Positions 1 through 64,000 of a stretch of DNA of 64,000 nt are shown piece after piece. This DNA is from Rubrivivax sp. (lineage in GTDB: Bacteria > Pseudomonadota > Gammaproteobacteria > Burkholderiales > Burkholderiaceae_C). Location of the stretch: the NCBI GenBank assembly GCA_021298085.1, contig JAJTDE010000007.1:21931-85930 (forward strand). The letters are read 5' to 3'. Position 1 is the stretch's first letter, and every line of letters begins with the position of its first letter. The position numbers were made by a program, and so were the translations under genes. The notes beneath the pieces are model-generated. The model made no database searches. It was not told where the DNA came from and saw nothing but the letters and a program-made list of their open reading frames with translations.

Positions 1-1
1 C

Positions 2-220
2 GCCTATGAGCGCCTGCTGCTGGACGCCATCGCCGGCCGACTGAACCTCTTTGTGCGCAGCGATGAGCAGGAACAAGCCTGGCGCTGGGTACAACCCATC
101 CTGCAGGCCTGGGAGGCCGACCCGAACGGCCCGCGCACCTACGCGGCCGGCAGCTGGGGTCCACCCGCGTCGAGCGCCATGGTGGCGCGTGACGGCTGCA
201 CCTGGGACGAAGAGCAGTGA
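2..220 (+). CDS. zwf: Glucose-6-phosphate 1-dehydrogenase, C-terminal end only
   Basis: This is the last 72 codons of a gene that enters from the left edge. The frame begins at base 2 and ends in TGA. The peptide carries typical G6PD C-terminal elements: an 'AYERLLLDAI' helix, then 'LFVRSDE', a 'W.W..PIL.AW' segment and a closing 'Y.AGSWGP' stretch. The enzyme oxidises glucose-6-phosphate to 6-phosphogluconolactone with NADP, feeding the Entner-Doudoroff and pentose phosphate routes in the cytoplasm. The next gene is a HexR-type regulator, and zwf is a standard HexR target in proteobacteria, which supports the call. The N-terminal NADP domain lies outside the window. Confidence 0.88.
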   Translation, partial: AYERLLLDAIAGRLNLFVRSDEQEQAWRWVQPILQAWEADPNGPRTYAAGSWGPPASSAMVARDGCTWDEEQ

Positions 221-267
221 CCACACGGGCGAGCCAGCTGCCAGCGGGCGCCAACCCGGAGCCGGTG

Positions 268-1140
268 ATGCTGGACCGCATCCGCGCCGCGCTGCCCGCG
301 CTGCCACCGGCCGAGCAGCGGGTGGCCCACATCCTGCTGCAGGACCCGCGCGGGTTTGCCCAGCAGCCGGTGACCGAACTGGCCGATCGAGCCGGCGTCA
401 GCAAGCCCACCGTGGTGCGCTTCTGCCGCAGCGTCGGCTATGACGGGCTGGCCGATTTCAAGCTCAAGCTGGCCGGCAGCGTCAACGAAGGTGTGCCGTT
501 TGTGCACCGCTCGGTTGATGTCGACGACAAGGCCGATGAGCTGGTGGTCAAGCTGATCGACAACGCGGTCAGCGCGCTGCTGAAGTACCGCAACGCGGCC
601 ACCGGCCTGTCGGTCGAACGCGCCGTCAGCGCGCTGGCGCAGGCCTGCGAGCGCGGCCAGCGCATCGACTTCTACGGCGTGGGTAACTCCGGCATCGTGG
701 CGCTGGACGCCCAGCACAAGTTCTTCAGGCTGGGGGTGAGCGCGCACGCCGTGAGCGACGGCCATGTGCAGGTGATGAGTGCCACGATGCTCAGGCCAGG
801 CGACTGCGCCGTGATCATCAGCAATTCAGGCCGCAGCAAGGACCTGGTCGACGTCGCCGAGATTGCGCAGCGCAAGGGGGCCACGGTCATCGTCATCACC
901 GCCAGTGGCTCGCCACTGGCGCACCTCGCGCAACAGCCCGGCCATGTCCTGCTGGCGGCAGACCACCCTGAGGACTGGGACCGCTACAGCCCCATGGTGA
1001 GCCGCCTGCTGCACCTGATGATCGTCGACATCCTGACCACCGGTGTCGCGCTGCGCCTGGGCAGCGGCACGCTGCAGCCGCTGTTGCAGGACATCAAGCG
1101 CACGCTGCGTGCACGGCGGTATATGCCCAGCGCCTCGTAA
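268..1140 (+). CDS. hexR: RpiR/HexR-family transcriptional regulator
   Basis: The protein has an N-terminal RpiR helix-turn-helix (about residues 1-75, including 'AGVSKPTVVRFCRSVGYDG') and a C-terminal SIS sugar-phosphate-binding domain (about 110-240, with 'FYGVGNSGIVALDAQHKFF' and 'ISNSGRSKDLVDVA'). HexR proteins bind 2-keto-3-deoxy-6-phosphogluconate and repress zwf, edd/eda and gap-type genes. I chose ATG 268 because it matches the usual HexR N-terminus (MLDRIR...) and has GGAG about 6 bases upstream. A longer in-frame GTG at 217 overlaps the zwf stop codon and is the alternative. The gene lies directly after zwf on the same strand, so the two are probably co-transcribed. A gapA gene also occurs at the far end of this window and could be a target, but I saw no operator there. 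Confidence 0.85.
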   Translation: MLDRIRAALPALPPAEQRVAHILLQDPRGFAQQPVTELADRAGVSKPTVVRFCRSVGYDGLADFKLKLAGSVNEGVPFVHRSVDVDDKADELVVKLIDNAVSALLKYRNAATGLSVERAVSALAQACERGQRIDFYGVGNSGIVALDAQHKFFRLGVSAHAVSDGHVQVMSATMLRPGDCAVIISNSGRSKDLVDVAEIAQRKGATVIVITASGSPLAHLAQQPGHVLLAADHPEDWDRYSPMVSRLLHLMIVDILTTGVALRLGSGTLQPLLQDIKRTLRARRYMPSAS

Positions 1141-1178
1141 GAGGTCGCCCAGACGGCCGCACTCAGCTGCTCAGTCGC

Positions 1179-1502
1179 TCAAGCCCTGGCTGGCCAACCC
1201 AGCAGTTCGGCCACACCATACAGCGCCGCGAGCTGCTTCAGACGGTCCGGTGCGCCGTTCACTGAGAGCGTTAGGCCAAGAGCCTGCGCCTGACGCTGGG
1301 CGTCCAGCAACAGGGCGAGAGCCGAACTGTCAACATCCTGCAGCGCCGAGGCGTCCAGCGTGACGCGGCTGCCTGAGGCCCGGCCGGCCAGGCTGGCCAT
1401 CACCGCGCGGTGCGCGGCGGCGGTGCTGCCCATGGTCAACGCCGTGGGCAGGGTGATCGGCGCAGCGTCTGGCGCCGCCCGGCGGTCAGCGGCTGCTGTC
1501 AC
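1179..1502 (-). CDS. mlaB: STAS-domain protein MlaB-like (Mla lipid transport)
   Basis: A 107-residue STAS-domain protein, with the conserved core 'VTLDASALQDVDSSALALLLDA' in its middle, where STAS proteins have the D-S-S loop. In the Mla phospholipid transporter MlaB binds the cytoplasmic ATPase MlaF and stabilises the complex. The GTG start at 1502 overlaps the mlaC stop codon as GTGA, a translational-coupling arrangement. The frame stays open further upstream, but that would run deep inside mlaC. It is the last gene of the mlaF-E-D-A-C-B operon and ends 38 bases before the convergent hexR. The short length and lack of other domains fit MlaB rather than an anti-sigma antagonist. Confidence 0.82.
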   Translation of the reverse strand: MTAAADRRAAPDAAPITLPTALTMGSTAAAHRAVMASLAGRASGSRVTLDASALQDVDSSALALLLDAQRQAQALGLTLSVNGAPDRLKQLAALYGVAELLGWPARA

Positions 1503-2143
1503 TTGCCCGCGGCCGCTTTCCGGTTCAGATCGACCAAGTTCGCGATCAGGGCGTCGATACCCTGGTTGCTGGCGATGGGCGAGAACTGCGACTTGAAGCT
1601 GGTGTCGGCCAACCACACACCCAGTACGTTCACGTCATAGATCTTCCAGCCGGTGGCCGACTTCTCCAGGCGGTAGTCGATCTGGATCGGGTCACCCTTG
1701 CCCTTGATCTCGGTGCGCACCACCACTTCGGCGTCATCGGCGCCGGCCCTGAAGGGGCGCATCTGCACCGTGTGCTCCTTCACCTGCGTCAGCGCACCCG
1801 CATAGGTGCGCACCAGCAGCTGCTTGAACTCGTCCTGCAGCTTCTGCTTCTGGGCATCGGTGGCAGTACGCCAGGGGCGGCCGACGGCAATGGCGGTCAT
1901 GCGCGGGAAATTGACGTAGGGCATCACCTTGGCGTCCACCAGCGAGATGATCTTGCCGATGTTGCCCGCCTGGATGTCCTTGTCGGACTTCACCGTGTCG
2001 ATCACCTCGGTGGACAGCTGGCGGATCAGCGCATCGGGGCCAGCCGCCTGTGCCAGGGCCGATGGGCTGGCCGCAGCCAGAGCGCCTGCGGTGAACACCG
2101 TGGTCAACAGGGCCTTCAATCGCTTGAACATGCAGTCCTTCAC
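1499..2143 (-). CDS. mlaC: Periplasmic phospholipid-binding protein MlaC
   Basis: About 210 residues with a cleavable signal peptide (hydrophobic run ending 'SPSALAQA') and the MlaC/Ttg2D fold. Family-typical stretches include 'KVMPYVNFPRMTAIAVGRPW' near residues 70-90 and 'DYRLEKSATGWKIYDV' near 160-175. MlaC shuttles phospholipid through the periplasm between the outer-membrane MlaA complex and the inner-membrane MlaFEDB transporter. Two starts are possible: ATG 2143, or ATG 2131 (MFKRLK...), which gives a more compact signal peptide. The gene lies 81 bases after mlaA and overlaps mlaB by 4 bases. The residue pattern is ordinary for Burkholderiales. Confidence 0.9.
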   Translation of the reverse strand: MKDCMFKRLKALLTTVFTAGALAAASPSALAQAAGPDALIRQLSTEVIDTVKSDKDIQAGNIGKIISLVDAKVMPYVNFPRMTAIAVGRPWRTATDAQKQKLQDEFKQLLVRTYAGALTQVKEHTVQMRPFRAGADDAEVVVRTEIKGKGDPIQIDYRLEKSATGWKIYDVNVLGVWLADTSFKSQFSPIASNQGIDALIANLVDLNRKAAAGK

Positions 2144-2224
2144 TTCCTTGTGGGTAGGGGCAACACCTTAACGCGCGGTGGCCGGTTTTGGTTCACGCCA
2201 GCGAACGCGCGGCCGTCGTTAGCG

Positions 2225-3076
2225 TCAGCGCGAGGCCTTGCGCTGCGGGGCCTCCGTGGCGGCAGCGTCCTCGGCGTCCTCCGGTTCGGGCGGCGGGTTG
2301 CCGTCGTACACCAGATTGCGGCGCCGGGCCAGGTAGGAATCGCGAACAAAGCTGTAGCGGTCCAGGGCCACCTGACCGAGCACCGTGCTGGCGTTCAGCA
2401 GGCCAGCCCTCGCATGGACCAGCTCCAGCGTGGTCAGGCTGTAGCGGTTGGCACCTTCTGCCGCCAGTGTCGACAGGCTGACCGAACGGTCCAGCGGCAA
2501 GGCCAGGCCATCGCGCAGGCTGCTGGGCCCCAGCAAGGGCAGCACCACATAGGGCCCGCTGCCAAAACCCCAGACACCCAGAGTCTGGCCAAAATCCTCG
2601 GGCTGGCGCTCCAGGCCCATCTCGCTGGCCACATCCAGCGCCCCGACCAGGCCAAAGACACTGTTGACACCCACCCGCATGCCGGTGTCCAGCGCCAGAC
2701 GAGGCTTGCCCTGCAGCAGCAGGTTCAAGGCCGACCAGGCGTCGCCCACATTGGCCAGCACGTTGTCCACCGTCTGCGTGATGGCCACGGGCACATAGCG
2801 CTTGTAGGCCTTGGCCACCGGGATCAGGATGGAGCGGTCGAGCACGTCGTTGAAATCAAAGATCGCGCGGTTGAAGCGCTCCCAGGGGTCCACCGCCGAC
2901 GCAGCGGGCTTGGGCATGTCGGCGGCCGCCTCCGACAGGGGCGAGCGCAGCATGGCGCAGCCGCTGCTGAGGAACAGCATCAGCAAGCTGATGAACCACA
3001 CGCGCACCCGGCTGCCACTGTCAGGGCCGGCGGAAAGTGCCTGCGTGTCGTGTGGTCGGTTCACGTTCACGTTCAC
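2225..3076 (-). CDS. mlaA: Outer-membrane lipoprotein MlaA (VacJ)
   Basis: A 283-residue MlaA/VacJ lipoprotein. A hydrophobic segment ends in the lipobox L-S-S-G-C at about residues 36-40, preceded by a longer-than-usual N-terminus. The MlaA core follows: 'DPWERFNRAIFDFND', 'YVPVAITQTVDNVLANVGD', 'NSVFGLVGALDVAS' and 'GQTLGVWGFGSGPYVVLPLLGPSSLRDG'. MlaA sits in the outer membrane with porins and removes mislocalised phospholipids from the outer leaflet, handing them to MlaC. Its start overlaps the mlaD stop (ATGA, 3073-3076). The C-terminus is acidic and alanine-rich and probably disordered. In Escherichia coli mlaA lies apart from the other mla genes; here it sits inside the operon, as is usual in Burkholderiales. 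Confidence 0.92.
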   Translation of the reverse strand: MNVNVNRPHDTQALSAGPDSGSRVRVWFISLLMLFLSSGCAMLRSPLSEAAADMPKPAASAVDPWERFNRAIFDFNDVLDRSILIPVAKAYKRYVPVAITQTVDNVLANVGDAWSALNLLLQGKPRLALDTGMRVGVNSVFGLVGALDVASEMGLERQPEDFGQTLGVWGFGSGPYVVLPLLGPSSLRDGLALPLDRSVSLSTLAAEGANRYSLTTLELVHARAGLLNASTVLGQVALDRYSFVRDSYLARRRNLVYDGNPPPEPEDAEDAAATEAPQRKASR

Positions 3077-3555
3077 TTCTTGCCCCCCGCATCGCCGGCC
3101 GCTTCCCCGGCCTTGCCGGTGACGAGCTGGCCGATCAGGTTCTCAAGCACCACCGCCGATTGCGTCATGCTGAAGCGGCCGCCAGCGGCCAGGTTCTCGT
3201 CGGCCGAACCCGGCTCGATGCCGATGTACTGGTCACCCAGCAGGCCCGCCGTCAGGATCTTGGCCGAGGAGTCCTTGGGAAACTGCACGGTGCCGTCGAT
3301 CTCCATCGTGACCACCCCTTGGAAGGTCTGCGTATCCAGCGAAATGGACTTCACGCGGCCGACCGTCACCCCGGCGCTGCGCACGGCAGAGCGCGGCTTG
3401 AGGCCACCGATGTTGTCGAACTTGGCGGTCACGGTGTAGCCCTGCTGGGCGCCGACGGTGGTCAGGTTGGCGGCCTTGAGCGCCAGAAAGACCACACCGC
3501 CCAGGCCAAGCAGCACAAACAGGCCCACCAGTGTCTCGATGCCACGTTTGTTCAT
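3073..3555 (-). CDS. mlaD: MCE-domain phospholipid transporter subunit MlaD
   Basis: A 160-residue protein with a single N-terminal membrane anchor (about residues 9-28, 'LVGLFVLLGLGGVVFLALKA') followed by one MCE domain (about 38-118, including 'AKFDNIGGLKPRSAVRSAGVTVGRV' and 'LTAGLLGDQYIGI'). MlaD forms a hexameric ring on the periplasmic side of the MlaE permease and passes phospholipid to or from MlaC. The C-terminus is glycine- and alanine-rich and likely flexible. The length matches single-MCE MlaD proteins. It lies between mlaE (46-base gap) and mlaA (4-base overlap). Confidence 0.92.
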   Translation of the reverse strand: MNKRGIETLVGLFVLLGLGGVVFLALKAANLTTVGAQQGYTVTAKFDNIGGLKPRSAVRSAGVTVGRVKSISLDTQTFQGVVTMEIDGTVQFPKDSSAKILTAGLLGDQYIGIEPGSADENLAAGGRFSMTQSAVVLENLIGQLVTGKAGEAAGDAGGKK

Positions 3556-3601
3556 GAGGGGTCCTTGGGAATCTCGGGGTTTCTGCCGCGCATCAGGGGC
3601 G

Positions 3602-4384
3602 TCACGGCGTGGAGAACATCAGGGCGGTGAGGACAAAGTCCACCGCCAGCACCGCCAATGAGGAAATGACGACGGTTCGGGTGGTCGCATAGGCCACGCC
3701 TTCCGGGGTCGCATCGGTTTCATGGCCCTGGTACAGCGCCACCATCGTCACGATGATGCCAAAAGCAAAGCTCTTGACCATGCCGTTGCCCACATCGCGC
3801 CAGACGTCCACGCGCGATTGCTGGATGCTCCAGAAGTTTCCGGAATCCACGCCGATCAGCAGCACCGCCACCACATAGGCGCCCAGGATGCCGACGGCCG
3901 AGAACAACGCGGCCAGCAGCGGCATCGACACCACACCCGCGATGAAGCGCGGCGCGAGGATGCGGCTCTTGGTGTCCACCGCCATCATCTCCATGGCCGC
4001 CAGCTGCTCACCCGCCTTCATCAGCCCGATCTCGGCCGTCAGCGAGGTGCCGGCGCGGCCAGCGAACAACAGGGCCGTGACCACCGGGCCCAGTTCGCGC
4101 ACCAGCGACAGGTTGACGATCAGGCCGAGCGACTCGGTGGCGCCGTAGGTCACCAGCGCGTAATACATCTGAAGCGCGAGCACAAAGCCGACCGCCGTTC
4201 CCGATGCCAGGATGATCAGCAGCGACAGGTTGCCCACCGCGTGGATCTGCTGCACGACCAGGCCAAAGCGCCGCAGCGAGGCCGGCACCGCGGCCATCAC
4301 GCTGCCGGCAAAGAAGGCTGCGTGGCCAATGCGGCGCAGCCATTCGAGGGCCGCGGCACCGAGCCGGTTGACAAAGGCCATCAT
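3602..4384 (-). CDS. mlaE: Lipid ABC transporter permease MlaE
   Basis: A 260-residue integral membrane protein of the MlaE permease family with several hydrophobic helices. Characteristic segments are 'GTAVGFVLALQMYYAL', 'RELGPVVTALLFAGRAGTSLTAEIGLMKAGEQLAAMEMMAVD' (given here only as a landmark around residues 95-135) and a final 'LAVLAVDFVLTALMF' helix. Two copies of MlaE form the membrane channel that couples MlaF ATP hydrolysis to phospholipid movement. The start codon overlaps the mlaF stop by 4 bases (4381-4384). Length and motif order are standard. Confidence 0.93.
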   Translation of the reverse strand: MMAFVNRLGAAALEWLRRIGHAAFFAGSVMAAVPASLRRFGLVVQQIHAVGNLSLLIILASGTAVGFVLALQMYYALVTYGATESLGLIVNLSLVRELGPVVTALLFAGRAGTSLTAEIGLMKAGEQLAAMEMMAVDTKSRILAPRFIAGVVSMPLLAALFSAVGILGAYVVAVLLIGVDSGNFWSIQQSRVDVWRDVGNGMVKSFAFGIIVTMVALYQGHETDATPEGVAYATTRTVVISSLAVLAVDFVLTALMFSTP

Positions 4385-5217
4385 GGCCTGCGCTCCTCGG
4401 AAGCTGCAGGCCCTGGGAGGCCGAAGTCCTGCGCAAGCGAGGCGGCCGGGTAGTGGAACTTGACCGGGCCGTCAGGCTCACCGCGCACAAACTGGCGCAC
4501 CTCGGCGTCGCTGCTGCCCATCAGATCGGCCGGTGTGCCGTGCGCCACGATGCGCCCGCCGGTGGCCATCAGCACGACGTAGTCGCTGATCGACATGCAC
4601 TCGGGCACATCGTGCGACACCACCAGCGAGGTCGCGCCCGTGACGTCATTGAGCGTGCGGATGAGCTTGGCGGCCACCCCCATGGAGATCAGGTCCAGCC
4701 CGGCAAAGGGCTCGTCGTACATGATCAGCTGGGGGTCGAGCGCGATGGCCCTGGCCAGTGCAACCCGGCGCGCCATGCCGCCGGAAATCTCGCTGATGCG
4801 AAGGTGGGCCGCGCCCCTCAGACCCACTGCGTTGAGCTTCATCAGCACGATGTCGCGCACCAGCGCCTCGGGCAGGCCGGCATGTTCACGCAGCGGAAAC
4901 GCGACGTTCTCGAAGACGCTCAAGTCGGTGAACAGCGCACCAAACTGAAACAGCATGCCCATGCGGCGCCGCAGGCGAAACAGCTGTGCACGGTCACTGG
5001 CGTTGACCCGCTCGCCGTCGAAGCGCACCTCGCCCGCCGTGGCCGCGTGGCTGCCGCCGATCAGGCGCATCAAGGTGGTCTTTCCGCAGCCGGATCCGCC
5101 CAGGATGGCCGTTACCTTACCGCGCGGAAAGTTCAGCGAGATGTCCTTGAGGATCAGCCGCCGGCTGTCGTAGCCGAAGCTGACGCGATCCACTTCGATG
5201 AGGTGGTCCTGGCTCAA
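4381..5217 (-). CDS. mlaF: Lipid ABC transporter ATP-binding protein MlaF
   Basis: A 278-residue ABC ATPase. The Walker A motif 'GGSGCGKTT' is at about residues 40-48, the signature 'ISGGMARRVALARAIA' is near 145-160, the Walker B 'QLIMYDEPFAGLD' is near 165-177, and the switch histidine is in 'LVVSHDVPE'. It powers the MlaFEDB phospholipid transporter at the inner membrane. It is the first gene of the operon, so the promoter should lie in the 169 bases between 5218 and gltD. The only clear structure seen there is a small hairpin at 5241-5255 (GGGCA/TGCCC). The C-terminal extension of about 25 residues after the ABC fold is common in this family. Confidence 0.93.
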   Translation of the reverse strand: MSQDHLIEVDRVSFGYDSRRLILKDISLNFPRGKVTAILGGSGCGKTTLMRLIGGSHAATAGEVRFDGERVNASDRAQLFRLRRRMGMLFQFGALFTDLSVFENVAFPLREHAGLPEALVRDIVLMKLNAVGLRGAAHLRISEISGGMARRVALARAIALDPQLIMYDEPFAGLDLISMGVAAKLIRTLNDVTGATSLVVSHDVPECMSISDYVVLMATGGRIVAHGTPADLMGSSDAEVRQFVRGEPDGPVKFHYPAASLAQDFGLPGPAASEERRP

Positions 5218-5386
5218 ACCGAGTAGGCCGCCGGACCGAAGGGCAGAAAATGCCCGTACGCCCCTGTCGGCTATTTGTCACGAAAACCCGAAGTGTCGCA
5301 TAGGGTTGTCCTGGGGCCCTGTTGTGGGGATGACCGATCCGGTGGTGGCATCTGACGTCCCCACCCGCCCGTCAACCCACGCGCGT

Positions 5387-6865
5387 TCAGCGCGGCAGCG
5401 TCGTGGCGCCCATCAGGAAGCGGTCCACCTCGCGCGCGGCCTGCCGCCCTTCGCGGATGGCCCAGACCACCAGACTCTGGCCGCGGCGCATGTCGCCCGC
5501 CGCAAAGACCTTGGGCACGTTGGTCTGGTAGCCACCGCGGTCATCGGTGCCGGCGCGGGCATTGCCACGGCCGTCCTTGTCGACGCCAAAGGCTTCCAGC
5601 ACCGGCGCCACGGGGCTGACAAAGCCCATCGCCAGCAAGACGAGATCGGCCTTCCAGTCTTTCTCGGTGCCGGGCACCTCGACCATCTTGCCGCCCTGCC
5701 ACTCCACATGCACCGTCTTGAGGCCGGCCACCTTGCCCTTGTTCTTGCCGGTGCCCGGCAGGAAGGCCTTGGTGGCGATGGCAAAGGTGCGCTCGCAGCC
5801 TTCCTCGTGGCTGGAGCTGGTGCGCAGCTTGTAGGGCCAGTAGGGCCAGGTCATCGGCCGGTTCTCTTCCTCGGGCGGCATGGGCATCAGCTCGAACTGC
5901 GTGACGCTGGCGGCGCCATGCCGGTTGCTGGTGCCGACGCAGTCGGAGCCGGTGTCACCGCCGCCGATGACCACCACGTGCTTGCCCGTGGCCATGATCT
6001 GGCCCTTGACCTTGTCGCCCGCCACTACCTTGTTCTGCTGCGGCAGGAACTCCATGGCGAAGTGCACGCCGTCCAGCTCGCGCCCGGGAACGGGCAAGTC
6101 ACGGGAGTTCTCGGAACCGCCGCACAGCAGCACCGCGTCAAACTGCGCCTTCAGCTCGTCGGCCGAGATGACCTGCTGGGCATCGTTGGTGACCTTGCTG
6201 TCGGCCGGGAAGGCGCCCACCAGCACACCGGTCCTGAAGCTCACGCCTTCGGCCTGCATCTGCTCGATGCGGCGGTCGATGTGGGTCTTCTCCATCTTGA
6301 AGTCAGGGATGCCGTAGCGCAGCAGACCGCCGATGCGACTGTTCTTCTCGAACACGGTCACTGCGTGCCCCGCACGCGCCAGCTGCTGGGCCGCCGCCAG
6401 GCCGGCCGGCCCGGAGCCAACCACCGCCACGGTCTTGCCGCTCCGCGCCTTGGGTGGGCGCGGCTGCACCCAGCCTTCAGCCCAAGCGCGGTCAATGATG
6501 GCGTGCTCGATGCTCTTGATGCCCACCGGATCATCGTTGACGTTCAGCGTGCAGGCGGCCTCACAGGGCGCCGGGCACACCCGACCAGTGAACTCGGGGA
6601 AGTTGTTGGTCGAGTGCAGCACATCGATCGCCAGCTTCCAGTCGCCTCGGTAGACCAGGTCGTTGAAGTCGGGAATGATGTTGTTGACCGGGCAGCCGCT
6701 GTTGCAGAACGGGGTGCCGCAGTCCATGCAGCGCGCGCTCTGCTGCTGGCTCTGCTCGGCGCTCAGGCCGATGACAAACTCCTTGTAGGACTTGACGCGC
6801 GAATCGACGGCTTCATAGCCCTCTTCAAGACGCTCGAATTCCAGAAAACCGGTGACCTTGCCCAT
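5387..6865 (-). CDS. gltD: Glutamate synthase [NADPH] small subunit
   Basis: A 492-residue beta subunit of glutamate synthase. The N-terminal cysteine clusters that ligate 4Fe-4S centres are visible ('[17 protein letters not shown]' near residue 47 and '[21 protein letters not shown]' near 105). They are followed by the FAD-binding '[17 protein letters not shown]', the NADPH-binding '[13 protein letters not shown]', and a C-terminal '[18 protein letters not shown]'. It passes electrons from NADPH to GltB, which makes glutamate from glutamine and 2-oxoglutarate. The start ATG 6865 gives the standard N-terminus MGKVTGF; an open frame extends upstream but is unlike the family. The gene lies 50 bases downstream of gltB in the same operon. 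Confidence 0.94.
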
Positions 6866-6915
6866 GGTGTGTGTCGCAGCTAGATGTTGACGGTGTGCGG
6901 AGTTGGTGCAGCGGG

Positions 6916-11685
<4,770 letters not shown>

Positions 11686-12122
11686 CGCGGTTCGGTGATG
11701 GCGCGGGCCACGCTGCGCAGACGGCCGCAGGCGCCCAGATCTTAGGGTTGGCGAGCATAGTGGCGTCGCAGCCTCTTCATCAAGTCCTAATAAATAGGGT
11801 CAGAGCAGTTTATCGAGGCAACAACACCGGCGCCTCATTTAAAGAGGGACACATCATGGATCCGGGTTCTGCACCCCACTCAACGGGGACAGGCGCCCGG
11901 CCATCAGTGAAGTCCTTGAGTCCCCCGTCGCTCGCCAGTCGTCCACTCCGTCACGCCCCGGCACAGTGCATGCGCCGGCCGCGGCCCAACACCCTCAAGC
12001 AAGCCCCGGACCCGCCGACAACAGTTTGGGGAAAGTCGCGCTTCAGGCGGCGGTCATCGGACGTCCGTGTCGCCGTGCAGCCCGCGCTCAGCCCCGTTCA
12101 TCGTCGAGGACCCCAGAACGCC
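11686..12122. repeat. Gene-free stretch with REP/RAYT-like short motifs
   Basis: No convincing gene lies in these 437 bases between gltB and the pilin operon. Several short motifs resemble sequences that often border RAYT transposases in proteobacteria. One is an imperfect palindrome CCTA-ATAAA-TAGG followed by GGTCAGAGCAG (11786-11807). Others are 'aaagagggacacatc' (11841-11855) and 'acggggacaggcgcc' (about 11883-11897). A RAYT-like gene lies at the other end of the pilin operon (19429-20118). The stretch must also contain the pilin operon promoter, but I could not pick out a clear sigma-70 or sigma-54 site. The REP assignment rests on resemblance only. Confidence 0.4.
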
Positions 12123-12620
12123 ATGAAGCCCAGAACCCGCTTCCCTGAGTACGCCTGCACCCCCGCCAACCGCAGCACACGGGCACGCCACCTGCAGGGC
12201 TTGACCCTGATCGAGATCATGGTGGTGGTGGCGATCGTTGCCATCCTGAGCGGTATCGCATACCCGAACTACCGCGACTATGTGGTGCGTGGCCACCTGG
12301 CCGACGCATCCAACGGCTTGTCCACGATGCGTGCGCAAATGGAGCGCCACTTCCAGGACAACCGAAGCTACGCCACCGTCGGCAGCTTCACCACGCCCTG
12401 CGCGGGCGCTGCAGCAACCCGCACCTTTGGCAGTTTTGTCGTCACCTGCCAGGGCACACCCACCGCCACGGCCTTCACCTTGGCAGCGACAGGCAGTGGC
12501 CAAGTCAGCGGCTTCACGTTCACGATCAATGAAGCCGATGTGCGGGCGACCACGGCCGTGCCCAGCGGCTGGTCAACCTGCGCGACGAAGTGGATCACCC
12601 GCAAGGGCATGGCCTGCTGA
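12123..12620 (+). CDS. Type IV pilin-like protein, PilE-type
   Basis: A 165-residue type IV pilin or minor pilin. A prepilin leader of about 25 residues ends in glycine before 'LTLIEIMVVVAIVAIL', the conserved hydrophobic N-terminal helix with glutamate at position +5. The +1 residue is leucine rather than the usual phenylalanine. The sequence continues 'YPNYRDYVVRGHLADASNGLSTMRAQMERHFQDNRSY', the PilE pattern (quoted as a landmark near residues 47-80). The C-terminal region has a cysteine pair that can form the D-loop disulfide. Start ATG 12123 gives a normal leader; an in-frame ORF extends 375 bases upstream without family similarity. It is the first gene of a six-gene pilus assembly operon, so it is more likely a PilE minor pilin than the main PilA. 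Confidence 0.85.
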   Translation: MKPRTRFPEYACTPANRSTRARHLQGLTLIEIMVVVAIVAILSGIAYPNYRDYVVRGHLADASNGLSTMRAQMERHFQDNRSYATVGSFTTPCAGAAATRTFGSFVVTCQGTPTATAFTLAATGSGQVSGFTFTINEADVRATTAVPSGWSTCATKWITRKGMAC

Positions 12621-12653
12621 AGCGCACCCATCTTGGCAACCACGGAACCCGCC

Positions 12654-13244
12654 ATGCACGCGCCGAGGAACACCCGGGGCTTCTCGCTGGTGGAACTGAT
12701 GGTGGCAGTCGCCCTTCTGGCGATGCTGCTCGGGCTGGCTGCGCCCTCCTTTGCCACCTGGATTCAAAACGCCAAGACACGCACCGCCAGCGATGCCCTT
12801 CAGAACGGCCTGCGGCTGGCACAGGCTGAAGCGGTGCGCCGGCACCGCCAGATGGTTCTGTTCCGTACCTCGGATCCGGCATGCACCAACGCGACGGCAC
12901 CCTCCGCTTCCGGCAACTTCTGGGTTCTGCGCACGGTAGCCATGGTGGCCGGCGAACCGGTCACCACCGTTCAATGCGGACAACTGGCCGAGGCGTCCGA
13001 TGGCGTGTCGGTCACCGGGCCGACGGCGGTGTGCTTCAGTGGCATCGGACGCCTGGTGACCAATACCGACCCGGGCATTGGTGGCACCGGCTGCAGCCTG
13101 GCAGGTGGCACACAGACGTTTGACGTGAATAACCCGCGCGGTGACCGTCCCCTGAAGGTGATGGTGGCACTGGCAGGAAGCGTGCGCATGTGCGATCCGC
13201 AGCGTGTTCTCTCGAGTTCACAACCCGACGGATGCCCATCGTGA
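12654..13244 (+). CDS. fimT: Minor pilin FimT/GspH-like
   Basis: A 196-residue prepilin of the GspH/FimT family. The leader ends 'NTRG' before 'FSLVELMVAVALLAMLLGLAAPSFA', with glutamate at +5. The downstream pattern 'ALQNGLRLAQAEAVRRHRQMVLF' near residue 55 and a C-terminal cysteine-containing loop fit FimT/FimU. Such minor pilins prime pilus assembly with PilV, PilW, PilX and PilE. FimT homologues have also been reported to bind DNA in natural transformation, which I cannot test here. I chose ATG 12654 over the in-frame TTG at 12633 because the resulting leader is of normal length. It lies 33 bases after the pilE-like gene and overlaps pilV. Confidence 0.83.
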   Translation: MHAPRNTRGFSLVELMVAVALLAMLLGLAAPSFATWIQNAKTRTASDALQNGLRLAQAEAVRRHRQMVLFRTSDPACTNATAPSASGNFWVLRTVAMVAGEPVTTVQCGQLAEASDGVSVTGPTAVCFSGIGRLVTNTDPGIGGTGCSLAGGTQTFDVNNPRGDRPLKVMVALAGSVRMCDPQRVLSSSQPDGCPS

Positions 13245-13699
13245 GAGCTCTGACCAGCCACCCCATCGTGCGCACCGGCCGCGTCGTGCCTCTGGCCTGG
13301 CGTGGCCAGGTGCGTGGCGTCTCGCTGGTCGAGGTGCTCATCGTCGTCCTGCTCTTCAGTGTTGGGCTGGTCGGCCTGATGGCCATGCAGGCCCGCGCCT
13401 TCCAGTTCTCCGTCAGTGCAGAGGACAGCGGCCGAGCCGCGCTGATGGCCAACGAACTCGCTGCGCAGATGTGGGCAGCGAACACCGTGAGCCTGCCCGC
13501 TGCAGCGGTCGAGGCCTGGAAGGAACGTGTGGCCGACAGCGCGCGCAGCGGGCTGCCCAACAGCGCGGCCAGCGTGAGCGTGAACAACGGCGTGGCCAGG
13601 ATCAGCATCCAGTGGCGCGCACCGCGGACCCCCGTAGGCCAGGAAAGCCGCTACCTGACCGATGTGATGCTGGCCGCACCCGCGCCCCCTGGCCCCTGA
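13232..13699 (+). CDS. pilV: Type IV pilus modification protein PilV
   Basis: A 155-residue minor pilin. The leader ends 'QVRG' before 'VSLVEVLIVVLLFSVGLVGLMAMQA', with glutamate at +5 and valine at +1. The 'GLVGLMAMQARAFQ' continuation is the PilV hallmark, followed by 'RAALMANELAAQMWA'. PilV is part of the priming complex at the pilus tip. The start is ATG 13232, which overlaps fimT by 13 bases; GTG 13241, overlapping the fimT stop as GTGA, is an alternative. The leader before the cleavage site is long (about 28 residues) and arginine-rich. Confidence 0.85.
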   Translation: MPIVRALTSHPIVRTGRVVPLAWRGQVRGVSLVEVLIVVLLFSVGLVGLMAMQARAFQFSVSAEDSGRAALMANELAAQMWAANTVSLPAAAVEAWKERVADSARSGLPNSAASVSVNNGVARISIQWRAPRTPVGQESRYLTDVMLAAPAPPGP

Positions 13700-13726
13700 G
13701 CAGAACCCGACCACGCAAGCACCGCC

Positions 13727-14896
13727 ATGGCGTCCGACACTCCCCCTTCCCTCCCCCCACGACAACCGGGCCACCGGTCGTCGGGCTTCAGCATCGTTGA
13801 GCTTCTGGTGGCCCTGGCCATCGGGATGGCCCTTACCGCGGCCATCACGATGGTGATGATGCGCCATGACGCCAGCCGTCGCATGCTGACCAGCTCCAAC
13901 GACAGCCAGCTCAACGCCAACTACCTGGGTTATGTGCTGGATCGGGCCTTGCGCAATGCCGGAACGGGCTTCGCGCAAGGCTGGCGTACCAACTACGGTT
14001 GCCTGCTGCACGCGTCTCGCAGCGGTACGCAGTTGCTGCCCAGGACAGCCGGCTTTCCGGCCCCATTTGGCAGTGTCAGCGGTCAGGTACGCCTGGCCCC
14101 GCTGATCATCCACGCCGGCGCTGGCGCTGGCGGCAGCGACATCATCATGGTGGCCGCGGGCGCATCCGGGCTGGGCGAATCCGCATCGCGTGTCCTGCCC
14201 GGCTCAGCCACGTCGACATCGGTCCTCATCCCCACCACCGTGGGCATGCGCGGCAACGACCTGGTGCTGGTGGCCGAGGCCGGCATGGGGTGCATGGTTC
14301 AGCAGATGGCAGCGCCCTTCACGGGCGGCGCCACGCAGCTCGTGACCACGGGCGGCGCCTACGCCGCATCCACCATCGCAGGTGTCAACCTGAATGGCTA
14401 CAGCGGTGCTGCGACGCTGAGCATGCTCGGCAATTCCACGGGCAACCAGCCCCAGCTTCAGCTGATCGGTCTGGGCGATGCCGGCACCTTGTTCTCGCAC
14501 GACCTGTTGCGCCTGGACGGGGCCGACGCCGCCAGGCCCATGGCCAATGGCGTGGCCGACTTTCAGGCGCTGTACGGCATCGACACCAACAACGACGGCG
14601 AGCTGGACAACTGGGTCTCACCCGCAGATGCCGGGTGGACTGCGGCAGAACTGCAGAACGGCAGCGATGCGGCACGCGACAGGCTGCTGACCATCATGGC
14701 CGTGCGCCTCGGCCTGGTCCTGCGCGACGACCGCATCGAGCGCGAGACGGTCAGCGCAGCCGGCCTGACGCTGTTCGCCGACCTGCCAGCGGCCGTGCGC
14801 ACCACGCGCAGCCTGAGCAGCGACGAGCAGCGCATGCGGCACAGGATCCTTGAGATGACGATCCCGATGCGGAACAACATTCACCAGGCACGCTGA
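13727..14896 (+). CDS. pilW: Type IV pilus minor pilin PilW
   Basis: A 389-residue minor pilin with the leader ending 'RSSG' before 'FSIVELLVALAIGMALTAAI'. 'FSIVELLVALAIGM' is the classic PilW signature. A large glycine- and alanine-rich globular region follows, with 'NYLGYVLDRALRNAGTGFAQG' near residue 65 and a final section 'LTIMAVRLGLVLRDDRIERE' typical of PilW. It belongs to the priming and tip complex with PilX and PilY1. The spacing is 27 bases from pilV and 2 bases to pilX, consistent with one operon. Confidence 0.87.
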   Translation: MASDTPPSLPPRQPGHRSSGFSIVELLVALAIGMALTAAITMVMMRHDASRRMLTSSNDSQLNANYLGYVLDRALRNAGTGFAQGWRTNYGCLLHASRSGTQLLPRTAGFPAPFGSVSGQVRLAPLIIHAGAGAGGSDIIMVAAGASGLGESASRVLPGSATSTSVLIPTTVGMRGNDLVLVAEAGMGCMVQQMAAPFTGGATQLVTTGGAYAASTIAGVNLNGYSGAATLSMLGNSTGNQPQLQLIGLGDAGTLFSHDLLRLDGADAARPMANGVADFQALYGIDTNNDGELDNWVSPADAGWTAAELQNGSDAARDRLLTIMAVRLGLVLRDDRIERETVSAAGLTLFADLPAAVRTTRSLSSDEQRMRHRILEMTIPMRNNIHQAR

Positions 14897-14898
14897 CC

Positions 14899-15576
14899 AT
14901 GAGTGCACCCGGCCACGACCGACGCCTGCATCCCCACGGCGTCAGCACAACACGTTTATCGCGACCCCCGCGGCTGGCTGCCGGTCAGCGCGGCGTGGTC
15001 CTGCTGTTCGGCATGATTGCACTGGTGGTGCTGCTGATCGGCACCACGGCGCTGGTGCGGTCCATGAACACCTCGCTGATGACAGCCGGCAACTTCGGCT
15101 TCAAGCGCGACCTGACCAACCAGGGTGAACGTGCGATCCGGGTCGTGCTGCAGGCCCTGCAGACGGGCGCACTGACCAGCGAGGCCACGCGTGAGTCCAA
15201 TCAGGTCAACAGCAACTACAGCGCCAGTCTGCTGCCCAGCAACCCCCAGGGAATACCGCTGGCGCTGCTGACCGATGGGGCCTTCGCCGCCGTGGGTGTC
15301 AGCAGCAACGACATCTCCGTGGCCGACATGGGCATCACCGTGCGTTATGTGGTGGACCGCATCAGTGCGGCCGCAGGCCCCGCCGACACCAGCAACACGG
15401 TGATGGCCGACAACACCGTGCCCTCGGGTGGCAGCGGCAGCGAACTGATGACCGCCATGGACAGCTCCAGCGGTGGCCAGGGAGCCCTCGCGCCACAGGT
15501 GGTCTACCGCATCAGCGTGCGCGTCACGGGCCCGCGCAATACGCAGTCGTTCTACCAGTCCACGTTGAAGCTTTGA
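14899..15576 (+). CDS. pilX: Type IV pilus minor pilin PilX
   Basis: A 225-residue protein with a 31-residue leader ending 'GQRG', then 'VVLLFGMIALVVLLIGTTALVRSMNTS'. As in other PilX/GspK-like pilins, glutamate +5 is absent. The pattern 'MNTSLMTAGNFGFKRDLTNQGERAI' near residue 56 is typical of betaproteobacterial PilX, and the extreme C-terminus 'TQSFYQSTLKL' is a standard PilX ending. The lack of Glu5 suggests a tip position. It begins 2 bases after pilW, and its stop is followed by pilY1 within about 80 bases. Confidence 0.85.
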   Translation: MSAPGHDRRLHPHGVSTTRLSRPPRLAAGQRGVVLLFGMIALVVLLIGTTALVRSMNTSLMTAGNFGFKRDLTNQGERAIRVVLQALQTGALTSEATRESNQVNSNYSASLLPSNPQGIPLALLTDGAFAAVGVSSNDISVADMGITVRYVVDRISAAAGPADTSNTVMADNTVPSGGSGSELMTAMDSSSGGQGALAPQVVYRISVRVTGPRNTQSFYQSTLKL

Positions 15577-15653
15577 TCGCCTTGAGGCCCACACCGGCCG
15601 ACCCAACCGCTCAATCGCCTGATCTCTCTCGCACCACAGAGGACACCACCACC

Positions 15654-18600
15654 ATGCCCACTTTGCTGCGCAAACACTTCCCCAACCTGGCGCGCCGCGC
15701 GGCCGTGGCCGTCACGACGGCCTTGCTGACGGCCAGCGTGATGGCCACCACGCCGCTGGCCGATCAACCGGTCTTCAGTGCCACCTCGGTGCCGGGCAAC
15801 ATCGCCCTGGCCCTGTCGGTGGAGTTCCCTACCGCGGTGAGCGTGGCCCACACCGACAACACCTTCAAGCCGGACGATCGTTACATGGGTTACTTTGACC
15901 CGGAGAAGTGCTACCTGTACTACCGCTCCAGCAACGAGGCTGCGCAACGGGACAGCCACTTCTATCCCTCGGGCACCGCCAGCGCCAGACTGTGCACCGG
16001 CACCCAGGACGGCAAGTGGAGTGGCAACTTCCTGAACTGGGCCACGATGCAGACCATCGACCCGTTCCGCTGGGTGCTCACCGGGGGTTACCGCTCCAAG
16101 GACGACGTGGGCATGACCTTGATCGAGAAGGCGTGGGCTTCGGGACAAGGCGGCGCCGGCAACTTTCCGAATCGCACCCTCAACGTATCCTCTGCGGTCA
16201 GCAACGTCACCCCCTTCAACCGCAGCCAGTTCAACATGCGCATCCATGGCCTGGGCAATGCGATGCGGTTCTCGATCAATGGCGATGTCAACAGCACGCC
16301 AACCCACTACAGCGACGGCACGCAACTGAACGACAACACAACGTACGAGATGATCGTCAGGGTCCGGGTCTGTGACACCACCAGTGGCGCCGGTCCGCTG
16401 GAGAGCAACTGCACACGGTACGGGAACGGTGACTACAAACCCACCGGACTGATGCAGCAGTACGCCGAGCAGATCCGCTTCAGCGCATTTGGCTACCTGA
16501 ACGACAGCAACATCTACCGCGACGGCGGTGTGCTGCGCGCACGCCAGAAGTTTGTCGGCCCGAAGCTCATCGCCCCAGGGGCGCCGGCCAGCAGCAACCC
16601 GGCCGCCGAATGGGACGCCCACACGGGCATCTTCATCCGAAACCCTGACAGCGCCGACGCCATCAACACCAACACTGCCTTCGGCGTGTCGATCGCCGAC
16701 AGCGGCGTCATCAACTACCTCAACAAGTTCGGACAGATCACCCCCGGAAACTACAAGAAGTACGACAACGTCACGGAGATGTACTACGCTGCCCTGCGCT
16801 ACTTCAGGAAGCTGGGCAATGTGGCTGAGTGGACCAGCATGAGTGGCGCCAGTACAGCCACCAAGTCCACCTGGGTCGACGGCTTTCCGGTGATCACCAA
16901 CTGGGACGATCCAATCCAGTATTCCTGCCAGCGCAACTTCATCCTCGGGATCGGCGACGTCAATACCCACGCCGACCGAAACTTGCCGGGCGCCAGCGGC
17001 ACCTACGAGCCCTCCCAGCCCGCCGCGGTGACGGCCGACACGACGGTCAATGCCGTGACGGCCACCAACAAGGTGGGCCAGCTGCACGGGGTCGGCGACA
17101 TCGGCAACACGCAGCTCTACAGCGGCGCCCTGATGGCAGGGCTGGCCTACGACGCCAACACCCAGGACATTCGCCCCGACGACCCTGCCGACCTGCTGCG
17201 CACCAAGGGGCGCCAGTCGGTGCAGACGTATTGGCTGGACGTGCTGGAGTTCCAGACCTACCAGAAAGACAACAAGTACTACCTGGCCACCAAGTACGGC
17301 GGCTTTGGCGTGCCCGAAGGCTTTGACGCCTACGGCCGCACGACCGACATCCCGACGCAATGGTGGCGCACCAACACCGACCTGGTGGGCACACAGCCCC
17401 GGCCCGACACCTACTTCATCGCATCCAGGCCCGATCAGATCGTGACTGGCCTCACCCAGGCCTTTGCCAACATCGCGTCCCGGCTGAAGGCCTTCACGAC
17501 CTCGTTTGCGACCTCGCTGCCGCAGGTCTCGGCGAGCGGCGCCGCCAGCTACGCCACCCAGTTCGACTCTCGCGGCTGGACCGGCGAGCTGATGGCCAAC
17601 CAGACCACCATCGATGCCAGCTCCGGGCTGCCCAAGCAGACCGAAGCCTGGCGCTTCTCCTCGCTGCTGGACACACAGGCGAGCGGCGATGGCTGGGATA
17701 CGAAAAGGCACATCGCGACCTGGAATACCGCGGCACGCTCGCCGGCGGCCTTCAGGCTGGCCTCCCTGGGCACCGCACAGGCAGCCGCGCTGGACACCAC
17801 GGCGCGGCCCGGCAATGACGCACAGGACCTGCTGAACTACCTGCGAGGCGAAAAGCTCCACGAGCGTTCTTCCACGGGGAGCGGCAGTGCGCGCGCTTAC
17901 CGTGACCGCAGCTCGAACATGGGCGACGTGGGGAACTTCAAGGCACGTGCAGTGGGCCGCCCCGATGCACCCTATTCCAACTCGACCAACCCGGGGTACT
18001 CGGACTTCAAGGCCGACAAGTCCTCCCGGCCGACCGTGGTCTATGTCGGCACCAATGCGGGCATGGTGCACGCCGTGCACGGCGCGCTCACCGGCGTCAA
18101 TGCCGGCCGCGAGCTCTTCGCCTATGTGCCGGGTGCCCTCTTCACCGGCCCCAGCGGGGCACCGTCCACCAATGGCCTGCAGGCCCTGGCCAACCCCGAG
18201 TACCAGCACCGCAACTTCGTCGACGCCACACCCACCGTGGCGGATGTGGACTTCGGCCGTACCTCGGGAGGCAGTGGCACTGACTGGCGAACCGTGCTCG
18301 TAGGCGGGCTGGGCAAGGGCGGCCGCGCCGTCTATGCCCTGGACATCACCAACCCGGCCGATGTGACGATAGAAGCCGATGCCGTGTCACGCGTGCTCTG
18401 GGAGTTCACCGACCCCGACCTCGGGTTTGTCTATGGCGAGCCGGCCATCGTCAAGACACGCAGGCATGGTTGGGTGGTCATCGTCGCATCGGGCTACAAC
18501 AACGCCGATGGGGGGGGCTACCTGTTCTTCATCAACCCCCGCACTGGCGTGTTGCTGGACAAGGTGTCCACCGGCGTCGGAACGGCGTCGGCCCAGGCCG

Positions 18601-19439
18601 GCATGGCCCATGTCCAGCCCTTCCTGCTCGACCGTACCGACGGCACGGCCGACGCCGTCTACGCCGGTGACCTGCTGGGCAACCTGTGGCGCTTTGACGT
18701 CTCCGCCGATGGCTCGCTGCCTGCGCCATTGCTGATGGCCGAACTGCGCGACAGCTCCGCCAACCCGCTGCCCGTGACGAGCCGGCCTCTGGTGGTGGTG
18801 CATCCCGAGAACGGGCGCCGCTACGTGACTGTGGGTACCGGTCGCCTGTTGGACGTCTCTGACACCAGCAGTGCGCAGCAACAGCGCTTCTTTGCCATCA
18901 TGGATGGCAACGCATCCAAGTTCTCCCGCAGCAACGGGGCTGATCTGCCCAGCGGCATCAGCTGGCCCATCCGCACCGCACAACTCAGGCAACTCACCGA
19001 CCTGACCCAGAAGGTGGTCCTGAACCTCAACACCGAAGTCGGTTGGTACTACGACCTGGGGCTGGCCGCGGGTGTCGGTTGGCGCGTGATCTCCGACGCC
19101 ACGTCGTTCTACGGCACCGTGGCCTTCTCAGCCATGCAGCCTGGCGGCTCGACCAATCCCTGCGAGCCAGGTGGCAACAACCGCGTCTTTGCGATCGACC
19201 TGGGCAGCGGGCAGAGCAAGCTCACCAGCACCGCCAACCCGACGGCCACGACACCTGTGGTGCAGTATGTGTCGGTCCTGCCAGGCGTGGTCACCGACCT
19301 GCGCTTCTACAGCGTCAACGGCAAGGCCCGGCTGATCGGTGGCTCCGATTCAGGGGGCACCGGTGTGATGCATGGGTCTTGGGGCACCAGCGGTGCCATG
19401 CGGCGCATGAACTGGCGCGAAGTGATCCTCAACGAGTGA
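15654..19439 (+). CDS. pilY1: Pilus tip adhesin/assembly protein PilY1
   Basis: A 1261-residue exported protein. After the signal peptide (ending near 'SVMATTPLADQP') comes an N-terminal region beginning 'SVPGNIALALSVEFPTAVS', the usual PilY1 start, with 'YYRSSNEAA' and 'WSGNFLNWATMQTIDPFRW'. From about residue 800 there is the PilY1 C-terminal beta-propeller ('PTVVYVGTNAGMVHAVHG', 'WRTVLVGGLGKGGRAVYALDITNP', 'YAGDLLGNLWRFDVS'). PilY1 caps the pilus with the minor pilins and controls extension. ATG 15654 is chosen because it is followed directly by a signal peptide; the frame is open from a TTG at 15573. The 3' end overlaps the convergent RAYT-like gene by 11 bases. Confidence 0.9.
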   Translation: MPTLLRKHFPNLARRAAVAVTTALLTASVMATTPLADQPVFSATSVPGNIALALSVEFPTAVSVAHTDNTFKPDDRYMGYFDPEKCYLYYRSSNEAAQRDSHFYPSGTASARLCTGTQDGKWSGNFLNWATMQTIDPFRWVLTGGYRSKDDVGMTLIEKAWASGQGGAGNFPNRTLNVSSAVSNVTPFNRSQFNMRIHGLGNAMRFSINGDVNSTPTHYSDGTQLNDNTTYEMIVRVRVCDTTSGAGPLESNCTRYGNGDYKPTGLMQQYAEQIRFSAFGYLNDSNIYRDGGVLRARQKFVGPKLIAPGAPASSNPAAEWDAHTGIFIRNPDSADAINTNTAFGVSIADSGVINYLNKFGQITPGNYKKYDNVTEMYYAALRYFRKLGNVAEWTSMSGASTATKSTWVDGFPVITNWDDPIQYSCQRNFILGIGDVNTHADRNLPGASGTYEPSQPAAVTADTTVNAVTATNKVGQLHGVGDIGNTQLYSGALMAGLAYDANTQDIRPDDPADLLRTKGRQSVQTYWLDVLEFQTYQKDNKYYLATKYGGFGVPEGFDAYGRTTDIPTQWWRTNTDLVGTQPRPDTYFIASRPDQIVTGLTQAFANIASRLKAFTTSFATSLPQVSASGAASYATQFDSRGWTGELMANQTTIDASSGLPKQTEAWRFSSLLDTQASGDGWDTKRHIATWNTAARSPAAFRLASLGTAQAAALDTTARPGNDAQDLLNYLRGEKLHERSSTGSGSARAYRDRSSNMGDVGNFKARAVGRPDAPYSNSTNPGYSDFKADKSSRPTVVYVGTNAGMVHAVHGALTGVNAGRELFAYVPGALFTGPSGAPSTNGLQALANPEYQHRNFVDATPTVADVDFGRTSGGSGTDWRTVLVGGLGKGGRAVYALDITNPADVTIEADAVSRVLWEFTDPDLGFVYGEPAIVKTRRHGWVVIVASGYNNADGGGYLFFINPRTGVLLDKVSTGVGTASAQAGMAHVQPFLLDRTDGTADAVYAGDLLGNLWRFDVSADGSLPAPLLMAELRDSSANPLPVTSRPLVVVHPENGRRYVTVGTGRLLDVSDTSSAQQQRFFAIMDGNASKFSRSNGADLPSGISWPIRTAQLRQLTDLTQKVVLNLNTEVGWYYDLGLAAGVGWRVISDATSFYGTVAFSAMQPGGSTNPCEPGGNNRVFAIDLGSGQSKLTSTANPTATTPVVQYVSVLPGVVTDLRFYSVNGKARLIGGSDSGGTGVMHGSWGTSGAMRRMNWREVILNE

Positions 19440-20118
19440 GGATCGGCGCGCGAGTGGCCCGCTTCGGTGGCCGGCCCCGCGGGCGCAATTGCAAAGGCAC
19501 CGGCGTCAAGGGCTGCAACTGTGTGCGCCAGCCGTCTTCGCCCAGAGGGCGGCCGCTGCGCAGCGCACGCCTCAGGGCGACGCTCTGGGCATCGCTGAGG
19601 CCGCCATCGATCAGCAACTGCCAGCGTGCTTGCCGCTCGAAGGGTGTGTTGCCCAGCGTCCAGTACGACTGGGGGTCAGCCACACCGTGGACCTCTCCCT
19701 GCCCCAGATGGTGTGCACGGGTGCTCAAGCCAGGGTGCTCCGGCACGCTGCGTTCGAGCCAGACCAGGGCGAGGCGCTCCCAGTGCCCAGGCTGAACAAC
19801 CGCGCTGCGAAAGCGGCCATCCCACAGCGTGCCATTGCGGCCATGGCGGGCGTTGAACCAGGCCACGTAGCGACGCCCCATGTCCTGGACAAGCCGTGCC
19901 AATGCGGCCGCCTCATGGGGCGTGGCCAACAGGGCATACCAGGTAGGCGACACATGCCAGCCGTGCAGCAGCACACGCTGGGTGGCGGCCACCTCGCGCA
20001 CCATCGCCTGCCACTGCTGGGCATCGCGCGCATCGTGCACCACAGCCTGGCCGTTATGCCCGCCCTGCAACACCAGGTGCGCGAGCCCCGGAATCACGAT
20101 GCGTGGATGGCGCGCCAT
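19429..20118 (-). CDS. RAYT-family (IS200-like) transposase homologue, HUH motif lost
   Basis: A 229-residue relative of REP-associated tyrosine transposases (Y1_Tnp). The family framework is clear: 'RIVIPGLAHLVLQGGHNGQ' at the N-terminus, 'GRRYVAWFNARHGRNGTLWDGRF' with the putative catalytic Tyr84, and 'ALVWLERSVPEHPGL' where relatives have 'Y.E.NPVRAGLV'. The expected metal-binding motif (P-N-H-V-H-L-L) reads P-T-W-Y-A-L-L around residues 58-64, so both histidines are missing. The protein is therefore probably not an active transposase. The reading frame is intact, which suggests either recent decay or retention for another role such as DNA binding. It lies between pilY1 (convergent, 11-base overlap) and aroB (13 bases upstream). 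Confidence 0.75.
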   Translation of the reverse strand: MARHPRIVIPGLAHLVLQGGHNGQAVVHDARDAQQWQAMVREVAATQRVLLHGWHVSPTWYALLATPHEAAALARLVQDMGRRYVAWFNARHGRNGTLWDGRFRSAVVQPGHWERLALVWLERSVPEHPGLSTRAHHLGQGEVHGVADPQSYWTLGNTPFERQARWQLLIDGGLSDAQSVALRRALRSGRPLGEDGWRTQLQPLTPVPLQLRPRGRPPKRATRAPILTR

Positions 20119-20131
20119 GGCTGCCCGCGAC

Positions 20132-21232
20132 TCAGGCTTTGCAGCGCCGCTCGATCACCTCGGCCACCAGGGCGGCATCTGCACCCTGCACAACCGCCTC
20201 TCCCAGGCGCTTCAGCAGCACATAGCGGATGCGCCCCTCCAATGACTTCTTGTCATGCCCCATCAACTCGAGGTAGCGCGACGCGCCGAGCGCTGGCCCC
20301 TGGACGGGCAGACCGGCGCGCTGCACGAGGTGCTCCAACCGGGCGGCCAGACCAGGGTCGATCAAGCCCAGGCGAACGGACAGGTCGGCAGCCATCAGCA
20401 TCCCGCAACCCACCGCTTCGCCATGGAGCCATTGCCCATAGCCCAAGCCGGTCTCGATCGCGTGGCCGAAGGTGTGGCCAAAGTTCAGGATGGCGCGCAG
20501 CCCTGACTCTCGCTCGTCGGCACCCACCACCTCGGCCTTGATCTCGCAGGCACGTTGCACGGCATGGGCCAGGGCCGCCGGGTCCCGCGCCAGCAGCGCG
20601 TCCAGGTTCTGCTCGAGCCAGCCAAAGAACCCCGCATCGGCAATCGGCCCGTACTTGATGACTTCACCCAGGCCCGCGCTGAACTCGCGGTCCGGCAGGG
20701 TGTCGAGTGTGGCCAGGTCACACAGCACGCGCAGTGGCTGGTAGAACAGCCCGATCATGTTCTTGCCCAGCGGGTGGTTGATGGCCGTCTTGCCGCCCAC
20801 CGAGGAGTCCACCTGCGCCAGCAAGGTGGTCGGGATCTGCACAAAGGGCACGCCGCGCATGTAGCAGCCCGCGGCAAATCCGGTCATGTCACCGACGACC
20901 CCGCCCCCCAGTGCATACAGGACCGTGTGCCGGTCAGCGCCCGCGCCGAGCAGGGCGTCAAAAATACGGTTCAGCGCAGGCCAATCCTTGTGCACTTCGC
21001 CGTCCGGCAGGCTGAGCAGCTCGACGTGCGCGTGTCGCTGCCGCAGTCGGGCCAGGACCGGCGCCGCCCAGAGCGGCGCCACTGTCTCGTTGCTCACCAC
21101 CAGCGCGCGGTGCGAGCGGGGCAGCCCTTCCCAGCTGGACGGGTCATCCAGCAGTGAACGGCCGATCAGGATGTCGTACTCTGCCGAGGCGGCCTTGACA
21201 GAGACACGGGTAGGGGCAACAGAAGCGCTCAT
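20132..21232 (-). CDS. aroB: 3-dehydroquinate synthase
   Basis: A 366-residue AroB. NAD- and metal-binding segments are visible: '[21 protein letters not shown]', '[55 protein letters not shown]' (landmark near residues 95-150), 'GLGEVIKYG', '[12 protein letters not shown]' and 'HGEAVGCGM'. It converts DAHP to 3-dehydroquinate in the shikimate pathway. Start ATG 21232 is chosen from the family N-terminus; an open frame reaches 225 bases further but is arginine/tryptophan-rich non-family sequence. It follows aroK (46-base gap) in the usual pilQ-aroK-aroB order. Confidence 0.94.
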
Positions 21233-21278
21233 GGGTCTGCAGTGTAGGGCGCGCGTGGTGCGCCACACCGCGGGGCGC

Positions 21279-21887
21279 TCAGCCCGCCGGCGGCACCAAC
21301 GGGGAGTCAGGCGACGCCGGCCCCTCGAAAGACGCCACGGGTTGAACCGCGTCTTCGCCCAGTTCCAGCTGCATGCGCACCATTGCCACCAGCGTCGCCA
21401 CCGAGGGTCGGGCCGCCTCGACGGTGTAATGCGCGGTCTCGCGGTACAGCGGGTCACGCTCCCGGAACAGGTCGCGCAGCCGTTTCAACGGGTCGGCCAC
21501 CTGCAACAGCGGGCGCTGGGTGTCGTGCCTCAGGCGACGAAACAATTCTTCAGGGGTTGAGCGCAGGTAGATCACGCGCCGGTGCTCACGCAGCACAGTC
21601 CGGTTCTGTGGCCGCAGCACAGCGCCGCCGCCGGTGGCCAAGACCGTGCCGGGCTGTTGCGCAAGCTCTGTCAGCACGCTGCTTTCGAGCTCCCGGAACG
21701 CGGCCTCACCATGGACCTCAAAGAAGTCCCTGACCGGCATCCCCACCCGCTGCTCGATGGCATGGTCGGTGTCGACAAAAAGCAGCCCCAGCTGGCGCGC
21801 CACCAGCCGCCCGACCGTGGACTTGCCACAGCCGGGCATGCCGACAAGGGCGACGGGCTTGGAGGGGCTCAAGTCGCTGGCAGCCAC
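21279..21887 (-). CDS. aroK: Shikimate kinase
   Basis: A 202-residue P-loop kinase. The Walker A is '[11 protein letters not shown]' at about residues 16-26, the shikimate-binding DTD is in 'FVDTDHAIE', the loop 'ATGGGAV' is near residue 83, and the lid arginines are in '[24 protein letters not shown]'. It phosphorylates shikimate with ATP. The start codon lies immediately after the stop of the upstream lipoprotein gene (no gap), suggesting coupled expression from the pil promoter. A C-terminal proline-rich tail of about 25 residues extends beyond the normal kinase end. Confidence 0.93.
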
Positions 21888-24284
21888 TCAGTTCGGGTTG
21901 GTGCAGGCGCTCTCTCGACCATACGGGCTGACCCGGAAGGCGGGCGCCTTGGTCTGGTCCGTCACGTCGTCACCCGGTGCGGGAAGGTTCCCCAGACCGT
22001 AGTAGAGACCGCTGTAGCGCGCGCGTGCCTCTGTGCCGGAAATACCGGACGCCGTGACCGTGATGATGTAGTCGACCCAGGTGGCTAGGTCCTTGCCGTA
22101 CTCGATCTGCACAATCGCCAGGCCATTGGCATCGGTCTTGGCCGCGCCTACCATCTTGATGGCCACGTCCGATTTCCGGGCGTCGAGCTGGCCGTTCCAG
22201 TTCAAGTCTTCCTCACGCCCCCCCAACGAAGGCGCTGCCACGTCGGGATCAAAGCGGCCAGCCTCCCGGACACCGTTGCGGTTCACGTCTTCCTGCGGGC
22301 AGCTGGGTTGGATCGTCGAGCTCAGCTGGTTCCAGGCGCGGGTGGCCGCGTTCCATTGGTAGTTCTCGGTCTGCGCCAACCTCATCTGCTGCGTCCAGAG
22401 CTCACCACTCCAGACATAGTCGCCCTTGTAGTACGCCGGCAGATCAATCGACGGTGTGATCAGCACGTCGGGCTTGGCCTGGCCGGCGGCATCCACCACC
22501 ATCACCACAAACTCCTTGATGTAGGTCAGGTCGGCCGCACCCTTCTTGATCAGCTCGTTGGTCCGGATGCTGACGGCCAGGGCCTCTTGCACCACGGTCA
22601 GCGTCGAACGCGCCTGGTTGGGGCAGGTGGCAGGGTCGAAGTCGTTGGTGTCATAGCAGATGCGCACCGTGACACCTGCCGTCGGGCTGGCCCGCTGGCC
22701 AGGTGTGAAGGTGCCGCGGGCCGCGCCTGAGGTGTCTGAGAAGGCGTAGGTGCCGCCCAGCCAGCTCACCTGTCCATCGGTGGAGTTGGCATTGCCGTCG
22801 AGGTCAAAGCGCACACGCACCCGGGGGATCGGCTGGTTGTTGGCGCCGTAGAAGAGCGCCCGCAGTTCCACCTGGTTGGCGACGCTGCCCACCGTGTTGA
22901 CCGAGACCACACTGGGGCTCGGGGTGATCGAGGCCGATTGGGGCACCGAGCTGGCCGGGTCGATGGCGCCGGTGCCAATCTCGACCGTCGAGATTCGCTC
23001 AGCACCGGCCGCGCTGGCGGTGAAGGTGACATTGCCGGCTGGTGCCGTGTAGCTGTAGACAAACTTTCCGTTGATGTCCGTCAGGCCTGAGGCTGCCGGC
23101 AAGCCTGGCGCCGTGATCGACACGTTCTGGCCCACCATGGGCAGGCCGTTGGTGTCCACCAGCGTGTATTCGACGCGATTGCCCGTCGAGCCGGAGTTCA
23201 CGCGCGGGGCAAACGATGCACGCAACTCGGCCCCTTCCACGGTGAACGAGGAAGAGCGGGTGAGGCTGCCACTGGTGGCAGTGACAGTCACGACCCGGTT
23301 GGAGCGGTCTGCACCGATGGCCACGGCAGCCGTGACCTGCCCTTGCGCATTGGTGGTCGTGCCACTCACGGTGGCCACCGCGCTGGCGTCGACCCGGATC
23401 GTCACCGGGATGCCGTTGAGGGCGTTGCGGTTGCCGTCGACGGCTGTGGCCGTCGCGGTGATGGTGCTGCTGCCGCCGTTGTTCAGCTTGGGTGCGCTCA
23501 GCACCAGGCTGAGATCGGCTGCCGTGGGAGGGCCTACACCCGTCACGTCGGTTACCAGCACTTGCGCGGTGCGAACCGTGTTGCCGGAACGGGCGGTGAT
23601 GGTGATCGCGCGGTTGGTGCGGTCGCTGCCCACGCCCACGGCGCCTGTGACCACGCCTTGATCGTTGGTGACCGAACCACTGGGCACCAGCACCGCGTTG
23701 GCATCGACCGTCAAGCTCACGTCGACACCGCGCAGCACGTTGCGCTTGGCGTCCAGGGCCGTCGCGGTGGCGGTGACCGACTGGGCGCCGGTGTTGGCAA
23801 TGGTGGGGGATGACAGCGACAGGATCAGGTCAGCAGCCACGGCTGACGCGCCGCCCGCGTCACGCACCTCGAGGGTGGCTGTCCGGGTGATGCTGCCGCT
23901 GACAGCGGTCACCGTCACCGTGCGAACGCTGCGGTCGGCACCGATCCCGACATTGGCCGTCAACTGGCCTTGCGTGTCAGTCTTGGTCGCCCCGGGGGTC
24001 ACAATCGCATTGGCATCGACGGAGAGCGTCACCGGAACGCCGGACACCGCATTGCGGTTGGCATCGATGGCCGTGGCCGTCGCGACCACCGACTCAGTGC
24101 CATTGTTGGCCACGTTAGGTGCACTGAGCACCAGCACCACATCGGCAGCCACCGGCGCCTTGCTGTTGCTGGTGCCACCACCCCCTCCTACCACGGGCGT
24201 TCCAGCGTCGCCGCCCCCACCACACGCCGCCAGCGTGAGTGTCATGAGCCCAAGCGCCAACCAGCGAGTCCATACGCTCTTCAT
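21888..24284 (-). CDS. Large Ig-like (Big_1) repeat lipoprotein
   Basis: A 798-residue lipoprotein. The signal peptide ends in the lipobox L-A-A-C with Cys21, then a glycine-rich spacer. Three tandem immunoglobulin-like repeats of about 104 residues follow (about 46-149, 150-254, 255-350), each starting 'AAD' and containing 'ATATA.D..RN', then 'VDA', 'Q' and 'DR' landmarks. This is the pattern of bacterial Ig-like group 1 domains found in intimin/invasin-type proteins. A fourth, diverged Ig-like region and a C-terminal domain with 'DVNRNGVREAGRFDPD' and 'DLNWNGQLDARKSD', which look like calcium-binding D-x-N-x-D loops, complete it. It is probably anchored in the outer membrane. Its place between pilQ and aroK suggests a pilus- or surface-linked role, but I know no defined function. 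Confidence 0.75.
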   Translation of the reverse strand: MKSVWTRWLALGLMTLTLAACGGGGDAGTPVVGGGGGTSNSKAPVAADVVLVLSAPNVANNGTESVVATATAIDANRNAVSGVPVTLSVDANAIVTPGATKTDTQGQLTANVGIGADRSVRTVTVTAVSGSITRTATLEVRDAGGASAVAADLILSLSSPTIANTGAQSVTATATALDAKRNVLRGVDVSLTVDANAVLVPSGSVTNDQGVVTGAVGVGSDRTNRAITITARSGNTVRTAQVLVTDVTGVGPPTAADLSLVLSAPKLNNGGSSTITATATAVDGNRNALNGIPVTIRVDASAVATVSGTTTNAQGQVTAAVAIGADRSNRVVTVTATSGSLTRSSSFTVEGAELRASFAPRVNSGSTGNRVEYTLVDTNGLPMVGQNVSITAPGLPAASGLTDINGKFVYSYTAPAGNVTFTASAAGAERISTVEIGTGAIDPASSVPQSASITPSPSVVSVNTVGSVANQVELRALFYGANNQPIPRVRVRFDLDGNANSTDGQVSWLGGTYAFSDTSGAARGTFTPGQRASPTAGVTVRICYDTNDFDPATCPNQARSTLTVVQEALAVSIRTNELIKKGAADLTYIKEFVVMVVDAAGQAKPDVLITPSIDLPAYYKGDYVWSGELWTQQMRLAQTENYQWNAATRAWNQLSSTIQPSCPQEDVNRNGVREAGRFDPDVAAPSLGGREEDLNWNGQLDARKSDVAIKMVGAAKTDANGLAIVQIEYGKDLATWVDYIITVTASGISGTEARARYSGLYYGLGNLPAPGDDVTDQTKAPAFRVSPYGRESACTNPN
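23235..24149 (-). repeat. Three tandem ~104-codon Ig-like repeats inside the lipoprotein gene
   Basis: Three consecutive units of about 312-315 bases encode the Ig-like repeats at residues 46-149, 150-254 and 255-350. At protein level the units share 'ATATA', 'D..RN', 'VDA.A' and 'G.G.DR' at matching offsets; at DNA level phrases such as 'gccgtggccgtcgc' recur. The units differ enough that they are not recent duplications, but they are similar enough that recombination or assembly collapse could change the copy number. Confidence 0.8.
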
Positions 24285-24340
24285 CGCAATACCCCAAAGA
24301 TAAGGCTGTCAGCCGACGTGATGCTCTTCAGCAGTTCACT

Positions 24341-26506
24341 TCAGCGCACCGCGGACCGTTCATTGACGATCTTCGGTGTGATGAAGATCAGCAGTTCCGT
24401 GCGGTTGGAAATTCGTTGTTTGTTCTTGAACAGGTTGCCCACGTAGGGGAGATCCCCCAGCAAGGGCACCTTGTTCACCTCATCCCGGTCCACCTGCGTA
24501 AAGATGCCGCCCAGTACCACCGTCCCGCCGTTCTCGACGAGTACCTGGGTCTTGATTTCCTTCTTGTCGATGGCAAAGCCTGCCGCCGTCGCGCGACCCA
24601 CGCTGTCCTTGGTCACCTCGACTTCCATGATCACGTTGCCTTCCGGCGTGATCTGGGGCAGGACCTCCAGGCGGAGCGTGGCCTGGCGGAACTGGATGTT
24701 GGTGGCGCCGCTCGACGTGGCCGCCTGGTAGGGAAGCTCTTCGCCCTGCGCCACCTTCGCCTTGACCTGATCGGCCGTCAGCACACGCGGACTGGAGACG
24801 ATCTTGCCCTTGCCCTCGGCCTCCAGGGCCGACAGCTCCAGGTTCAGGAACCGGTTGGCCGTTGCGCTGAACAGGCTGAGCGCAAAGGTCGCGGCTGATG
24901 ACCCACCCAGCGAACTCACGTTGGCCGGGAGGTTTACAAACTGCGTATCGTTGTACTTGAAGTCATCACGCTGCAGTTGTAGCGTCTGGCCACCCACGGC
25001 GTTGTAGTTGCCACCGACCACCGCATAGTTGTTGTTCCCCAGCGGTACGCCCGGAATACCACCCTGCAGGCCACGGAGATCAGAAGCACCCAGCTTGACA
25101 CCCAACGCTCTGCCGAAGCGGTCATCGGCTTCGACGATGCGCGCCTCGATCAACACCTGGCGCACCGGGATGTCGATCTTGGTGATCATCTGGGTGATCT
25201 CCTCGAGCTTGCTCGGGATGTCGGTGACAAACAGCTGATTGGTGCGCTGCTCGAACAGCACGCTGCCGCGCTGAGACAGCAAGCGGGTCACCTGGCCGCC
25301 ACCACCCGACTGGCCCTGAGCCTGGCCCGTCAAACCCTTGGACACCTCTTCGGCCTTGGCATAGTTCAGCTGGAACGACTGGGTGCGCAGAGGCTCGATC
25401 TCGGCGATCTTCTTGCGGGCCTCCAGCTCGACTTGCTCCTTGGCGTTGAGCTCATCCTTGGGTGCGATCCACAGCACGTTGCCCGTCTTGCGAACGCCCA
25501 GTGCCTTGCTCTGCAGGATGATGTCCAAGGCCTGATCCCAGGGGACGTCCTTGAGGCGCAGCGTCACGCTACCGGTCACCGTGTCGGAGGTGACCACGTT
25601 GAAGTTGGTGAAGTCGGCAATCACCTGAAGCAGCGCGCGAACCTCGATGTTCTGGAAGTTCAGGCTGAGCTTCTCGCCGCTGTAGCCCGGGCCCTGCGTG
25701 AGCTTGTTCGGGTCGACCTTGACCGGACGCACTTCCAGCACAAACTGGTTGTCGGTCTGATAGGCACTGTGTTCCCAATTGCCACGCGGCTCGACCACCA
25801 TGCGGACGCGATCGCCGCTCTGGAAGGTCGACACGCTCTGCACAGGTGTGCCGAAATCCGTGACATCCAGCCGACGGCGCAAGACATCGGGCAGGCTTGA
25901 CCGCATGAACTCGACCACCAGGCTTTGGCCCTGCTGGCGGATGTCCACGCCCACCTGCGTGCTGGCCAAGTCCACCACCACCCGGCCGGCGCCCTCGGTG
26001 CCGCGGCGGAAATCGATGTTGCGAAGCGGGAGGCTCTCGGTATTGGCGGGTGCCGCAAACTGCGTCGGGGCGACCTGCGCAGCGGCAGCGGCTCCCGGGT
26101 TGTCCAAGGTCACGACCAAGGCCTTGCCATCCAGGCGGGCGCTGTAGTTGGCCGCCTGCTTCAGGTTCAGCACCAGGCGGGTCCGATCGGCGCCGGTGGC
26201 CAGGCTGACCGACCGCAGGTTGCCTTGGTTGACCTCGAGCGATGAGCGGCCCGTGTTGTTGCCCACACCGGGAAGGTCAAGGGCCACCCGCGGCGGTGTC
26301 TGCACCGCAAAGCCCGCGGGCACGCTGCGCAGCGCTTCAGTCAGCTCGATGCGGACAACTTCGCCGCCCGCCTGCTGGGAACTGCTCACCGACTGGATGG
26401 CAGGCTGCGCCCACGCGGCTCCGCCGAGGCTCAACAACATCCCTGTCAGCAGGGCATACGCCGACGCTGCAGCGCGCTTGCCGAGGGAATCCAAAAGTTT
26501 GCTCAT
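24341..26506 (-). CDS. pilQ: Type IV pilus secretin PilQ
   Basis: A 721-residue secretin with a signal peptide ending 'GGAAWAQPAIQ'. Its domains are two AMIN domains (about 30-130 and 160-260) that bind peptidoglycan, an STN/N0 domain ('SLNFQNIEVRALLQVIADFTNFNVV'), an N1 domain, and the C-terminal secretin barrel ('VLIEARIVEADDRFGRALGVKLG', 'PRVLTADQVKAKVAQGEELPYQ', 'VPLLGDLPYVGNLFKN'). It forms the outer-membrane channel for pili. ATG 26506 overlaps the pilP stop as ATGA and gives a good signal peptide; a start 45 bases upstream is possible but less likely. It is the last machinery gene of pilMNOPQ. Confidence 0.94.
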   Translation of the reverse strand: MSKLLDSLGKRAAASAYALLTGMLLSLGGAAWAQPAIQSVSSSQQAGGEVVRIELTEALRSVPAGFAVQTPPRVALDLPGVGNNTGRSSLEVNQGNLRSVSLATGADRTRLVLNLKQAANYSARLDGKALVVTLDNPGAAAAAQVAPTQFAAPANTESLPLRNIDFRRGTEGAGRVVVDLASTQVGVDIRQQGQSLVVEFMRSSLPDVLRRRLDVTDFGTPVQSVSTFQSGDRVRMVVEPRGNWEHSAYQTDNQFVLEVRPVKVDPNKLTQGPGYSGEKLSLNFQNIEVRALLQVIADFTNFNVVTSDTVTGSVTLRLKDVPWDQALDIILQSKALGVRKTGNVLWIAPKDELNAKEQVELEARKKIAEIEPLRTQSFQLNYAKAEEVSKGLTGQAQGQSGGGGQVTRLLSQRGSVLFEQRTNQLFVTDIPSKLEEITQMITKIDIPVRQVLIEARIVEADDRFGRALGVKLGASDLRGLQGGIPGVPLGNNNYAVVGGNYNAVGGQTLQLQRDDFKYNDTQFVNLPANVSSLGGSSAATFALSLFSATANRFLNLELSALEAEGKGKIVSSPRVLTADQVKAKVAQGEELPYQAATSSGATNIQFRQATLRLEVLPQITPEGNVIMEVEVTKDSVGRATAAGFAIDKKEIKTQVLVENGGTVVLGGIFTQVDRDEVNKVPLLGDLPYVGNLFKNKQRISNRTELLIFITPKIVNERSAVR

Positions 26507-27072
26507 CGCGGTTGCTCCTGGAGCTGCAAGCTCGCGGGACGTTCTATCCATTCGCCGGCAGCGTCCTGCACGATCTCGCGCAGGACAATCTGTGTTTCGT
26601 CGATCTTCGTGATACGGCCGTAGTTTTGACCGATGTGGTCACCCACCTTCACCTGATAAAGCAGCTTGTCCACCCGCAACAATGCAAAGCGACGCCCCTT
26701 GCGATCCAGGCTGCCGACCATGTTCATGCCGTCCAGGGGGTAGGCCTCCAGGGGCTCCTTGCGCCGGTTCATCTCGCCGGCCAGCGCAGAGTTGGGCGCA
26801 CGCTCCTCCTGCTTGAGGGCCACGGTCAGCTTCTGGGTGCTGAAGGGGTCCACGGACTGCGCATTGCGGTAGGGCTGAGGGTCGAACTTCTTGGGTGCTG
26901 CCAACGGCACGACACTGGCCCTGACCTCGCGGCGCTGCTGCTCCATCCACTCGCTGAGCTCTTCGGATTCGCTCGCGCAGCCAGCCAATGCCACTGCCAG
27001 CGCGCAGGCGAGCACCCATCTGCCAGCGCCATGGGTCTGCACGGTGTGCGGTGTCTGTTGGGTGCGGCTCAC
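26503..27072 (-). CDS. pilP: Type IV pilus inner-membrane lipoprotein PilP
   Basis: A 189-residue lipoprotein with the lipobox L-A-G-C at about residues 29-32 (after 'VLACALAVA'). It has the PilP core 'LEAYPLDGMNMVGSLDRKGRRFALLRVDKLLYQVKVGDHIGQNYGRI' (landmark near residues 105-155). PilP links the inner-membrane PilMNO alignment complex to the secretin PilQ in the periplasm. It overlaps pilO and pilQ by 4 bases each (27069-27072 and 26503-26506), implying tight translational coupling. Confidence 0.93.
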   Translation of the reverse strand: MSRTQQTPHTVQTHGAGRWVLACALAVALAGCASESEELSEWMEQQRREVRASVVPLAAPKKFDPQPYRNAQSVDPFSTQKLTVALKQEERAPNSALAGEMNRRKEPLEAYPLDGMNMVGSLDRKGRRFALLRVDKLLYQVKVGDHIGQNYGRITKIDETQIVLREIVQDAAGEWIERPASLQLQEQPR

Positions 27073-27770
27073 TTGCGAGGCCCCTTGGTCTTCTCAGCCG
27101 CGACGCGGCGCTGCTCAGAGACCTCTGCGGGATCGAGGTATCGGTAGGTTCGTGCCGTGGCTTCCATCGAGAGCAAACCCATGGCGTCCTTCGGATCTCG
27201 AACCGCTGCCGGCGTGATGCTCAGGTTATGAAGGGTGACAATGCGCGACAGGTTGGCCACGTCGGCCGCAAACGAACCCACGTCGTGGTACTTGCCGGAC
27301 ACTTTCAGCGCGATCGGCAGCTCGGCGTAGTACTCCTTGACCTCCACCTGACCGGGCTTGAACAGTTCGAACATCAGGCCTCTGCCCAGACCAGCCTGGT
27401 TGATGTCCGACAACAGGGCGTCCATCTCGGCCTTGCCCGGCAACTGCTTCTCAAGTTGGGTCACGTACTCCTGAACCTGCAGCTTCTGCTTGCGCAGCTC
27501 GCTCAGGTTGACCGCTTGCGTGAGCTTGCTGCGGTATTCGGTCTTCAGCCCCGGCTCACGACCGCGCTCGTCCTCGAGCGACTGAAGAAGATCGGTCACC
27601 AGAAGAAGCCAGCCCGCCAGGAGGACCGCGGCCACGACGCCCGCATACACGGCCACGCGCGGAAGCATCGGCCACTGGCCAGGGTCGTTGCGGTTGAGCC
27701 CGCGAAACTGGCTCACCGCCGTTTCGAAGCGGCTGGCCATGTCGAGCGTGGCGGTGGGGTTCTTGGCCAT
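27069..27770 (-). CDS. pilO: Type IV pilus alignment subunit PilO
   Basis: A 233-residue protein with a short cytoplasmic start, one membrane helix (about residues 42-62, 'VAVYAGVVAAVLLAGWLLLV'), a coiled-coil section (about 65-115) and a ferredoxin-like C-terminal domain ('ELPIALKVSGKYHDVGSFAADVANLSRIVTLHNLSI' as landmark). PilO pairs with PilN and binds PilP. Length and layout are standard. It is separated from pilN by 56 bases and overlaps pilP by 4. Confidence 0.93.
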   Translation of the reverse strand: MAKNPTATLDMASRFETAVSQFRGLNRNDPGQWPMLPRVAVYAGVVAAVLLAGWLLLVTDLLQSLEDERGREPGLKTEYRSKLTQAVNLSELRKQKLQVQEYVTQLEKQLPGKAEMDALLSDINQAGLGRGLMFELFKPGQVEVKEYYAELPIALKVSGKYHDVGSFAADVANLSRIVTLHNLSITPAAVRDPKDAMGLLSMEATARTYRYLDPAEVSEQRRVAAEKTKGPRK

Positions 27771-27826
27771 GTCAGGTGCTTGATCGGTGCTGGCAGTAGT
27801 CGTTCAGATGCTCGAGCGCCCGTGGC

Positions 27827-28483
27827 TCAGGATGACTTCTTCTCGGCGGACGGTGCAGAGGCACCGCTGGCCGCTGGCGTCGGGACGGCACCCGAGGCCG
27901 GCGCGGAGGCGGCTGCAGGAGACTGGGGTCGCTTCAGCCCGACACGCATCTGGAACTCGAAGAGGCGGCGCGCCTCCCGCCCGGCCGTGGTGACATTGGC
28001 GGCCTTGATTTCAACCAGTTCTGGGCGCTCCAGCCAGGTGGAGTGGTACGAGGTGTTGCGCAACATCTCCGAGACACGCTCGTTGGTCTGGGCCACGCCC
28101 GTGACGGTGACCAGGCCCGCGGCCTGCTTGATGGACGTCAGGTAGACACCTTCAGGCGTTTGCTTGACCAGTTCATCCAGCAGGTAGACCGGCATGTTGC
28201 GGTCAGCCTGCAAATCCTCGACCGCCTTCTGCCGCGCCTTCAGCGCCTCGATCTCCTGGCGAAGCGTGGCGATGTCCTTGATCTGCAATTCGAGGCGAGC
28301 GATTTCTGCCTTCAGGAACTCGTTGCGGGCCTGCTGGGCTGACACCTGCCCGTTGACAAAGGCGTACCAGAAGCCCAGCAGCACCACGCCCACCGCAAAG
28401 CTCACACCCAGGCCGACAAAGAAGACCTGCTTGCGTTGTTTGCGGCGCGCTTCGCGGTGCGGCAGCAGGTTGATCAGGATCAC
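27827..28483 (-). CDS. pilN: Type IV pilus alignment subunit PilN
   Basis: A 218-residue protein. The N-terminal motif 'ILINLLPHREARRKQRK' binds the cleft of PilM. A membrane helix follows (about residues 22-42), then a coiled coil (about 48-90) and a periplasmic domain ('VYLTSIKQAAGLVTVTGVAQTNERVSEMLRN'). The C-terminal 30 residues are alanine/proline/serine-rich and likely disordered. It overlaps pilM by 4 bases (ATGA). Confidence 0.93.
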   Translation of the reverse strand: MILINLLPHREARRKQRKQVFFVGLGVSFAVGVVLLGFWYAFVNGQVSAQQARNEFLKAEIARLELQIKDIATLRQEIEALKARQKAVEDLQADRNMPVYLLDELVKQTPEGVYLTSIKQAAGLVTVTGVAQTNERVSEMLRNTSYHSTWLERPELVEIKAANVTTAGREARRLFEFQMRVGLKRPQSPAAASAPASGAVPTPAASGASAPSAEKKSS

Positions 28484-29559
28484 TGCACGAACCTCCGCAT
28501 GGCCAGGCCGCAGGCCGTGAGGTAGGTTGGCGCTTCGCGTCGTACACGCGCTTCACGCACGGCCGAGCCCAGCTTCATGTTGTCGAAGGGGTTGACGATC
28601 ATCGAGGCGAAGCCCGTCAGTTCTGTCACACGCTCCTTCAGGCCCGGCAGCGTGGCCGTGCCGCCCGCCAGCATCACGTAGTGCACCTTGTGGTGCGGCG
28701 TGCTGGTGAAGAAATACTGCAGCGCGCGGCCGATTTCCTGGCTGAGGCTGTCGACAAACGGCGAGAGGATGTTGTGCTCGTAGTCCTCGGGCAGGTCCAT
28801 CGACACCTTCTTCTGCTCAGCTTCCTCGAAGGAAAATCCATACTGGCGAGAGATCAGTTGGGTCAGCTGAGAACCACCGAAGGCCTGGTCGCGGTCGTAG
28901 AGCATGTCCTCGTCGCGCAGCACCTTCAGGCTGGTGGTGTCAGCGCCGATCTCGAACAGCGCCACCAGCGCATCGCGCCCCTGGTTGGGCAACACGGAAA
29001 CCACTCGGGTCATCGCCAGGCGCGAGGCGTGCGACTCAATGTCCAGCACCACCGGCTTCAACCCCGCCGCCTCGGCCAGAGCCTGGCGATCCTGAACCCG
29101 CTCCTTGCGCGACGCGGCAATCAGCACCTCGACATCGCCAGGCGAGGTGGGCGCTGGCCCGATGACGCAGAAATCCAGGCTGACTTCGTCCAGCGAAAAC
29201 GGGATGTACTGGTTGGCTTCGGACTCGACCTGCATCTCCAGCTCTTCTTCCCGAAGGCCGGCCGGCAGCATGATCTTCTTGGTGATGACCGCCGACTGCG
29301 GCATGGCCATGGCCACCTGCCGTGTCTTGCTGCCGCTCTTGCTCACCACGCGGCGCACGGTTTCAGCCACTTCGTCAAACTTTTCGATCTGGCCGTCGGT
29401 GATCCAGCCCTTTTCGAAAGGCTCGGAGCCCATGCGCTCCAGCACGTAGCTGCCAGACGAGTCCTGCCCCAACTCGACCAGCTTGACGCTGGAGGAGCTG
29501 ATGTCCAGCCCAATGACGGGCGGGCGTTGACGACCCATGAAACGGTCGAGAAAACTCAC
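28480..29559 (-). CDS. pilM: Type IV pilus actin-like ATPase PilM
   Basis: A 359-residue cytoplasmic, FtsA/actin-like protein. The nucleotide-binding signatures are 'VIGLDISSSSVKLVEL' (about residues 15-30), 'VALFEIGADTTSLKVL' and 'VHYVMLAGGTATLPGLKERV'. PilM binds the PilN N-terminus. I chose GTG 29559 (protein begins VSFLDRFMGRQ) because a strong GGGGGAG Shine-Dalgarno lies about 11 bases upstream. The frame is open to a TTG at 29586. ATG 29538 is a further alternative. It is the first gene of the pil operon and is divergent from ponA. Confidence 0.93.
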   Translation of the reverse strand: MSFLDRFMGRQRPPVIGLDISSSSVKLVELGQDSSGSYVLERMGSEPFEKGWITDGQIEKFDEVAETVRRVVSKSGSKTRQVAMAMPQSAVITKKIMLPAGLREEELEMQVESEANQYIPFSLDEVSLDFCVIGPAPTSPGDVEVLIAASRKERVQDRQALAEAAGLKPVVLDIESHASRLAMTRVVSVLPNQGRDALVALFEIGADTTSLKVLRDEDMLYDRDQAFGGSQLTQLISRQYGFSFEEAEQKKVSMDLPEDYEHNILSPFVDSLSQEIGRALQYFFTSTPHHKVHYVMLAGGTATLPGLKERVTELTGFASMIVNPFDNMKLGSAVREARVRREAPTYLTACGLAMRRFVQ

Positions 29560-29885
29560 GGCAGACGGCTCCCCCACGAAGGACAACCCCGCAGGAATGT
29601 TAAGAAGTCACTTGAATGCTAGCAGCAAGGCCCTTGACTGCCCTGGGTTTTCCAGACTGTCAAGCACCATTGCGGCGGCTTGAGAGAAGTTTCGGCTTCT
29701 TCTGGGCCGCAGACGCCGCAATCAACGCCGGAAATTGGCGCCAATTCGTAACAGCACGGCCGGCAACACAGGGCAAGACGGCGGCCAGCAGCTGAACAGT
29801 TGGACCGGTAGACGACCTTGGCCCGTATCGTCAGGTGCGATTTCTATAATCACTCCTGCTACCGGTATCCGGGTGGCAACGCGTC
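29560..29885. promoter_or_regulatory. Divergent pilM / ponA promoter region
   Basis: 326 bases without a gene. On the plus strand a perfect TATAAT (29845-29850) lies 35 bases before the ponA ATG and is the likely -10 element; no good -35 lies at normal spacing. On the minus strand, towards pilM, a TTGACA (complement of 29659-29664 and flank) is a possible -35. It overlaps an inverted repeat with arms CTTGAC (29633-29638) and GTCAAG (29659-29664), which could be a regulator site. A further small hairpin AGAAG/CTTCT lies near 29685-29700. Confidence 0.45.
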
Positions 29886-32270
29886 ATGAGCGAACACGCC
29901 ACCCCCACCCCAGCCACCACTCCCTCCAGCCGCCCGGCGAAGGCCGGCGTGCTGCATGTGGCCGGGAAGGTCCTTGCGGTGGTGGCGGGCCTGGTTCTGG
30001 CGGGTGTCGTGTCGGTGCTCATTGGCGTGTCGCTGGCCTTGGCCATTGCGTACCCGAACCTGCCGGACACGGCCAGCCTCACCGACTACCGCCCGAAACT
30101 GCCGCTGCGTGTCTTTTCGGCTGACGGCGTCCTGATGGGCGAGTTCGGCGAAGAAAAACGCACCTTCATGCCCATCGGCCAGATTCCCAAGACCATGCGG
30201 GATGCGGTGCTGGCCATTGAAGACGCCAACTTCTATCGCCACAGCGGGGTCGACTACCGCGGGATGCTGCGCGCAGGGTTGGCGCAGTTCTCCGAAGCCA
30301 AGAGCCAAGGTGCGTCGACCATCACGATGCAGCTGGCCCGAAACTTCTACCTCTCTACCGAAAAGACTTTCACGCGGAAGATCTACGAGATCCTTCTGGC
30401 CTTCAAGATCGAGTCCCAGCTGACCAAGGACCAGATCCTCGAGGTCTACATGAACCAGATCTTCCTGGGTCGCCGAGCCTACGGCTTTGCGTCGGCCAGC
30501 GAGGTCTACTTCGGCAAGTCGCTCAAGGACATCAGCATCGCCGAGGCCGCGATGCTGGCCGGCCTGCCCAAGGCGCCTTCGGCCTACAACCCGATCGCCA
30601 ACCCCCAGCGCGCCACCATTCGTCAGCGCTACATCGTTGAACGCATGCTGGACAACGGCTTCATCACGCAGCAGCAGCGGGACGACGCCCTGGCCCAAGA
30701 GCTGAAGTACAGCACCGCCAACGACTTTCAAGTGCGGGGCGAGTACCTCGCTGAGCTGGCGCGGCAGCTGGTCTTTGCGCAGTACGGCGAGGAGACCTAC
30801 ACCCGCGGTCTGCAGGTGCAATTGACGATCAACAGCGAAGACCAGAATGCCGCCTACCGGGCCTTGCGGCGGGGCCTGCTCGACTTCGAGCGGCGCCAGG
30901 TCTACCGCGGCCCGGAAGGCTCGATCACCTTGCCCGCCCAGGCAGCAGCCCTGGACGCCAAGGTGGCCGAGGCCCTGGCCGACTACCCCGACAACGACGA
31001 ACTGCGCGCGGCGGTGGTCCTGGAAGCCTCGCCCAGCAAGGTGGTGGCCATGCTGGCGTCGGGCGAGAAGATCACCATCACCGGCGCCGGCCTGCGACCG
31101 GTGGCCTCGGGCCTGTCGGAGAACGCGACCTCCAAGGTCCAGATCAGACGCGGTGCGGTGGTCCGTGCCACGCGCAATGCCAAGGGCGAGTACACCCTGA
31201 CCCAGGTGCCCGAAGTCGAAGGTGCCTTTGTCTCGATGGACCCGCGAACCGGTGCGATCCGCGCCCTGGTGGGGGGGTTTGACTTTGCCAAGAGCAAGTT
31301 CAATCACGTCACGCAGGCCTGGCGGCAACCGGGCTCCAGCTTCAAGCCCTTCATCTATTCGGCCGCCCTCGAAAAGGGCTTCACCAGCGCCACCATCGTC
31401 AACGACGCGCCACTCTTCTTCGACGCTGGCCAGACCGGCAGCCAGCCCTGGGAACCCAAGAACTACGACGGCACCTTTGCCGGGCCCATGAGCCTTCGCA
31501 CGGCACTGGCCAAGTCCAAGAACATGGTGTCCATCCGTGTGCTGCAGAGCACCGGACCCGAGTTCGCGCAGTCGTGGATCGGGCGCTTCGGTTTTGACGT
31601 GGAGCGTCACCCACCGTTCCTGACCATGGCACTCGGTGCCGGCTCAGTGACGCCGCTGCAGATGGCATCGGGCTATTCGGTGTTTGCCAATGGCGGCCAC
31701 TGGGTGGCCCCGATCCTCATCTCGCGCGTGCTGGACGACCGTGGCCAGGTGCTGATGCAGGCGCGCGCACCTCAGCTCGACGAGCGCAACCGGGCTATCG
31801 ACGCGCGCAATGCCTTTGTGATGGGCACACTGATGCAGGAGGTCACACGCAGTGGCACGGCTGCACGTGCGCAGGGGACGCTCAAGCGGCCTGACCTTTA
31901 CGGCAAGACGGGCACCACCAACGACTCCATGGACGCCTGGTTTGCCGGCTACCAGCCTTCGCTGGTGGCGGTGGTGTGGATTGGCTATGACACACCCCGC
32001 AAGCTGGGCAGCAACGAGACCGGCGGCGGCTTGGCGCTGCCAGTGTGGGTCGAATACATGCAGCACGCCCTGAAACGGGCGCCGGTGGCCGAACCCGTGC
32101 CCCCGGAGGGCCTGATCGATCAGGGCCATGGGGAGTGGGTCTATGACGAATTCAGCGCTGGCAGGGGCATCTCACAGGTCGGCATGGAAGATCCCGCCCA
32201 GGCTGTGCCGCCAACGCCCACCGTGGAAGAGCGCAGCAGCATCCTCGACCTGTTCAGAAGTCCCCGCTGA
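29886..32270 (+). CDS. mrcA: Penicillin-binding protein 1A (bifunctional)
   Basis: A 794-residue class A PBP (ponA/mrcA). It has an N-terminal membrane anchor (about residues 28-53), the GT51 transglycosylase domain with catalytic glutamate in 'AIEDANFYRHSGVD', and 'STITMQLARN'. An OB-like insert follows, then the transpeptidase with the active serine in 'PGSSFKP' (near residue 483), 'SKN' (near 542) and 'KTGTT' (near 672). It polymerises and cross-links peptidoglycan in the periplasm. It is divergent from pilM, the common order in beta- and gammaproteobacteria. The last 17 bases overlap the convergent cyaY gene. Confidence 0.95.
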   Translation: MSEHATPTPATTPSSRPAKAGVLHVAGKVLAVVAGLVLAGVVSVLIGVSLALAIAYPNLPDTASLTDYRPKLPLRVFSADGVLMGEFGEEKRTFMPIGQIPKTMRDAVLAIEDANFYRHSGVDYRGMLRAGLAQFSEAKSQGASTITMQLARNFYLSTEKTFTRKIYEILLAFKIESQLTKDQILEVYMNQIFLGRRAYGFASASEVYFGKSLKDISIAEAAMLAGLPKAPSAYNPIANPQRATIRQRYIVERMLDNGFITQQQRDDALAQELKYSTANDFQVRGEYLAELARQLVFAQYGEETYTRGLQVQLTINSEDQNAAYRALRRGLLDFERRQVYRGPEGSITLPAQAAALDAKVAEALADYPDNDELRAAVVLEASPSKVVAMLASGEKITITGAGLRPVASGLSENATSKVQIRRGAVVRATRNAKGEYTLTQVPEVEGAFVSMDPRTGAIRALVGGFDFAKSKFNHVTQAWRQPGSSFKPFIYSAALEKGFTSATIVNDAPLFFDAGQTGSQPWEPKNYDGTFAGPMSLRTALAKSKNMVSIRVLQSTGPEFAQSWIGRFGFDVERHPPFLTMALGAGSVTPLQMASGYSVFANGGHWVAPILISRVLDDRGQVLMQARAPQLDERNRAIDARNAFVMGTLMQEVTRSGTAARAQGTLKRPDLYGKTGTTNDSMDAWFAGYQPSLVAVVWIGYDTPRKLGSNETGGGLALPVWVEYMQHALKRAPVAEPVPPEGLIDQGHGEWVYDEFSAGRGISQVGMEDPAQAVPPTPTVEERSSILDLFRSPR

Positions 32271-32613
32271 AGCGCAGTGGCCGGCCCGCCTGGGCGCTGG
32301 CGTGGGTTGACAGCACATCGGCAAAGGCTTTTCCGTCGCGTGTGTCGCGCCAGCGTCCTGCGGCAAACCGGAAGTGAAACCCGCCGGCCTTGGCAGCCAG
32401 CCACAACTCGTGCAGGGGCGGCTGTGTGTTGATGACGATCTTGCTGCGGTCGGGAAAGCTGAGCTCCAGGAGGCCACCCGTGCGGTGCGTGTCAATGTCG
32501 ATCACGTCGTCCTGCAGCCAACGGTCGGCATCGGCTTCAACACTGGCCAGGACGGCGGTCGTCAGCCGCTGGTACTCGGCGTCACTCAATGGGCTGGGAG
32601 CGGTGTCAGACAT
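32254..32613 (-). CDS. cyaY: Iron-sulfur cluster assembly protein CyaY (frataxin)
   Basis: A 119-residue frataxin homologue. It has an acidic first helix ('DAEYQRLTTAVLASVEADADRW') and the beta-sheet core 'DIDTHRTGGLLELSFPDRSKIVINTQPPLHELWLAAKAGGFHF' (landmark near residues 38-80), ending 'W.DTRDG..F...LS'. Frataxins bind iron and modulate IscS-dependent Fe-S cluster assembly. It overlaps the 3' end of ponA by 17 bases on the opposite strand and is divergent from lptM. Length is slightly above the usual 106-110 residues. Confidence 0.92.
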   Translation of the reverse strand: MSDTAPSPLSDAEYQRLTTAVLASVEADADRWLQDDVIDIDTHRTGGLLELSFPDRSKIVINTQPPLHELWLAAKAGGFHFRFAAGRWRDTRDGKAFADVLSTHASAQAGRPLRFSGDF

Positions 32614-32697
32614 GGTTCAAGGCGGTTGATCGCGCAGGCAGTAGAGATGGCTTGGCGGGTGGGCAGCCACCAGCCGTCCGGGCTGGCTGCGCCGATA

Positions 32698-32961
32698 ATG
32701 CGGCCGATGCAAACCAGTGTAGCCACGCCAGCCCTGCCCCTTCGCGCGGCAGTGCTGTGGCTGGCACTGGCGCTGGCGACTGCGCTGGCCGGTTGCGGCC
32801 AGCGTGGGCCTCTGCGCTTGCCGGACGCAACGGCCCCGTCCGGCAAACCCAGCGCACCCGTCACGGCGCCTGCGGCCACACCGTCCGCTCCCAGCACGTC
32901 ACCTGCCACCCGTGCAGGCCCCCTTGTTCCACCCAGCGCCGCCTCGGCGCCCCGACCATGA
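32698..32961 (+). CDS. lptM: Small lipoprotein LptM (YifL family)
   Basis: A short lipoprotein of 87 residues (84 if ATG 32707 is used). A hydrophobic leader ends in the lipobox L-A-G-C followed by 'GQRGPLRLPD', the defining LptM/YifL signature. The rest is a proline/alanine/serine-rich linker. LptM assists assembly of the LptD-LptE lipopolysaccharide translocon at the outer membrane. Its stop overlaps the lysA start (ATGA), and lptM-lysA adjacency next to cyaY is the usual arrangement in proteobacteria. The small size makes it easy to miss. Confidence 0.85.
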   Translation: MRPMQTSVATPALPLRAAVLWLALALATALAGCGQRGPLRLPDATAPSGKPSAPVTAPAATPSAPSTSPATRAGPLVPPSAASAPRP

Positions 32962-34271
32962 CATCTCTGCCCGGCTCTCCCTGGCTGCAGCGCCAGGGCG
33001 CTCAGCTCGTGCTCGACGGGTGCTCGCTCGACGAGCTGGCCACCCGGTTTGGCACGCCACTGTTTGTCTACTCGCAGCGCGCCATGGAAGACGCCGCACA
33101 GCGCTACCTGGGCGCCCTGAAAGGCCACCCTCACCTGCTGTGCTATGCGATGAAAGCCAATTCGACCCTGGCCGTGCTGCAGACATTCGCGCGCCTGGGC
33201 CTGGGTTTTGACATCGTGTCGGGCGGCGAGCTCCTGCGGGCGCTGGCCGCAGGTGCAAGCCCTGACCAGATCGTCTTCTCCGGTGTCGGCAAGACGGCCC
33301 CTGAAATCTCGCTGGCGCTGGAGCACGGCGTGCGCTGCTTCAACGTCGAGAGCACGCCGGAACTCGAGCGGCTGGCCGCTCTGGCCCGCGCCGCCGGCCG
33401 CACCGCACGCATCAGCCTTCGCGTCAACCCAGACGTCGACGCCGGCACACACCCCTACATCTCGACTGGCCTGAAGAACAACAAGTTTGGCATCGCGCAC
33501 CGCGAAGCCGTCGCTGCCTACCGCCGTGCCGCCGAACTGGAAGGCCTTCAGGTGGACGGCATCGATTGCCACATCGGTTCGCAGATCACGCAGATCGAGC
33601 CCTACCTGGATGCACTTGATCGCCTGCTCGATCTGGTGGAGTCGGTCGAGCGGGCGGGCATCACGCTGCACCACGTGGACATCGGCGGCGGCTTGGGCAT
33701 CACCTACGACGACGAGACGCCACCGGATGCCAGCGAGCTGATCGGCCGCGTGCTGGACCGCCTGCGGGCCCGGGGCCACGGCCACCGTACCTTGCTGATG
33801 GAGCCCGGCCGTTCACTGGTGGGCAACGCCGGGGTGCTGCTGACGGAGGTTCAGTACCTGAAGCACGGCGAAGCCAAGAACTTCTGCATCGTCGACGCCG
33901 CCATGAATGACCTCCTCCGCCCGGCGATGTACCAGGCCTGGATGCGTGTCGAGGCCTGCACCGAATCACCCGGCGCCGAAGCACTCACCTGGGATGTCGT
34001 GGGGCCCGTGTGTGAATCGGGTGATTGGCTGGCGCGCGATCGGCAGCTGGCACTTCAGCCGGGCGCCCGGCTGGCCATCCTGTCGGCAGGCGCCTACGGC
34101 ATGTCCATGGCCAGCAACTACAACAGCCGAGGTCGCGCCGCCGAGGTGATGGTCCGTGACGGCCACAGCTGGCTCGTGCGCGAGCGCGAGAACCCGGCTC
34201 ATCTGTTTGCCGGCGAACGGCTGTTGGACACGGCCACGTTGGCAGACTCGCGCGGCCCGGCAGGGTACTGA
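32958..34271 (+). CDS. lysA: Diaminopimelate decarboxylase
   Basis: A 437-residue PLP enzyme of the alanine racemase-fold family. The PLP lysine is in 'YAMKANSTLAVL' (about residue 66). Other landmarks are 'GFDIVSGGEL', 'HIGSQITQIEPYLDAL', the phosphate loop in 'DIGGGLGITYDDETPPD', 'EPGRSLVGNAG' and the active-site cysteine in 'GPVCESGDWLARD'. It makes L-lysine from meso-diaminopimelate. ATG 32958 overlaps the lptM stop and gives the family N-terminus. The 3' end overlaps the convergent DUF3047 gene by 73 bases, so the last 24 codons are coding on both strands. Confidence 0.94.
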   Translation: MTSLPGSPWLQRQGAQLVLDGCSLDELATRFGTPLFVYSQRAMEDAAQRYLGALKGHPHLLCYAMKANSTLAVLQTFARLGLGFDIVSGGELLRALAAGASPDQIVFSGVGKTAPEISLALEHGVRCFNVESTPELERLAALARAAGRTARISLRVNPDVDAGTHPYISTGLKNNKFGIAHREAVAAYRRAAELEGLQVDGIDCHIGSQITQIEPYLDALDRLLDLVESVERAGITLHHVDIGGGLGITYDDETPPDASELIGRVLDRLRARGHGHRTLLMEPGRSLVGNAGVLLTEVQYLKHGEAKNFCIVDAAMNDLLRPAMYQAWMRVEACTESPGAEALTWDVVGPVCESGDWLARDRQLALQPGARLAILSAGAYGMSMASNYNSRGRAAEVMVRDGHSWLVRERENPAHLFAGERLLDTATLADSRGPAGY

Positions 34272-35092
34272 AGGGCACTGCGTTCCAGCCTGACAGGGCC
34301 ATACCAGGCCCGAACGGCCGAGCGCGTGTTGTCGGTGTCGGTCATCAGCGCCACGCCCAGCAAGGGCCCTGGATCTTCGCCGAAGGCCCGGCGGTAATCC
34401 TCGACGATGTTGCGGCGGTGGTCGCGCCACTGGCGCGTATGCGTGTTGCCCGATTCGATGACGATCTTGCGGATGCGGTCACTGCGTGGGTTGTGCACCA
34501 CGCTCTCCAGCGGCGTCGAGGTGGCCCAGGCGTAGACCAAGGTGGCATACGGCGGCTCTTCCCCGGTGAGCGCCTTGGCCAAGTCAAACATCATGCGCGC
34601 CCGTGCCGGCAGCCGGCTCTTGTCGCCATCGAAGGCCAGCACGATGCTGGCCGGCGAATCGGTTTTGTCCACGTCGCCCAGATCGGCGTCGGCCAGCACA
34701 TCCTCCACCCACCAGGACCAGCTCAGGGTCGGCCACTCCTGAGCCTCGAGCGCCATGCGTTGTCGCAGCATGCTGGCTGATCGATTTGATCGCGCTTCAA
34801 CCGCCGCGCGGCCCTCCTTGGCGGTGAAGCGATAGGCCGTCGCCTGTTTGCCCGGGAGGACATAAGATGCCCAAGCATGCTGGGGCAGTGTGATCAAGGC
34901 TTGGCCCGGCGCAACGGCCAATGGGGTCACGGCGGTGCCCTGACCTGGCGCTTCATGGGCCGCCGTGCAGGCCGTGAGGATCGCCACCGCCAGGACCGCC
35001 AACAGCGCCACCCGCAAGCGAGAAGCACCGGACCAGCGCCAGCGTCGGCGTGTGTGCGGGGACACCACGGTAGACAAGCGGGCACCTGGCAT
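34199..35092 (-). CDS. DUF3047 exported lipoprotein
   Basis: A 297-residue protein (310 if a GTG at 35131 is used). I chose ATG 35092 because a G-rich Shine-Dalgarno lies about 6 bases before it. A hydrophobic segment ends in a lipobox-like L-T-A-C. The DUF3047 core is clear: 'LSWSWWVEDVLADADLGDVDKTDSPASIVLAFDGD' (landmark), 'ALTGEEPPYATLVYAWA', 'NPRSDRIRKIVIESG' and 'GVALMTDTDNTRSAVRAWYG'. The molecular function of the family is unknown to me. It lies between lysA (73-base antiparallel overlap) and the tRNA-Phe gene. The N-terminus is unusually arginine-rich before the membrane segment. Confidence 0.75.
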   Translation of the reverse strand: MPGARLSTVVSPHTRRRWRWSGASRLRVALLAVLAVAILTACTAAHEAPGQGTAVTPLAVAPGQALITLPQHAWASYVLPGKQATAYRFTAKEGRAAVEARSNRSASMLRQRMALEAQEWPTLSWSWWVEDVLADADLGDVDKTDSPASIVLAFDGDKSRLPARARMMFDLAKALTGEEPPYATLVYAWATSTPLESVVHNPRSDRIRKIVIESGNTHTRQWRDHRRNIVEDYRRAFGEDPGPLLGVALMTDTDNTRSAVRAWYGPVRLERSALQYPAGPRESANVAVSNSRSPANR

Positions 35093-35146
35093 GTTCACCC
35101 CCCAGCGCCACCAGCCGTCGCTTACGGCCACGTTGATCCAGAAACG

Positions 35147-35175
35147 CCAAAGCCCAGGCTGCGGCTGGGCTTTGG
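35147..35175 (-). terminator. Hairpin terminator after tRNA-Phe
   Basis: A perfect 11-bp stem (ccaaagcccag / ctgggctttgg, 35147-35157 and 35165-35175) with a 7-base loop starts 12 bases past the tRNA 3' end on the minus strand. The T-run after it is weak. Position and stability suggest termination or 3' protection of the tRNA transcript. The stem is symmetric, so it may also act on the other strand. Confidence 0.7.
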
Positions 35176-35186
35176 TGTCACACGTT

Positions 35187-35262
35187 TGGTGGCCAAGGGC
35201 GGAATCGAACCACCGACACGCGGATTTTCAATCCGCTGCTCTACCAACTGAGCTACTTGGCC
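35187..35262 (-). tRNA. tRNA-Phe (GAA)
   Basis: A 76-nt tRNA read on the minus strand. The acceptor stem GGCCAAG pairs with CTTGGCC. The D-loop is GCTCAGTTGGTAGAGC, the anticodon stem-loop has loop TTGAAAA and anticodon GAA, the T-arm is GGTGGTTCGATTCCGCC-like, and CCA is encoded. A -10-like TACAAT lies on the minus strand at 35275-35280, about 12 bases upstream of the tRNA 5' end. The terminator hairpin is at 35147-35175. Confidence 0.96.
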
Positions 35263-35328
35263 ATCGAGCAAGAGATTGTAAAGCCAAATCGAGGTGCCGT
35301 TGCGCAACCCGGTTCGAAGGAGCCGACA

Positions 35329-36057
35329 TCATGTCCGCCGGTTGCGCGTCAGGTCGACGCCCAGCTGCTTCAGCTTGCGGTAGAGGTGGGTCCGCTCCAG
35401 GCCAGTCTTCTCGGCGACCCGGGTCATCGAGCCACCTTCCTTGGCCAGGTGAAACTCGAAGTAGCTCTTCTCGAAGGCGTCACGCGCTTCGCGCAGTGGG
35501 CGATCGAGGTCGAAGCTCTGTGACGCATGGGGAGAGGACGACTCGGCGGGTGCTGCTGCAGGACCCGGGTAGGGTTCTGGGTAGCCCACCAGGCCCTGCC
35601 CACCATAACCACCAGCCAGCGAAGTCGGCATCAAGAGCAGTGATGCGCCTCGGGCAGGGGCCGTGGCCGGGGGAGGAGACGCTTCTCGCGGGGCCGGCCT
35701 GACCAGCGCCTGCTCGACTGCTCGCAGGAGCTTCTGCAGCGTGATGGGCTTTTCCAGGAAGGCCGAAGCGCCGTGCTTGGTGGCCTCCACCGCCGTGTCG
35801 ATCGTCCCATGACCGCTCATCATGATGACAGGCATCGTCAACATGCCCTGACCGGCCCATTCCTTGAGCAAGGTCACCCCGTCAACGTCCGGCATCCAGA
35901 TGTCCAGCAGGACGAGGTCCGGCTTGAACAGCTCCCTGGCCGAACGGGCCTGCTGGGCGTTCTCCGCGAGCTCCACGGTGTGTCCTTCGTCCGTCAGGAT
36001 TTCTGACAGCAGTGCGCGGATGCCGAGCTCGTCATCGACGACAAGAATGGTGGCCAT
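35329..36057 (-). CDS. Response regulator, receiver plus Fis-type HTH (NtrX-like, no AAA+)
   Basis: A 242-residue regulator. The receiver domain (about 1-120) has the acid pair D9/D10, phospho-acceptor Asp52 in 'LVLLDIWMPDVDG', and Lys103 in 'FLEKPI'. A proline/alanine/serine-rich linker of about 65 residues follows. A C-terminal Fis-type helix-turn-helix is at about 195-235 ('EGGSMTRVAEKTGLERTHLYRKLKQLGVD'). NtrX proteins normally have a sigma-54-interacting AAA+ domain between these parts; none is present. It is 77 bases downstream of the NtrY-type kinase, its likely partner. Start ATG 36057 matches the receiver N-terminus; an upstream open frame lacks family similarity. Confidence 0.85.
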   Translation of the reverse strand: MATILVVDDELGIRALLSEILTDEGHTVELAENAQQARSARELFKPDLVLLDIWMPDVDGVTLLKEWAGQGMLTMPVIMMSGHGTIDTAVEATKHGASAFLEKPITLQKLLRAVEQALVRPAPREASPPPATAPARGASLLLMPTSLAGGYGGQGLVGYPEPYPGPAAAPAESSSPHASQSFDLDRPLREARDAFEKSYFEFHLAKEGGSMTRVAEKTGLERTHLYRKLKQLGVDLTRNRRT

Positions 36058-36134
36058 GAAGAGTCTGGGGCTCGCTGGGGATGCACGAACGCGGCTGCTA
36101 AGCGCCGCTTCACGACGCCGCGCCGGACGCGCCA

Positions 36135-38354
36135 TCAGGAAGGCGGGACTGCAGGAAGAAGTGAAAATGATAACGAAACCCGAGCGCCTCCCTGTGGAAG
36201 GTTGCCCAGGCGCAGACGAGCACGGTGCTCATCGGCAATTTTCTTGACCATGGCCAGGCCCAGGCCGGTGCCCTTGGTCTTGGTGGTGACGTAGGGTTCA
36301 AAGGCGCGCTTGAGCACGTGTTCGGCAAACCCGGGCCCGGTGTCGGCCACCATCAGCCGCACCCATTGTGGCTGCCCATCTGCATTGGTTGCCACATCGG
36401 TGCTGACCGTTGCATGGCGGCCGACAGAAGGCATCCCGATCGCGTCCAGGGCATTCTGGACGAGGTTGTGGACCACCTGGCGCAGCTGCGTCGCATCACC
36501 CTGTATGGCCGGTAGCCCTGGCGAGAGCTGAAGCCTCAGCCTGCCCTGCTCGATGTCCTGGCCGTACAGCGCCAGCACCTCATGCACAAGTCCATTCAGG
36601 TCCAGCCAGGCCATGCGCGCTGTGGGGAGCCGGGCGTAGTCCCGAAACTCGTTGACCATGTGCTTCATGGCCTGAACTTGGGCCACGATGGTGTCCACGC
36701 TGCGCTTGAGCATGGCCTGGTCAGCACCCTCCAGCCTGGGCGACAGCTTCAGCTCCAGGCGCTCGGCCGACAGCTGTATCGGCGTCAACGGGTTCTTGAT
36801 CTCATGGGCGAGGCGGCGCGCCACCTCTGCCCAGGCTTGCGCACGTTGTGCCGACACCACGTCGGTGATGTCGTCAAACACCAGCAGCCGCTCCTCCTCT
36901 TCCAGCAGCGCGCCGCGCAACAAGAGCGTGGTGGCATCGGGCTGTCCGGGTCTGAGCACCAGGGATTCCTGCCACTGACCGCGCTCACCCGGCTCTGGCG
37001 CGCGCCGCAGCGCATCGAAACGCTGCTCGACGGCGAGCGACAACTCGTCCAGGCCCGGCACATCGGACAGCCGACGGCCCAGCCAGGCCTGCAAGGGTTG
37101 CCGCAGGATGCGCGTCGCGCCGGGATTGACACTTTCCACCCTGCCTGTGCGGTCGAACAGCACCACACCGGCCGTCAGGTTGTCCAGGATGGTCTGCAGC
37201 TGCGCTGCACCGCGCTGGACCTGCTCGCGCGCATCGGCCACCTGTTGCGTCATGTCGGCAAAGGAGCGTGTCAAGCCACCCAACTCATCGTCGGAGGCAA
37301 AGACGGGCCTGGCCTGCAGGTTACCGGCCGCGACCTCGCGCACACCCTCGGCCACCAGCAGCAGCGGCCGCACGATCTGGTTGCCCAGCAGCGCGGCCAG
37401 CAGGACGGCGCCAAAGACCGTCAACACCAGCGCCAGGGTCAACGTTCCGATGTAGACCCGGCGCAAGCCGTCACGCGCCAGAGCGCGCGCCTGATAGCCT
37501 CGATACGCCGACTGAACGGCCAGCGCATTGGCAGCCACCGACGGCGGCACCGCCAGCACTGCCAGCACAAAGCGCTCGGCATTGACACCGATGCCGATCG
37601 CGCTTTCGCTGATTCTGGCCAGCGCCCTGACCCGGGCGTTGCCCTGGCCCGGTGGTGCAGCACTGCCGCTCAGATCGTCGTCCAGCCCGTCGATCTGCGT
37701 GGTGCGCCCCATACTGCGTGCCATCCGCAGCATCGCGCTGCCTGGCCTTTCCGGGGTGATGCTGCTGGCCCTCGCGCCCACGGCCATCAGGATCTGGCCA
37801 TTGGCGCCCACCAGCGCCAGGTCGTCCACGCCCAGCTGCTGGCGCAGGCGCTCCAGCGCCAAGGGCGTCACGGGCCCCTGCGAGGCCGACTCAGCCAGTC
37901 GTTCGGCGGCCAGTTCTGCCTTGCGGGCCGCGTCATCCCGGAGCGTGTCCAGTGTGCTGCGCCCCAGTGCCAGGCCCGCATCCAGCGCCTGGGCCAGGCG
38001 CACATCAAACCAGGCCTCGATGCTGCGCGAGGCAAACTGGTAGGACACGGTGTAGATCACCAGGCCCGGCAGCACCCCCACCAGGGCAAAGATGCCAGCC
38101 AGCTTGGCCAGCAACCGGCTGCCAAACTTGCCGCGCCGCACACGCAGCCCAAGCCGTACCGACGCCACACCCACCACCAGCGCCAGCAGGGCGGCAACCG
38201 CCACATTGGCCCAGAAGAGCCACAGGAAGCGGCCGTCCTCGATCGCCGTGTCACCCTGTGCAAAGGTAAGCAGGTAGGTCAGCACCAGCAAGACGCCAAA
38301 TGACGCCAGCAGCGCTACTGTGAGCGTCCAACGTGAGGCGCGGCTCATTGGCAT
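36135..38354 (-). CDS. ntrY: NtrY-family sensor histidine kinase
   Basis: A 739-residue membrane kinase. Two N-terminal helices and a further helix near 75-100 precede a periplasmic domain (about 110-290), then another membrane helix (about 300-325), a HAMP domain ('RPLLLVAEGVREVAAGNLQARP'), a PAS domain ('LQTILDNLTAGVVLFDRTGRVESVNPGATRIL'), a HisKA box ('RRLAHEIKNPLTPIQLSAERL') and an ATPase domain ('NLVQNALDAI', 'VADTGPGFAEHVLKRAFEPYVTTKTKGTGLGLAMVKKI'). NtrY kinases respond to nitrogen or redox state; the signal here is unknown. Its start overlaps the DUF4390 stop by one base (TGATG). Confidence 0.88.
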   Translation of the reverse strand: MPMSRASRWTLTVALLASFGVLLVLTYLLTFAQGDTAIEDGRFLWLFWANVAVAALLALVVGVASVRLGLRVRRGKFGSRLLAKLAGIFALVGVLPGLVIYTVSYQFASRSIEAWFDVRLAQALDAGLALGRSTLDTLRDDAARKAELAAERLAESASQGPVTPLALERLRQQLGVDDLALVGANGQILMAVGARASSITPERPGSAMLRMARSMGRTTQIDGLDDDLSGSAAPPGQGNARVRALARISESAIGIGVNAERFVLAVLAVPPSVAANALAVQSAYRGYQARALARDGLRRVYIGTLTLALVLTVFGAVLLAALLGNQIVRPLLLVAEGVREVAAGNLQARPVFASDDELGGLTRSFADMTQQVADAREQVQRGAAQLQTILDNLTAGVVLFDRTGRVESVNPGATRILRQPLQAWLGRRLSDVPGLDELSLAVEQRFDALRRAPEPGERGQWQESLVLRPGQPDATTLLLRGALLEEEERLLVFDDITDVVSAQRAQAWAEVARRLAHEIKNPLTPIQLSAERLELKLSPRLEGADQAMLKRSVDTIVAQVQAMKHMVNEFRDYARLPTARMAWLDLNGLVHEVLALYGQDIEQGRLRLQLSPGLPAIQGDATQLRQVVHNLVQNALDAIGMPSVGRHATVSTDVATNADGQPQWVRLMVADTGPGFAEHVLKRAFEPYVTTKTKGTGLGLAMVKKIADEHRARLRLGNLPQGGARVSLSFSLLPAVPPS

Positions 38355-38899
38355 CAGTCAACGCGGAGTGTGCGTTCGAGAGAAAGCTGCCACTCACTTC
38401 CAGCCGTCAGTCCGACGGTCAGCGGCGCAGGCAGCTGGGTGGTGTCCAGGCGAAAGGCGAAGTCCACCAAGTAGCGACTGTCGCCGTCAAGGTCCTTCAG
38501 TTCGGCCAGCACCCAGCCGGATGTGCGTGTCAGCGTGGCCAGCGCTTCGCTCAGTGAGTTGAAGTTCTGGCTCAGTGCGCCAATGCCAACGCGCCAGGTG
38601 TTGGTCAGAGGTTGGTAGGCCAGCCGCCACTGGCGTGACACGCGGGCCACCCGTTCATCGCGCCAGTACCAGCGCTCCCTCATCAGGCTGGCCTGCGCCA
38701 CAAAATACATCGGCACGCCCTTGCGAAGCGCGTCCTCGACCGTCTTGGACAACTGGACACGCAGGCTGAATTCGAGCGACAGCTGTTGGTCGGCCCTTGA
38801 GAGCCCGATGGAGCTGACCTCGACGACCGAAGCGGCGGACGCCGGCATGGCCATCACCACGAGCGTCACCAGGGCCGTCATCCATCGGCGCACCACCAT
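38354..38899 (-). CDS. DUF4390 exported protein
   Basis: A 181-residue protein with a signal peptide ('WMTALVTLVVMAMPASAA') and a DUF4390 domain: 'LSLEFSLRVQLSKTVEDALRKGVPMYFVAQASLMRERWYWRDERVARVSRQWRLAYQPLTNTWRV' (landmark near residues 40-105) and 'WVLAELKDLDGDSRYLVDFAFRLDTTQLPAPL'. The family is almost always encoded between rsmB and an NtrY-type kinase in betaproteobacteria, as here, and may take part in periplasmic signalling to the kinase (inference). ATG 38899 gives a compact signal peptide; a longer frame runs into rsmB. Confidence 0.8.
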   Translation of the reverse strand: MVVRRWMTALVTLVVMAMPASAASVVEVSSIGLSRADQQLSLEFSLRVQLSKTVEDALRKGVPMYFVAQASLMRERWYWRDERVARVSRQWRLAYQPLTNTWRVGIGALSQNFNSLSEALATLTRTSGWVLAELKDLDGDSRYLVDFAFRLDTTQLPAPLTVGLTAGSEWQLSLERTLRVD

Positions 38900-38939
38900 G
38901 GCAGACGCACGCGGCACACGCACAGAGCGCTGCACACGT

Positions 38940-40295
38940 TCAAGCCGCTGCAGCAGCAGGAGGTTTGGCAAGCAGGGCATAGAAGAAACCGTCTCCGTCG
39001 GGGCCGACATCGGCCACAGGAGGGGCGGAGTCATTCTGGGGCAGGGGCAGGAGGTGTCCGGGTGAACCGGGCTGCAGGAGGCTGGCAGCACCACCGATCC
39101 GTTGCAGAAATGCGTCGATCACGCCCTGACCCTCGGCCTTGAAGACCGAACAGGTGGCATAGAGCAGTCGCCCGCCCGGCTTTAGCACAGACCAGAGTGC
39201 CTGCAGCAGCTGCAGTTGTGCAGCCGCCAGCGTTGAGATGTCGGCCGCGCGGCGCAGCCAACGGATGTCGGGGTGGCGGCGCACGATGCCGGAGGCGCTG
39301 CACGGGGCGTCGAGGAGGATGGCGTCAAACAGTTGACCATCCCACCAGCTCTGCAGGTCAGCCGCGTCAGCAGCCTTCAGGTCGGCCGACAGGCCCAGCC
39401 GTTGCAAGTTGTCAGCCACTCGGCGTAAACGCTGTGCGTCACTGTCCAACGCCAGCAGCTGCAGGTCCGACCGTTCCAGCAGGTGCGCCGTCTTGCCACC
39501 CGGCGCCGCGCACGCGTCCAGCACACGCCAGCCCTGGGTGTCCGCGCCGCCAAGCAACCAGGCCGCTGCACGCTGGGCATTGAGGTCCTGAACCGATACC
39601 CAGCCGTCGGCAAACCCGGGCAGACGCGTCACGGGCACAGGCTGCGCCAGCACAACGCACTGATCCAGGGCGGGGTCCTGGCTGAGCGCATGGCGCACCC
39701 CCTGGTCCGTCAGCACTTGTGCGTACTGCACCACCGTGAGGCGCCGCGTGTTCACACGCAGGACCATCGGGGGGTGCTGCTGGGCCTGCTGCAGAAGATC
39801 CTCGGCCCGCGGGCCCCAGTCGTTGCGAAGCTGGCGCACCCACCAGGCCTGATGGTTGGTCATCGCCCTTGAGTCTGCCTGCACGGCCAGGTGCAGGGCC
39901 AGCTGCTCACGAAGATAGCGCCTGAGGACGGCATTGACGAACCCCCCGTGACGCGTGTGCAGACGGCGCGCCGCCTTGACCGACTCATCCACCAGGGTAT
40001 GCGGCGCGTAGGGTTGGCCGCCTGGGGGCCACAGCAGCGCCAGCGCACACAGCAGCAGAGCGTCCAGGTCCGGGTCGGGCCGGCGCGAGACCAGGCGGTC
40101 TCGCAGGGCTTCGGCGGCGCCCATCCAGCGCATCACATGGAAGCTCAGTGCCTGGACGCCGGGCCTGACCGCCGGTGGCACGCTGTTAAGCACATCCGTC
40201 AAGGAATGGCCTGCGCGCACCTCGGCGACCGCAGCAGCACAGTGGGCTAGTTGTTGTGACAGCGTGGGCGCTGCGGCGTAGACTCGTGAGTTCAC
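38940..40295 (-). CDS. rsmB: 16S rRNA (cytosine-967-C5)-methyltransferase
   Basis: A 451-residue RsmB. An N-terminal NusB-like RNA-binding domain (about 1-140) is followed by the methyltransferase: SAM site 'RVLDACAAPGGKTAHLLE', 'DAILLDAPCSASGIVRRHPDIRW' with the first catalytic cysteine, and 'LLYATCSVF' with the second. It methylates C967 of 16S rRNA. The start codon is GTG 40295. The gene is divergent from folE (77 bases apart) and begins a minus-strand run with DUF4390, ntrY and the response regulator. Confidence 0.93.
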   Translation of the reverse strand: MNSRVYAAAPTLSQQLAHCAAAVAEVRAGHSLTDVLNSVPPAVRPGVQALSFHVMRWMGAAEALRDRLVSRRPDPDLDALLLCALALLWPPGGQPYAPHTLVDESVKAARRLHTRHGGFVNAVLRRYLREQLALHLAVQADSRAMTNHQAWWVRQLRNDWGPRAEDLLQQAQQHPPMVLRVNTRRLTVVQYAQVLTDQGVRHALSQDPALDQCVVLAQPVPVTRLPGFADGWVSVQDLNAQRAAAWLLGGADTQGWRVLDACAAPGGKTAHLLERSDLQLLALDSDAQRLRRVADNLQRLGLSADLKAADAADLQSWWDGQLFDAILLDAPCSASGIVRRHPDIRWLRRAADISTLAAAQLQLLQALWSVLKPGGRLLYATCSVFKAEGQGVIDAFLQRIGGAASLLQPGSPGHLLPLPQNDSAPPVADVGPDGDGFFYALLAKPPAAAAA

Positions 40296-40372
40296 AGCTG
40301 CGCAGTCTAAGTGTGCGGCCGCCTGCCAGACGCAGGCTCAGTCAGCCCCACCCCTTCCCCGAGGAGCAAACC

Positions 40373-41131
40373 ATGCCCAGCAAGAACCTGCCCAGCACTG
40401 TCCTGCGCACGGCACCACGGCTCTTCCGCAGCGAATCCGAACTGGCCCAGATGTCTGCCAGCGAACGCATCCGCTACCGCCTGGTGACCGCCGACAAGCG
40501 CCACCATGCCAATGACAACATCGCCGACTTTGTCCGCGAAGGTGAGCTGGAAGAACTCAAGGCCGAAGTGGCCGAGAAGGTTCGGGAGGTGCTGCGCGCG
40601 CTGGTGATCGATACCGAGAGCGATCACAACACCCACGAGACCGCCAAGCGCGTCGCCAAGATGTACGTCGACGAGATTTTCCAGGGCCGCTACCGTCCGA
40701 TGCCCGCTGTCACCGAATTTCCCAACGCCGAGCGGCTCAACGAACTGATGATCGTCGGCCCGATCACCGTGCGCAGTGCCTGCTCCCACCACCTCTGCCC
40801 GATCATCGGCCGCGTCTGGATAGGGATCCTTCCCAACGAGCACTCCAACCTGATCGGCCTCAGCAAGTACGCCCGCATCTGCGACTGGATCATGAGCAGG
40901 CCGCAGATCCAGGAAGAAGCCGTCACCATGCTGGCCAATGAACTGCAGGACCGTGTCAAGCCCGATGGGCTGGCCATCGTCATGGAAGCAGACCATTTCT
41001 GCATGCATTGGCGCGGCGTGAAGGACGTTGAGTCGGCGATGGTCAACAGCGTGATGCGAGGGGCCTTCCTGAAGGACCCGAACCTGCGGCGCGAGTTTCT
41101 GTCGCTGCTGCCTAACCGCCGCAAAGGCTGA
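40373..41131 (+). CDS. folE: GTP cyclohydrolase I
   Basis: A 252-residue type I GTP cyclohydrolase. Zinc ligands are in 'RSACSHHLCPIIGRVWIGILP' (Cys and His) and 'HFCMHWRGVKD' (second Cys). 'SKYARICDWIMSRPQIQEEAV' and the 'ETAKRVAKMY' N-terminal helix are standard. It makes 7,8-dihydroneopterin triphosphate from GTP for folate (and pterin) synthesis. ATG 40373 has the Shine-Dalgarno GAGGAG about 7 bases upstream; an upstream open frame is not family sequence. The N-terminal extension of about 30 residues is longer than in Escherichia coli. A BLUF gene follows after 4 bases. Confidence 0.92.
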   Translation: MPSKNLPSTVLRTAPRLFRSESELAQMSASERIRYRLVTADKRHHANDNIADFVREGELEELKAEVAEKVREVLRALVIDTESDHNTHETAKRVAKMYVDEIFQGRYRPMPAVTEFPNAERLNELMIVGPITVRSACSHHLCPIIGRVWIGILPNEHSNLIGLSKYARICDWIMSRPQIQEEAVTMLANELQDRVKPDGLAIVMEADHFCMHWRGVKDVESAMVNSVMRGAFLKDPNLRREFLSLLPNRRKG

Positions 41132-41135
41132 GACC

Positions 41136-41561
41136 ATGTTGGTGCGCCTGCTCTACGCCAGCCGAGCCGTCCCCTCCCTCGACCAGGAAGAGCTGCAAGC
41201 CATCCTGAAACAGAGCAAGTCGCGCAATCCTGCAGCCGGCATCACCGGCGTGCTGTGCTTCTCGCATGGCATCTTCCTGCAGGTGCTCGAAGGCGGCCGC
41301 TCAGCAGTCAACGGCCTGTACAACCGCATTGCCGCCGACCCCCGGCACTCACAGGTCGAATTGCTGCTTTACCAGGAAATCGGTGAACGGCGCTTTGCCG
41401 GCTGGTCCATGGGACAGGTCAACATGTCTCGGCTGAATCCCTCCTTGCTGCTCAAGTATTCGGCTACCGCCACGCTCGACCCTTATTCCGTGTCAGGGGC
41501 AGTGTCGCTGGCCTTGTTTGAAGAACTGGTGGCGACGGCCTCTGTGATGGGCCAGGTGTGA
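41136..41561 (+). CDS. Stand-alone BLUF-domain blue-light receptor
   Basis: A 141-residue protein consisting of one BLUF domain (about residues 1-95) and a short C-terminal helical tail. The flavin-site residues are in place: Tyr7 in 'LLYASR', Asn31 in 'RNPAAGITGVL', Gln49 in 'FLQVLEGG' and Trp90 in 'GWSMG'. BLUF domains bind FAD and sense blue light by rearranging the Tyr-Gln hydrogen bond. There is no effector domain, so signalling would be through a partner protein. It starts 4 bases after folE, suggesting a shared transcript, and is followed by a hairpin and then the sox promoter. Confidence 0.88.
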   Translation: MLVRLLYASRAVPSLDQEELQAILKQSKSRNPAAGITGVLCFSHGIFLQVLEGGRSAVNGLYNRIAADPRHSQVELLLYQEIGERRFAGWSMGQVNMSRLNPSLLLKYSATATLDPYSVSGAVSLALFEELVATASVMGQV

Positions 41562-41562
41562 A

Positions 41563-41584
41563 GGCCGCCGCACGAGCGGCGGCC
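41563..41584 (+). terminator. GC-rich hairpin after the BLUF gene
   Basis: A perfect 9-bp stem GGCCGCCGC / GCGGCGGCC with loop ACGA begins one base after the BLUF stop codon. No T-run follows, so it is not a textbook intrinsic terminator. Its position suggests it separates folE-BLUF transcription from the sox operon or protects the 3' end. Confidence 0.5.
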
Positions 41585-41660
41585 GTACATCATCAGAACC
41601 GCCTGACACCGGGCTTGAGAGGCCCAATTCCAACGCTTTGCCGGGCCGGTGAAAGCACCA

Positions 41661-41702
41661 TTGCCATTCCACTTCATGATCTGTATATTCGTACTTGCTT
41701 AT
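41661..41702 (+). promoter_or_regulatory. soxC promoter with overlapping palindromic operator
   Basis: A good sigma-70 promoter: -35 TTGCCA (41661-41666), 17-base spacer, -10 TATATT (41684-41689). A 16-bp inverted repeat ATTCG-TACTTG-CTTAT (41687-41702) overlaps the -10 and the expected start site near 41696. It has the same build as the sites at 46932, 50797, 53224 and 53391. A repressor bound here would block RNA polymerase. The local AT-rich patch stands out from the GC-rich surroundings. Confidence 0.6.
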
Positions 41703-41769
41703 ATCAAGAAAGAACGCTCAAGCACGCTTGGCGCTCTCTCCACGCAGCAACGCCACCCGAGGTTCCACC

Positions 41770-43149
41770 GTGCCCGAGATCAATGGCCCCCGCGGCCGAA
41801 TCGTCAAGGCGCCCGAAAACTTCCTCACCCCAGACGGCATCAAGACCGTCTTTCGTGAAGGCAAGTCCGGGCGCCGGGATTTCATCCGACAAGCCTTTGT
41901 CGCCGCCACGGCCGCGGGCGCCGCCGCCGGCAGTGCGCTGGCAGCCGGCAACCCTGTCCCGTCAGAAGGGGGAGACCCCAACATCCTCAACCTGCCCACA
42001 CACAGCACTGGCCTGGGGCAGCCGGTGGTCACCGATGGCTATGGCAAGCCATCCCAGTACGAAACCAACGTCCAGCGCCGCCAGAGCCCCGGCCTCACCC
42101 AGACCACCCAGGCCAGCGTGAGCTTCGCGCCGCTGCAAAGCTTGTTTGGCATCGTCACGCCCAGCGGCTTGCACTTCGAGCGCCATCATCAGGGTTGGTG
42201 GGACATCGACCCGTCCAAGCACCGGCTGATGATCAATGGTTCGGATGCGCAGATCGTCAAGAAGCCCATGGTCTTCACGATGGACGAGATCATGCGCCTG
42301 CCGGCCGTCAGCCGCTTCCACTTCATCGAGTGCGGTGCCAACACCGGCATGGAGTGGGGCAACGTCGCAGTGCCCACCTGCCAGTACAGCCACGGCATGC
42401 TGAGCTGCAGCGAGTTCACCGGCGTACCCCTGAAGGCCGTTCTGGACATGTGCGGCGTCGACTACAGACGCGGCCGCTTTGTACTCGGCGAAGGCGCCGA
42501 CGGCTCCTCCATGACACGCACCATCCCGATGGAGCTCGTGGAGAGCGGCGAAGTGCTGTTGGCCTACGGCCAGAACGGCGAAATGCTGCGGCCCGAAAAC
42601 GGCTACCCGCTGCGGCTGGTCGTGCCCGGTGTTCAAGGCGTCAGCTGGGTGAAATACCTGCGCCGCATCGAAGTGGGTGACAAGCCCTATGCGGCCAAGG
42701 ACGAGGTCATGCACTACGTTGACCTGATGCCCAACGGCCTGCACCGCCAATACACCAGCACCCAGGAGTGCAAGAGTGTTGTCACGACGCCGTCGGGCGG
42801 GCAAGTGCTGCTGGACAAGGGCTTCTACAACATCAGCGGGTTGGCCTGGAGCGGTCGCGGAAAGATCCGGCGGGTCGACGTGTCGGTCGACGGTGGCCGC
42901 AACTGGCGCAGCGCACGGCTCGAGACGCCGGTACTGGACAAGTGCCTGACACGCTTCAACCTCGATTGGGTCTGGGACGGCAAGGCCGCGCTCATTCAGA
43001 GTCGAGCCACCGACGACACCGCTTACGTGCAACCCACCTACCGCCAGTTGCGCCAGGTGCGCGGCTCGCGCTCGATCTACCATAACAACGCCATCCAGAC
43101 TTGGCTCGTCCAGGAGAGTGGTGAGGTGAAGAATGTCCAGCTGTCGTAA
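41770..43149 (+). CDS. soxC: Sulfane/sulfite dehydrogenase molybdenum subunit SoxC
   Basis: A 459-residue SoxC. A Tat signal 'GRRDFIRQAFVAATAAGAAAG' begins near residue 32. The molybdopterin domain carries the Mo-coordinating cysteine in 'FHFIECGANTGMEW' (near 188), with 'HHQGWWDIDPSKHRLMING' before it, and a C-terminal dimerisation domain with 'WSGRGKIRRVDVSVDGGRNW'. With SoxD it oxidises the sulfane sulfur bound to SoxY, giving six extra electrons per thiosulfate. I chose GTG 41770 because GAGG lies 7 bases upstream and the N-terminus 'PEINGPRGRIVKAPENF' fits the family; the frame is open from a TTG at 41695. It overlaps soxD by 17 bases. Confidence 0.92.
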   Translation: MPEINGPRGRIVKAPENFLTPDGIKTVFREGKSGRRDFIRQAFVAATAAGAAAGSALAAGNPVPSEGGDPNILNLPTHSTGLGQPVVTDGYGKPSQYETNVQRRQSPGLTQTTQASVSFAPLQSLFGIVTPSGLHFERHHQGWWDIDPSKHRLMINGSDAQIVKKPMVFTMDEIMRLPAVSRFHFIECGANTGMEWGNVAVPTCQYSHGMLSCSEFTGVPLKAVLDMCGVDYRRGRFVLGEGADGSSMTRTIPMELVESGEVLLAYGQNGEMLRPENGYPLRLVVPGVQGVSWVKYLRRIEVGDKPYAAKDEVMHYVDLMPNGLHRQYTSTQECKSVVTTPSGGQVLLDKGFYNISGLAWSGRGKIRRVDVSVDGGRNWRSARLETPVLDKCLTRFNLDWVWDGKAALIQSRATDDTAYVQPTYRQLRQVRGSRSIYHNNAIQTWLVQESGEVKNVQLS

Positions 43150-44236
43150 TCGGTTCGCTGCTGCGCTGCTGGCCCTGGCCACCGGCAGTGTCCTGGCGCA
43201 AGCTGCCACCCCAGCAGCTGCCATATCCGGTCTGGGCCGGCCGGCCACCGCCAAGGAAGTGGCGGCCTGGGACATCGATGTTCGTCCTGATTTCAAGGGG
43301 CTGCCCAAGGGCAGCGGCTCGGTCGCCAAGGGCATGGATGTCTGGGAAGCCAAGTGTGCGTCCTGCCACGGTGTTTTTGGCGAGAGCAACGAGGTCTTCT
43401 CGCCGGTGGTGGGCGGCACCACCAAGGCAGACATCCAGACGGGCCGGGCAGCGCGACTGCTCGACGAGAGCTTCCCGGGGCGAACCACCCTGATGAAGGT
43501 CTCCACGGTGTCCACGCTGTGGGACTACATCAACCGCGCCATGCCGTGGAACAACCCCAAGACACTGACGGTCGAGGAGGTCTATGCGGTCACCGCCTAC
43601 CTGCTGAACATGGGTGGCGTGCTGCCAGACAACTTCACGTTGTCCGACCAGAACATCGCGCAGGTGCAGGCCTTGCTGCCCAACCGAAATGGCATGACCA
43701 CCGACCACGGCATGTGGCCTGGCCGCAGCATGGGTAACGGGGGGCGGCCGGATGTCAAGGCCGTGGCATGCATGAAGAACTGCGCCGTGGAGCCGACGGT
43801 CAAGTCCTTTCTGCCCGACCACGCGCGCAATGCCCATGGCAACCTGGCTGAACAAAATCGGCTGATTGGTGCCCAGTTGGGTGCTGACACGACGAAGCCG
43901 CCTGGCACGCCCTTTGTTCCCCCCAGCGCGCCGGCACCAGCCGCGCCGAGCACAGGCTCAACCGCTGCTGCTGCTGCTGCTGCCAATCCAGCCAGCTTGT
44001 TCAAGAAACACTCGTGCAACGCGTGTCACGGGGTCGAAAACAAGATAGTTGGGCCCGGCATGCGTGAAGTCGGGAAAAAATATGCAGGCCGCGCCGATGC
44101 TGTCGACTATCTCGCCGGCAGGATCGTTAGCGGTGGCACGGGCGTCTGGGGTGCGATACCGATGCCTGCACAAAGCCTTTCCCCCGCCGACGCCAAAGCG
44201 CTTGCGCGCTGGATCACCGAAGGCGCCAAGCCCTGA
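43133..44236 (+). CDS. soxD: Diheme cytochrome c SoxD
   Basis: A 367-residue exported cytochrome with a signal peptide ending 'GSVLAQA'. Two haem motifs are present, CASCH (near residue 75) and CNACH (near 295), in two cytochrome c domains joined by an alanine/proline-rich linker that includes an alanine run. 'CMKNC' near residue 213 is another conserved SoxD feature. SoxD accepts electrons from SoxC. Presence of an intact soxCD pair predicts full oxidation of thiosulfate to sulfate without stored sulfur globules. It overlaps soxC by 17 bases and lies 38 bases before soxY. Confidence 0.92.
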   Translation: MSSCRNRFAAALLALATGSVLAQAATPAAAISGLGRPATAKEVAAWDIDVRPDFKGLPKGSGSVAKGMDVWEAKCASCHGVFGESNEVFSPVVGGTTKADIQTGRAARLLDESFPGRTTLMKVSTVSTLWDYINRAMPWNNPKTLTVEEVYAVTAYLLNMGGVLPDNFTLSDQNIAQVQALLPNRNGMTTDHGMWPGRSMGNGGRPDVKAVACMKNCAVEPTVKSFLPDHARNAHGNLAEQNRLIGAQLGADTTKPPGTPFVPPSAPAPAAPSTGSTAAAAAAANPASLFKKHSCNACHGVENKIVGPGMREVGKKYAGRADAVDYLAGRIVSGGTGVWGAIPMPAQSLSPADAKALARWITEGAKP

Positions 44237-44274
44237 AACTGTCGATGTCGACACCCACATCTAGGAGATAAACA

Positions 44275-44733
44275 ATGCAATCCCGACGCGAGATGCTCTC
44301 GACCAGCACGACGCTGGCCGCGCTGATGGTATCGGTGGGCCTGCTGCCCACCGCCGCGCAGGCCAACTGGAGCAAGGAAGCCTTTGAGGCCAAGACCTTG
44401 GCCGATGCGGCCAAAGGTCTGGGCGGTGGCGCCCCCGTGGCCAGCAAGGACGTGACCATCACCGGTCCCGACATCGCCGAGAACGGCGCGGTGGTGCCCG
44501 TTGGTGCGTCAACCAGCCTGCCCGGCGTGAAGCGGCTGGCGCTGATGGTTGAAAAGAACCCGAACGCGCTGGCCGCCGTCTTCGACGTGACCGATGCCAT
44601 CGACGCCAACGTCTCGACACGCGTCAAGATGGGCCAGTCATCCAATGTTTTCGCCGTTGCCATCATGAACGACGGCAAGGTGCTCTACGCCCAGAAAGAA
44701 ATCAAGGTCACCCTCGGCGGCTGCGGTGGGTGA
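44275..44733 (+). CDS. soxY: Thiosulfate oxidation carrier protein SoxY
   Basis: A 152-residue periplasmic carrier. A signal peptide starts 'SRREMLSTSTTLAALMVS' (twin-arginine-like) and ends near 'AAQANW'. The SoxY domain includes 'ITGPDIAENGAVVPVGAS', and the C-terminus is the swinging arm 'GGCGG' whose cysteine carries sulfur intermediates. It works as a heterodimer with SoxZ. The stop codon is followed directly by a long hairpin and then a tandem repeat, so soxY and soxZ are 215 bases apart, which is wide for two subunits needed 1:1. Confidence 0.94.
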   Translation: MQSRREMLSTSTTLAALMVSVGLLPTAAQANWSKEAFEAKTLADAAKGLGGGAPVASKDVTITGPDIAENGAVVPVGASTSLPGVKRLALMVEKNPNALAAVFDVTDAIDANVSTRVKMGQSSNVFAVAIMNDGKVLYAQKEIKVTLGGCGG

Positions 44734-44775
44734 GTACGGACTGAAAACCGTCCTGAGGACGGTTTTCAGCCGTAC
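44734..44775 (+). other. Long perfect hairpin directly after soxY
   Basis: The stem CTGAAAACCGTCC / GGACGGTTTTCAG (44741-44753 and 44757-44769, loop TGA) is perfect over 13 bp. It is extended by outer arms GTACGG / CCGTAC (44734-44739 and 44770-44775) with one bulged A. It begins at the first base after the soxY stop. No T-run follows, so it looks more like an mRNA-protecting or attenuating structure than a full terminator. Confidence 0.75.
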
Positions 44776-44900
44776 GAACCGACCGAGCTCTGCGAGGTCG
44801 TGGATGAGCGAGCGAACCGACCGAGCTCTGCGAGGTCGTGGATGAGCGAGCGAACCGACCGAGCTTGAGCGAGCGAACCGACCGAGCTCTGCGAAGTCAC
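44775..44900 (+). repeat. 38-bp tandem repeat between soxY and soxZ
   Basis: Unit 1 (44775-44812) and unit 2 (44813-44850) are identical 38-bp copies starting CGAACCGACCGAGCTC. Unit 3 (44851-44873) is a 23-bp copy lacking 15 internal bases. Unit 4 (from 44874) matches for about 20 bases, then has a substitution and diverges near 44900. Each full unit contains CGACC...GGTCG, able to form a small hairpin. There is no open reading frame across it and no spacers, so it is not CRISPR. Confidence 0.9.
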
Positions 44901-44948
44901 CAGGCCCAGATCATTTACCTCAACGTTTGAATTCACAGGAGAACTGCC

Positions 44949-45260
44949 ATGGCAGACCCGATGCGCATCCGCGCTCAAGTTGCTGGCGACAAAGCCACCG
45001 TCCGTGTCCTGATGAGCCACGAGATGGAAACCGGTCAGCGCAAGGACAGCGCTGGCAAGACCATCCCTGCCTGGTTCATCCAGGAAGTGACGGCCCAGCA
45101 CAACGGCAAGACCGTGATGAGCGCCCAGTGGGGCCCCTCAGTGTCCAAGAACCCATTCATGCAGTTCAGTGTCAAGGGCGCCAAGGCCGGCGACAAGATC
45201 ACTGTCAGCTGGGTGGACAACAAGGGCGACAAGCGCACCGACGAAGCAACGGTGAGCTGA
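44949..45260 (+). CDS. soxZ: Thiosulfate oxidation carrier partner SoxZ
   Basis: A 103-residue SoxZ with an Ig-like fold and no signal peptide; it is exported by piggy-back with SoxY. Landmarks are 'MRIRAQVAGDKATVRVLMSHEMETGQRKDSAGKTIPAWFIQEV' (near residues 5-47) and 'SVSKNPFMQFSVKGAKAGDKITVSWVDNKGD'. The start has a strong Shine-Dalgarno AGGAGA. The 160-base gap to soxA holds two small inverted repeats, the clearer being GTTTCTC/GAGAAAC at 45341-45358. Confidence 0.94.
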   Translation: MADPMRIRAQVAGDKATVRVLMSHEMETGQRKDSAGKTIPAWFIQEVTAQHNGKTVMSAQWGPSVSKNPFMQFSVKGAKAGDKITVSWVDNKGDKRTDEATVS

Positions 45261-45340
45261 TCAGCCCTCAGGTCAACTAATCTCTGACATCAGCAGCGCC
45301 TGGTCACTCCGCAGCGCAGTTCACTGCGGGTTTTCCGGGC

Positions 45341-45358
45341 GTTTCTCGCTCGAGAAAC
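45341..45358 (+). promoter_or_regulatory. Inverted repeat upstream of soxA
   Basis: Perfect 7-bp arms GTTTCTC / GAGAAAC with loop GCTC, 62 bases before the soxA start. A second small hairpin CGCAG/CTGCG precedes it. It could be an operator or an RNA hairpin that tunes soxAXB relative to soxYZ. No clear promoter was found next to it. Confidence 0.4.
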
Positions 45359-45420
45359 AACCTACCATAAAGTCTCCATGCCAAGCCCATGGAGCCAACC
45401 TTCCACCGTAGGAGCACCCC

Positions 45421-46218
45421 TTGAAGAGAGCCCTCATGGCGGCTACCGTGCTGATGGCTGCGGCCTTCAGCGCACATGCCCAGAAGTCGTCGGCGGACGG
45501 CATCGCCGAATACCGAAAGATGCTGGAGGACGGCAACCCTGCCGAGCTCTTTGAAGCCAAGGGAGAAAATCTCTGGAAACAAAAGCGCGGCCCCAAGAAC
45601 GCCACACTTCAGCAGTGTGACCTCGGGCTCGGGCCTGGCGTTGTCAAGGGCGCCTGGGTGCAGCTGCCGCGCTGGTTTGCCGACACTGGCCGGGTGCAGG
45701 ACCTCGAATCGCGCCTGCTGACCTGCATGGTCACCCTGCAAGGCCTGAACGCCGACGACATCACCAAGGCACCCTTCGGCCGCGGCGAACAGGCCAACAT
45801 GGAGGCCTTGGCGGCCTGGATCTCGGCCGAATCCAAGGGCATGAAGTTCAACTTGCCACAAGCGCATGCCGAGGAGCGCCGGTTCTATGAATTGGGCAAG
45901 CGCGCCTTCTTCTTCCGCGGCGGGACACACGACTTTTCCTGCGCGGCGTGTCACAGCGAAGATGGCAAGCGCATCCGCCTTCAAGACCTGCCCAACCTCA
46001 CCAAGAATCCCGGCAACGGCATCGGCTTTGCCGCCTGGCCCGCATACCGGGTCTCGAGCGGCGAGATGTGGAGCATGCAGCGCCGCCTGAACGATTGTTT
46101 CCGGCAGCAGCGCTTTCCCTATCCTGGCTTCGCCAGCGACGTGACCGTCGCGCTCGGGGTCTACATGGGTGTCAACGCGAAGGGCGCCGAGTCCATCGCA
46201 CCCGCCATCAAGCGCTGA
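45421..46218 (+). CDS. soxA: Sulfur oxidation c-type cytochrome SoxA (monoheme type)
   Basis: A 265-residue SoxA with a signal peptide ending 'FSAHAQ'. The single haem motif CAACH is near residue 174. The C-terminal active-site cysteine is in 'RRLNDCFRQQRFPYP' (near 225); it ligates haem and carries the persulfide. In place of the first haem of diheme SoxA there are two isolated cysteines ('LQQCDLG' and 'LLTCMVT'), probably a disulfide. With SoxX it attaches thiosulfate to the SoxY cysteine. The start is TTG 45421, supported by AGGAG 6 bases upstream. SoxX follows after 16 bases. Confidence 0.93.
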   Translation: MKRALMAATVLMAAAFSAHAQKSSADGIAEYRKMLEDGNPAELFEAKGENLWKQKRGPKNATLQQCDLGLGPGVVKGAWVQLPRWFADTGRVQDLESRLLTCMVTLQGLNADDITKAPFGRGEQANMEALAAWISAESKGMKFNLPQAHAEERRFYELGKRAFFFRGGTHDFSCAACHSEDGKRIRLQDLPNLTKNPGNGIGFAAWPAYRVSSGEMWSMQRRLNDCFRQQRFPYPGFASDVTVALGVYMGVNAKGAESIAPAIKR

Positions 46219-46234
46219 ACCAGGGGAAATCTGC

Positions 46235-46882
46235 ATGAACAAGCCGACTCACCACGCAGTCTTGGCCATCGGCACGGCCGTTCTCTTGGCCGGGTGTGCC
46301 AGCGGACCTTCACCCGCGCAACTCGACGAACAGGCCGCCGCGATGATGAAGGCGTCCTTCCGGGACCAAGGCATTGCCAAAGCTGACCGCATCAACCAGG
46401 ACTTGGGGCAATCCGCGTGCTCGTCCGACAAGGCGCCCGCGGAAGCCGTGACCAAGAAGGTCGAAGCGGAGGCCTTGGCGTCCATCAAGCCGCCCGCCAA
46501 TGGCCAGTACCTGGGTGCCTGGAAACAAGGCGAGCGCATCGCCCAGAGCGGCCGCGGGATGACCTGGAGCGACCCCAACACTGACACCAAGAACAATGGC
46601 GGAAACTGCTACAACTGCCACCAGATCGACCAAAAGGAGATCTCCTACGGCACCATCGGCCCCAGCCTGTGGAACTACGGGAAGCTGCGCGGTGTGAACG
46701 ACCCCGCAGCTGCCGCAGCCAAGCCCATCGTCGAGTACACCTGGGGCAAGCTCTGGAACAGCAAGGCTTACTCTGCCTGTTCCAACATGCCGCGTTTTGG
46801 CCACATGAAGCTGCTCGATGAAGAGCAGATCCGCCACATCATGGCACTGTTGCTGGACCCGGCTTCCCCGGTCAACCAGTAG
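46235..46882 (+). CDS. soxX: Sulfur oxidation c-type cytochrome SoxX, lipoprotein-like
   Basis: A 215-residue monoheme cytochrome with haem motif CYNCH near residue 125 in 'NNGGNCYNCHQID', and the SoxX ending 'NMPRFGHMKLLDEEQIRHIMALLLDP' whose methionine is the likely distal ligand. The N-terminus reads as a lipoprotein signal, 'AVLLAGCAS', with Cys21, so it may be membrane-anchored. An N-terminal region of about 80 residues precedes the haem domain, making it longer than compact SoxX. It pairs with SoxA. A rho-independent terminator follows its stop codon. Confidence 0.92.
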   Translation: MNKPTHHAVLAIGTAVLLAGCASGPSPAQLDEQAAAMMKASFRDQGIAKADRINQDLGQSACSSDKAPAEAVTKKVEAEALASIKPPANGQYLGAWKQGERIAQSGRGMTWSDPNTDTKNNGGNCYNCHQIDQKEISYGTIGPSLWNYGKLRGVNDPAAAAAKPIVEYTWGKLWNSKAYSACSNMPRFGHMKLLDEEQIRHIMALLLDPASPVNQ

Positions 46883-46896
46883 GCATGTTGTGCCTG

Positions 46897-46920
46897 GGCC
46901 CGTGCCTGCGGGCCTTTTTT
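46897..46920 (+). terminator. Rho-independent terminator between soxX and soxB
   Basis: Stem GGCCCG / CGGGCC (46897-46902 and 46909-46914), loop TGCCTG, followed at once by six T (46915-46920). This is a textbook intrinsic terminator, 14 bases after the soxX stop and 28 bases before the soxB start, on the coding strand. It should reduce or stop read-through from soxCDYZAX into soxB. Confidence 0.82.
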
Positions 46921-46931
46921 GACGTTCAAAC

Positions 46932-46947
46932 ATAAGCAAGCACTTAT
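46932..46947 (+). promoter_or_regulatory. Palindromic operator candidate at the soxB start
   Basis: A perfect inverted repeat ATAAG-CAAGCA-CTTAT, ending one base before the soxB ATG. It has the same 5-6-5 build as the site over the soxC promoter and shares the CTTAT half. It occupies the place where a ribosome-binding site should be, and no clear Shine-Dalgarno is visible here. Confidence 0.5.
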
Positions 46948-46948
46948 C

Positions 46949-48703
46949 ATGAGCCTGAGCAAGCGCGAATTTCTCCAGGTGTTGTCGGCGGCTGCCGTCG
47001 CCGGCATGGGCCTGGCCCGCTATGAGTCGGCCGATGCAGCGACGGCGGAAGCAGGCCTTTACGACCTCCCTCCTCTTGGCACAGGCACGGGCCATGTCAG
47101 CTTCCTGCACATGACCGATTGCCACGCGCAGCTCAAGCCGATCTACTTCCGCGAGCCCAGTGTCAACCTGGGCATCGGCAGCATGAACGGTCAGTTGCCC
47201 CACCTGGTCGGCGAACACCTGCTCAAGCGTGCTGGGGTCAAGCCGGGCACACCGCTGGCCCATGGCTACACCTTCCTCGATTTCGAACGCGCCGCGCGCC
47301 GCTACGGCAAGGTTGGCGGGTTTGCCCACCTTGCAACCCTCGTCAAGCGCCTGAAGGCCAGCCGCCCCGGCGCCCTGCTGCTGGATGGTGGCGACACCTG
47401 GCAGGGCAGCGCCACCAGCCTCTGGACCAACGCGCAGGACATGGTCGACGCCTGCAAGGCCCTGACGGTCGACGTGATGACCGGTCACTGGGAGTTCACG
47501 TACGGCATGAAGCGCGTGAAGGAGATCGTCGAGAAGGACTTCAGCGAGGGCACACACAAGGTTGACTTTGTGGCGCAGAACGTGAAGACCAATGACTTCG
47601 GTGATCCGGTCTTCAAGCCCTATGTGCTGCGCGACATGAGCGGCGTGAAGGTAGCCATCGTCGGCCAGGCGTTCCCGTACACACCCATCGCCAACCCTCG
47701 CTACATGGTGGCCGACTGGGAGTTCGGGATCCAGGACGAAAACATGCAGAAGGTGGTGGACGACGCACGCGCCAAGGGTGCCCAGGTCGTGGTGGTGGTC
47801 AGCCACAACGGCATGGACGTCGACCTGAAAATGGCCAGCCGTGTACGCGGCATCGACGCCATCTTCGGCGGCCATACCCACGATGGCGTTCCCGTGGCCA
47901 TTCCCGTCAGCAACCCAGGCGGCAAGACGCTGGTCACCAACGCTGGCAGCAACGGGAAGTTCCTGGGCGTGATGGACTTTGTGGTCAAGGACGGCAAGGT
48001 CTCCGACTTCCGCTACCGCCTGCTGCCTGTATTCGCCAACATGCTCAGGCCTGACCCTGAGATGGACGCACTGATCACCCGGATCCGCGCGCCGTACGAA
48101 GGCAAGCTGGCGGAGAAGCTGGCAGTCACCGACGGTCTGCTGTTCCGGCGAGGCAACTTCAATGGCAGCTGGGACCAGCTCCTCTGTGATGCCCTGATGG
48201 ATGTCCAGGGCGCCCAGATCGCGTTCAGCCCGGGCTTCCGCTGGGGCACCAGCCTGTTGCCCGGCGACGTGATCACGCGCGAACTGATGATGGACCAGGT
48301 CGCCATCACCTACCCCTACGCGACCGTGACGGACATGTCGGGCGAGATGATCAAGACGGTGCTCGAAGACGTCGCCGACAACCTCTTCAACGCCGACCCG
48401 TACTACCAGCAGGGCGGCGACATGGTGCGTATTGGCGGGCTGCAGTACACCATGACACCCGGGGAGAAGATGGGCTCCCGCATCAGCGACATGCGGCTGG
48501 GTGACAAAGGCATCGAAGCCTCGAAAACCTACAAGGTGGCGGGCTGGGCGCCGGTTGCCGAAGAGGCCGCGCGCGCCGGGAACAAGCCGGTCTGGGATGT
48601 CGTGGAAACCTGGCTGAAGAGCCGGCCCAACGGCCGGGTGACAGCCCGCAAGATCAACACACCCAGACTGGTCGGCATGGCGGGCAACCCCGGAATCGCC
48701 TGA
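46949..48703 (+). CDS. soxB: Thiosulfohydrolase SoxB
   Basis: A 584-residue SoxB. The signal 'SLSKREFLQVLSAAAVAGMGLA' is Tat-like with KR in place of RR. Dimanganese-site motifs are 'FLHMTDCHAQLKP', 'LLDGGDTWQGS', 'MTGHWEFTYG', 'VVVVVSHNGMDVD' and 'IFGGHTHDG'. The C-terminal 5'-nucleotidase-like domain has 'NGSWDQLLCDALMDV' and 'FSPGFRWGTSLLPG'. It hydrolyses the sulfone group from SoxY-S-thiosulfonate, releasing sulfate. ATG 46949 gives a proper signal; the TTG at 46919 lies in the upstream terminator T-run. A terminator and an operator-like palindrome precede it. Confidence 0.95.
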   Translation: MSLSKREFLQVLSAAAVAGMGLARYESADAATAEAGLYDLPPLGTGTGHVSFLHMTDCHAQLKPIYFREPSVNLGIGSMNGQLPHLVGEHLLKRAGVKPGTPLAHGYTFLDFERAARRYGKVGGFAHLATLVKRLKASRPGALLLDGGDTWQGSATSLWTNAQDMVDACKALTVDVMTGHWEFTYGMKRVKEIVEKDFSEGTHKVDFVAQNVKTNDFGDPVFKPYVLRDMSGVKVAIVGQAFPYTPIANPRYMVADWEFGIQDENMQKVVDDARAKGAQVVVVVSHNGMDVDLKMASRVRGIDAIFGGHTHDGVPVAIPVSNPGGKTLVTNAGSNGKFLGVMDFVVKDGKVSDFRYRLLPVFANMLRPDPEMDALITRIRAPYEGKLAEKLAVTDGLLFRRGNFNGSWDQLLCDALMDVQGAQIAFSPGFRWGTSLLPGDVITRELMMDQVAITYPYATVTDMSGEMIKTVLEDVADNLFNADPYYQQGGDMVRIGGLQYTMTPGEKMGSRISDMRLGDKGIEASKTYKVAGWAPVAEEAARAGNKPVWDVVETWLKSRPNGRVTARKINTPRLVGMAGNPGIA

Positions 48704-48744
48704 CACCCACCGAGGCTCGCCGGCCGCCGGCTGAGCAGGGTGCC

Positions 48745-49881
48745 TCAGGCCTCCCGGTCAGCGGCCCAAAGCATCCAGCGCAGCGTCACCACACTGCCGA
48801 GCACGATACCGGCCACCGCGATCAGGGAGCCTATCGACAGCGTCGACAACCCGGTGAGCCCCTGGCCCACCGTGCAGCCGAGCGCCGTGACGCCGCCAAA
48901 GCCCATCAGCGCCGCGCCCAGCAGCTGTTGGCGCAAGTCGTGCAGCGACGCAAAACCCTCCCAGCGGAAAGTCTTGGTGGCCAGCGCATGCGCAGCAGAC
49001 CCGAGGATGACACCCACCACGGCCAGGATGCCGAAGCTGGGCTTCAGCGATGCGTCTGTCCACAAGGTGAGCAGCTCGATGGAGTAAGCCACCGGTGCCA
49101 CAAAGCTGAGCGATTCGATGGTGCGTGTGTTGGTGGCGAAGTAGACGTTCTCCAGGGTCTGCGGGTTCTCGCCAAATCCGAGGTGTCCTGTGACGTACCA
49201 GCCCAGCGGGATGATGGCGCCCAGCAGCAGGCCGGCAACCATCTTTCGCCGGTCAGCCCGAAACCGCGCGTCGGCCAGCACATAGGCCAACAAGCCCAGT
49301 ACGACCGCAGCACTCAGCACCACCAAGGCCAGGCGGGGCTCCCAACCGGTCAGACGCGACAGCGCCACATGCATGCCCTGCTGCGACCAGCCCCACTCAC
49401 CCAGGGGCAGGGCCACAGGGTCCAGCCAGGCTGAACGGGGCACGGCCAGCAAGCCCTTGAGGGTCATGTAGGAAAAGAGCCCCATGACCAGCAACACCAC
49501 CATGGAGCGAACACTGCCTGCGCCAGCACGGATGAGGTTCTTGTTGGCACAACCACCGGCCAGCGTCATGCCGACACCGAAGATCAGGCCGCCCAGCAGG
49601 AGACTCAGCCATGGCAGCACCGGGCGCTGGGCGACCGCCTGGCCGATGTCTGCCAGCCCGAACCATGCGAGGGCAGTGGTGCCGGCCATGGCCACCGCAA
49701 CGGCCATCAACCACATGCGCAGGCGCGCTGTGTGCCCCATGTTCACGACGTCGGACAGTGCGCCCATCGTGCAGAAGTTGGCCCGTGCGGCCACCACACC
49801 GAACGCAAAGCCCAGGACGAGCCCGCCACCCAGCACCCAGCGTGTGGCGGCCAGCACGGCAGGATCAAGTGCCTCACCCAT
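48745..49881 (-). CDS. YeeE/YedE-family (TsuA-like) thiosulfate or sulfur transporter
   Basis: A 378-residue membrane protein with two homologous halves. The family cysteines are present in 'RANFCTMGA' (near 37), 'LAGGCANKNLIRAGAG' (near 110) and 'ALGCTVGQGLTGLSTLSIGS' (near 340); in TsuA such cysteines relay thiosulfate through the membrane. Multiple hydrophobic helices are spread along the length. It lies 17 bases downstream of a TusA-like gene on the same strand, and YeeE-TusA (YeeD) pairs are a recurring transport unit. It is convergent with soxB. The exact substrate (thiosulfate or another sulfur species) cannot be read from sequence. Confidence 0.83.
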   Translation of the reverse strand: MGEALDPAVLAATRWVLGGGLVLGFAFGVVAARANFCTMGALSDVVNMGHTARLRMWLMAVAVAMAGTTALAWFGLADIGQAVAQRPVLPWLSLLLGGLIFGVGMTLAGGCANKNLIRAGAGSVRSMVVLLVMGLFSYMTLKGLLAVPRSAWLDPVALPLGEWGWSQQGMHVALSRLTGWEPRLALVVLSAAVVLGLLAYVLADARFRADRRKMVAGLLLGAIIPLGWYVTGHLGFGENPQTLENVYFATNTRTIESLSFVAPVAYSIELLTLWTDASLKPSFGILAVVGVILGSAAHALATKTFRWEGFASLHDLRQQLLGAALMGFGGVTALGCTVGQGLTGLSTLSIGSLIAVAGIVLGSVVTLRWMLWAADREA

Positions 49882-49898
49882 GGGTACGCACCTCTGCG

Positions 49899-50126
49899 TC
49901 AGTTCTTGCGGAGCCAGAAGACATACCGCCCCCCTTCGTTGGCAGTGGCCAGCAAGGTGTGCCCGAGTTGGTCGGCAAATGCGGGCATGTCGTCGACCGA
50001 CCCGCTGTCGGTGGAGGTCACTTTCAGGATCTCGCCAGCTGCCAGCGTCATCATGGCCTTCCTGGCCTTTACGATGGGCATGGGACAGGCCAGGCCCGAG
50101 GCGTCGAGTTCCTTGTCAGCGTGCAT
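49899..50126 (-). CDS. TusA-family sulfur carrier (YeeD-like)
   Basis: A 75-residue TusA-fold protein with the sulfur-carrying cysteine in 'LDASGLACPMPIVKARKAM' (Cys14, C-P-x-P motif) and a C-terminal 'YVFWLRKN'. TusA proteins pass persulfide sulfur in the cytoplasm. It is upstream of and probably co-transcribed with the YeeE transporter, so it may receive imported sulfur. It is divergent from the DsrE-like gene, with a 153-base gap that contains an inverted repeat GCACAC/GTGTGC (50181-50199). Confidence 0.85.
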   Translation of the reverse strand: MHADKELDASGLACPMPIVKARKAMMTLAAGEILKVTSTDSGSVDDMPAFADQLGHTLLATANEGGRYVFWLRKN

Positions 50127-50279
50127 GGAAAAGCGTCACGAAGGTTGATCTGTCGAACACGGAACCGAAGCCGCCGCGCTGCACACAGTCGTCGTGTGCG
50201 GCCGACATTGTCGCTGAGCTGCAACCGGCACGCTTGGCCCCATCGGGCCACCGGCCAACACCACGAGAGGAGTCTTCCC

Positions 50280-50699
50280 ATGAAACATCTCTGGGCCATG
50301 GCTGGCCTGATGGCCAGTCTGGCGCTGGCCCCGTCAGCCGCATCGGCACAGCACAAGGTGGTCTACCACGTCGACAACGCGTCAGCCCAAGGGCTGAAGG
50401 GTCTGCGAAGCATCCGCAACCACCTTGACACCGACCCCAAGGCCAAGGTGACCGTGGTGGCCCTCGCCGAAGGCATCGACTTCCTGCTGGAAGGCGCCAA
50501 AGATGCACAAGGCAACCCCTACATCGGGCCGATCGCCGCACTGGCAGCCCGCGGCGTGCGATTCGAGGTCTGTGACCTCACGCTGCGAAGCCGCAACCTG
50601 AAGCGCGAGTCGTTCATCCAGGAAGCGGATTTCACGCCGTCGGGCGTGGTGCGCATCACACAGCTTCAAAGTGACGGCCACGCCTACATCAAGCCCTGA
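50280..50699 (+). CDS. Exported DsrE-like protein
   Basis: A 139-residue protein with a cleavable signal peptide ('MAGLMASLALAPSAASAQ') and a DsrE/F-like fold: 'KVVYHVDNASAQGLKGLRSIRNHLD', 'VVALAEGIDFLL', 'IAALAARGVRFEVCDLTLRSR'. One conserved-looking cysteine (near residue 99 in 'FEVCDLT') sits where DsrE-type proteins bind sulfur. Cytoplasmic DsrE carries sulfur for reverse dissimilatory sulfite reductase; an exported version would act in the periplasm. It starts after a GAGGAG Shine-Dalgarno. Its role is inferred from context only. Confidence 0.75.
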   Translation: MKHLWAMAGLMASLALAPSAASAQHKVVYHVDNASAQGLKGLRSIRNHLDTDPKAKVTVVALAEGIDFLLEGAKDAQGNPYIGPIAALAARGVRFEVCDLTLRSRNLKRESFIQEADFTPSGVVRITQLQSDGHAYIKP

Positions 50700-50796
50700 C
50701 CCTACAACTGCGCGCACGCCGACGCGGATCGGCCGCGCCAGTGACCCACTCGGTTGATCGCTTCGTCGGCAGACACTGACCTTTGTCAACCAGAAT

Positions 50797-50812
50797 ATTC
50801 GTATAAACGAAT
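50797..50812 (+). promoter_or_regulatory. Perfect ATTCG-N6-CGAAT palindrome
   Basis: ATTCG-TATAAA-CGAAT is a perfect inverted repeat that contains ATTC-N8-GAAT, the architecture known for SqrR-type ArsR-family repressors of sulfide genes. The central TATAAA may be a -10 element. It lies 70 bases upstream of the half-length YeeE gene. It is the strongest of the related sites in the region. Confidence 0.62.
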
Positions 50813-50881
50813 AATCTTGTGACTGCGCAGGTGCGTCCGTGGCCATCGGGGTCACCGGCCTGCGCCCAAGGAAAGCACGTC

Positions 50882-51447
50882 ATGGGCATGACCAGCTGGC
50901 TGGAGGCCGTGGGCGAGAACGCCAGCGCGTGCCTGCCTGGGGCTGGGCAGGCGCCATCGGTGTGGGCCTGTGCATTGCGGCAGCCTGGTGGCTGACGTAC
51001 GCTGTCAGCCAATCGGCATTTGACCCCCATCCCGTCCAGGCACTGAGCTTCACGGGGCCTTCCTCCGAGTTCCTGACACGCGTCCTGTTCGCCAGCGACA
51101 AACCACCAACGTTCGACCTGGGCTTGATTCCCGGCGTGTTCGTGGGTTCATTTCTGGCTGCATGGCTGTTCGGCGAACTCAAGCTCGAGGGCTTCGAGGG
51201 CGGCCCCGGCATGCGCCGCTACCTGATCGGCGCAGTGTGCATGGGCTTCGGCGGCATGCTGGCCGGAGGCTGCGCGGTGGGTGCAGGACTGTCCGGTGCT
51301 GCCGTGTTCACCATCACCTCCTGGGTCACGCTGTGTGCCATCTGGGCCAGTGCGGCGTTGACGGACCGCCTGCTCGATCAGCGGTCCATACGCCTGCTGG
51401 ACCAGTCCATGCCCGGCACCAACACACCTGCGCTCCCCGCGCGATGA
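50882..51447 (+). pseudogene. Half-length YeeE/YedE transporter, probable frameshift near the start
   Basis: From about 50929 the frame encodes the C-terminal half of a YeeE/YedE protein: 'PAWGWAGAIGVGLCIAAAWWLTYAVSQ', 'PVQALSFTGPSSEF', 'ELKLEGFEGGPGMRRYLIGAVCMGFGGMLAGGCAVGAGLSG' (landmark). The N-terminal half is missing. The best start is ATG 50882, with AAGGA 8 bases upstream; it gives MGMTSWLEAVGENA and then runs out of frame. Adding one base near 50915-50925 would join it to 'QRVPAWGW'. Without a frameshift the CDS must begin at GTG 50929 or at GTG 50839 with arginine-rich non-family sequence. It could also be a functional half transporter translated from GTG 50929. It is convergent with fccB. 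Confidence 0.6.
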
Positions 51448-51527
51448 AGATCGGACGAGGCTGAATGCGTACACAACAACCTGCAGCTCAGTCCGGAAGG
51501 CGCTGAGCTGGCAGGTGTCGAGCTGGT

Positions 51528-52805
51528 TCAGATGGCCAGCATGTCGGCCCAGATGTTGTCTGCCCAACTGAGGGCATAGCGGCCTTCGATCTGGTTGGCT
51601 GCCGCAGAGACGCCCCCCGAGCCCGGCACTGTCTTGAAGGTCTTGTCAGCCGCGTCGTACTGATGCACCGAGGCCACGTGGATGACATCGCGATCAGACA
51701 CGAAGCTGTAGCAGGTGTTCATGACCACCGGAGTGGGGTTGACGGCCTCACCCTTGAGCAGGCTGATGATGGCGGCCGCAGCGACCTTGGCGTGCTGATT
51801 GGCCATGTGCCCACTCTTGGGCATCATTGGCGCAGAGAAGGTGGAGTCACCCAGCACGTGCACGCCCGGCGCCGCTGTACTTTCCATCGTCAGCCAATTC
51901 ACCCCGACCCAGCGGTTGTTGACATTGACCAGCCCTGCCGAACGCGCAAGATCAGCCGCGCGCTGCGGCGGGATGATGTTGAGCACATCGGCCTTGACAT
52001 CATCAAACTCAAGTTTGGCCACATTGCCCGAGACTTCCTTGATCTCGTTGTTGGGCCGGTACTCGAGGATGCCCTTGTAGCGGTCGGCAAAGGCCTTCTC
52101 AAACAGCGCCTTCTTGGACTGAACTTCCGGGTTTGCGTCGAGCAGGAGCAACTTGCTCCTGGGTTTGCGTGCCTTGAGGTAGTTCGCAACCACGCAAGCA
52201 CGCTCGTAGGGCCCGGGGGGGCAGCGGTAGGGCACCTTGGGAACTGCGATGGCCACAACGCCACCGTCAGGCATGGCTTCGAGCTGCTGGCGCAGGGCCA
52301 AGGTCTGCGGGCCAGCCTTCCAGGCGTGCAGCACTCGTCCGCCGTCGAGAGCGGCCTGCAGCCCGCCTACCTGTTCCAGCATGAAATCGATGCCAGGCGA
52401 GACGATCAGGCGGTCGTACGGCAGCTCAGAACCCCCACTCAGCCGAACCTTCTTGGCGCCAGCGTCAATGGTCGTCACGTCACCCTGGACAACCTTGACG
52501 CCCAACGCCTTCAGCCCGTCATAGCCACGGGTGATGTCGCTCATCTGGCGGTAGCCGGCCACCACCAGATTGCTGATCGGGCACGACACAAACTGAGTGT
52601 TCCGTTCGATCAGCGTGACATCAACGTTGCCGCCCCACATCTTCAGGTAATGGGCCGCTGTGCTGCCGCCGAAGCCGCCACCCACGATCACCACACGTCC
52701 AATCGAAGGGCCGCTGCCCATGCTGGCGCAGCCCGTCATGGACGCGGCTGCCAAGGCGGCACCGGCTCCCAGGAGCTGGCGGCGAGAAACAATGTTCTGG
52801 TTCAT
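51528..52805 (-). CDS. fccB: Flavocytochrome c sulfide dehydrogenase, flavoprotein subunit (FccB/SoxF)
   Basis: A 425-residue exported flavoprotein. A Tat signal 'SRRQLLGAGAALAAASM' precedes the FAD site 'GRVVIVGGGFGGSTAAHYL'. The redox-active cysteines are probably those in 'PYRCPPGPYERAC' and 'MNTCYSFVSD', and a C-terminal FCSD domain is present. It oxidises sulfide to sulfur in the periplasm and passes electrons to the cytochrome subunit. ATG 52805 is chosen for the Tat signal; an upstream in-frame start at 52850 would lie inside fccA. It is 10 bases downstream of fccA. Confidence 0.92.
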   Translation of the reverse strand: MNQNIVSRRQLLGAGAALAAASMTGCASMGSGPSIGRVVIVGGGFGGSTAAHYLKMWGGNVDVTLIERNTQFVSCPISNLVVAGYRQMSDITRGYDGLKALGVKVVQGDVTTIDAGAKKVRLSGGSELPYDRLIVSPGIDFMLEQVGGLQAALDGGRVLHAWKAGPQTLALRQQLEAMPDGGVVAIAVPKVPYRCPPGPYERACVVANYLKARKPRSKLLLLDANPEVQSKKALFEKAFADRYKGILEYRPNNEIKEVSGNVAKLEFDDVKADVLNIIPPQRAADLARSAGLVNVNNRWVGVNWLTMESTAAPGVHVLGDSTFSAPMMPKSGHMANQHAKVAAAAIISLLKGEAVNPTPVVMNTCYSFVSDRDVIHVASVHQYDAADKTFKTVPGSGGVSAAANQIEGRYALSWADNIWADMLAI

Positions 52806-52815
52806 GTGCAACTCC

Positions 52816-53157
52816 TCACTTGCGCGCGGCAGGGACCGGCAGGGCTGCAAAGTAGGCCGCGATCAGACGAATCTGTTCGTCGGTGTAGCCCTTGGCGATC
52901 TGGTGCATGATGGTGGCAGGCTGGTTTCCGTTCTTGTAGTCAGCGATCATCGCCACCAGCTTGTCGGCCGGCATGCCTGCCAAGGGCTTCATGTCACCTC
53001 TGGCATTGCCGTTGGTGCCGTGGCAGTTGGCGCAGGTTGCTGCCAGGTTTCGGCCCAGCTGAGCAGAACCCGGCGCTGCGGGTGGCGTCTGTGCCTGCAC
53101 GGCAGCTGCCGCGGCCCATCCGATTGCCAAAGCCCATCGGGTGGTAAGTGGTTTCAT
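52816..53157 (-). CDS. fccA: Flavocytochrome c, monoheme cytochrome subunit (FccA/SoxE-like)
   Basis: A 113-residue exported cytochrome with a signal peptide ending 'AAVQAQT', haem motif CANCH (Cys42-His46) in 'LAATCANCHGTNGNARGDMKPLAGM', and an axial methionine probably in 'ATIMHQIAKGYTDEQI'. FCSD cytochrome subunits are often diheme; this one is the small monoheme type. It is the first gene of fccAB. An operator-like palindrome (53224-53239) lies in the 241-base divergent region upstream. Confidence 0.88.
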   Translation of the reverse strand: MKPLTTRWALAIGWAAAAAVQAQTPPAAPGSAQLGRNLAATCANCHGTNGNARGDMKPLAGMPADKLVAMIADYKNGNQPATIMHQIAKGYTDEQIRLIAAYFAALPVPAARK

Positions 53158-53223
53158 CAGGGGTCTCCTGCAAGGGGTGTGGAGGGGTTGGCCGCCGCGT
53201 ACGCCGGCAGTGTGCGGATATTT

Positions 53224-53239
53224 ATCAGCCCGCGCTTAT
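53224..53239 (-). promoter_or_regulatory. Operator candidate upstream of fccA
   Basis: An imperfect palindrome ATCAG-CCCGCG-CTTAT (plus-strand reading) of the same 5-6-5 build. On the fccA strand it precedes a GATAAAT that may be the -10 element, so it would lie over the promoter. One arm is identical to the CTTAT half at soxC and soxB. Confidence 0.4.
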
Positions 53240-53386
53240 TCTTGCGGCAGGGCAGCTTCAGCATACTGACAATTTTCATCATGGATTTCCCGAGGGCGAT
53301 GGCGCGCTGTCGGCGACTCTGGCGCGCAGGCAACCCGAGGCGCCACCCGCCTATGGAAAATCTGGCCAGGCCACGGGCTTCGGCGC

Positions 53387-53406
53387 TAATATCACCATAT
53401 GCTGAT
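53387..53406 (+). promoter_or_regulatory. -10 element and palindrome at a likely leaderless start
   Basis: TAATAT (53387-53392) lies 6 bases before the hydrolase ATG, so transcription would begin at or next to the start codon, and no Shine-Dalgarno is present. A near-palindrome ATCAC-CATATG-CTGAT (53391-53406) covers the -10 and the ATG, again with the 5-6-5 build. Confidence 0.4.
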
Positions 53407-54382
53407 TTATAGAATCCATGCGTGGGCGTCAGGCAATCGGCCGTGGCTCTGCCTGTTCCTGGGTGTCGCGGCCTGGGCGTTCGGTCAGCAGGCAGCTGCG
53501 CAGGCGGCCCCACAAAGGCCGTCCCTGACACCCGTCGGCGACGGTATCTTCCTGGTGCAAGGCTTGTCGGCGCTGGGCTCGGCTGAAAACCGCAATTTCA
53601 TCTCCAACGCCAGCGTCATCGTCACCGCATCCAGCGTCGTTGTCGTCGACGCCCTGGGCGCACCCGCGCTGGCCCGCGAACTGATGGAGGAAATCCGCAA
53701 GCTCACACCCAATCCGATCAGTCACGTCATCGTCACGCACTACCACGCGGACCATGTCTATGGGCTACAGGCCTTCCGGGACGCTGGAGTCAAGATCATT
53801 GCCCACCCGCTGGCGCAGGTTTACCTGCACTCCGACGCGGCACAGCTTCGGCTGCAGGCCAGCCGCGAGGAAATGGCGCCATGGGTGGACGACAACACGC
53901 GCTTGGTAGCGGCCGATGTATGGGTCGACAAACCCACTGTCCTGAAGATTGGCGGCCTGGAGTTCCACCTCAAACCCGCGGGACCTGCCCACACCCCGGA
54001 AGATCTGGTGGTGTGGATTCCTGAGCGCAAGACACTGGTCGCCGGTGATCTGGTGTTCCGAGGGCGTGTGCCCTTTGTCGGACAAGCCGACAGTGGCCAG
54101 TGGATTCATGCACTTGATGGCCTGCTGGCGTACGAGGCTGACACCATCCTGCCCGGCCATGGGCCGGTGTCGTCCAAGGCTCGGCAAGATCTGCAATTGA
54201 CCCGAGACTACTTGGCCTTCCTTCGCCAGACCATGGGGGACGCTGCACGCAACATGGAACCGTTCGAGGACGCCTATGCGCGCACCGACTGGTCGCGCTT
54301 TGCCAACCTGCCGCTGTTTGGTGTCGCCAACCGCATCAATGCCTTCAATACCTATCTGCTCATGGAGAAGTTGGTGCCATGA
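53399..54382 (+). CDS. Exported metallo-beta-lactamase-fold hydrolase, SoxH-like
   Basis: A 327-residue protein with a signal peptide ('CLFLGVAAWAFGQQAAAQA'). The zinc-site motifs are 'VTHYHADHVYGLQAF' (H-x-H-x-D-H near residue 115), 'PAHTPEDLVVWIP' and 'TLVAGDLVFRGRVPF', with a final 'ILPGHGPV'. It resembles SoxH and the zinc hydrolases of quinoprotein-associated systems. The reaction is unproven; a thioester or polysulfide substrate is possible. Its stop overlaps the next start (ATGA, 54379-54382), so it is coupled to a TlpA-like thioredoxin. Confidence 0.82.
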   Translation: MLIYRIHAWASGNRPWLCLFLGVAAWAFGQQAAAQAAPQRPSLTPVGDGIFLVQGLSALGSAENRNFISNASVIVTASSVVVVDALGAPALARELMEEIRKLTPNPISHVIVTHYHADHVYGLQAFRDAGVKIIAHPLAQVYLHSDAAQLRLQASREEMAPWVDDNTRLVAADVWVDKPTVLKIGGLEFHLKPAGPAHTPEDLVVWIPERKTLVAGDLVFRGRVPFVGQADSGQWIHALDGLLAYEADTILPGHGPVSSKARQDLQLTRDYLAFLRQTMGDAARNMEPFEDAYARTDWSRFANLPLFGVANRINAFNTYLLMEKLVP

Positions 54383-54933
54383 GACGACGCCAGGCAGTCA
54401 GCGGCGCCGCAGGATGGCTCGCCAACATCGCCGGTGGCTCACTCGGCGTCACGTCGAGTTCGGTGTGGGGGCAATCAGCCGAAACTGGCCAGGGGCGCCA
54501 GCCGACTCGCCCTGGGGATCTCGTCGCATGGCCGACGGTCTCGCTGCTGGATGGTGGTGTCTGGGGGCCGGAGCAGGCCCGCGGCCATGCGGTGGTGGTG
54601 GTGTGGTGGTCACTCCACTGCCCATTCTGCGTCAGGCATAACCTTCGAATGGAGCAGCTTCACCGCCGAATCGGCGCAACGCCGCTGCGCATTCTGACTG
54701 CGCTCAGAGAGCCTGATGCGGCCGCAGCCAAGGTTCACGTGCGCAGCCAAGGCCTTCACTTCCCTGTGACGCTGGAAGCCCAACGGCTATCAGCGGTGTT
54801 TGGCGGTCGGCGCGTCAGCCCATTGACGGCAACGGTGGACAGACGCGGCAGGCTCCTGCAACTTATCCCAGGCGAGATGTCGGAGGATGACATCAACGGC
54901 CTGCTGGATCTCGGCCGACAACCGGGCGCCTGA
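54379..54933 (+). CDS. Exported TlpA/SoxW-like thioredoxin
   Basis: A 184-residue thioredoxin-fold protein with a twin-arginine-like start 'RRRQAVSGAAGWLANIAGG' and a signal region. The redox motif C-P-F-C (near residues 81-84) is in 'VVVWWSLHCPFCVRHNLRMEQL', followed by 'LHFPVTLEAQRLSAVFGGRRVSPLTATVDRRGRLL' where thioredoxins have the cis-proline (landmark). It could keep a periplasmic sulfur-carrier or haem cysteine reduced, as SoxW/SoxV do. It overlaps the hydrolase upstream (ATGA) and the cytochrome frame downstream (TGATG at 54931-54935). Confidence 0.8.
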   Translation: MRRRQAVSGAAGWLANIAGGSLGVTSSSVWGQSAETGQGRQPTRPGDLVAWPTVSLLDGGVWGPEQARGHAVVVVWWSLHCPFCVRHNLRMEQLHRRIGATPLRILTALREPDAAAAKVHVRSQGLHFPVTLEAQRLSAVFGGRRVSPLTATVDRRGRLLQLIPGEMSEDDINGLLDLGRQPGA

Positions 54934-54974
54934 TGGCGCCCATGCCATTCGCTTCCAGCGTAGAAAGGCTCCAC

Positions 54975-55403
54975 ATGCATCGTCACTTGCCGCACACCAA
55001 CATGGCCAGCGCTCGCCTGCAAATGACGGTCGCCCGGGCAACCCTTGGGACGGCATGTCTGCTGATGGGCATATGGGCGCCTGACTTGGCTGCAGCGCAG
55101 CCCAGGACACCGTCTGCAGCAGAGTTGTTCAAGGACGCCGACCTGGCCTTGGGCGAAAGGCTGATGGCCGAACATGCCTGCAGCGCCTGTCACATTCGCC
55201 GCGTCGGGGGTGACGGTTCAGCCATCTACCGCCCTCAGGGCCGCATCAATACGCCCAGTGCGCTGCGTGGCATGGTGGACTTGTGCAGCACCGAACTCAA
55301 GCTGAGCTTGTTTCCTGAGGAGGTGACAGCCGTCGCGGCGGTCCTCCAGCGAGACCACTACCGTTTTGGTGCGGCGGTTTCGATGAAAAAGGCGGCGCCC
55401 TGA
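54975..55403 (+). CDS. Small exported monoheme cytochrome c
   Basis: A 142-residue cytochrome with a signal peptide ('TLGTACLLMGIWAPDLAAAQ') and haem motif CSACH near residue 69 in 'LMAEHACSACHIRRVGGDGSAIY'. The rest, 'INTPSALRGMVDLCSTELKLSLFPEEVTAVAAVLQRDHYRF', has an extra cysteine and no obvious methionine ligand in a standard cytochrome place. I chose ATG 54975 with AAAGG 6 bases upstream; ATG 54933, coupled to the upstream stop, is also possible (156 residues). It is the third gene of the hydrolase-thioredoxin-cytochrome trio and likely an electron acceptor for it. Confidence 0.78.
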   Translation: MHRHLPHTNMASARLQMTVARATLGTACLLMGIWAPDLAAAQPRTPSAAELFKDADLALGERLMAEHACSACHIRRVGGDGSAIYRPQGRINTPSALRGMVDLCSTELKLSLFPEEVTAVAAVLQRDHYRFGAAVSMKKAAP

Positions 55404-55560
55404 CGGCCGTCGGCTCCCCCAAGGCCGTCAGTGCCATGGGGCATTCGTGCAGGGGAAACCGAACGGCTTGTGGCGGGTTAACATCAGTTCATCCGGATAT
55501 AAGTAAGCTTGACAAGGCTTGCGACTATCGAAGCACCCACCCTCTTGCAGTGAGCCGCCA

Positions 55561-55926
55561 GTGTCCAGCACGTCAACGCCCACCGATGACCCCGAGGCGG
55601 TGTTTGCCTCGGCCGCCGAACTCTTCGGCCTTCTGTCCACGCCGATCCGACTGCGGATCATCAGCGCGCTGTGTCACGGGGAAAAGAACGTTTCACAGCT
55701 GCTTGCCGCGATCGATACGACCCAGCCCAACATGAGCCAGCACTTGTCCACGCTGTACCGCGCGGGCATCCTGGGCAAACGCCGCGACGCCACGCAGATC
55801 TACTACCGGATCGAAAGCCAGCGCGCGGCCACGCTGTGCCGAGCGGTGTGCACGCAGATTGCGTTTGAACTCGACGACGCCGATGACATCCCGAAGGATG
55901 ACCGGCTCATGCCCCGCCTCCGGTAG
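55561..55926 (+). CDS. ArsR-family regulator with cysteines, SqrR/BigR-like candidate
   Basis: A 121-residue winged-helix ArsR protein: 'ELFGLLSTPIRLRIISALCHGEKNVSQLLAAID' then the recognition helix 'TQPNMSQHLSTLYRAGILGKRRDATQIYYRI' (landmarks). Cys38 in the helix before the DNA-binding motif and Cys93/Cys97 in the last helix sit about where SqrR, BigR and YgaV have the sulfide-sensing cysteine pair that forms a polysulfide bridge. It is a good candidate for the repressor of the nearby palindromes. GTG 55561 is chosen; an in-frame TTG at 55519 gives 14 more residues. A -10-like TATAAG (55498-55503) lies upstream. Confidence 0.82.
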   Translation: MSSTSTPTDDPEAVFASAAELFGLLSTPIRLRIISALCHGEKNVSQLLAAIDTTQPNMSQHLSTLYRAGILGKRRDATQIYYRIESQRAATLCRAVCTQIAFELDDADDIPKDDRLMPRLR

Positions 55927-55944
55927 GCGCACAGCCTGCGTGTC

Positions 55945-57225
55945 TCAGGTCCGAATCTCCCCCTGGCCGAGCACAATCCACTTCATGGAGGTCAGGCCTT
56001 CCAGGCCGACAGGCCCGCGTGCATGGAACTTGTCCGTGCTGATGCCGATCTCCGCGCCCAGGCCGTACTCAAAGCCGTCCGCGAAGCGGGTACTGGTGTT
56101 CACCATCACGCTGGAAGAGTCCACTTCCCGCAGGAAACGCATGGCGTTGTCGTGATCTCGCGTCAGGATGGCATCGGTATGCCCGGAGCCATGGTGGTTG
56201 ATGTGGGTAATCGCCTCATCCAGTGAGGCCACCACCTTGATGCTGATGATGGAGGCCAGGTACTCGGCAGACCAGTCATCGGCCTGCGCCGCCCGCAGAT
56301 CGGCGTCAGGGACGGATTGAAGGTGTTGCAAGGCCTCCTCGTCGCAACGCATCTGGACGCCCTTGGCCGCAAAGACGGCGCCGATGGCGCGCAAGAACTG
56401 CGCCGCCGAGTCCCGATGAACCAAGAGGGATTCCGCCGCATTGCAGGGGCTGTACTTCTGCGTCTTGGCGTTGTCGGTCACCCTGACCGCCAGCGCCATG
56501 TCGACATTGGCGTCCACGTAGACGTGGCAGTTGCCATCGAGGTGCTTGATGACGGGGACCTTCGCCTGTGCCGAGATGCGTTCGATCAAGCCCTTTCCGC
56601 CGCGCGGGATGATCACGTCAACATGTTCCGGCATGGTGATCAGCGCGCCCACAGCCTCCCTGTCGGTGGTCTGCACCAGGTGAACCGCATCGAGCGGTAG
56701 CCCCGCGGACGCAAGAGCCGCCTGGATACACGCGGCCAAGGCACGGTTGGTGTGGATGGCCTCTGAGCCGCCGCGCAGGATGCACGCGTTGCCGCTCTTG
56801 ATCGCCAGTGAGGCCGCCTCGATCGTGACGTTGGGACGGCTCTCGTAGATCATGCCGAAGACACCCAAGGGCACCCGCATCTGTCCCACACTGATGCCAC
56901 TTGGGCGCCGCTTGACGGACGTGATCTCACCAATGGGGTCTGGCATCGCGGCGAGTTGTTCGCAGCCTTCAGCGATGGTCGCCACGACCTTGGGCGTCAA
57001 GCGCAGTCTGTCAACCATCGGCGCCGAAAGTCCACGATGCCCCGCCGCGTCGAGGTCCTGCTGGTTGGCTTCAGACAGCGCCTCCTGACGCTGCCGCAGT
57101 TCGATGGCAAGTGCGTGCAGGGCGGCATTCTTCTGTGCCGTGTGCGCCTTGGCCATGGATGCCGCAGCGGCCCTGGCAGCCGCACCGACGTGGGCCATGT
57201 AGCGGGGAATATCGTTGATCTCCAT
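55945..57225 (-). CDS. proA: Gamma-glutamyl phosphate reductase
   Basis: A 426-residue ProA of the aldehyde dehydrogenase superfamily. Landmarks are '[18 protein letters not shown]', '[13 protein letters not shown]', '[11 protein letters not shown]', '[11 protein letters not shown]', the catalytic cysteine in '[14 protein letters not shown]', and '[22 protein letters not shown]'. It reduces gamma-glutamyl phosphate to glutamate semialdehyde in proline synthesis. ATG 57225 is the family start (MEINDI); the open frame extends 471 bases further into the AEC transporter gene. It is not next to proB here. Confidence 0.94.
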
Positions 57226-57257
57226 GGGCGAGATTGTGGCGCCCACCGTAGCGCTTG

Positions 57258-58325
57258 TCATGCCCAGCGCTGAAGCATCCACAACCATGCGGGCGCCGTC
57301 AGCACGAAGGCAAAAGTCGACAACACGATCGCGGTGGTCGCCTCCGCTTGAAGGACTTTGTATCGCTGGGCAAAGATCAGCGCATTGGTACCCACAGGCA
57401 GTGCCGCCATCATTACCAACACGGCCAGCGTCTGGCCTTGTATGCCCAGCAGCTTGTTGGCCACGACAAACACCACGGCCGGGAGCACCAGCAGCTTGAT
57501 CACCATCTGGGGCATCGCCGAGGCTGCACTGGTCTTCAGGCCGAACTGCGCCAGGTTCATGCCGATCAAGATCAGGCAGAGCGGAACAGCCGCCGCGCCC
57601 AGCACCGCCAGCCCATCGTCCAACCAGCGAGGCAGCGCGATGCCGGTCAGGTTCCAGAGCAAGCCGAGCACAATGGGCAGGACGACCGGATGCCACACGG
57701 ACCGAATCACCGCCTGCTTCACGGTCCCGAGCGCATGGTCAGCACCTGTCTTGCCTGAAGTCTGGCGCTTGCTGCGGGCTATGGACCACTCCGCGGAGAC
57801 GGTCAATGTCGTCAGGACCAGCAAGCTGTGCAGACTCACCAGGGCCAGATGGATGGCCAATCCCTCCGCGCCGAATAGGCTTCCGGCGATGGGTATGCCC
57901 AGCTGAACGGCATTGCCGTACAGCGCTGCCGTGGTGCGTGCGGCGGGTTCGGCCGGCGCGGCCTTAACGCTGGCCGCCGGCGCCGCGCGTGCGTAAAACA
58001 CCAGATTGACAATCACCAGACAGACCAGCACGGGCGCGAAGTAGGCCTGTGCCGCCTCCCAGGGCATCTGTTGCAGATCCAGGCGCGCCATCGTACGAAA
58101 CAGCAGCACCGGGATGAGTACCAGCGTCACCAGCTGGGCCAACGTCTGCGCGGCGAATGTTGCGCTGGCGTTAGGGCTTTCGCGAGCGCGAGGCTGCTGA
58201 GCGACAGCGGTCCCGCTGGCCTGTGGGCCAGGCAGCGAGGGCCATATGGGCAGGCGATAGAGGAATGCACCCAGCGCAATCATGCCCAGCAGACCTGCCA
58301 GGCGCACGTAGGCTGCGTCGGTCAC
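57258..58325 (-). CDS. AEC-family (auxin efflux carrier-like) transporter
   Basis: A 355-residue membrane protein with about ten hydrophobic helices in two groups and a central loop. Landmarks are '[17 protein letters not shown]', '[22 protein letters not shown]' (N-x-x-x-G-I/L-P motif of the family), and '[15 protein letters not shown]'. AEC proteins export or import small organic acids and amino acids; the substrate is unknown. The start codon is GTG 58325, 6 bases after topB, and proA follows after 32 bases, so the three may share a transcript. An inserted charged section near residues 38-55 is unusual. Confidence 0.82.
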
Positions 58326-58331
58326 AAGGCC

Positions 58332-60926
58332 TCAGGCTTCGGCTTTTTTGGTCGAGGTCTTCTTTGCTGCGGGCACTCGAGGCGTGCGGGGCTCGAATTC
58401 AAAGACAACGCGGCCCTCCTTCGCATCGTAGGCGAGCATGGCCTTGAAGGATCGGCGTGTCTTGTTGGAGACGAAGCCCTCGAGCAACTGAGTGCGACCC
58501 GTGGTCAGTAAACGCGACATCTCCTCACGGCCGACCGGCTGCTGAAGGATGACCTTTCCGCTCTTGAAATCGCAGGTCACGTGAGCCCCCACCGCGTGTT
58601 CACACACGTAGCTGGTTCCATGCTCGTAGACACGGCCTTTGCACTTGGGGCACGCTCCGAGCGTTGCCTGATCGGAGAAGTCGACCGGTTCGCCATCGGC
58701 CTGGGCCTGCTTGGCGTCCTCACCAAAGTCAAACTCGAGCTTCCAGTTGCCCAACTCGCTGTCGTGCACCAGCTTCATTTCGGCAACAAAGGGCCATCCG
58801 GCCTTGGACCGAAAGCCATCAAGCGGGCCGATCCGCTTGTCGCTCAGGAAGGCTTCGGCTTCGGCGATTTCGAATGCCCGGCCTGCGGGGATCTTCGTGA
58901 TGGAGAAGCCACAGCCCTCGGTTGCGCCGTGTTCGCCCGTGCAGGCAAATCGACGATAGTTTTCCTTGACGACGCCGCCACAGTTGGGGCAAGGCGTCTT
59001 CAAGGTCGAGTAGTCGCCGGGGATGGTGTCGCGGTCATACTCCTTGGCTTTGCGCACGATGCGTTCTGCCATCGCCGCGATGTCGGCCATGAACTGCTCT
59101 CGCTTGAGCCTGCCCTGCTCCATTTCGGACAGCTGGAATTCCCAGTTGCCGGTCAACTCGGGCTTGGTCAGGTCGTCGACGTCGAGCCCTCTGAGCAGCG
59201 TCATCAACTGGAAGGCCTTGGCCGTCGGGATCAGTTCCCTGCCCTCCCTGAGCATGTATTTTTCAGCGATGAGTCCTTCGATGATGGCAGCACGTGTGGC
59301 GGGTGTACCCAGGCCCTTTTCGGCCATGGCTTCGCGCAGTTCATCATCGTCGATGAGCTTGCCGGCGCCTTCCATCGCACTGAGCAGGGTCGCTTCCGTA
59401 TAGCGGGCCGGGGGCTTGGTGTGCAGGCTCCGAACGTCCAGTTGCTCAGCGTTCACGCGGTCCTGCTGGTGCACTGGCACGAGATTGGCATCCTCGTCTT
59501 GGGCTTCCTTGCCGTAGACGGCCAACCAGCCCGCATTCACCAGCACTTTTCCGGTCGTGATGAAGTGATGCTGCTGACCTGCCGCCGCGACCACGCTGGT
59601 GCGGGTCGTGACCATGTACTCCGCGGGCGGAAAGAAGACGGCAATGAAGCGCTTGACGACCATGTCGTAGAGCTTGAGTTCCGGTTCCGTCAGTGATCGC
59701 GGGGCCTGCAGCGTCGGAATGATGGCGAAGTGATCGGAGACCTTGGCGTTGTCAAAGACGCGCTTGATGGGCTTGATGTAGTCCCGTTTGAGTCCGTTGG
59801 CCGCGTGTTCCGAGAGAGCGCGGATGGGTGCGGGGAGCTCCTCAGTCGCCAACATCGAGAAGGTTTGCTTCACAGTCTGCAGATAGTCTTCCGGAAGGGC
59901 GCGGGAGTCCGTTCTGGGATAGGTCAGCACCTTGTGCTTTTCGTACAGCGCTTGGGCAATGGACAGCGTCGTCTTGGCACTGAACCCGAATCGGGAGTTA
60001 GCCTCGCGTTGAAGGGTCGTCAGGTCAAAGAGCTGAGGACTGATCTGTTGGCTCGGCTTTGCTTCATCGGTGACAGTGGCATCCTGGGCCCGACAAGCCT
60101 CTGCGATGGCCTGGGCTTGTTGCTCGTCCCACAGGCGGTCCGCACGTGATTCCGGGTCTTGCGGGTTCTTCTTCCAGCGAACATCTGTCCACTTGCCGTC
60201 ATAGGGCCCCTGCGGCGTCGAGAAGGTCGCGCGCACCTCCCAGTACGGTCTGGCAATGTGCTTACGGATCTTTTCTTCGCGCTCGACCACGATGGACAAC
60301 GTAGGCGTCTGGACGCGGCCCACGGTCGTCAGAAAAAAACCTCCGTCGCGTGAATTGAAGGCGGTCATGGCCCGTGTGCCGTTGATGCCCACGAGCCAGT
60401 CAGCTTCACTTCGGCTGCGAGCAGCATCGGCCAGACCTTGCATTTGACGATCGCTGCGCAGGGACGCAAAGCCGTCTCGGATGGCCTGGGGCGTCATGCT
60501 TTGCAGCCAGAGGCGGGTGACAGGCTTGGCGACTTCTTTCTTGGTGCCTGCGGCGTATTGAACAATCAAGCGGAAGATGAGTTCACCCTCTCGTCCAGCG
60601 TCACAGGCATTGATGATGGCACTGACGTCCTTGCGCTTGATCAACTTGACGATGGCGTTCAGGCGTGACTTGTTCTTGTCAATCGGCGCGAGATCGAAGT
60701 GGGGTGGCACGACAGGCAGGTGCGTGAAGCTCCACTTGCCCCTCTTGATGTCGTAGGCCTCTGGGGCAGCAATCTCGACCAAGTGGCCGACCGCGGAGGT
60801 GACGATGAGCGTCGCGCTTTCAAAGTGTTCTGCAGCCTTGTCGAACTTGCCATGTACCGGCGTCAGCGCTCTGACGATGTCTTGAGCGACGCTTGGTTTT
60901 TCGGCGATGACGAGGGTCTTGCTCAT
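58332..60926 (-). CDS. topB: DNA topoisomerase III
   Basis: An 864-residue type IA topoisomerase. The TOPRIM domain is at the N-terminus ('SKTLVIAEKPSVAQDI', 'IINACDAGREGELIFRLI'), the catalytic tyrosine is in 'VLTYPRTDSRALPEDY', 'GLGTPATRAAIIEGL' follows, and C-terminal zinc-finger-like cysteine clusters are present ('CPNCGG...C...GC' near residue 655 and 'CPKCKG...C' near 770). The C-terminal tail is lysine/alanine-rich. It relaxes and decatenates DNA. ATG 60926 gives the family start; the frame is open 69 bases further upstream. Confidence 0.94.
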   Translation of the reverse strand: MSKTLVIAEKPSVAQDIVRALTPVHGKFDKAAEHFESATLIVTSAVGHLVEIAAPEAYDIKRGKWSFTHLPVVPPHFDLAPIDKNKSRLNAIVKLIKRKDVSAIINACDAGREGELIFRLIVQYAAGTKKEVAKPVTRLWLQSMTPQAIRDGFASLRSDRQMQGLADAARSRSEADWLVGINGTRAMTAFNSRDGGFFLTTVGRVQTPTLSIVVEREEKIRKHIARPYWEVRATFSTPQGPYDGKWTDVRWKKNPQDPESRADRLWDEQQAQAIAEACRAQDATVTDEAKPSQQISPQLFDLTTLQREANSRFGFSAKTTLSIAQALYEKHKVLTYPRTDSRALPEDYLQTVKQTFSMLATEELPAPIRALSEHAANGLKRDYIKPIKRVFDNAKVSDHFAIIPTLQAPRSLTEPELKLYDMVVKRFIAVFFPPAEYMVTTRTSVVAAAGQQHHFITTGKVLVNAGWLAVYGKEAQDEDANLVPVHQQDRVNAEQLDVRSLHTKPPARYTEATLLSAMEGAGKLIDDDELREAMAEKGLGTPATRAAIIEGLIAEKYMLREGRELIPTAKAFQLMTLLRGLDVDDLTKPELTGNWEFQLSEMEQGRLKREQFMADIAAMAERIVRKAKEYDRDTIPGDYSTLKTPCPNCGGVVKENYRRFACTGEHGATEGCGFSITKIPAGRAFEIAEAEAFLSDKRIGPLDGFRSKAGWPFVAEMKLVHDSELGNWKLEFDFGEDAKQAQADGEPVDFSDQATLGACPKCKGRVYEHGTSYVCEHAVGAHVTCDFKSGKVILQQPVGREEMSRLLTTGRTQLLEGFVSNKTRRSFKAMLAYDAKEGRVVFEFEPRTPRVPAAKKTSTKKAEA

Positions 60927-61157
60927 GCAGTTTCCAGGGTTGTCCCGGGCAGGCACCAGGGTGCCCATCGAGTTGGCGTTCAGGTGCCGCACCACAGACT
61001 GGTGTTGCGGCGAAGCCGAGAATGTACCGAATGCGGAGCGTCGAGTCCGCGCGTGTTGAGGCCTAGAGGGGGCCGAGGCCTGTTTCCGCGAGCTCGTTGA
61101 GAGCGTACGTGTGCCTAAAATCGGCTCTGTGGCTGGTTGTTTTTTTAGCGGTTCGTC

Positions 61158-61655
61158 ATGGGTTTAGTGTCACAGCGTCGCGTTTCGCAAGGGCAGCCAA
61201 CTCCGCAGCAAGGGCGTCGTTTTGTCGTGCGGCGCAGCGGTGTTCACGGGAAGGGCGTTTTTGCACTTCGTACCATCTCGGCCGGCGAGACGCTTGCAGA
61301 GTACACAGGAGAAGTGATCAGTTGGGAAGAGGCTCTGCGGCGGCACCCGCATGATCCTAACGATCCACATCACACCTTTTATTTCCACTTGGGGGACGGC
61401 AGTGTTATTGACGCCCGGACGCGTGGAAACTCTTCACGGTGGATCAATCATTCTTGCAATCCGAATTGTGTGAGTGACGAGGTGCGAGGCCGTGTTTTCA
61501 TCCGTGTGCTCCGCGATGTTTTGCCGGGTGAGGAGTTGTTTTATGACTATCGCTTGGTCATCGATGGAAAGTACACCGCCAAGCTGAAGCGTGACTACGT
61601 GTGCCTTTGCGGTGCTGAAAGATGTCGCGGAACGCTGCTGTTTCCCAAGCGATGA
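61158..61655 (+). CDS. SET-domain protein lysine methyltransferase
   Basis: A 165-residue protein made of one SET domain and a post-SET segment. Landmarks are 'SGVHGKGVFALRTISAGETLAEYTGEVI', the cofactor and pseudoknot motif 'RWINHSCNPNC' (near residue 94), 'GEELFYDYRL', and the zinc-type post-SET 'CLCGAERCRG'. SET domains transfer methyl groups from S-adenosylmethionine to lysine; the bacterial target is unknown. Its stop overlaps the birA start (ATGA). The codons are visibly less GC-rich than those of topB. A TAAAAT (61116-61121) is the only -10-like element upstream. Confidence 0.87.
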   Translation: MGLVSQRRVSQGQPTPQQGRRFVVRRSGVHGKGVFALRTISAGETLAEYTGEVISWEEALRRHPHDPNDPHHTFYFHLGDGSVIDARTRGNSSRWINHSCNPNCVSDEVRGRVFIRVLRDVLPGEELFYDYRLVIDGKYTAKLKRDYVCLCGAERCRGTLLFPKR

Positions 61656-62587
61656 GTCCGCTGAATCCTACTGAACAGCGGTTTTCGGCGTCGGTCAACG
61701 TGGACGCTCTACGCCAAAGTTTGTCGGCCTGTCTGCCGACCGTCATGAGTACTGTCCTGCTGGAAGTGGGTTCGACCAATTCTTGGCTGAGCGACCGGCT
61801 TCGAGATGGGGGGCTGGCTGATCTCAGCTCAGCGGACATGGGTGTCTTGAGCCCTGTTCAGCGGTTGGTGTGGGCCCATCACCAGTCGGCGGGTCGCGGG
61901 AGACAGGGTCGCGCCTGGGTGTCAGCGCCTGGTTGTTCGTTGACGTTTTCGGTGGCCTTTGGGATGAGCCGCCAGGAATTGTCCGGGCTTTCGTTGGCCG
62001 TGGGTGTGGTGGTGGCCGAGTCTCTTGAGCAGCTGGCAGCCCGGCAACGTCACGACGGTGTCGAACACTCACACTTCAAAGTTTGGCTCAAGTGGCCCAA
62101 CGATTTGGTTGCTGGAGCTGCTGATTCCGGTGGCTGGCGGGCTAAGCTGGGGGGCGTATTGATCGAGACAGTTCCGACGCAACAGGGACGAGCCTGCATC
62201 GTTGGCGTGGGTGTGAATTTGGAGCGTCTTTCGGGCGAGGTGTCTGCCTCGTACGGCGCAACATCACTTTCAGAGTTGGGGCTTCATTTTGATGTCGCAG
62301 CCCACTTACCCTTGATGGCCAAGGCTCTTTTCGCTGGGTTGAGCGAGTTCGATGTGTCCGGCTTTAGTCCCTTTGCTGCCAGATTCGCCTCTCGAAACGC
62401 CTTGTTGGGCTTACGCGTTCACACGAGTTCTTCGGACTGCCCTGTAGGGTGGGTCAGGGGCGTTGGTTCTGGCGGAGCGCTCCTTCTGGGCCGCGATGAA
62501 GACTCCTCTGTACGCCACGAGATCACGTCTGGTGAAGTTAGTATCCGGCCCGTCATGGGTGTGGGGGCGCAAGGACAACGGACGTGA
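61652..62587 (+). CDS. birA: Biotin-[acetyl-CoA carboxylase] ligase
   Basis: A 311-residue biotin protein ligase without the DNA-binding domain. Landmarks are 'EVGSTNSWLSDRL', the biotin/ATP site 'HHQSAGRGRQGRAWVSAPG', 'KWPNDLVAG', 'KLGGVLIET' and 'VGVGVNL'. It biotinylates the AccB carrier. ATG 61652 overlaps the SET gene stop; a start at 61622 is possible. The gene has a lower GC look than most of the window. The next small gene overlaps its stop by GTGA. Confidence 0.9.
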   Translation: MSPLNPTEQRFSASVNVDALRQSLSACLPTVMSTVLLEVGSTNSWLSDRLRDGGLADLSSADMGVLSPVQRLVWAHHQSAGRGRQGRAWVSAPGCSLTFSVAFGMSRQELSGLSLAVGVVVAESLEQLAARQRHDGVEHSHFKVWLKWPNDLVAGAADSGGWRAKLGGVLIETVPTQQGRACIVGVGVNLERLSGEVSASYGATSLSELGLHFDVAAHLPLMAKALFAGLSEFDVSGFSPFAARFASRNALLGLRVHTSSSDCPVGWVRGVGSGGALLLGRDEDSSVRHEITSGEVSIRPVMGVGAQGQRT

Positions 62588-62787
62588 AAAAAGTTATAGG
62601 TCTTCTCTGCATGGCCAATGTGTTTATGTGGCTATGGTGGCAGGGTCACCTCGCTCCGCTCATGGAGGCACCTGGCAGTGGTGAGAGAGAGCCGCTGCGC
62701 AGCTCTCGCCAGTTGCGCGTTGATTCGATTGCGGTGGTTCCGGGTACGGTGTCAACGCCTGCATCTGCAGTCGTCAAGCCTCGCTGA
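62584..62787 (+). CDS. Small membrane-anchored or exported protein after birA
   Basis: A 67-residue protein starting with GTG that overlaps the birA stop (GTGA). An N-terminal hydrophobic stretch 'VIGLLCMANVFMWLWWQGHL' is followed by 'APGSGEREPLRSSRQLRVDSIAVVP'. This resembles, from memory, the N-terminus of the SPOR-domain proteins that often follow birA/coaX in Burkholderiales, but the SPOR domain itself is absent. It may be a shortened descendant or a separate small protein. No function assigned. Confidence 0.55.
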   Translation: MKKVIGLLCMANVFMWLWWQGHLAPLMEAPGSGEREPLRSSRQLRVDSIAVVPGTVSTPASAVVKPR

Positions 62788-62823
62788 CGGGAGGCCTGAT
62801 GATCTGGCCAGTGGGCATGCGGT

Positions 62824-63846
<1,023 letters not shown>

Positions 63847-64000
63847 TTAGATGGGGTTGAAGATCGTGACGCAGGGAAACTGCTTACACGCCCGGATCAC
63901 TGCGGGAGCAAGCGTTGGTGGGGCGTAGAACACACACGGATTTTGCATCAGAGCAACCGGGAGATCGTGATTTGGCGCAATTGATGTGCAGGGAGGGGGC

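Follow-up and report, generated by a model that had tools for sequence, protein, structure and literature searches.

Does the group of four genes that lies downstream of the sox genes in Rubrivivax sp. constitute a periplasmic system of its own, or is it part of the machinery of thiosulfate oxidation? The genes are found in a 64,000-nucleotide stretch of contig JAJTDE010000007.1 (this whole stretch is referred to as the window), where a first-pass annotation had interpreted a hydrolase, a thioredoxin and a cytochrome c, together with an ArsR gene of their own, as a candidate for an undescribed system. The question touches an old gap, the upkeep of the SoxYZ carrier: the core Sox reactions are known, but the role of sox-adjacent hydrolases and thioredoxins is not.

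Gene content and neighbourhood

An open reading frame check of the 64-kb window found all four reported genes, and the ATGA overlap between the first two, where the annotation had placed them:

53399..54382, + strand: exported metallo-beta-lactamase (MBL)-fold hydrolase, SoxH-related, with an intact HxHxDH...H...D...H site (family scans, alignment)
54379..54933, + strand: exported TlpA/ResA-type thioredoxin with CPFC (family scans; 4-base overlap with the MBL gene)
54975..55403, + strand: exported monohaem cytochrome c with an invariant extra Cys, C104 (longest frame from 54933)
55561..55926, + strand: ArsR-family regulator with three invariant Cys (family scan, alignment, structure-relative comparison)

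Export of the hydrolase, the thioredoxin and the cytochrome was judged by eye from the sequence. The longest cytochrome frame opens with an ATG at 54933, which overlaps the thioredoxin stop codon (TGATG), but the start at 54975 is more likely, because it is preceded by a ribosome-binding-like AGAAAGG. For the ArsR gene, GTG at 55561 is a more likely start than TTG at 55519.

The upstream region contains soxCDYZAXB, a minus-strand YeeE gene, genes for a DsrE-like protein and a YeeE half-protein, and the minus-strand pair of fccB and a small cytochrome gene:

41695..48703, + strand: soxC-soxD-soxY-soxZ-soxA-soxX-soxB, the core Sox pathway linked to the cassette
50343-50699, + strand: DsrE-like protein gene (Pfam DsrE 1.8e-12)
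50839-51447, + strand: YeeE/SoxT half-protein gene (Pfam Sulf_transp 2.4e-28)
51528-52850, - strand: fccB, divergent from the cassette (38% identity to Paracoccus SoxF)
52816-53157, - strand: small cytochrome c gene (cytA) beside fccB, divergent from the cassette

NCBIfam equivalog cut-offs are exceeded by soxC, Y, Z, A, X and B. The Sox neighbourhood includes two SoxT/YeeE genes, one on the minus strand and one a half-gene. A proA-like gene, recognised by eye, lies downstream of the cassette.

Most cytochrome-bearing relatives from the same genus (the cytochrome is present in 17 of its 36 other genomes in our sample) retain the order fccB< cytA< MBL> thioredoxin> cytochrome> ArsR>. Of 80 named loci taken around the cytochrome gene, an MBL match was found in 40, ArsR in 52, a TlpA-type thioredoxin in 30 and soxB in 35. 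Variants include the order MBL-ArsR-cytochrome-soxC in one Burkholderiales genome and MBL-thioredoxin-cytochrome-soxC in Ottowia and Polaromonas, and in Hydrogenophaga the cytochrome gene stands alone between def and ligA. YeeE and DsrE genes adjoin the MBL gene in many genera. The set of MBL, thioredoxin, cytochrome and ArsR genes is not a chance grouping, as its content, order and overlap are conserved in many genera. Searches of plasmids gave zero matches for the locus at the DNA level and for the cytochrome at the protein level, and a single, ResA-like protein match for the thioredoxin.

The hydrolase and its thioredoxin partner

The MBL protein (327 aa) matches Pfam Lactamase_B (E=3e-29) and carries the motif THYHADH; the metal-ligand residues H114, H116, D118, H119, H198, D217 and H254 are invariant across 20 aligned orthologues. 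By its ligands it is a predicted MBL-fold metallohydrolase with an intact dinuclear-zinc motif. Its best NCBIfam model is SoxH_rel_PQQ_2 (TIGR04559), and the score of 187.2 bits lies below the curated cut-off of 280, which rejects an assignment to quinoprotein relay system zinc metallohydrolase 2. Comparison with the sox clusters of Paracoccus pantotrophus and Rhodobacter revealed that the protein is unlike the first MBL encoded after SoxF in P. pantotrophus and shares 31% identity over 279 aa with the second one (317 aa), which we take to be SoxH in the SoxG/SoxH naming. In the tree, the clade of the window MBL and its class-wide orthologues is separated from Paracoccus SoxH (support 96/84 and 100/99, with long branches), which clusters with plasmid-borne relatives and a PQQ-type protein. 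The label "SoxH-like" given in the first-pass annotation is hence appropriate at the family level, but the protein falls into another clade with a different metal motif, and together with the cut-off this rules out a plain SoxH. The nearest other relatives are encoded in quinoprotein loci, adjoining the gene for a SoxYZ-like carrier, and it is mainly for this reason that we guess at a SoxYZ-related substrate. SoxG and SoxH are not known to be essential for Sox in Paracoccus.

The thioredoxin (184 aa) begins with a twin-arginine-like MRRRQ and exhibits weak Redoxin and ResA matches; its C81 and C84 do not vary among 31 sequences. A blastp comparison with SoxW and SoxS returned no significant match (best E about 2), and SoxW is ruled out by sequence. 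In a first set of loci, the 4-base overlap between the MBL gene, which ends in NTGA, and the gene of a TlpA-type thioredoxin was found in 22 of 33 cases. A second set, counted by hand, comprised 40 MBL loci, each from a separate genome and nearly all representing different genera: a thioredoxin-fold gene lies directly downstream in 32 of them (24 SoxW-type, 8 TlpA-type), with the exact 4-base overlap in 27, and is absent in 8. The SoxW-type partner belongs to Pfam Thioredoxin_2 and is 35% identical to SoxW from Rhodobacter (E=5e-14). Thus, the coupling to the hydrolase persists when the type of thioredoxin is exchanged across genera, which argues that the stable unit is a hydrolase plus an exported thiol reductant and indicates that the two share one substrate. 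A DsbD-type reductase is encoded in the genome from which the window comes.

The cytochrome

No Pfam or NCBIfam family matches the cytochrome over its cut-off, and Pfam SoxA-TsdA is matched weakly. In addition to the haem motif CSACH, the protein has a single other cysteine, C104. Among 78 close sequences, C69, C72, H73 and C104 never vary, and Y85 and Y129 are likewise invariant; C104 is invariant also across 24 distant class members, while in 23 of the 25 aligned rows Q or R occupies the position of M100, which leaves no conserved Met as a haem ligand in the alignments. The presence of the extra Cys in every aligned member and the lack of a conserved Met suggest a His/Cys-ligated haem. The structure model, with a moderate pLDDT of 73.8, has no confident match in the PDB, with TsdA only among the weak matches; a weak profile match to SoxA (74% probability) places the extra Cys at an offset of three residues in the alignment. 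The cytochrome could possibly serve as the electron exit, as had been proposed, and the invariant Cys leaves a sulfur-binding role possible as well.

The regulator and its predicted operators

The ArsR-family protein (HTH_5 4e-12, HTH_metalloreg over cut-off) has no second copy in the genome at E<=0.001, and its nearest solved relatives are BigR (the closest) and SqrR. Three cysteines, C52, C107 and C111 (numbered in the frame from 55519), are invariant in 47 sequences. The first sensor Cys of SoxR, SqrR and BigR is aligned with Ser49, with C52 three residues further on, and C107 and C111 fall short of the position of the second. SoxR from Hyphomicrobium senses sulfane sulfur via Cys50 and Cys116 (PMC10451225). 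Because the cysteines are placed differently, an ordinary SoxR or BigR is ruled out, and the protein may at best be a variant sulfane-sulfur sensor.

Four operator-like palindromes, to which no strand is assigned, score at least 20 bits in the 64-kb window, compared with a maximum of 13.8 bits in 30 simulated windows:

53388..53409: AATATCA-N8-TGATTTA, overlapping the MBL start codon (28.7 bits)
55480..55501: between the cytochrome and ArsR genes (22.3 bits)
50794..50815: before yeeE/soxT (25.3 bits)
41684..41705: at the head of soxCDYZAXB (20.2 bits)

Many orthologous loci have the first of these at an identical position (-11). Since the matrix was trained on such sites in relatives, the one at the MBL start does not count as independent support. 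A weaker palindrome (11.6 bits) is found at the start of soxB. The site before soxT includes an exact ATTC-N8-GAAT (50797-50812; 0.17 expected by chance), the sequence reported for SqrR (PMC9774250). In other genera sites precede 15 of 39 MBL, 6 of 14 soxC and 12 of 16 cytA genes, some of the cytA and MBL matches being identical on account of a shared divergent region; of random stretches from the same loci, 3.3% reach 14 bits. We predict that the cassette, soxT and soxC form one ArsR-type regulon. As putative ArsR operators also precede soxC and soxT, the cassette would belong to the Sox regulon, and the view that the trio has a regulator of its own is not supported.

Phylogenetic distribution and co-occurrence with Sox

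We analyzed 151 genomes from the family and 185 from the class, two of which (including that of the window) are in both samples; the genomes are related by descent, hence the Fisher p-values given here overstate independence. In the family sample the hydrolase is present in 52 genomes and soxB in 85, with both in 51 (5e-16); the cytochrome is present in 40, of which 37 have soxB (2e-8), and accompanies the hydrolase in 29 (1e-8). All 26 hydrolase-bearing genomes of the class sample are among its 76 with soxB (4e-12), and 23 of them encode the cytochrome, a family found in 71 class genomes (53 with soxB and 18 without). Hydrolase and cytochrome co-occur above expectation also within the soxB-positive genomes of the family (p=0.014), and likewise of the class (p about 0.015). 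The hydrolase is therefore restricted to sox-bearing genomes in the manner of a Sox accessory (51/52 and 26/26), and the single genome that has it without soxB is only 76% complete.

This distribution does not support the notion of a separate system, as the hydrolase is found almost only with soxB. The expected co-occurrence beyond close relatives was observed for the hydrolase and the cytochrome, but it is chiefly in the Rubrivivax group that the exact trio with a TlpA-type thioredoxin is common; outside this group a SoxW-type thioredoxin is found instead, and the cytochrome is sometimes absent or unlinked. In distant gammaproteobacteria the MBL gene often neighbours tadA instead of sox and lacks the thioredoxin partner. 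The description of a compact, exported, sulfur-linked module with a Cys-bearing ArsR, with export judged as above, is upheld.

Proposed role and alternatives

We propose that the cassette serves periplasmic Sox thiosulfate oxidation as an accessory ("upkeep") module and shares an ArsR-type repressor with the core sox genes (rough probability 0.55). Within this proposal, a Sox accessory role as such appears highly probable, and SoxYZ upkeep as the particular job of the cassette is put forward tentatively, at slightly less than even odds. The basis in sequence consists of the Sox-restricted distribution, the conserved coupling, the zinc motif, the cytochrome Cys and the common palindrome; the chemistry is what we infer. 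ArsR would repress both the core sox genes and the cassette; this repression would end once reactive sulfur has modified the ArsR cysteines. The MBL hydrolase would then remove dead-end sulfur adducts from the carrier Cys of SoxY, or act on a related small sulfane or by-product, and the co-translated thioredoxin, in the role that SoxS/SoxW play in Alphaproteobacteria, would restore the SoxY Cys to a free thiol with reductant from a DsbD-type protein. The small cytochrome, probably His/Cys-ligated, may exchange electrons with the released sulfur species or bind them. A bolder version, which we consider rather unlikely, would make the cytochrome a sulfur enzyme with one His/Cys haem and a minimal counterpart of SoxA/TsdA, forming with the hydrolase and thioredoxin a dedicated cycle that recycles the SoxYZ carrier or by-products under the control of the shifted three-Cys ArsR.

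The neighbouring transporter genes invite a different reading, in which hydrolase and thioredoxin would release sulfane sulfur and pass it to SoxT/YeeE, thereby feeding the cytoplasmic ArsR sensor and possibly assimilation, instead of repairing SoxYZ. Such a relay would agree with the two YeeE genes in the cluster, one of which has the highest-scoring independent operator-like site in front of it, and with the frequent position of YeeE and DsrE genes next to the MBL gene; furthermore, a thioredoxin encoded beside soxT1A in Hyphomicrobium has been discussed as a partner in SoxT transport (PMC11582611). We nevertheless hold the relay to be an outside candidate, as the MBL-thioredoxin overlap is stable while the position, strand and presence of YeeE vary, and the hydrolase tracks soxB in distant gammaproteobacteria without nearby YeeE matches.

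The predicted operators common to soxC and soxT, and the near absence of the hydrolase from genomes without soxB, speak against an independent periplasmic system that would hydrolyse or reduce some other (organic) sulfur compound and release electrons via the cytochrome; this seems improbable to us, even though the MBL family is broad and the cytochrome also occurs apart from sox (between def and ligA in Hydrogenophaga, and in the 18 class genomes mentioned above). The least probable account is that the four genes merely travel with sox and have no common function. The cytochrome and ArsR genes are indeed sometimes located kilobases from the MBL gene or on other contigs, but against hitch-hiking stand the overlap, which persists across genera despite the change of thioredoxin type, and the co-occurrence of hydrolase and cytochrome above expectation within soxB-positive genomes (p about 0.015 in both samples).

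Comparison with known systems

All parts of the proposed Sox upkeep module come from known superfamilies, and the pathway is known. We found no description of the hydrolase-thioredoxin-cytochrome-ArsR gene set in the open-access literature, nor of three of its features: the coupled hydrolase-thioredoxin pair with an exchangeable thioredoxin, the family of Cys cytochromes, and the shifted-Cys ArsR. In many genera one and the same hydrolase family is linked to sox, and in most cases it is co-translated with an exported thioredoxin. The Cys cytochrome is possibly a sulfur haem protein of a new kind, and the three-Cys ArsR may have a novel sulfur-sensor geometry.

Like SoxH from P. pantotrophus, the window MBL is an exported MBL-fold protein encoded in a sox cluster beside a flavoprotein of the SoxF/FccB type. 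In contrast, SoxH has INENGQGHA in place of THYHADH, i.e. it has lost HxHxDH, and it is not coupled to a thioredoxin. The intact HxHxDH is shared with the quinoprotein relay metallohydrolase 2 (identity is 33% to a member whose gene adjoins that of a SoxYZ-like carrier), but PQQ dehydrogenase genes were not seen near the window MBL. The thioredoxin resembles SoxW and SoxS in being an exported protein of the thioredoxin fold from a sox cluster, and in most genera the partner of the hydrolase is indeed SoxW-like, whereas that of the window is of the TlpA/ResA type. With the His/Cys cytochromes SoxA and TsdA the small cytochrome has in common a CxxCH motif, an invariant downstream Cys and the absence of a conserved Met; it differs in consisting of a single small haem domain, and in the profile alignment its extra Cys lies three residues out of register. 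Finally, the regulator possesses three invariant cysteines rather than the two of SoxR, SqrR and BigR, and not at the conserved helix positions, but it has its nearest solved relatives in this group, and its predicted operator resembles ATTC-N8-GAAT.

SoxH of Paracoccus and related plasmid loci

Relatives of the Paracoccus pantotrophus SoxH protein, which has the metallo-beta-lactamase (MBL) fold, are encoded at two alphaproteobacterial plasmid loci, which represent a further grouping of ArsR, thioredoxin and MBL genes:

L241 (P. pantotrophus sox cluster) 19165-20055, SoxH, second MBL-fold protein after soxF
L126 (plasmid) 13326-16238, ArsR-permease-thioredoxin-MBL-OsmC
L129 (plasmid) 6502-9440, ArsR-permease-thioredoxin-MBL-OsmC

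The HxHxDH metal motif has been lost in P. pantotrophus SoxH, which makes it unlikely that this protein acts as a conventional zinc hydrolase. The zinc motif is likewise missing from the plasmid-encoded MBL protein, as inspection of L126 showed, and the displayed stretches of both plasmid loci contain no sox genes.

Variant neighbourhoods of the cytochrome

Other genes were found next to the cytochrome:

L070 (Sphaerotilus sulfidivorans) 6809-7471, exported rhodanese-domain protein
L061 8775-9113, CsoR/FrmR-like regulator
L084 8743-9078, CsoR/FrmR-like regulator

In S. sulfidivorans, the rhodanese-domain gene is flanked by those for a thioredoxin and the cytochrome, and the MBL gene is absent from the locus. 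In L061 and L084, which are distant from sox, the regulator gene (identified by eye) adjoins the cytochrome-ArsR pair.

Other genes of the sox clusters and the window

In the compared genome G078, soxB is split or frameshifted, because the match falls in two adjacent pieces (C1:3144386-3146075). The window itself contains:

48745-49881, minus strand, YeeE/SoxT-type gene in the sox cluster, full length
50839-51447, plus strand, YeeE/SoxT-type gene in the sox cluster, half length
61158-61655, plus strand, SET-domain-like protein, 165 aa

The half-length YeeE/SoxT-type gene has its own operator-like site and is preceded by a DsrE-like gene. The SET-domain-like assignment was made by eye, as was that of the motifs NHSCNPNC and, further on, YDY; this betaproteobacterial protein would have a eukaryote-like lysine methyltransferase fold.
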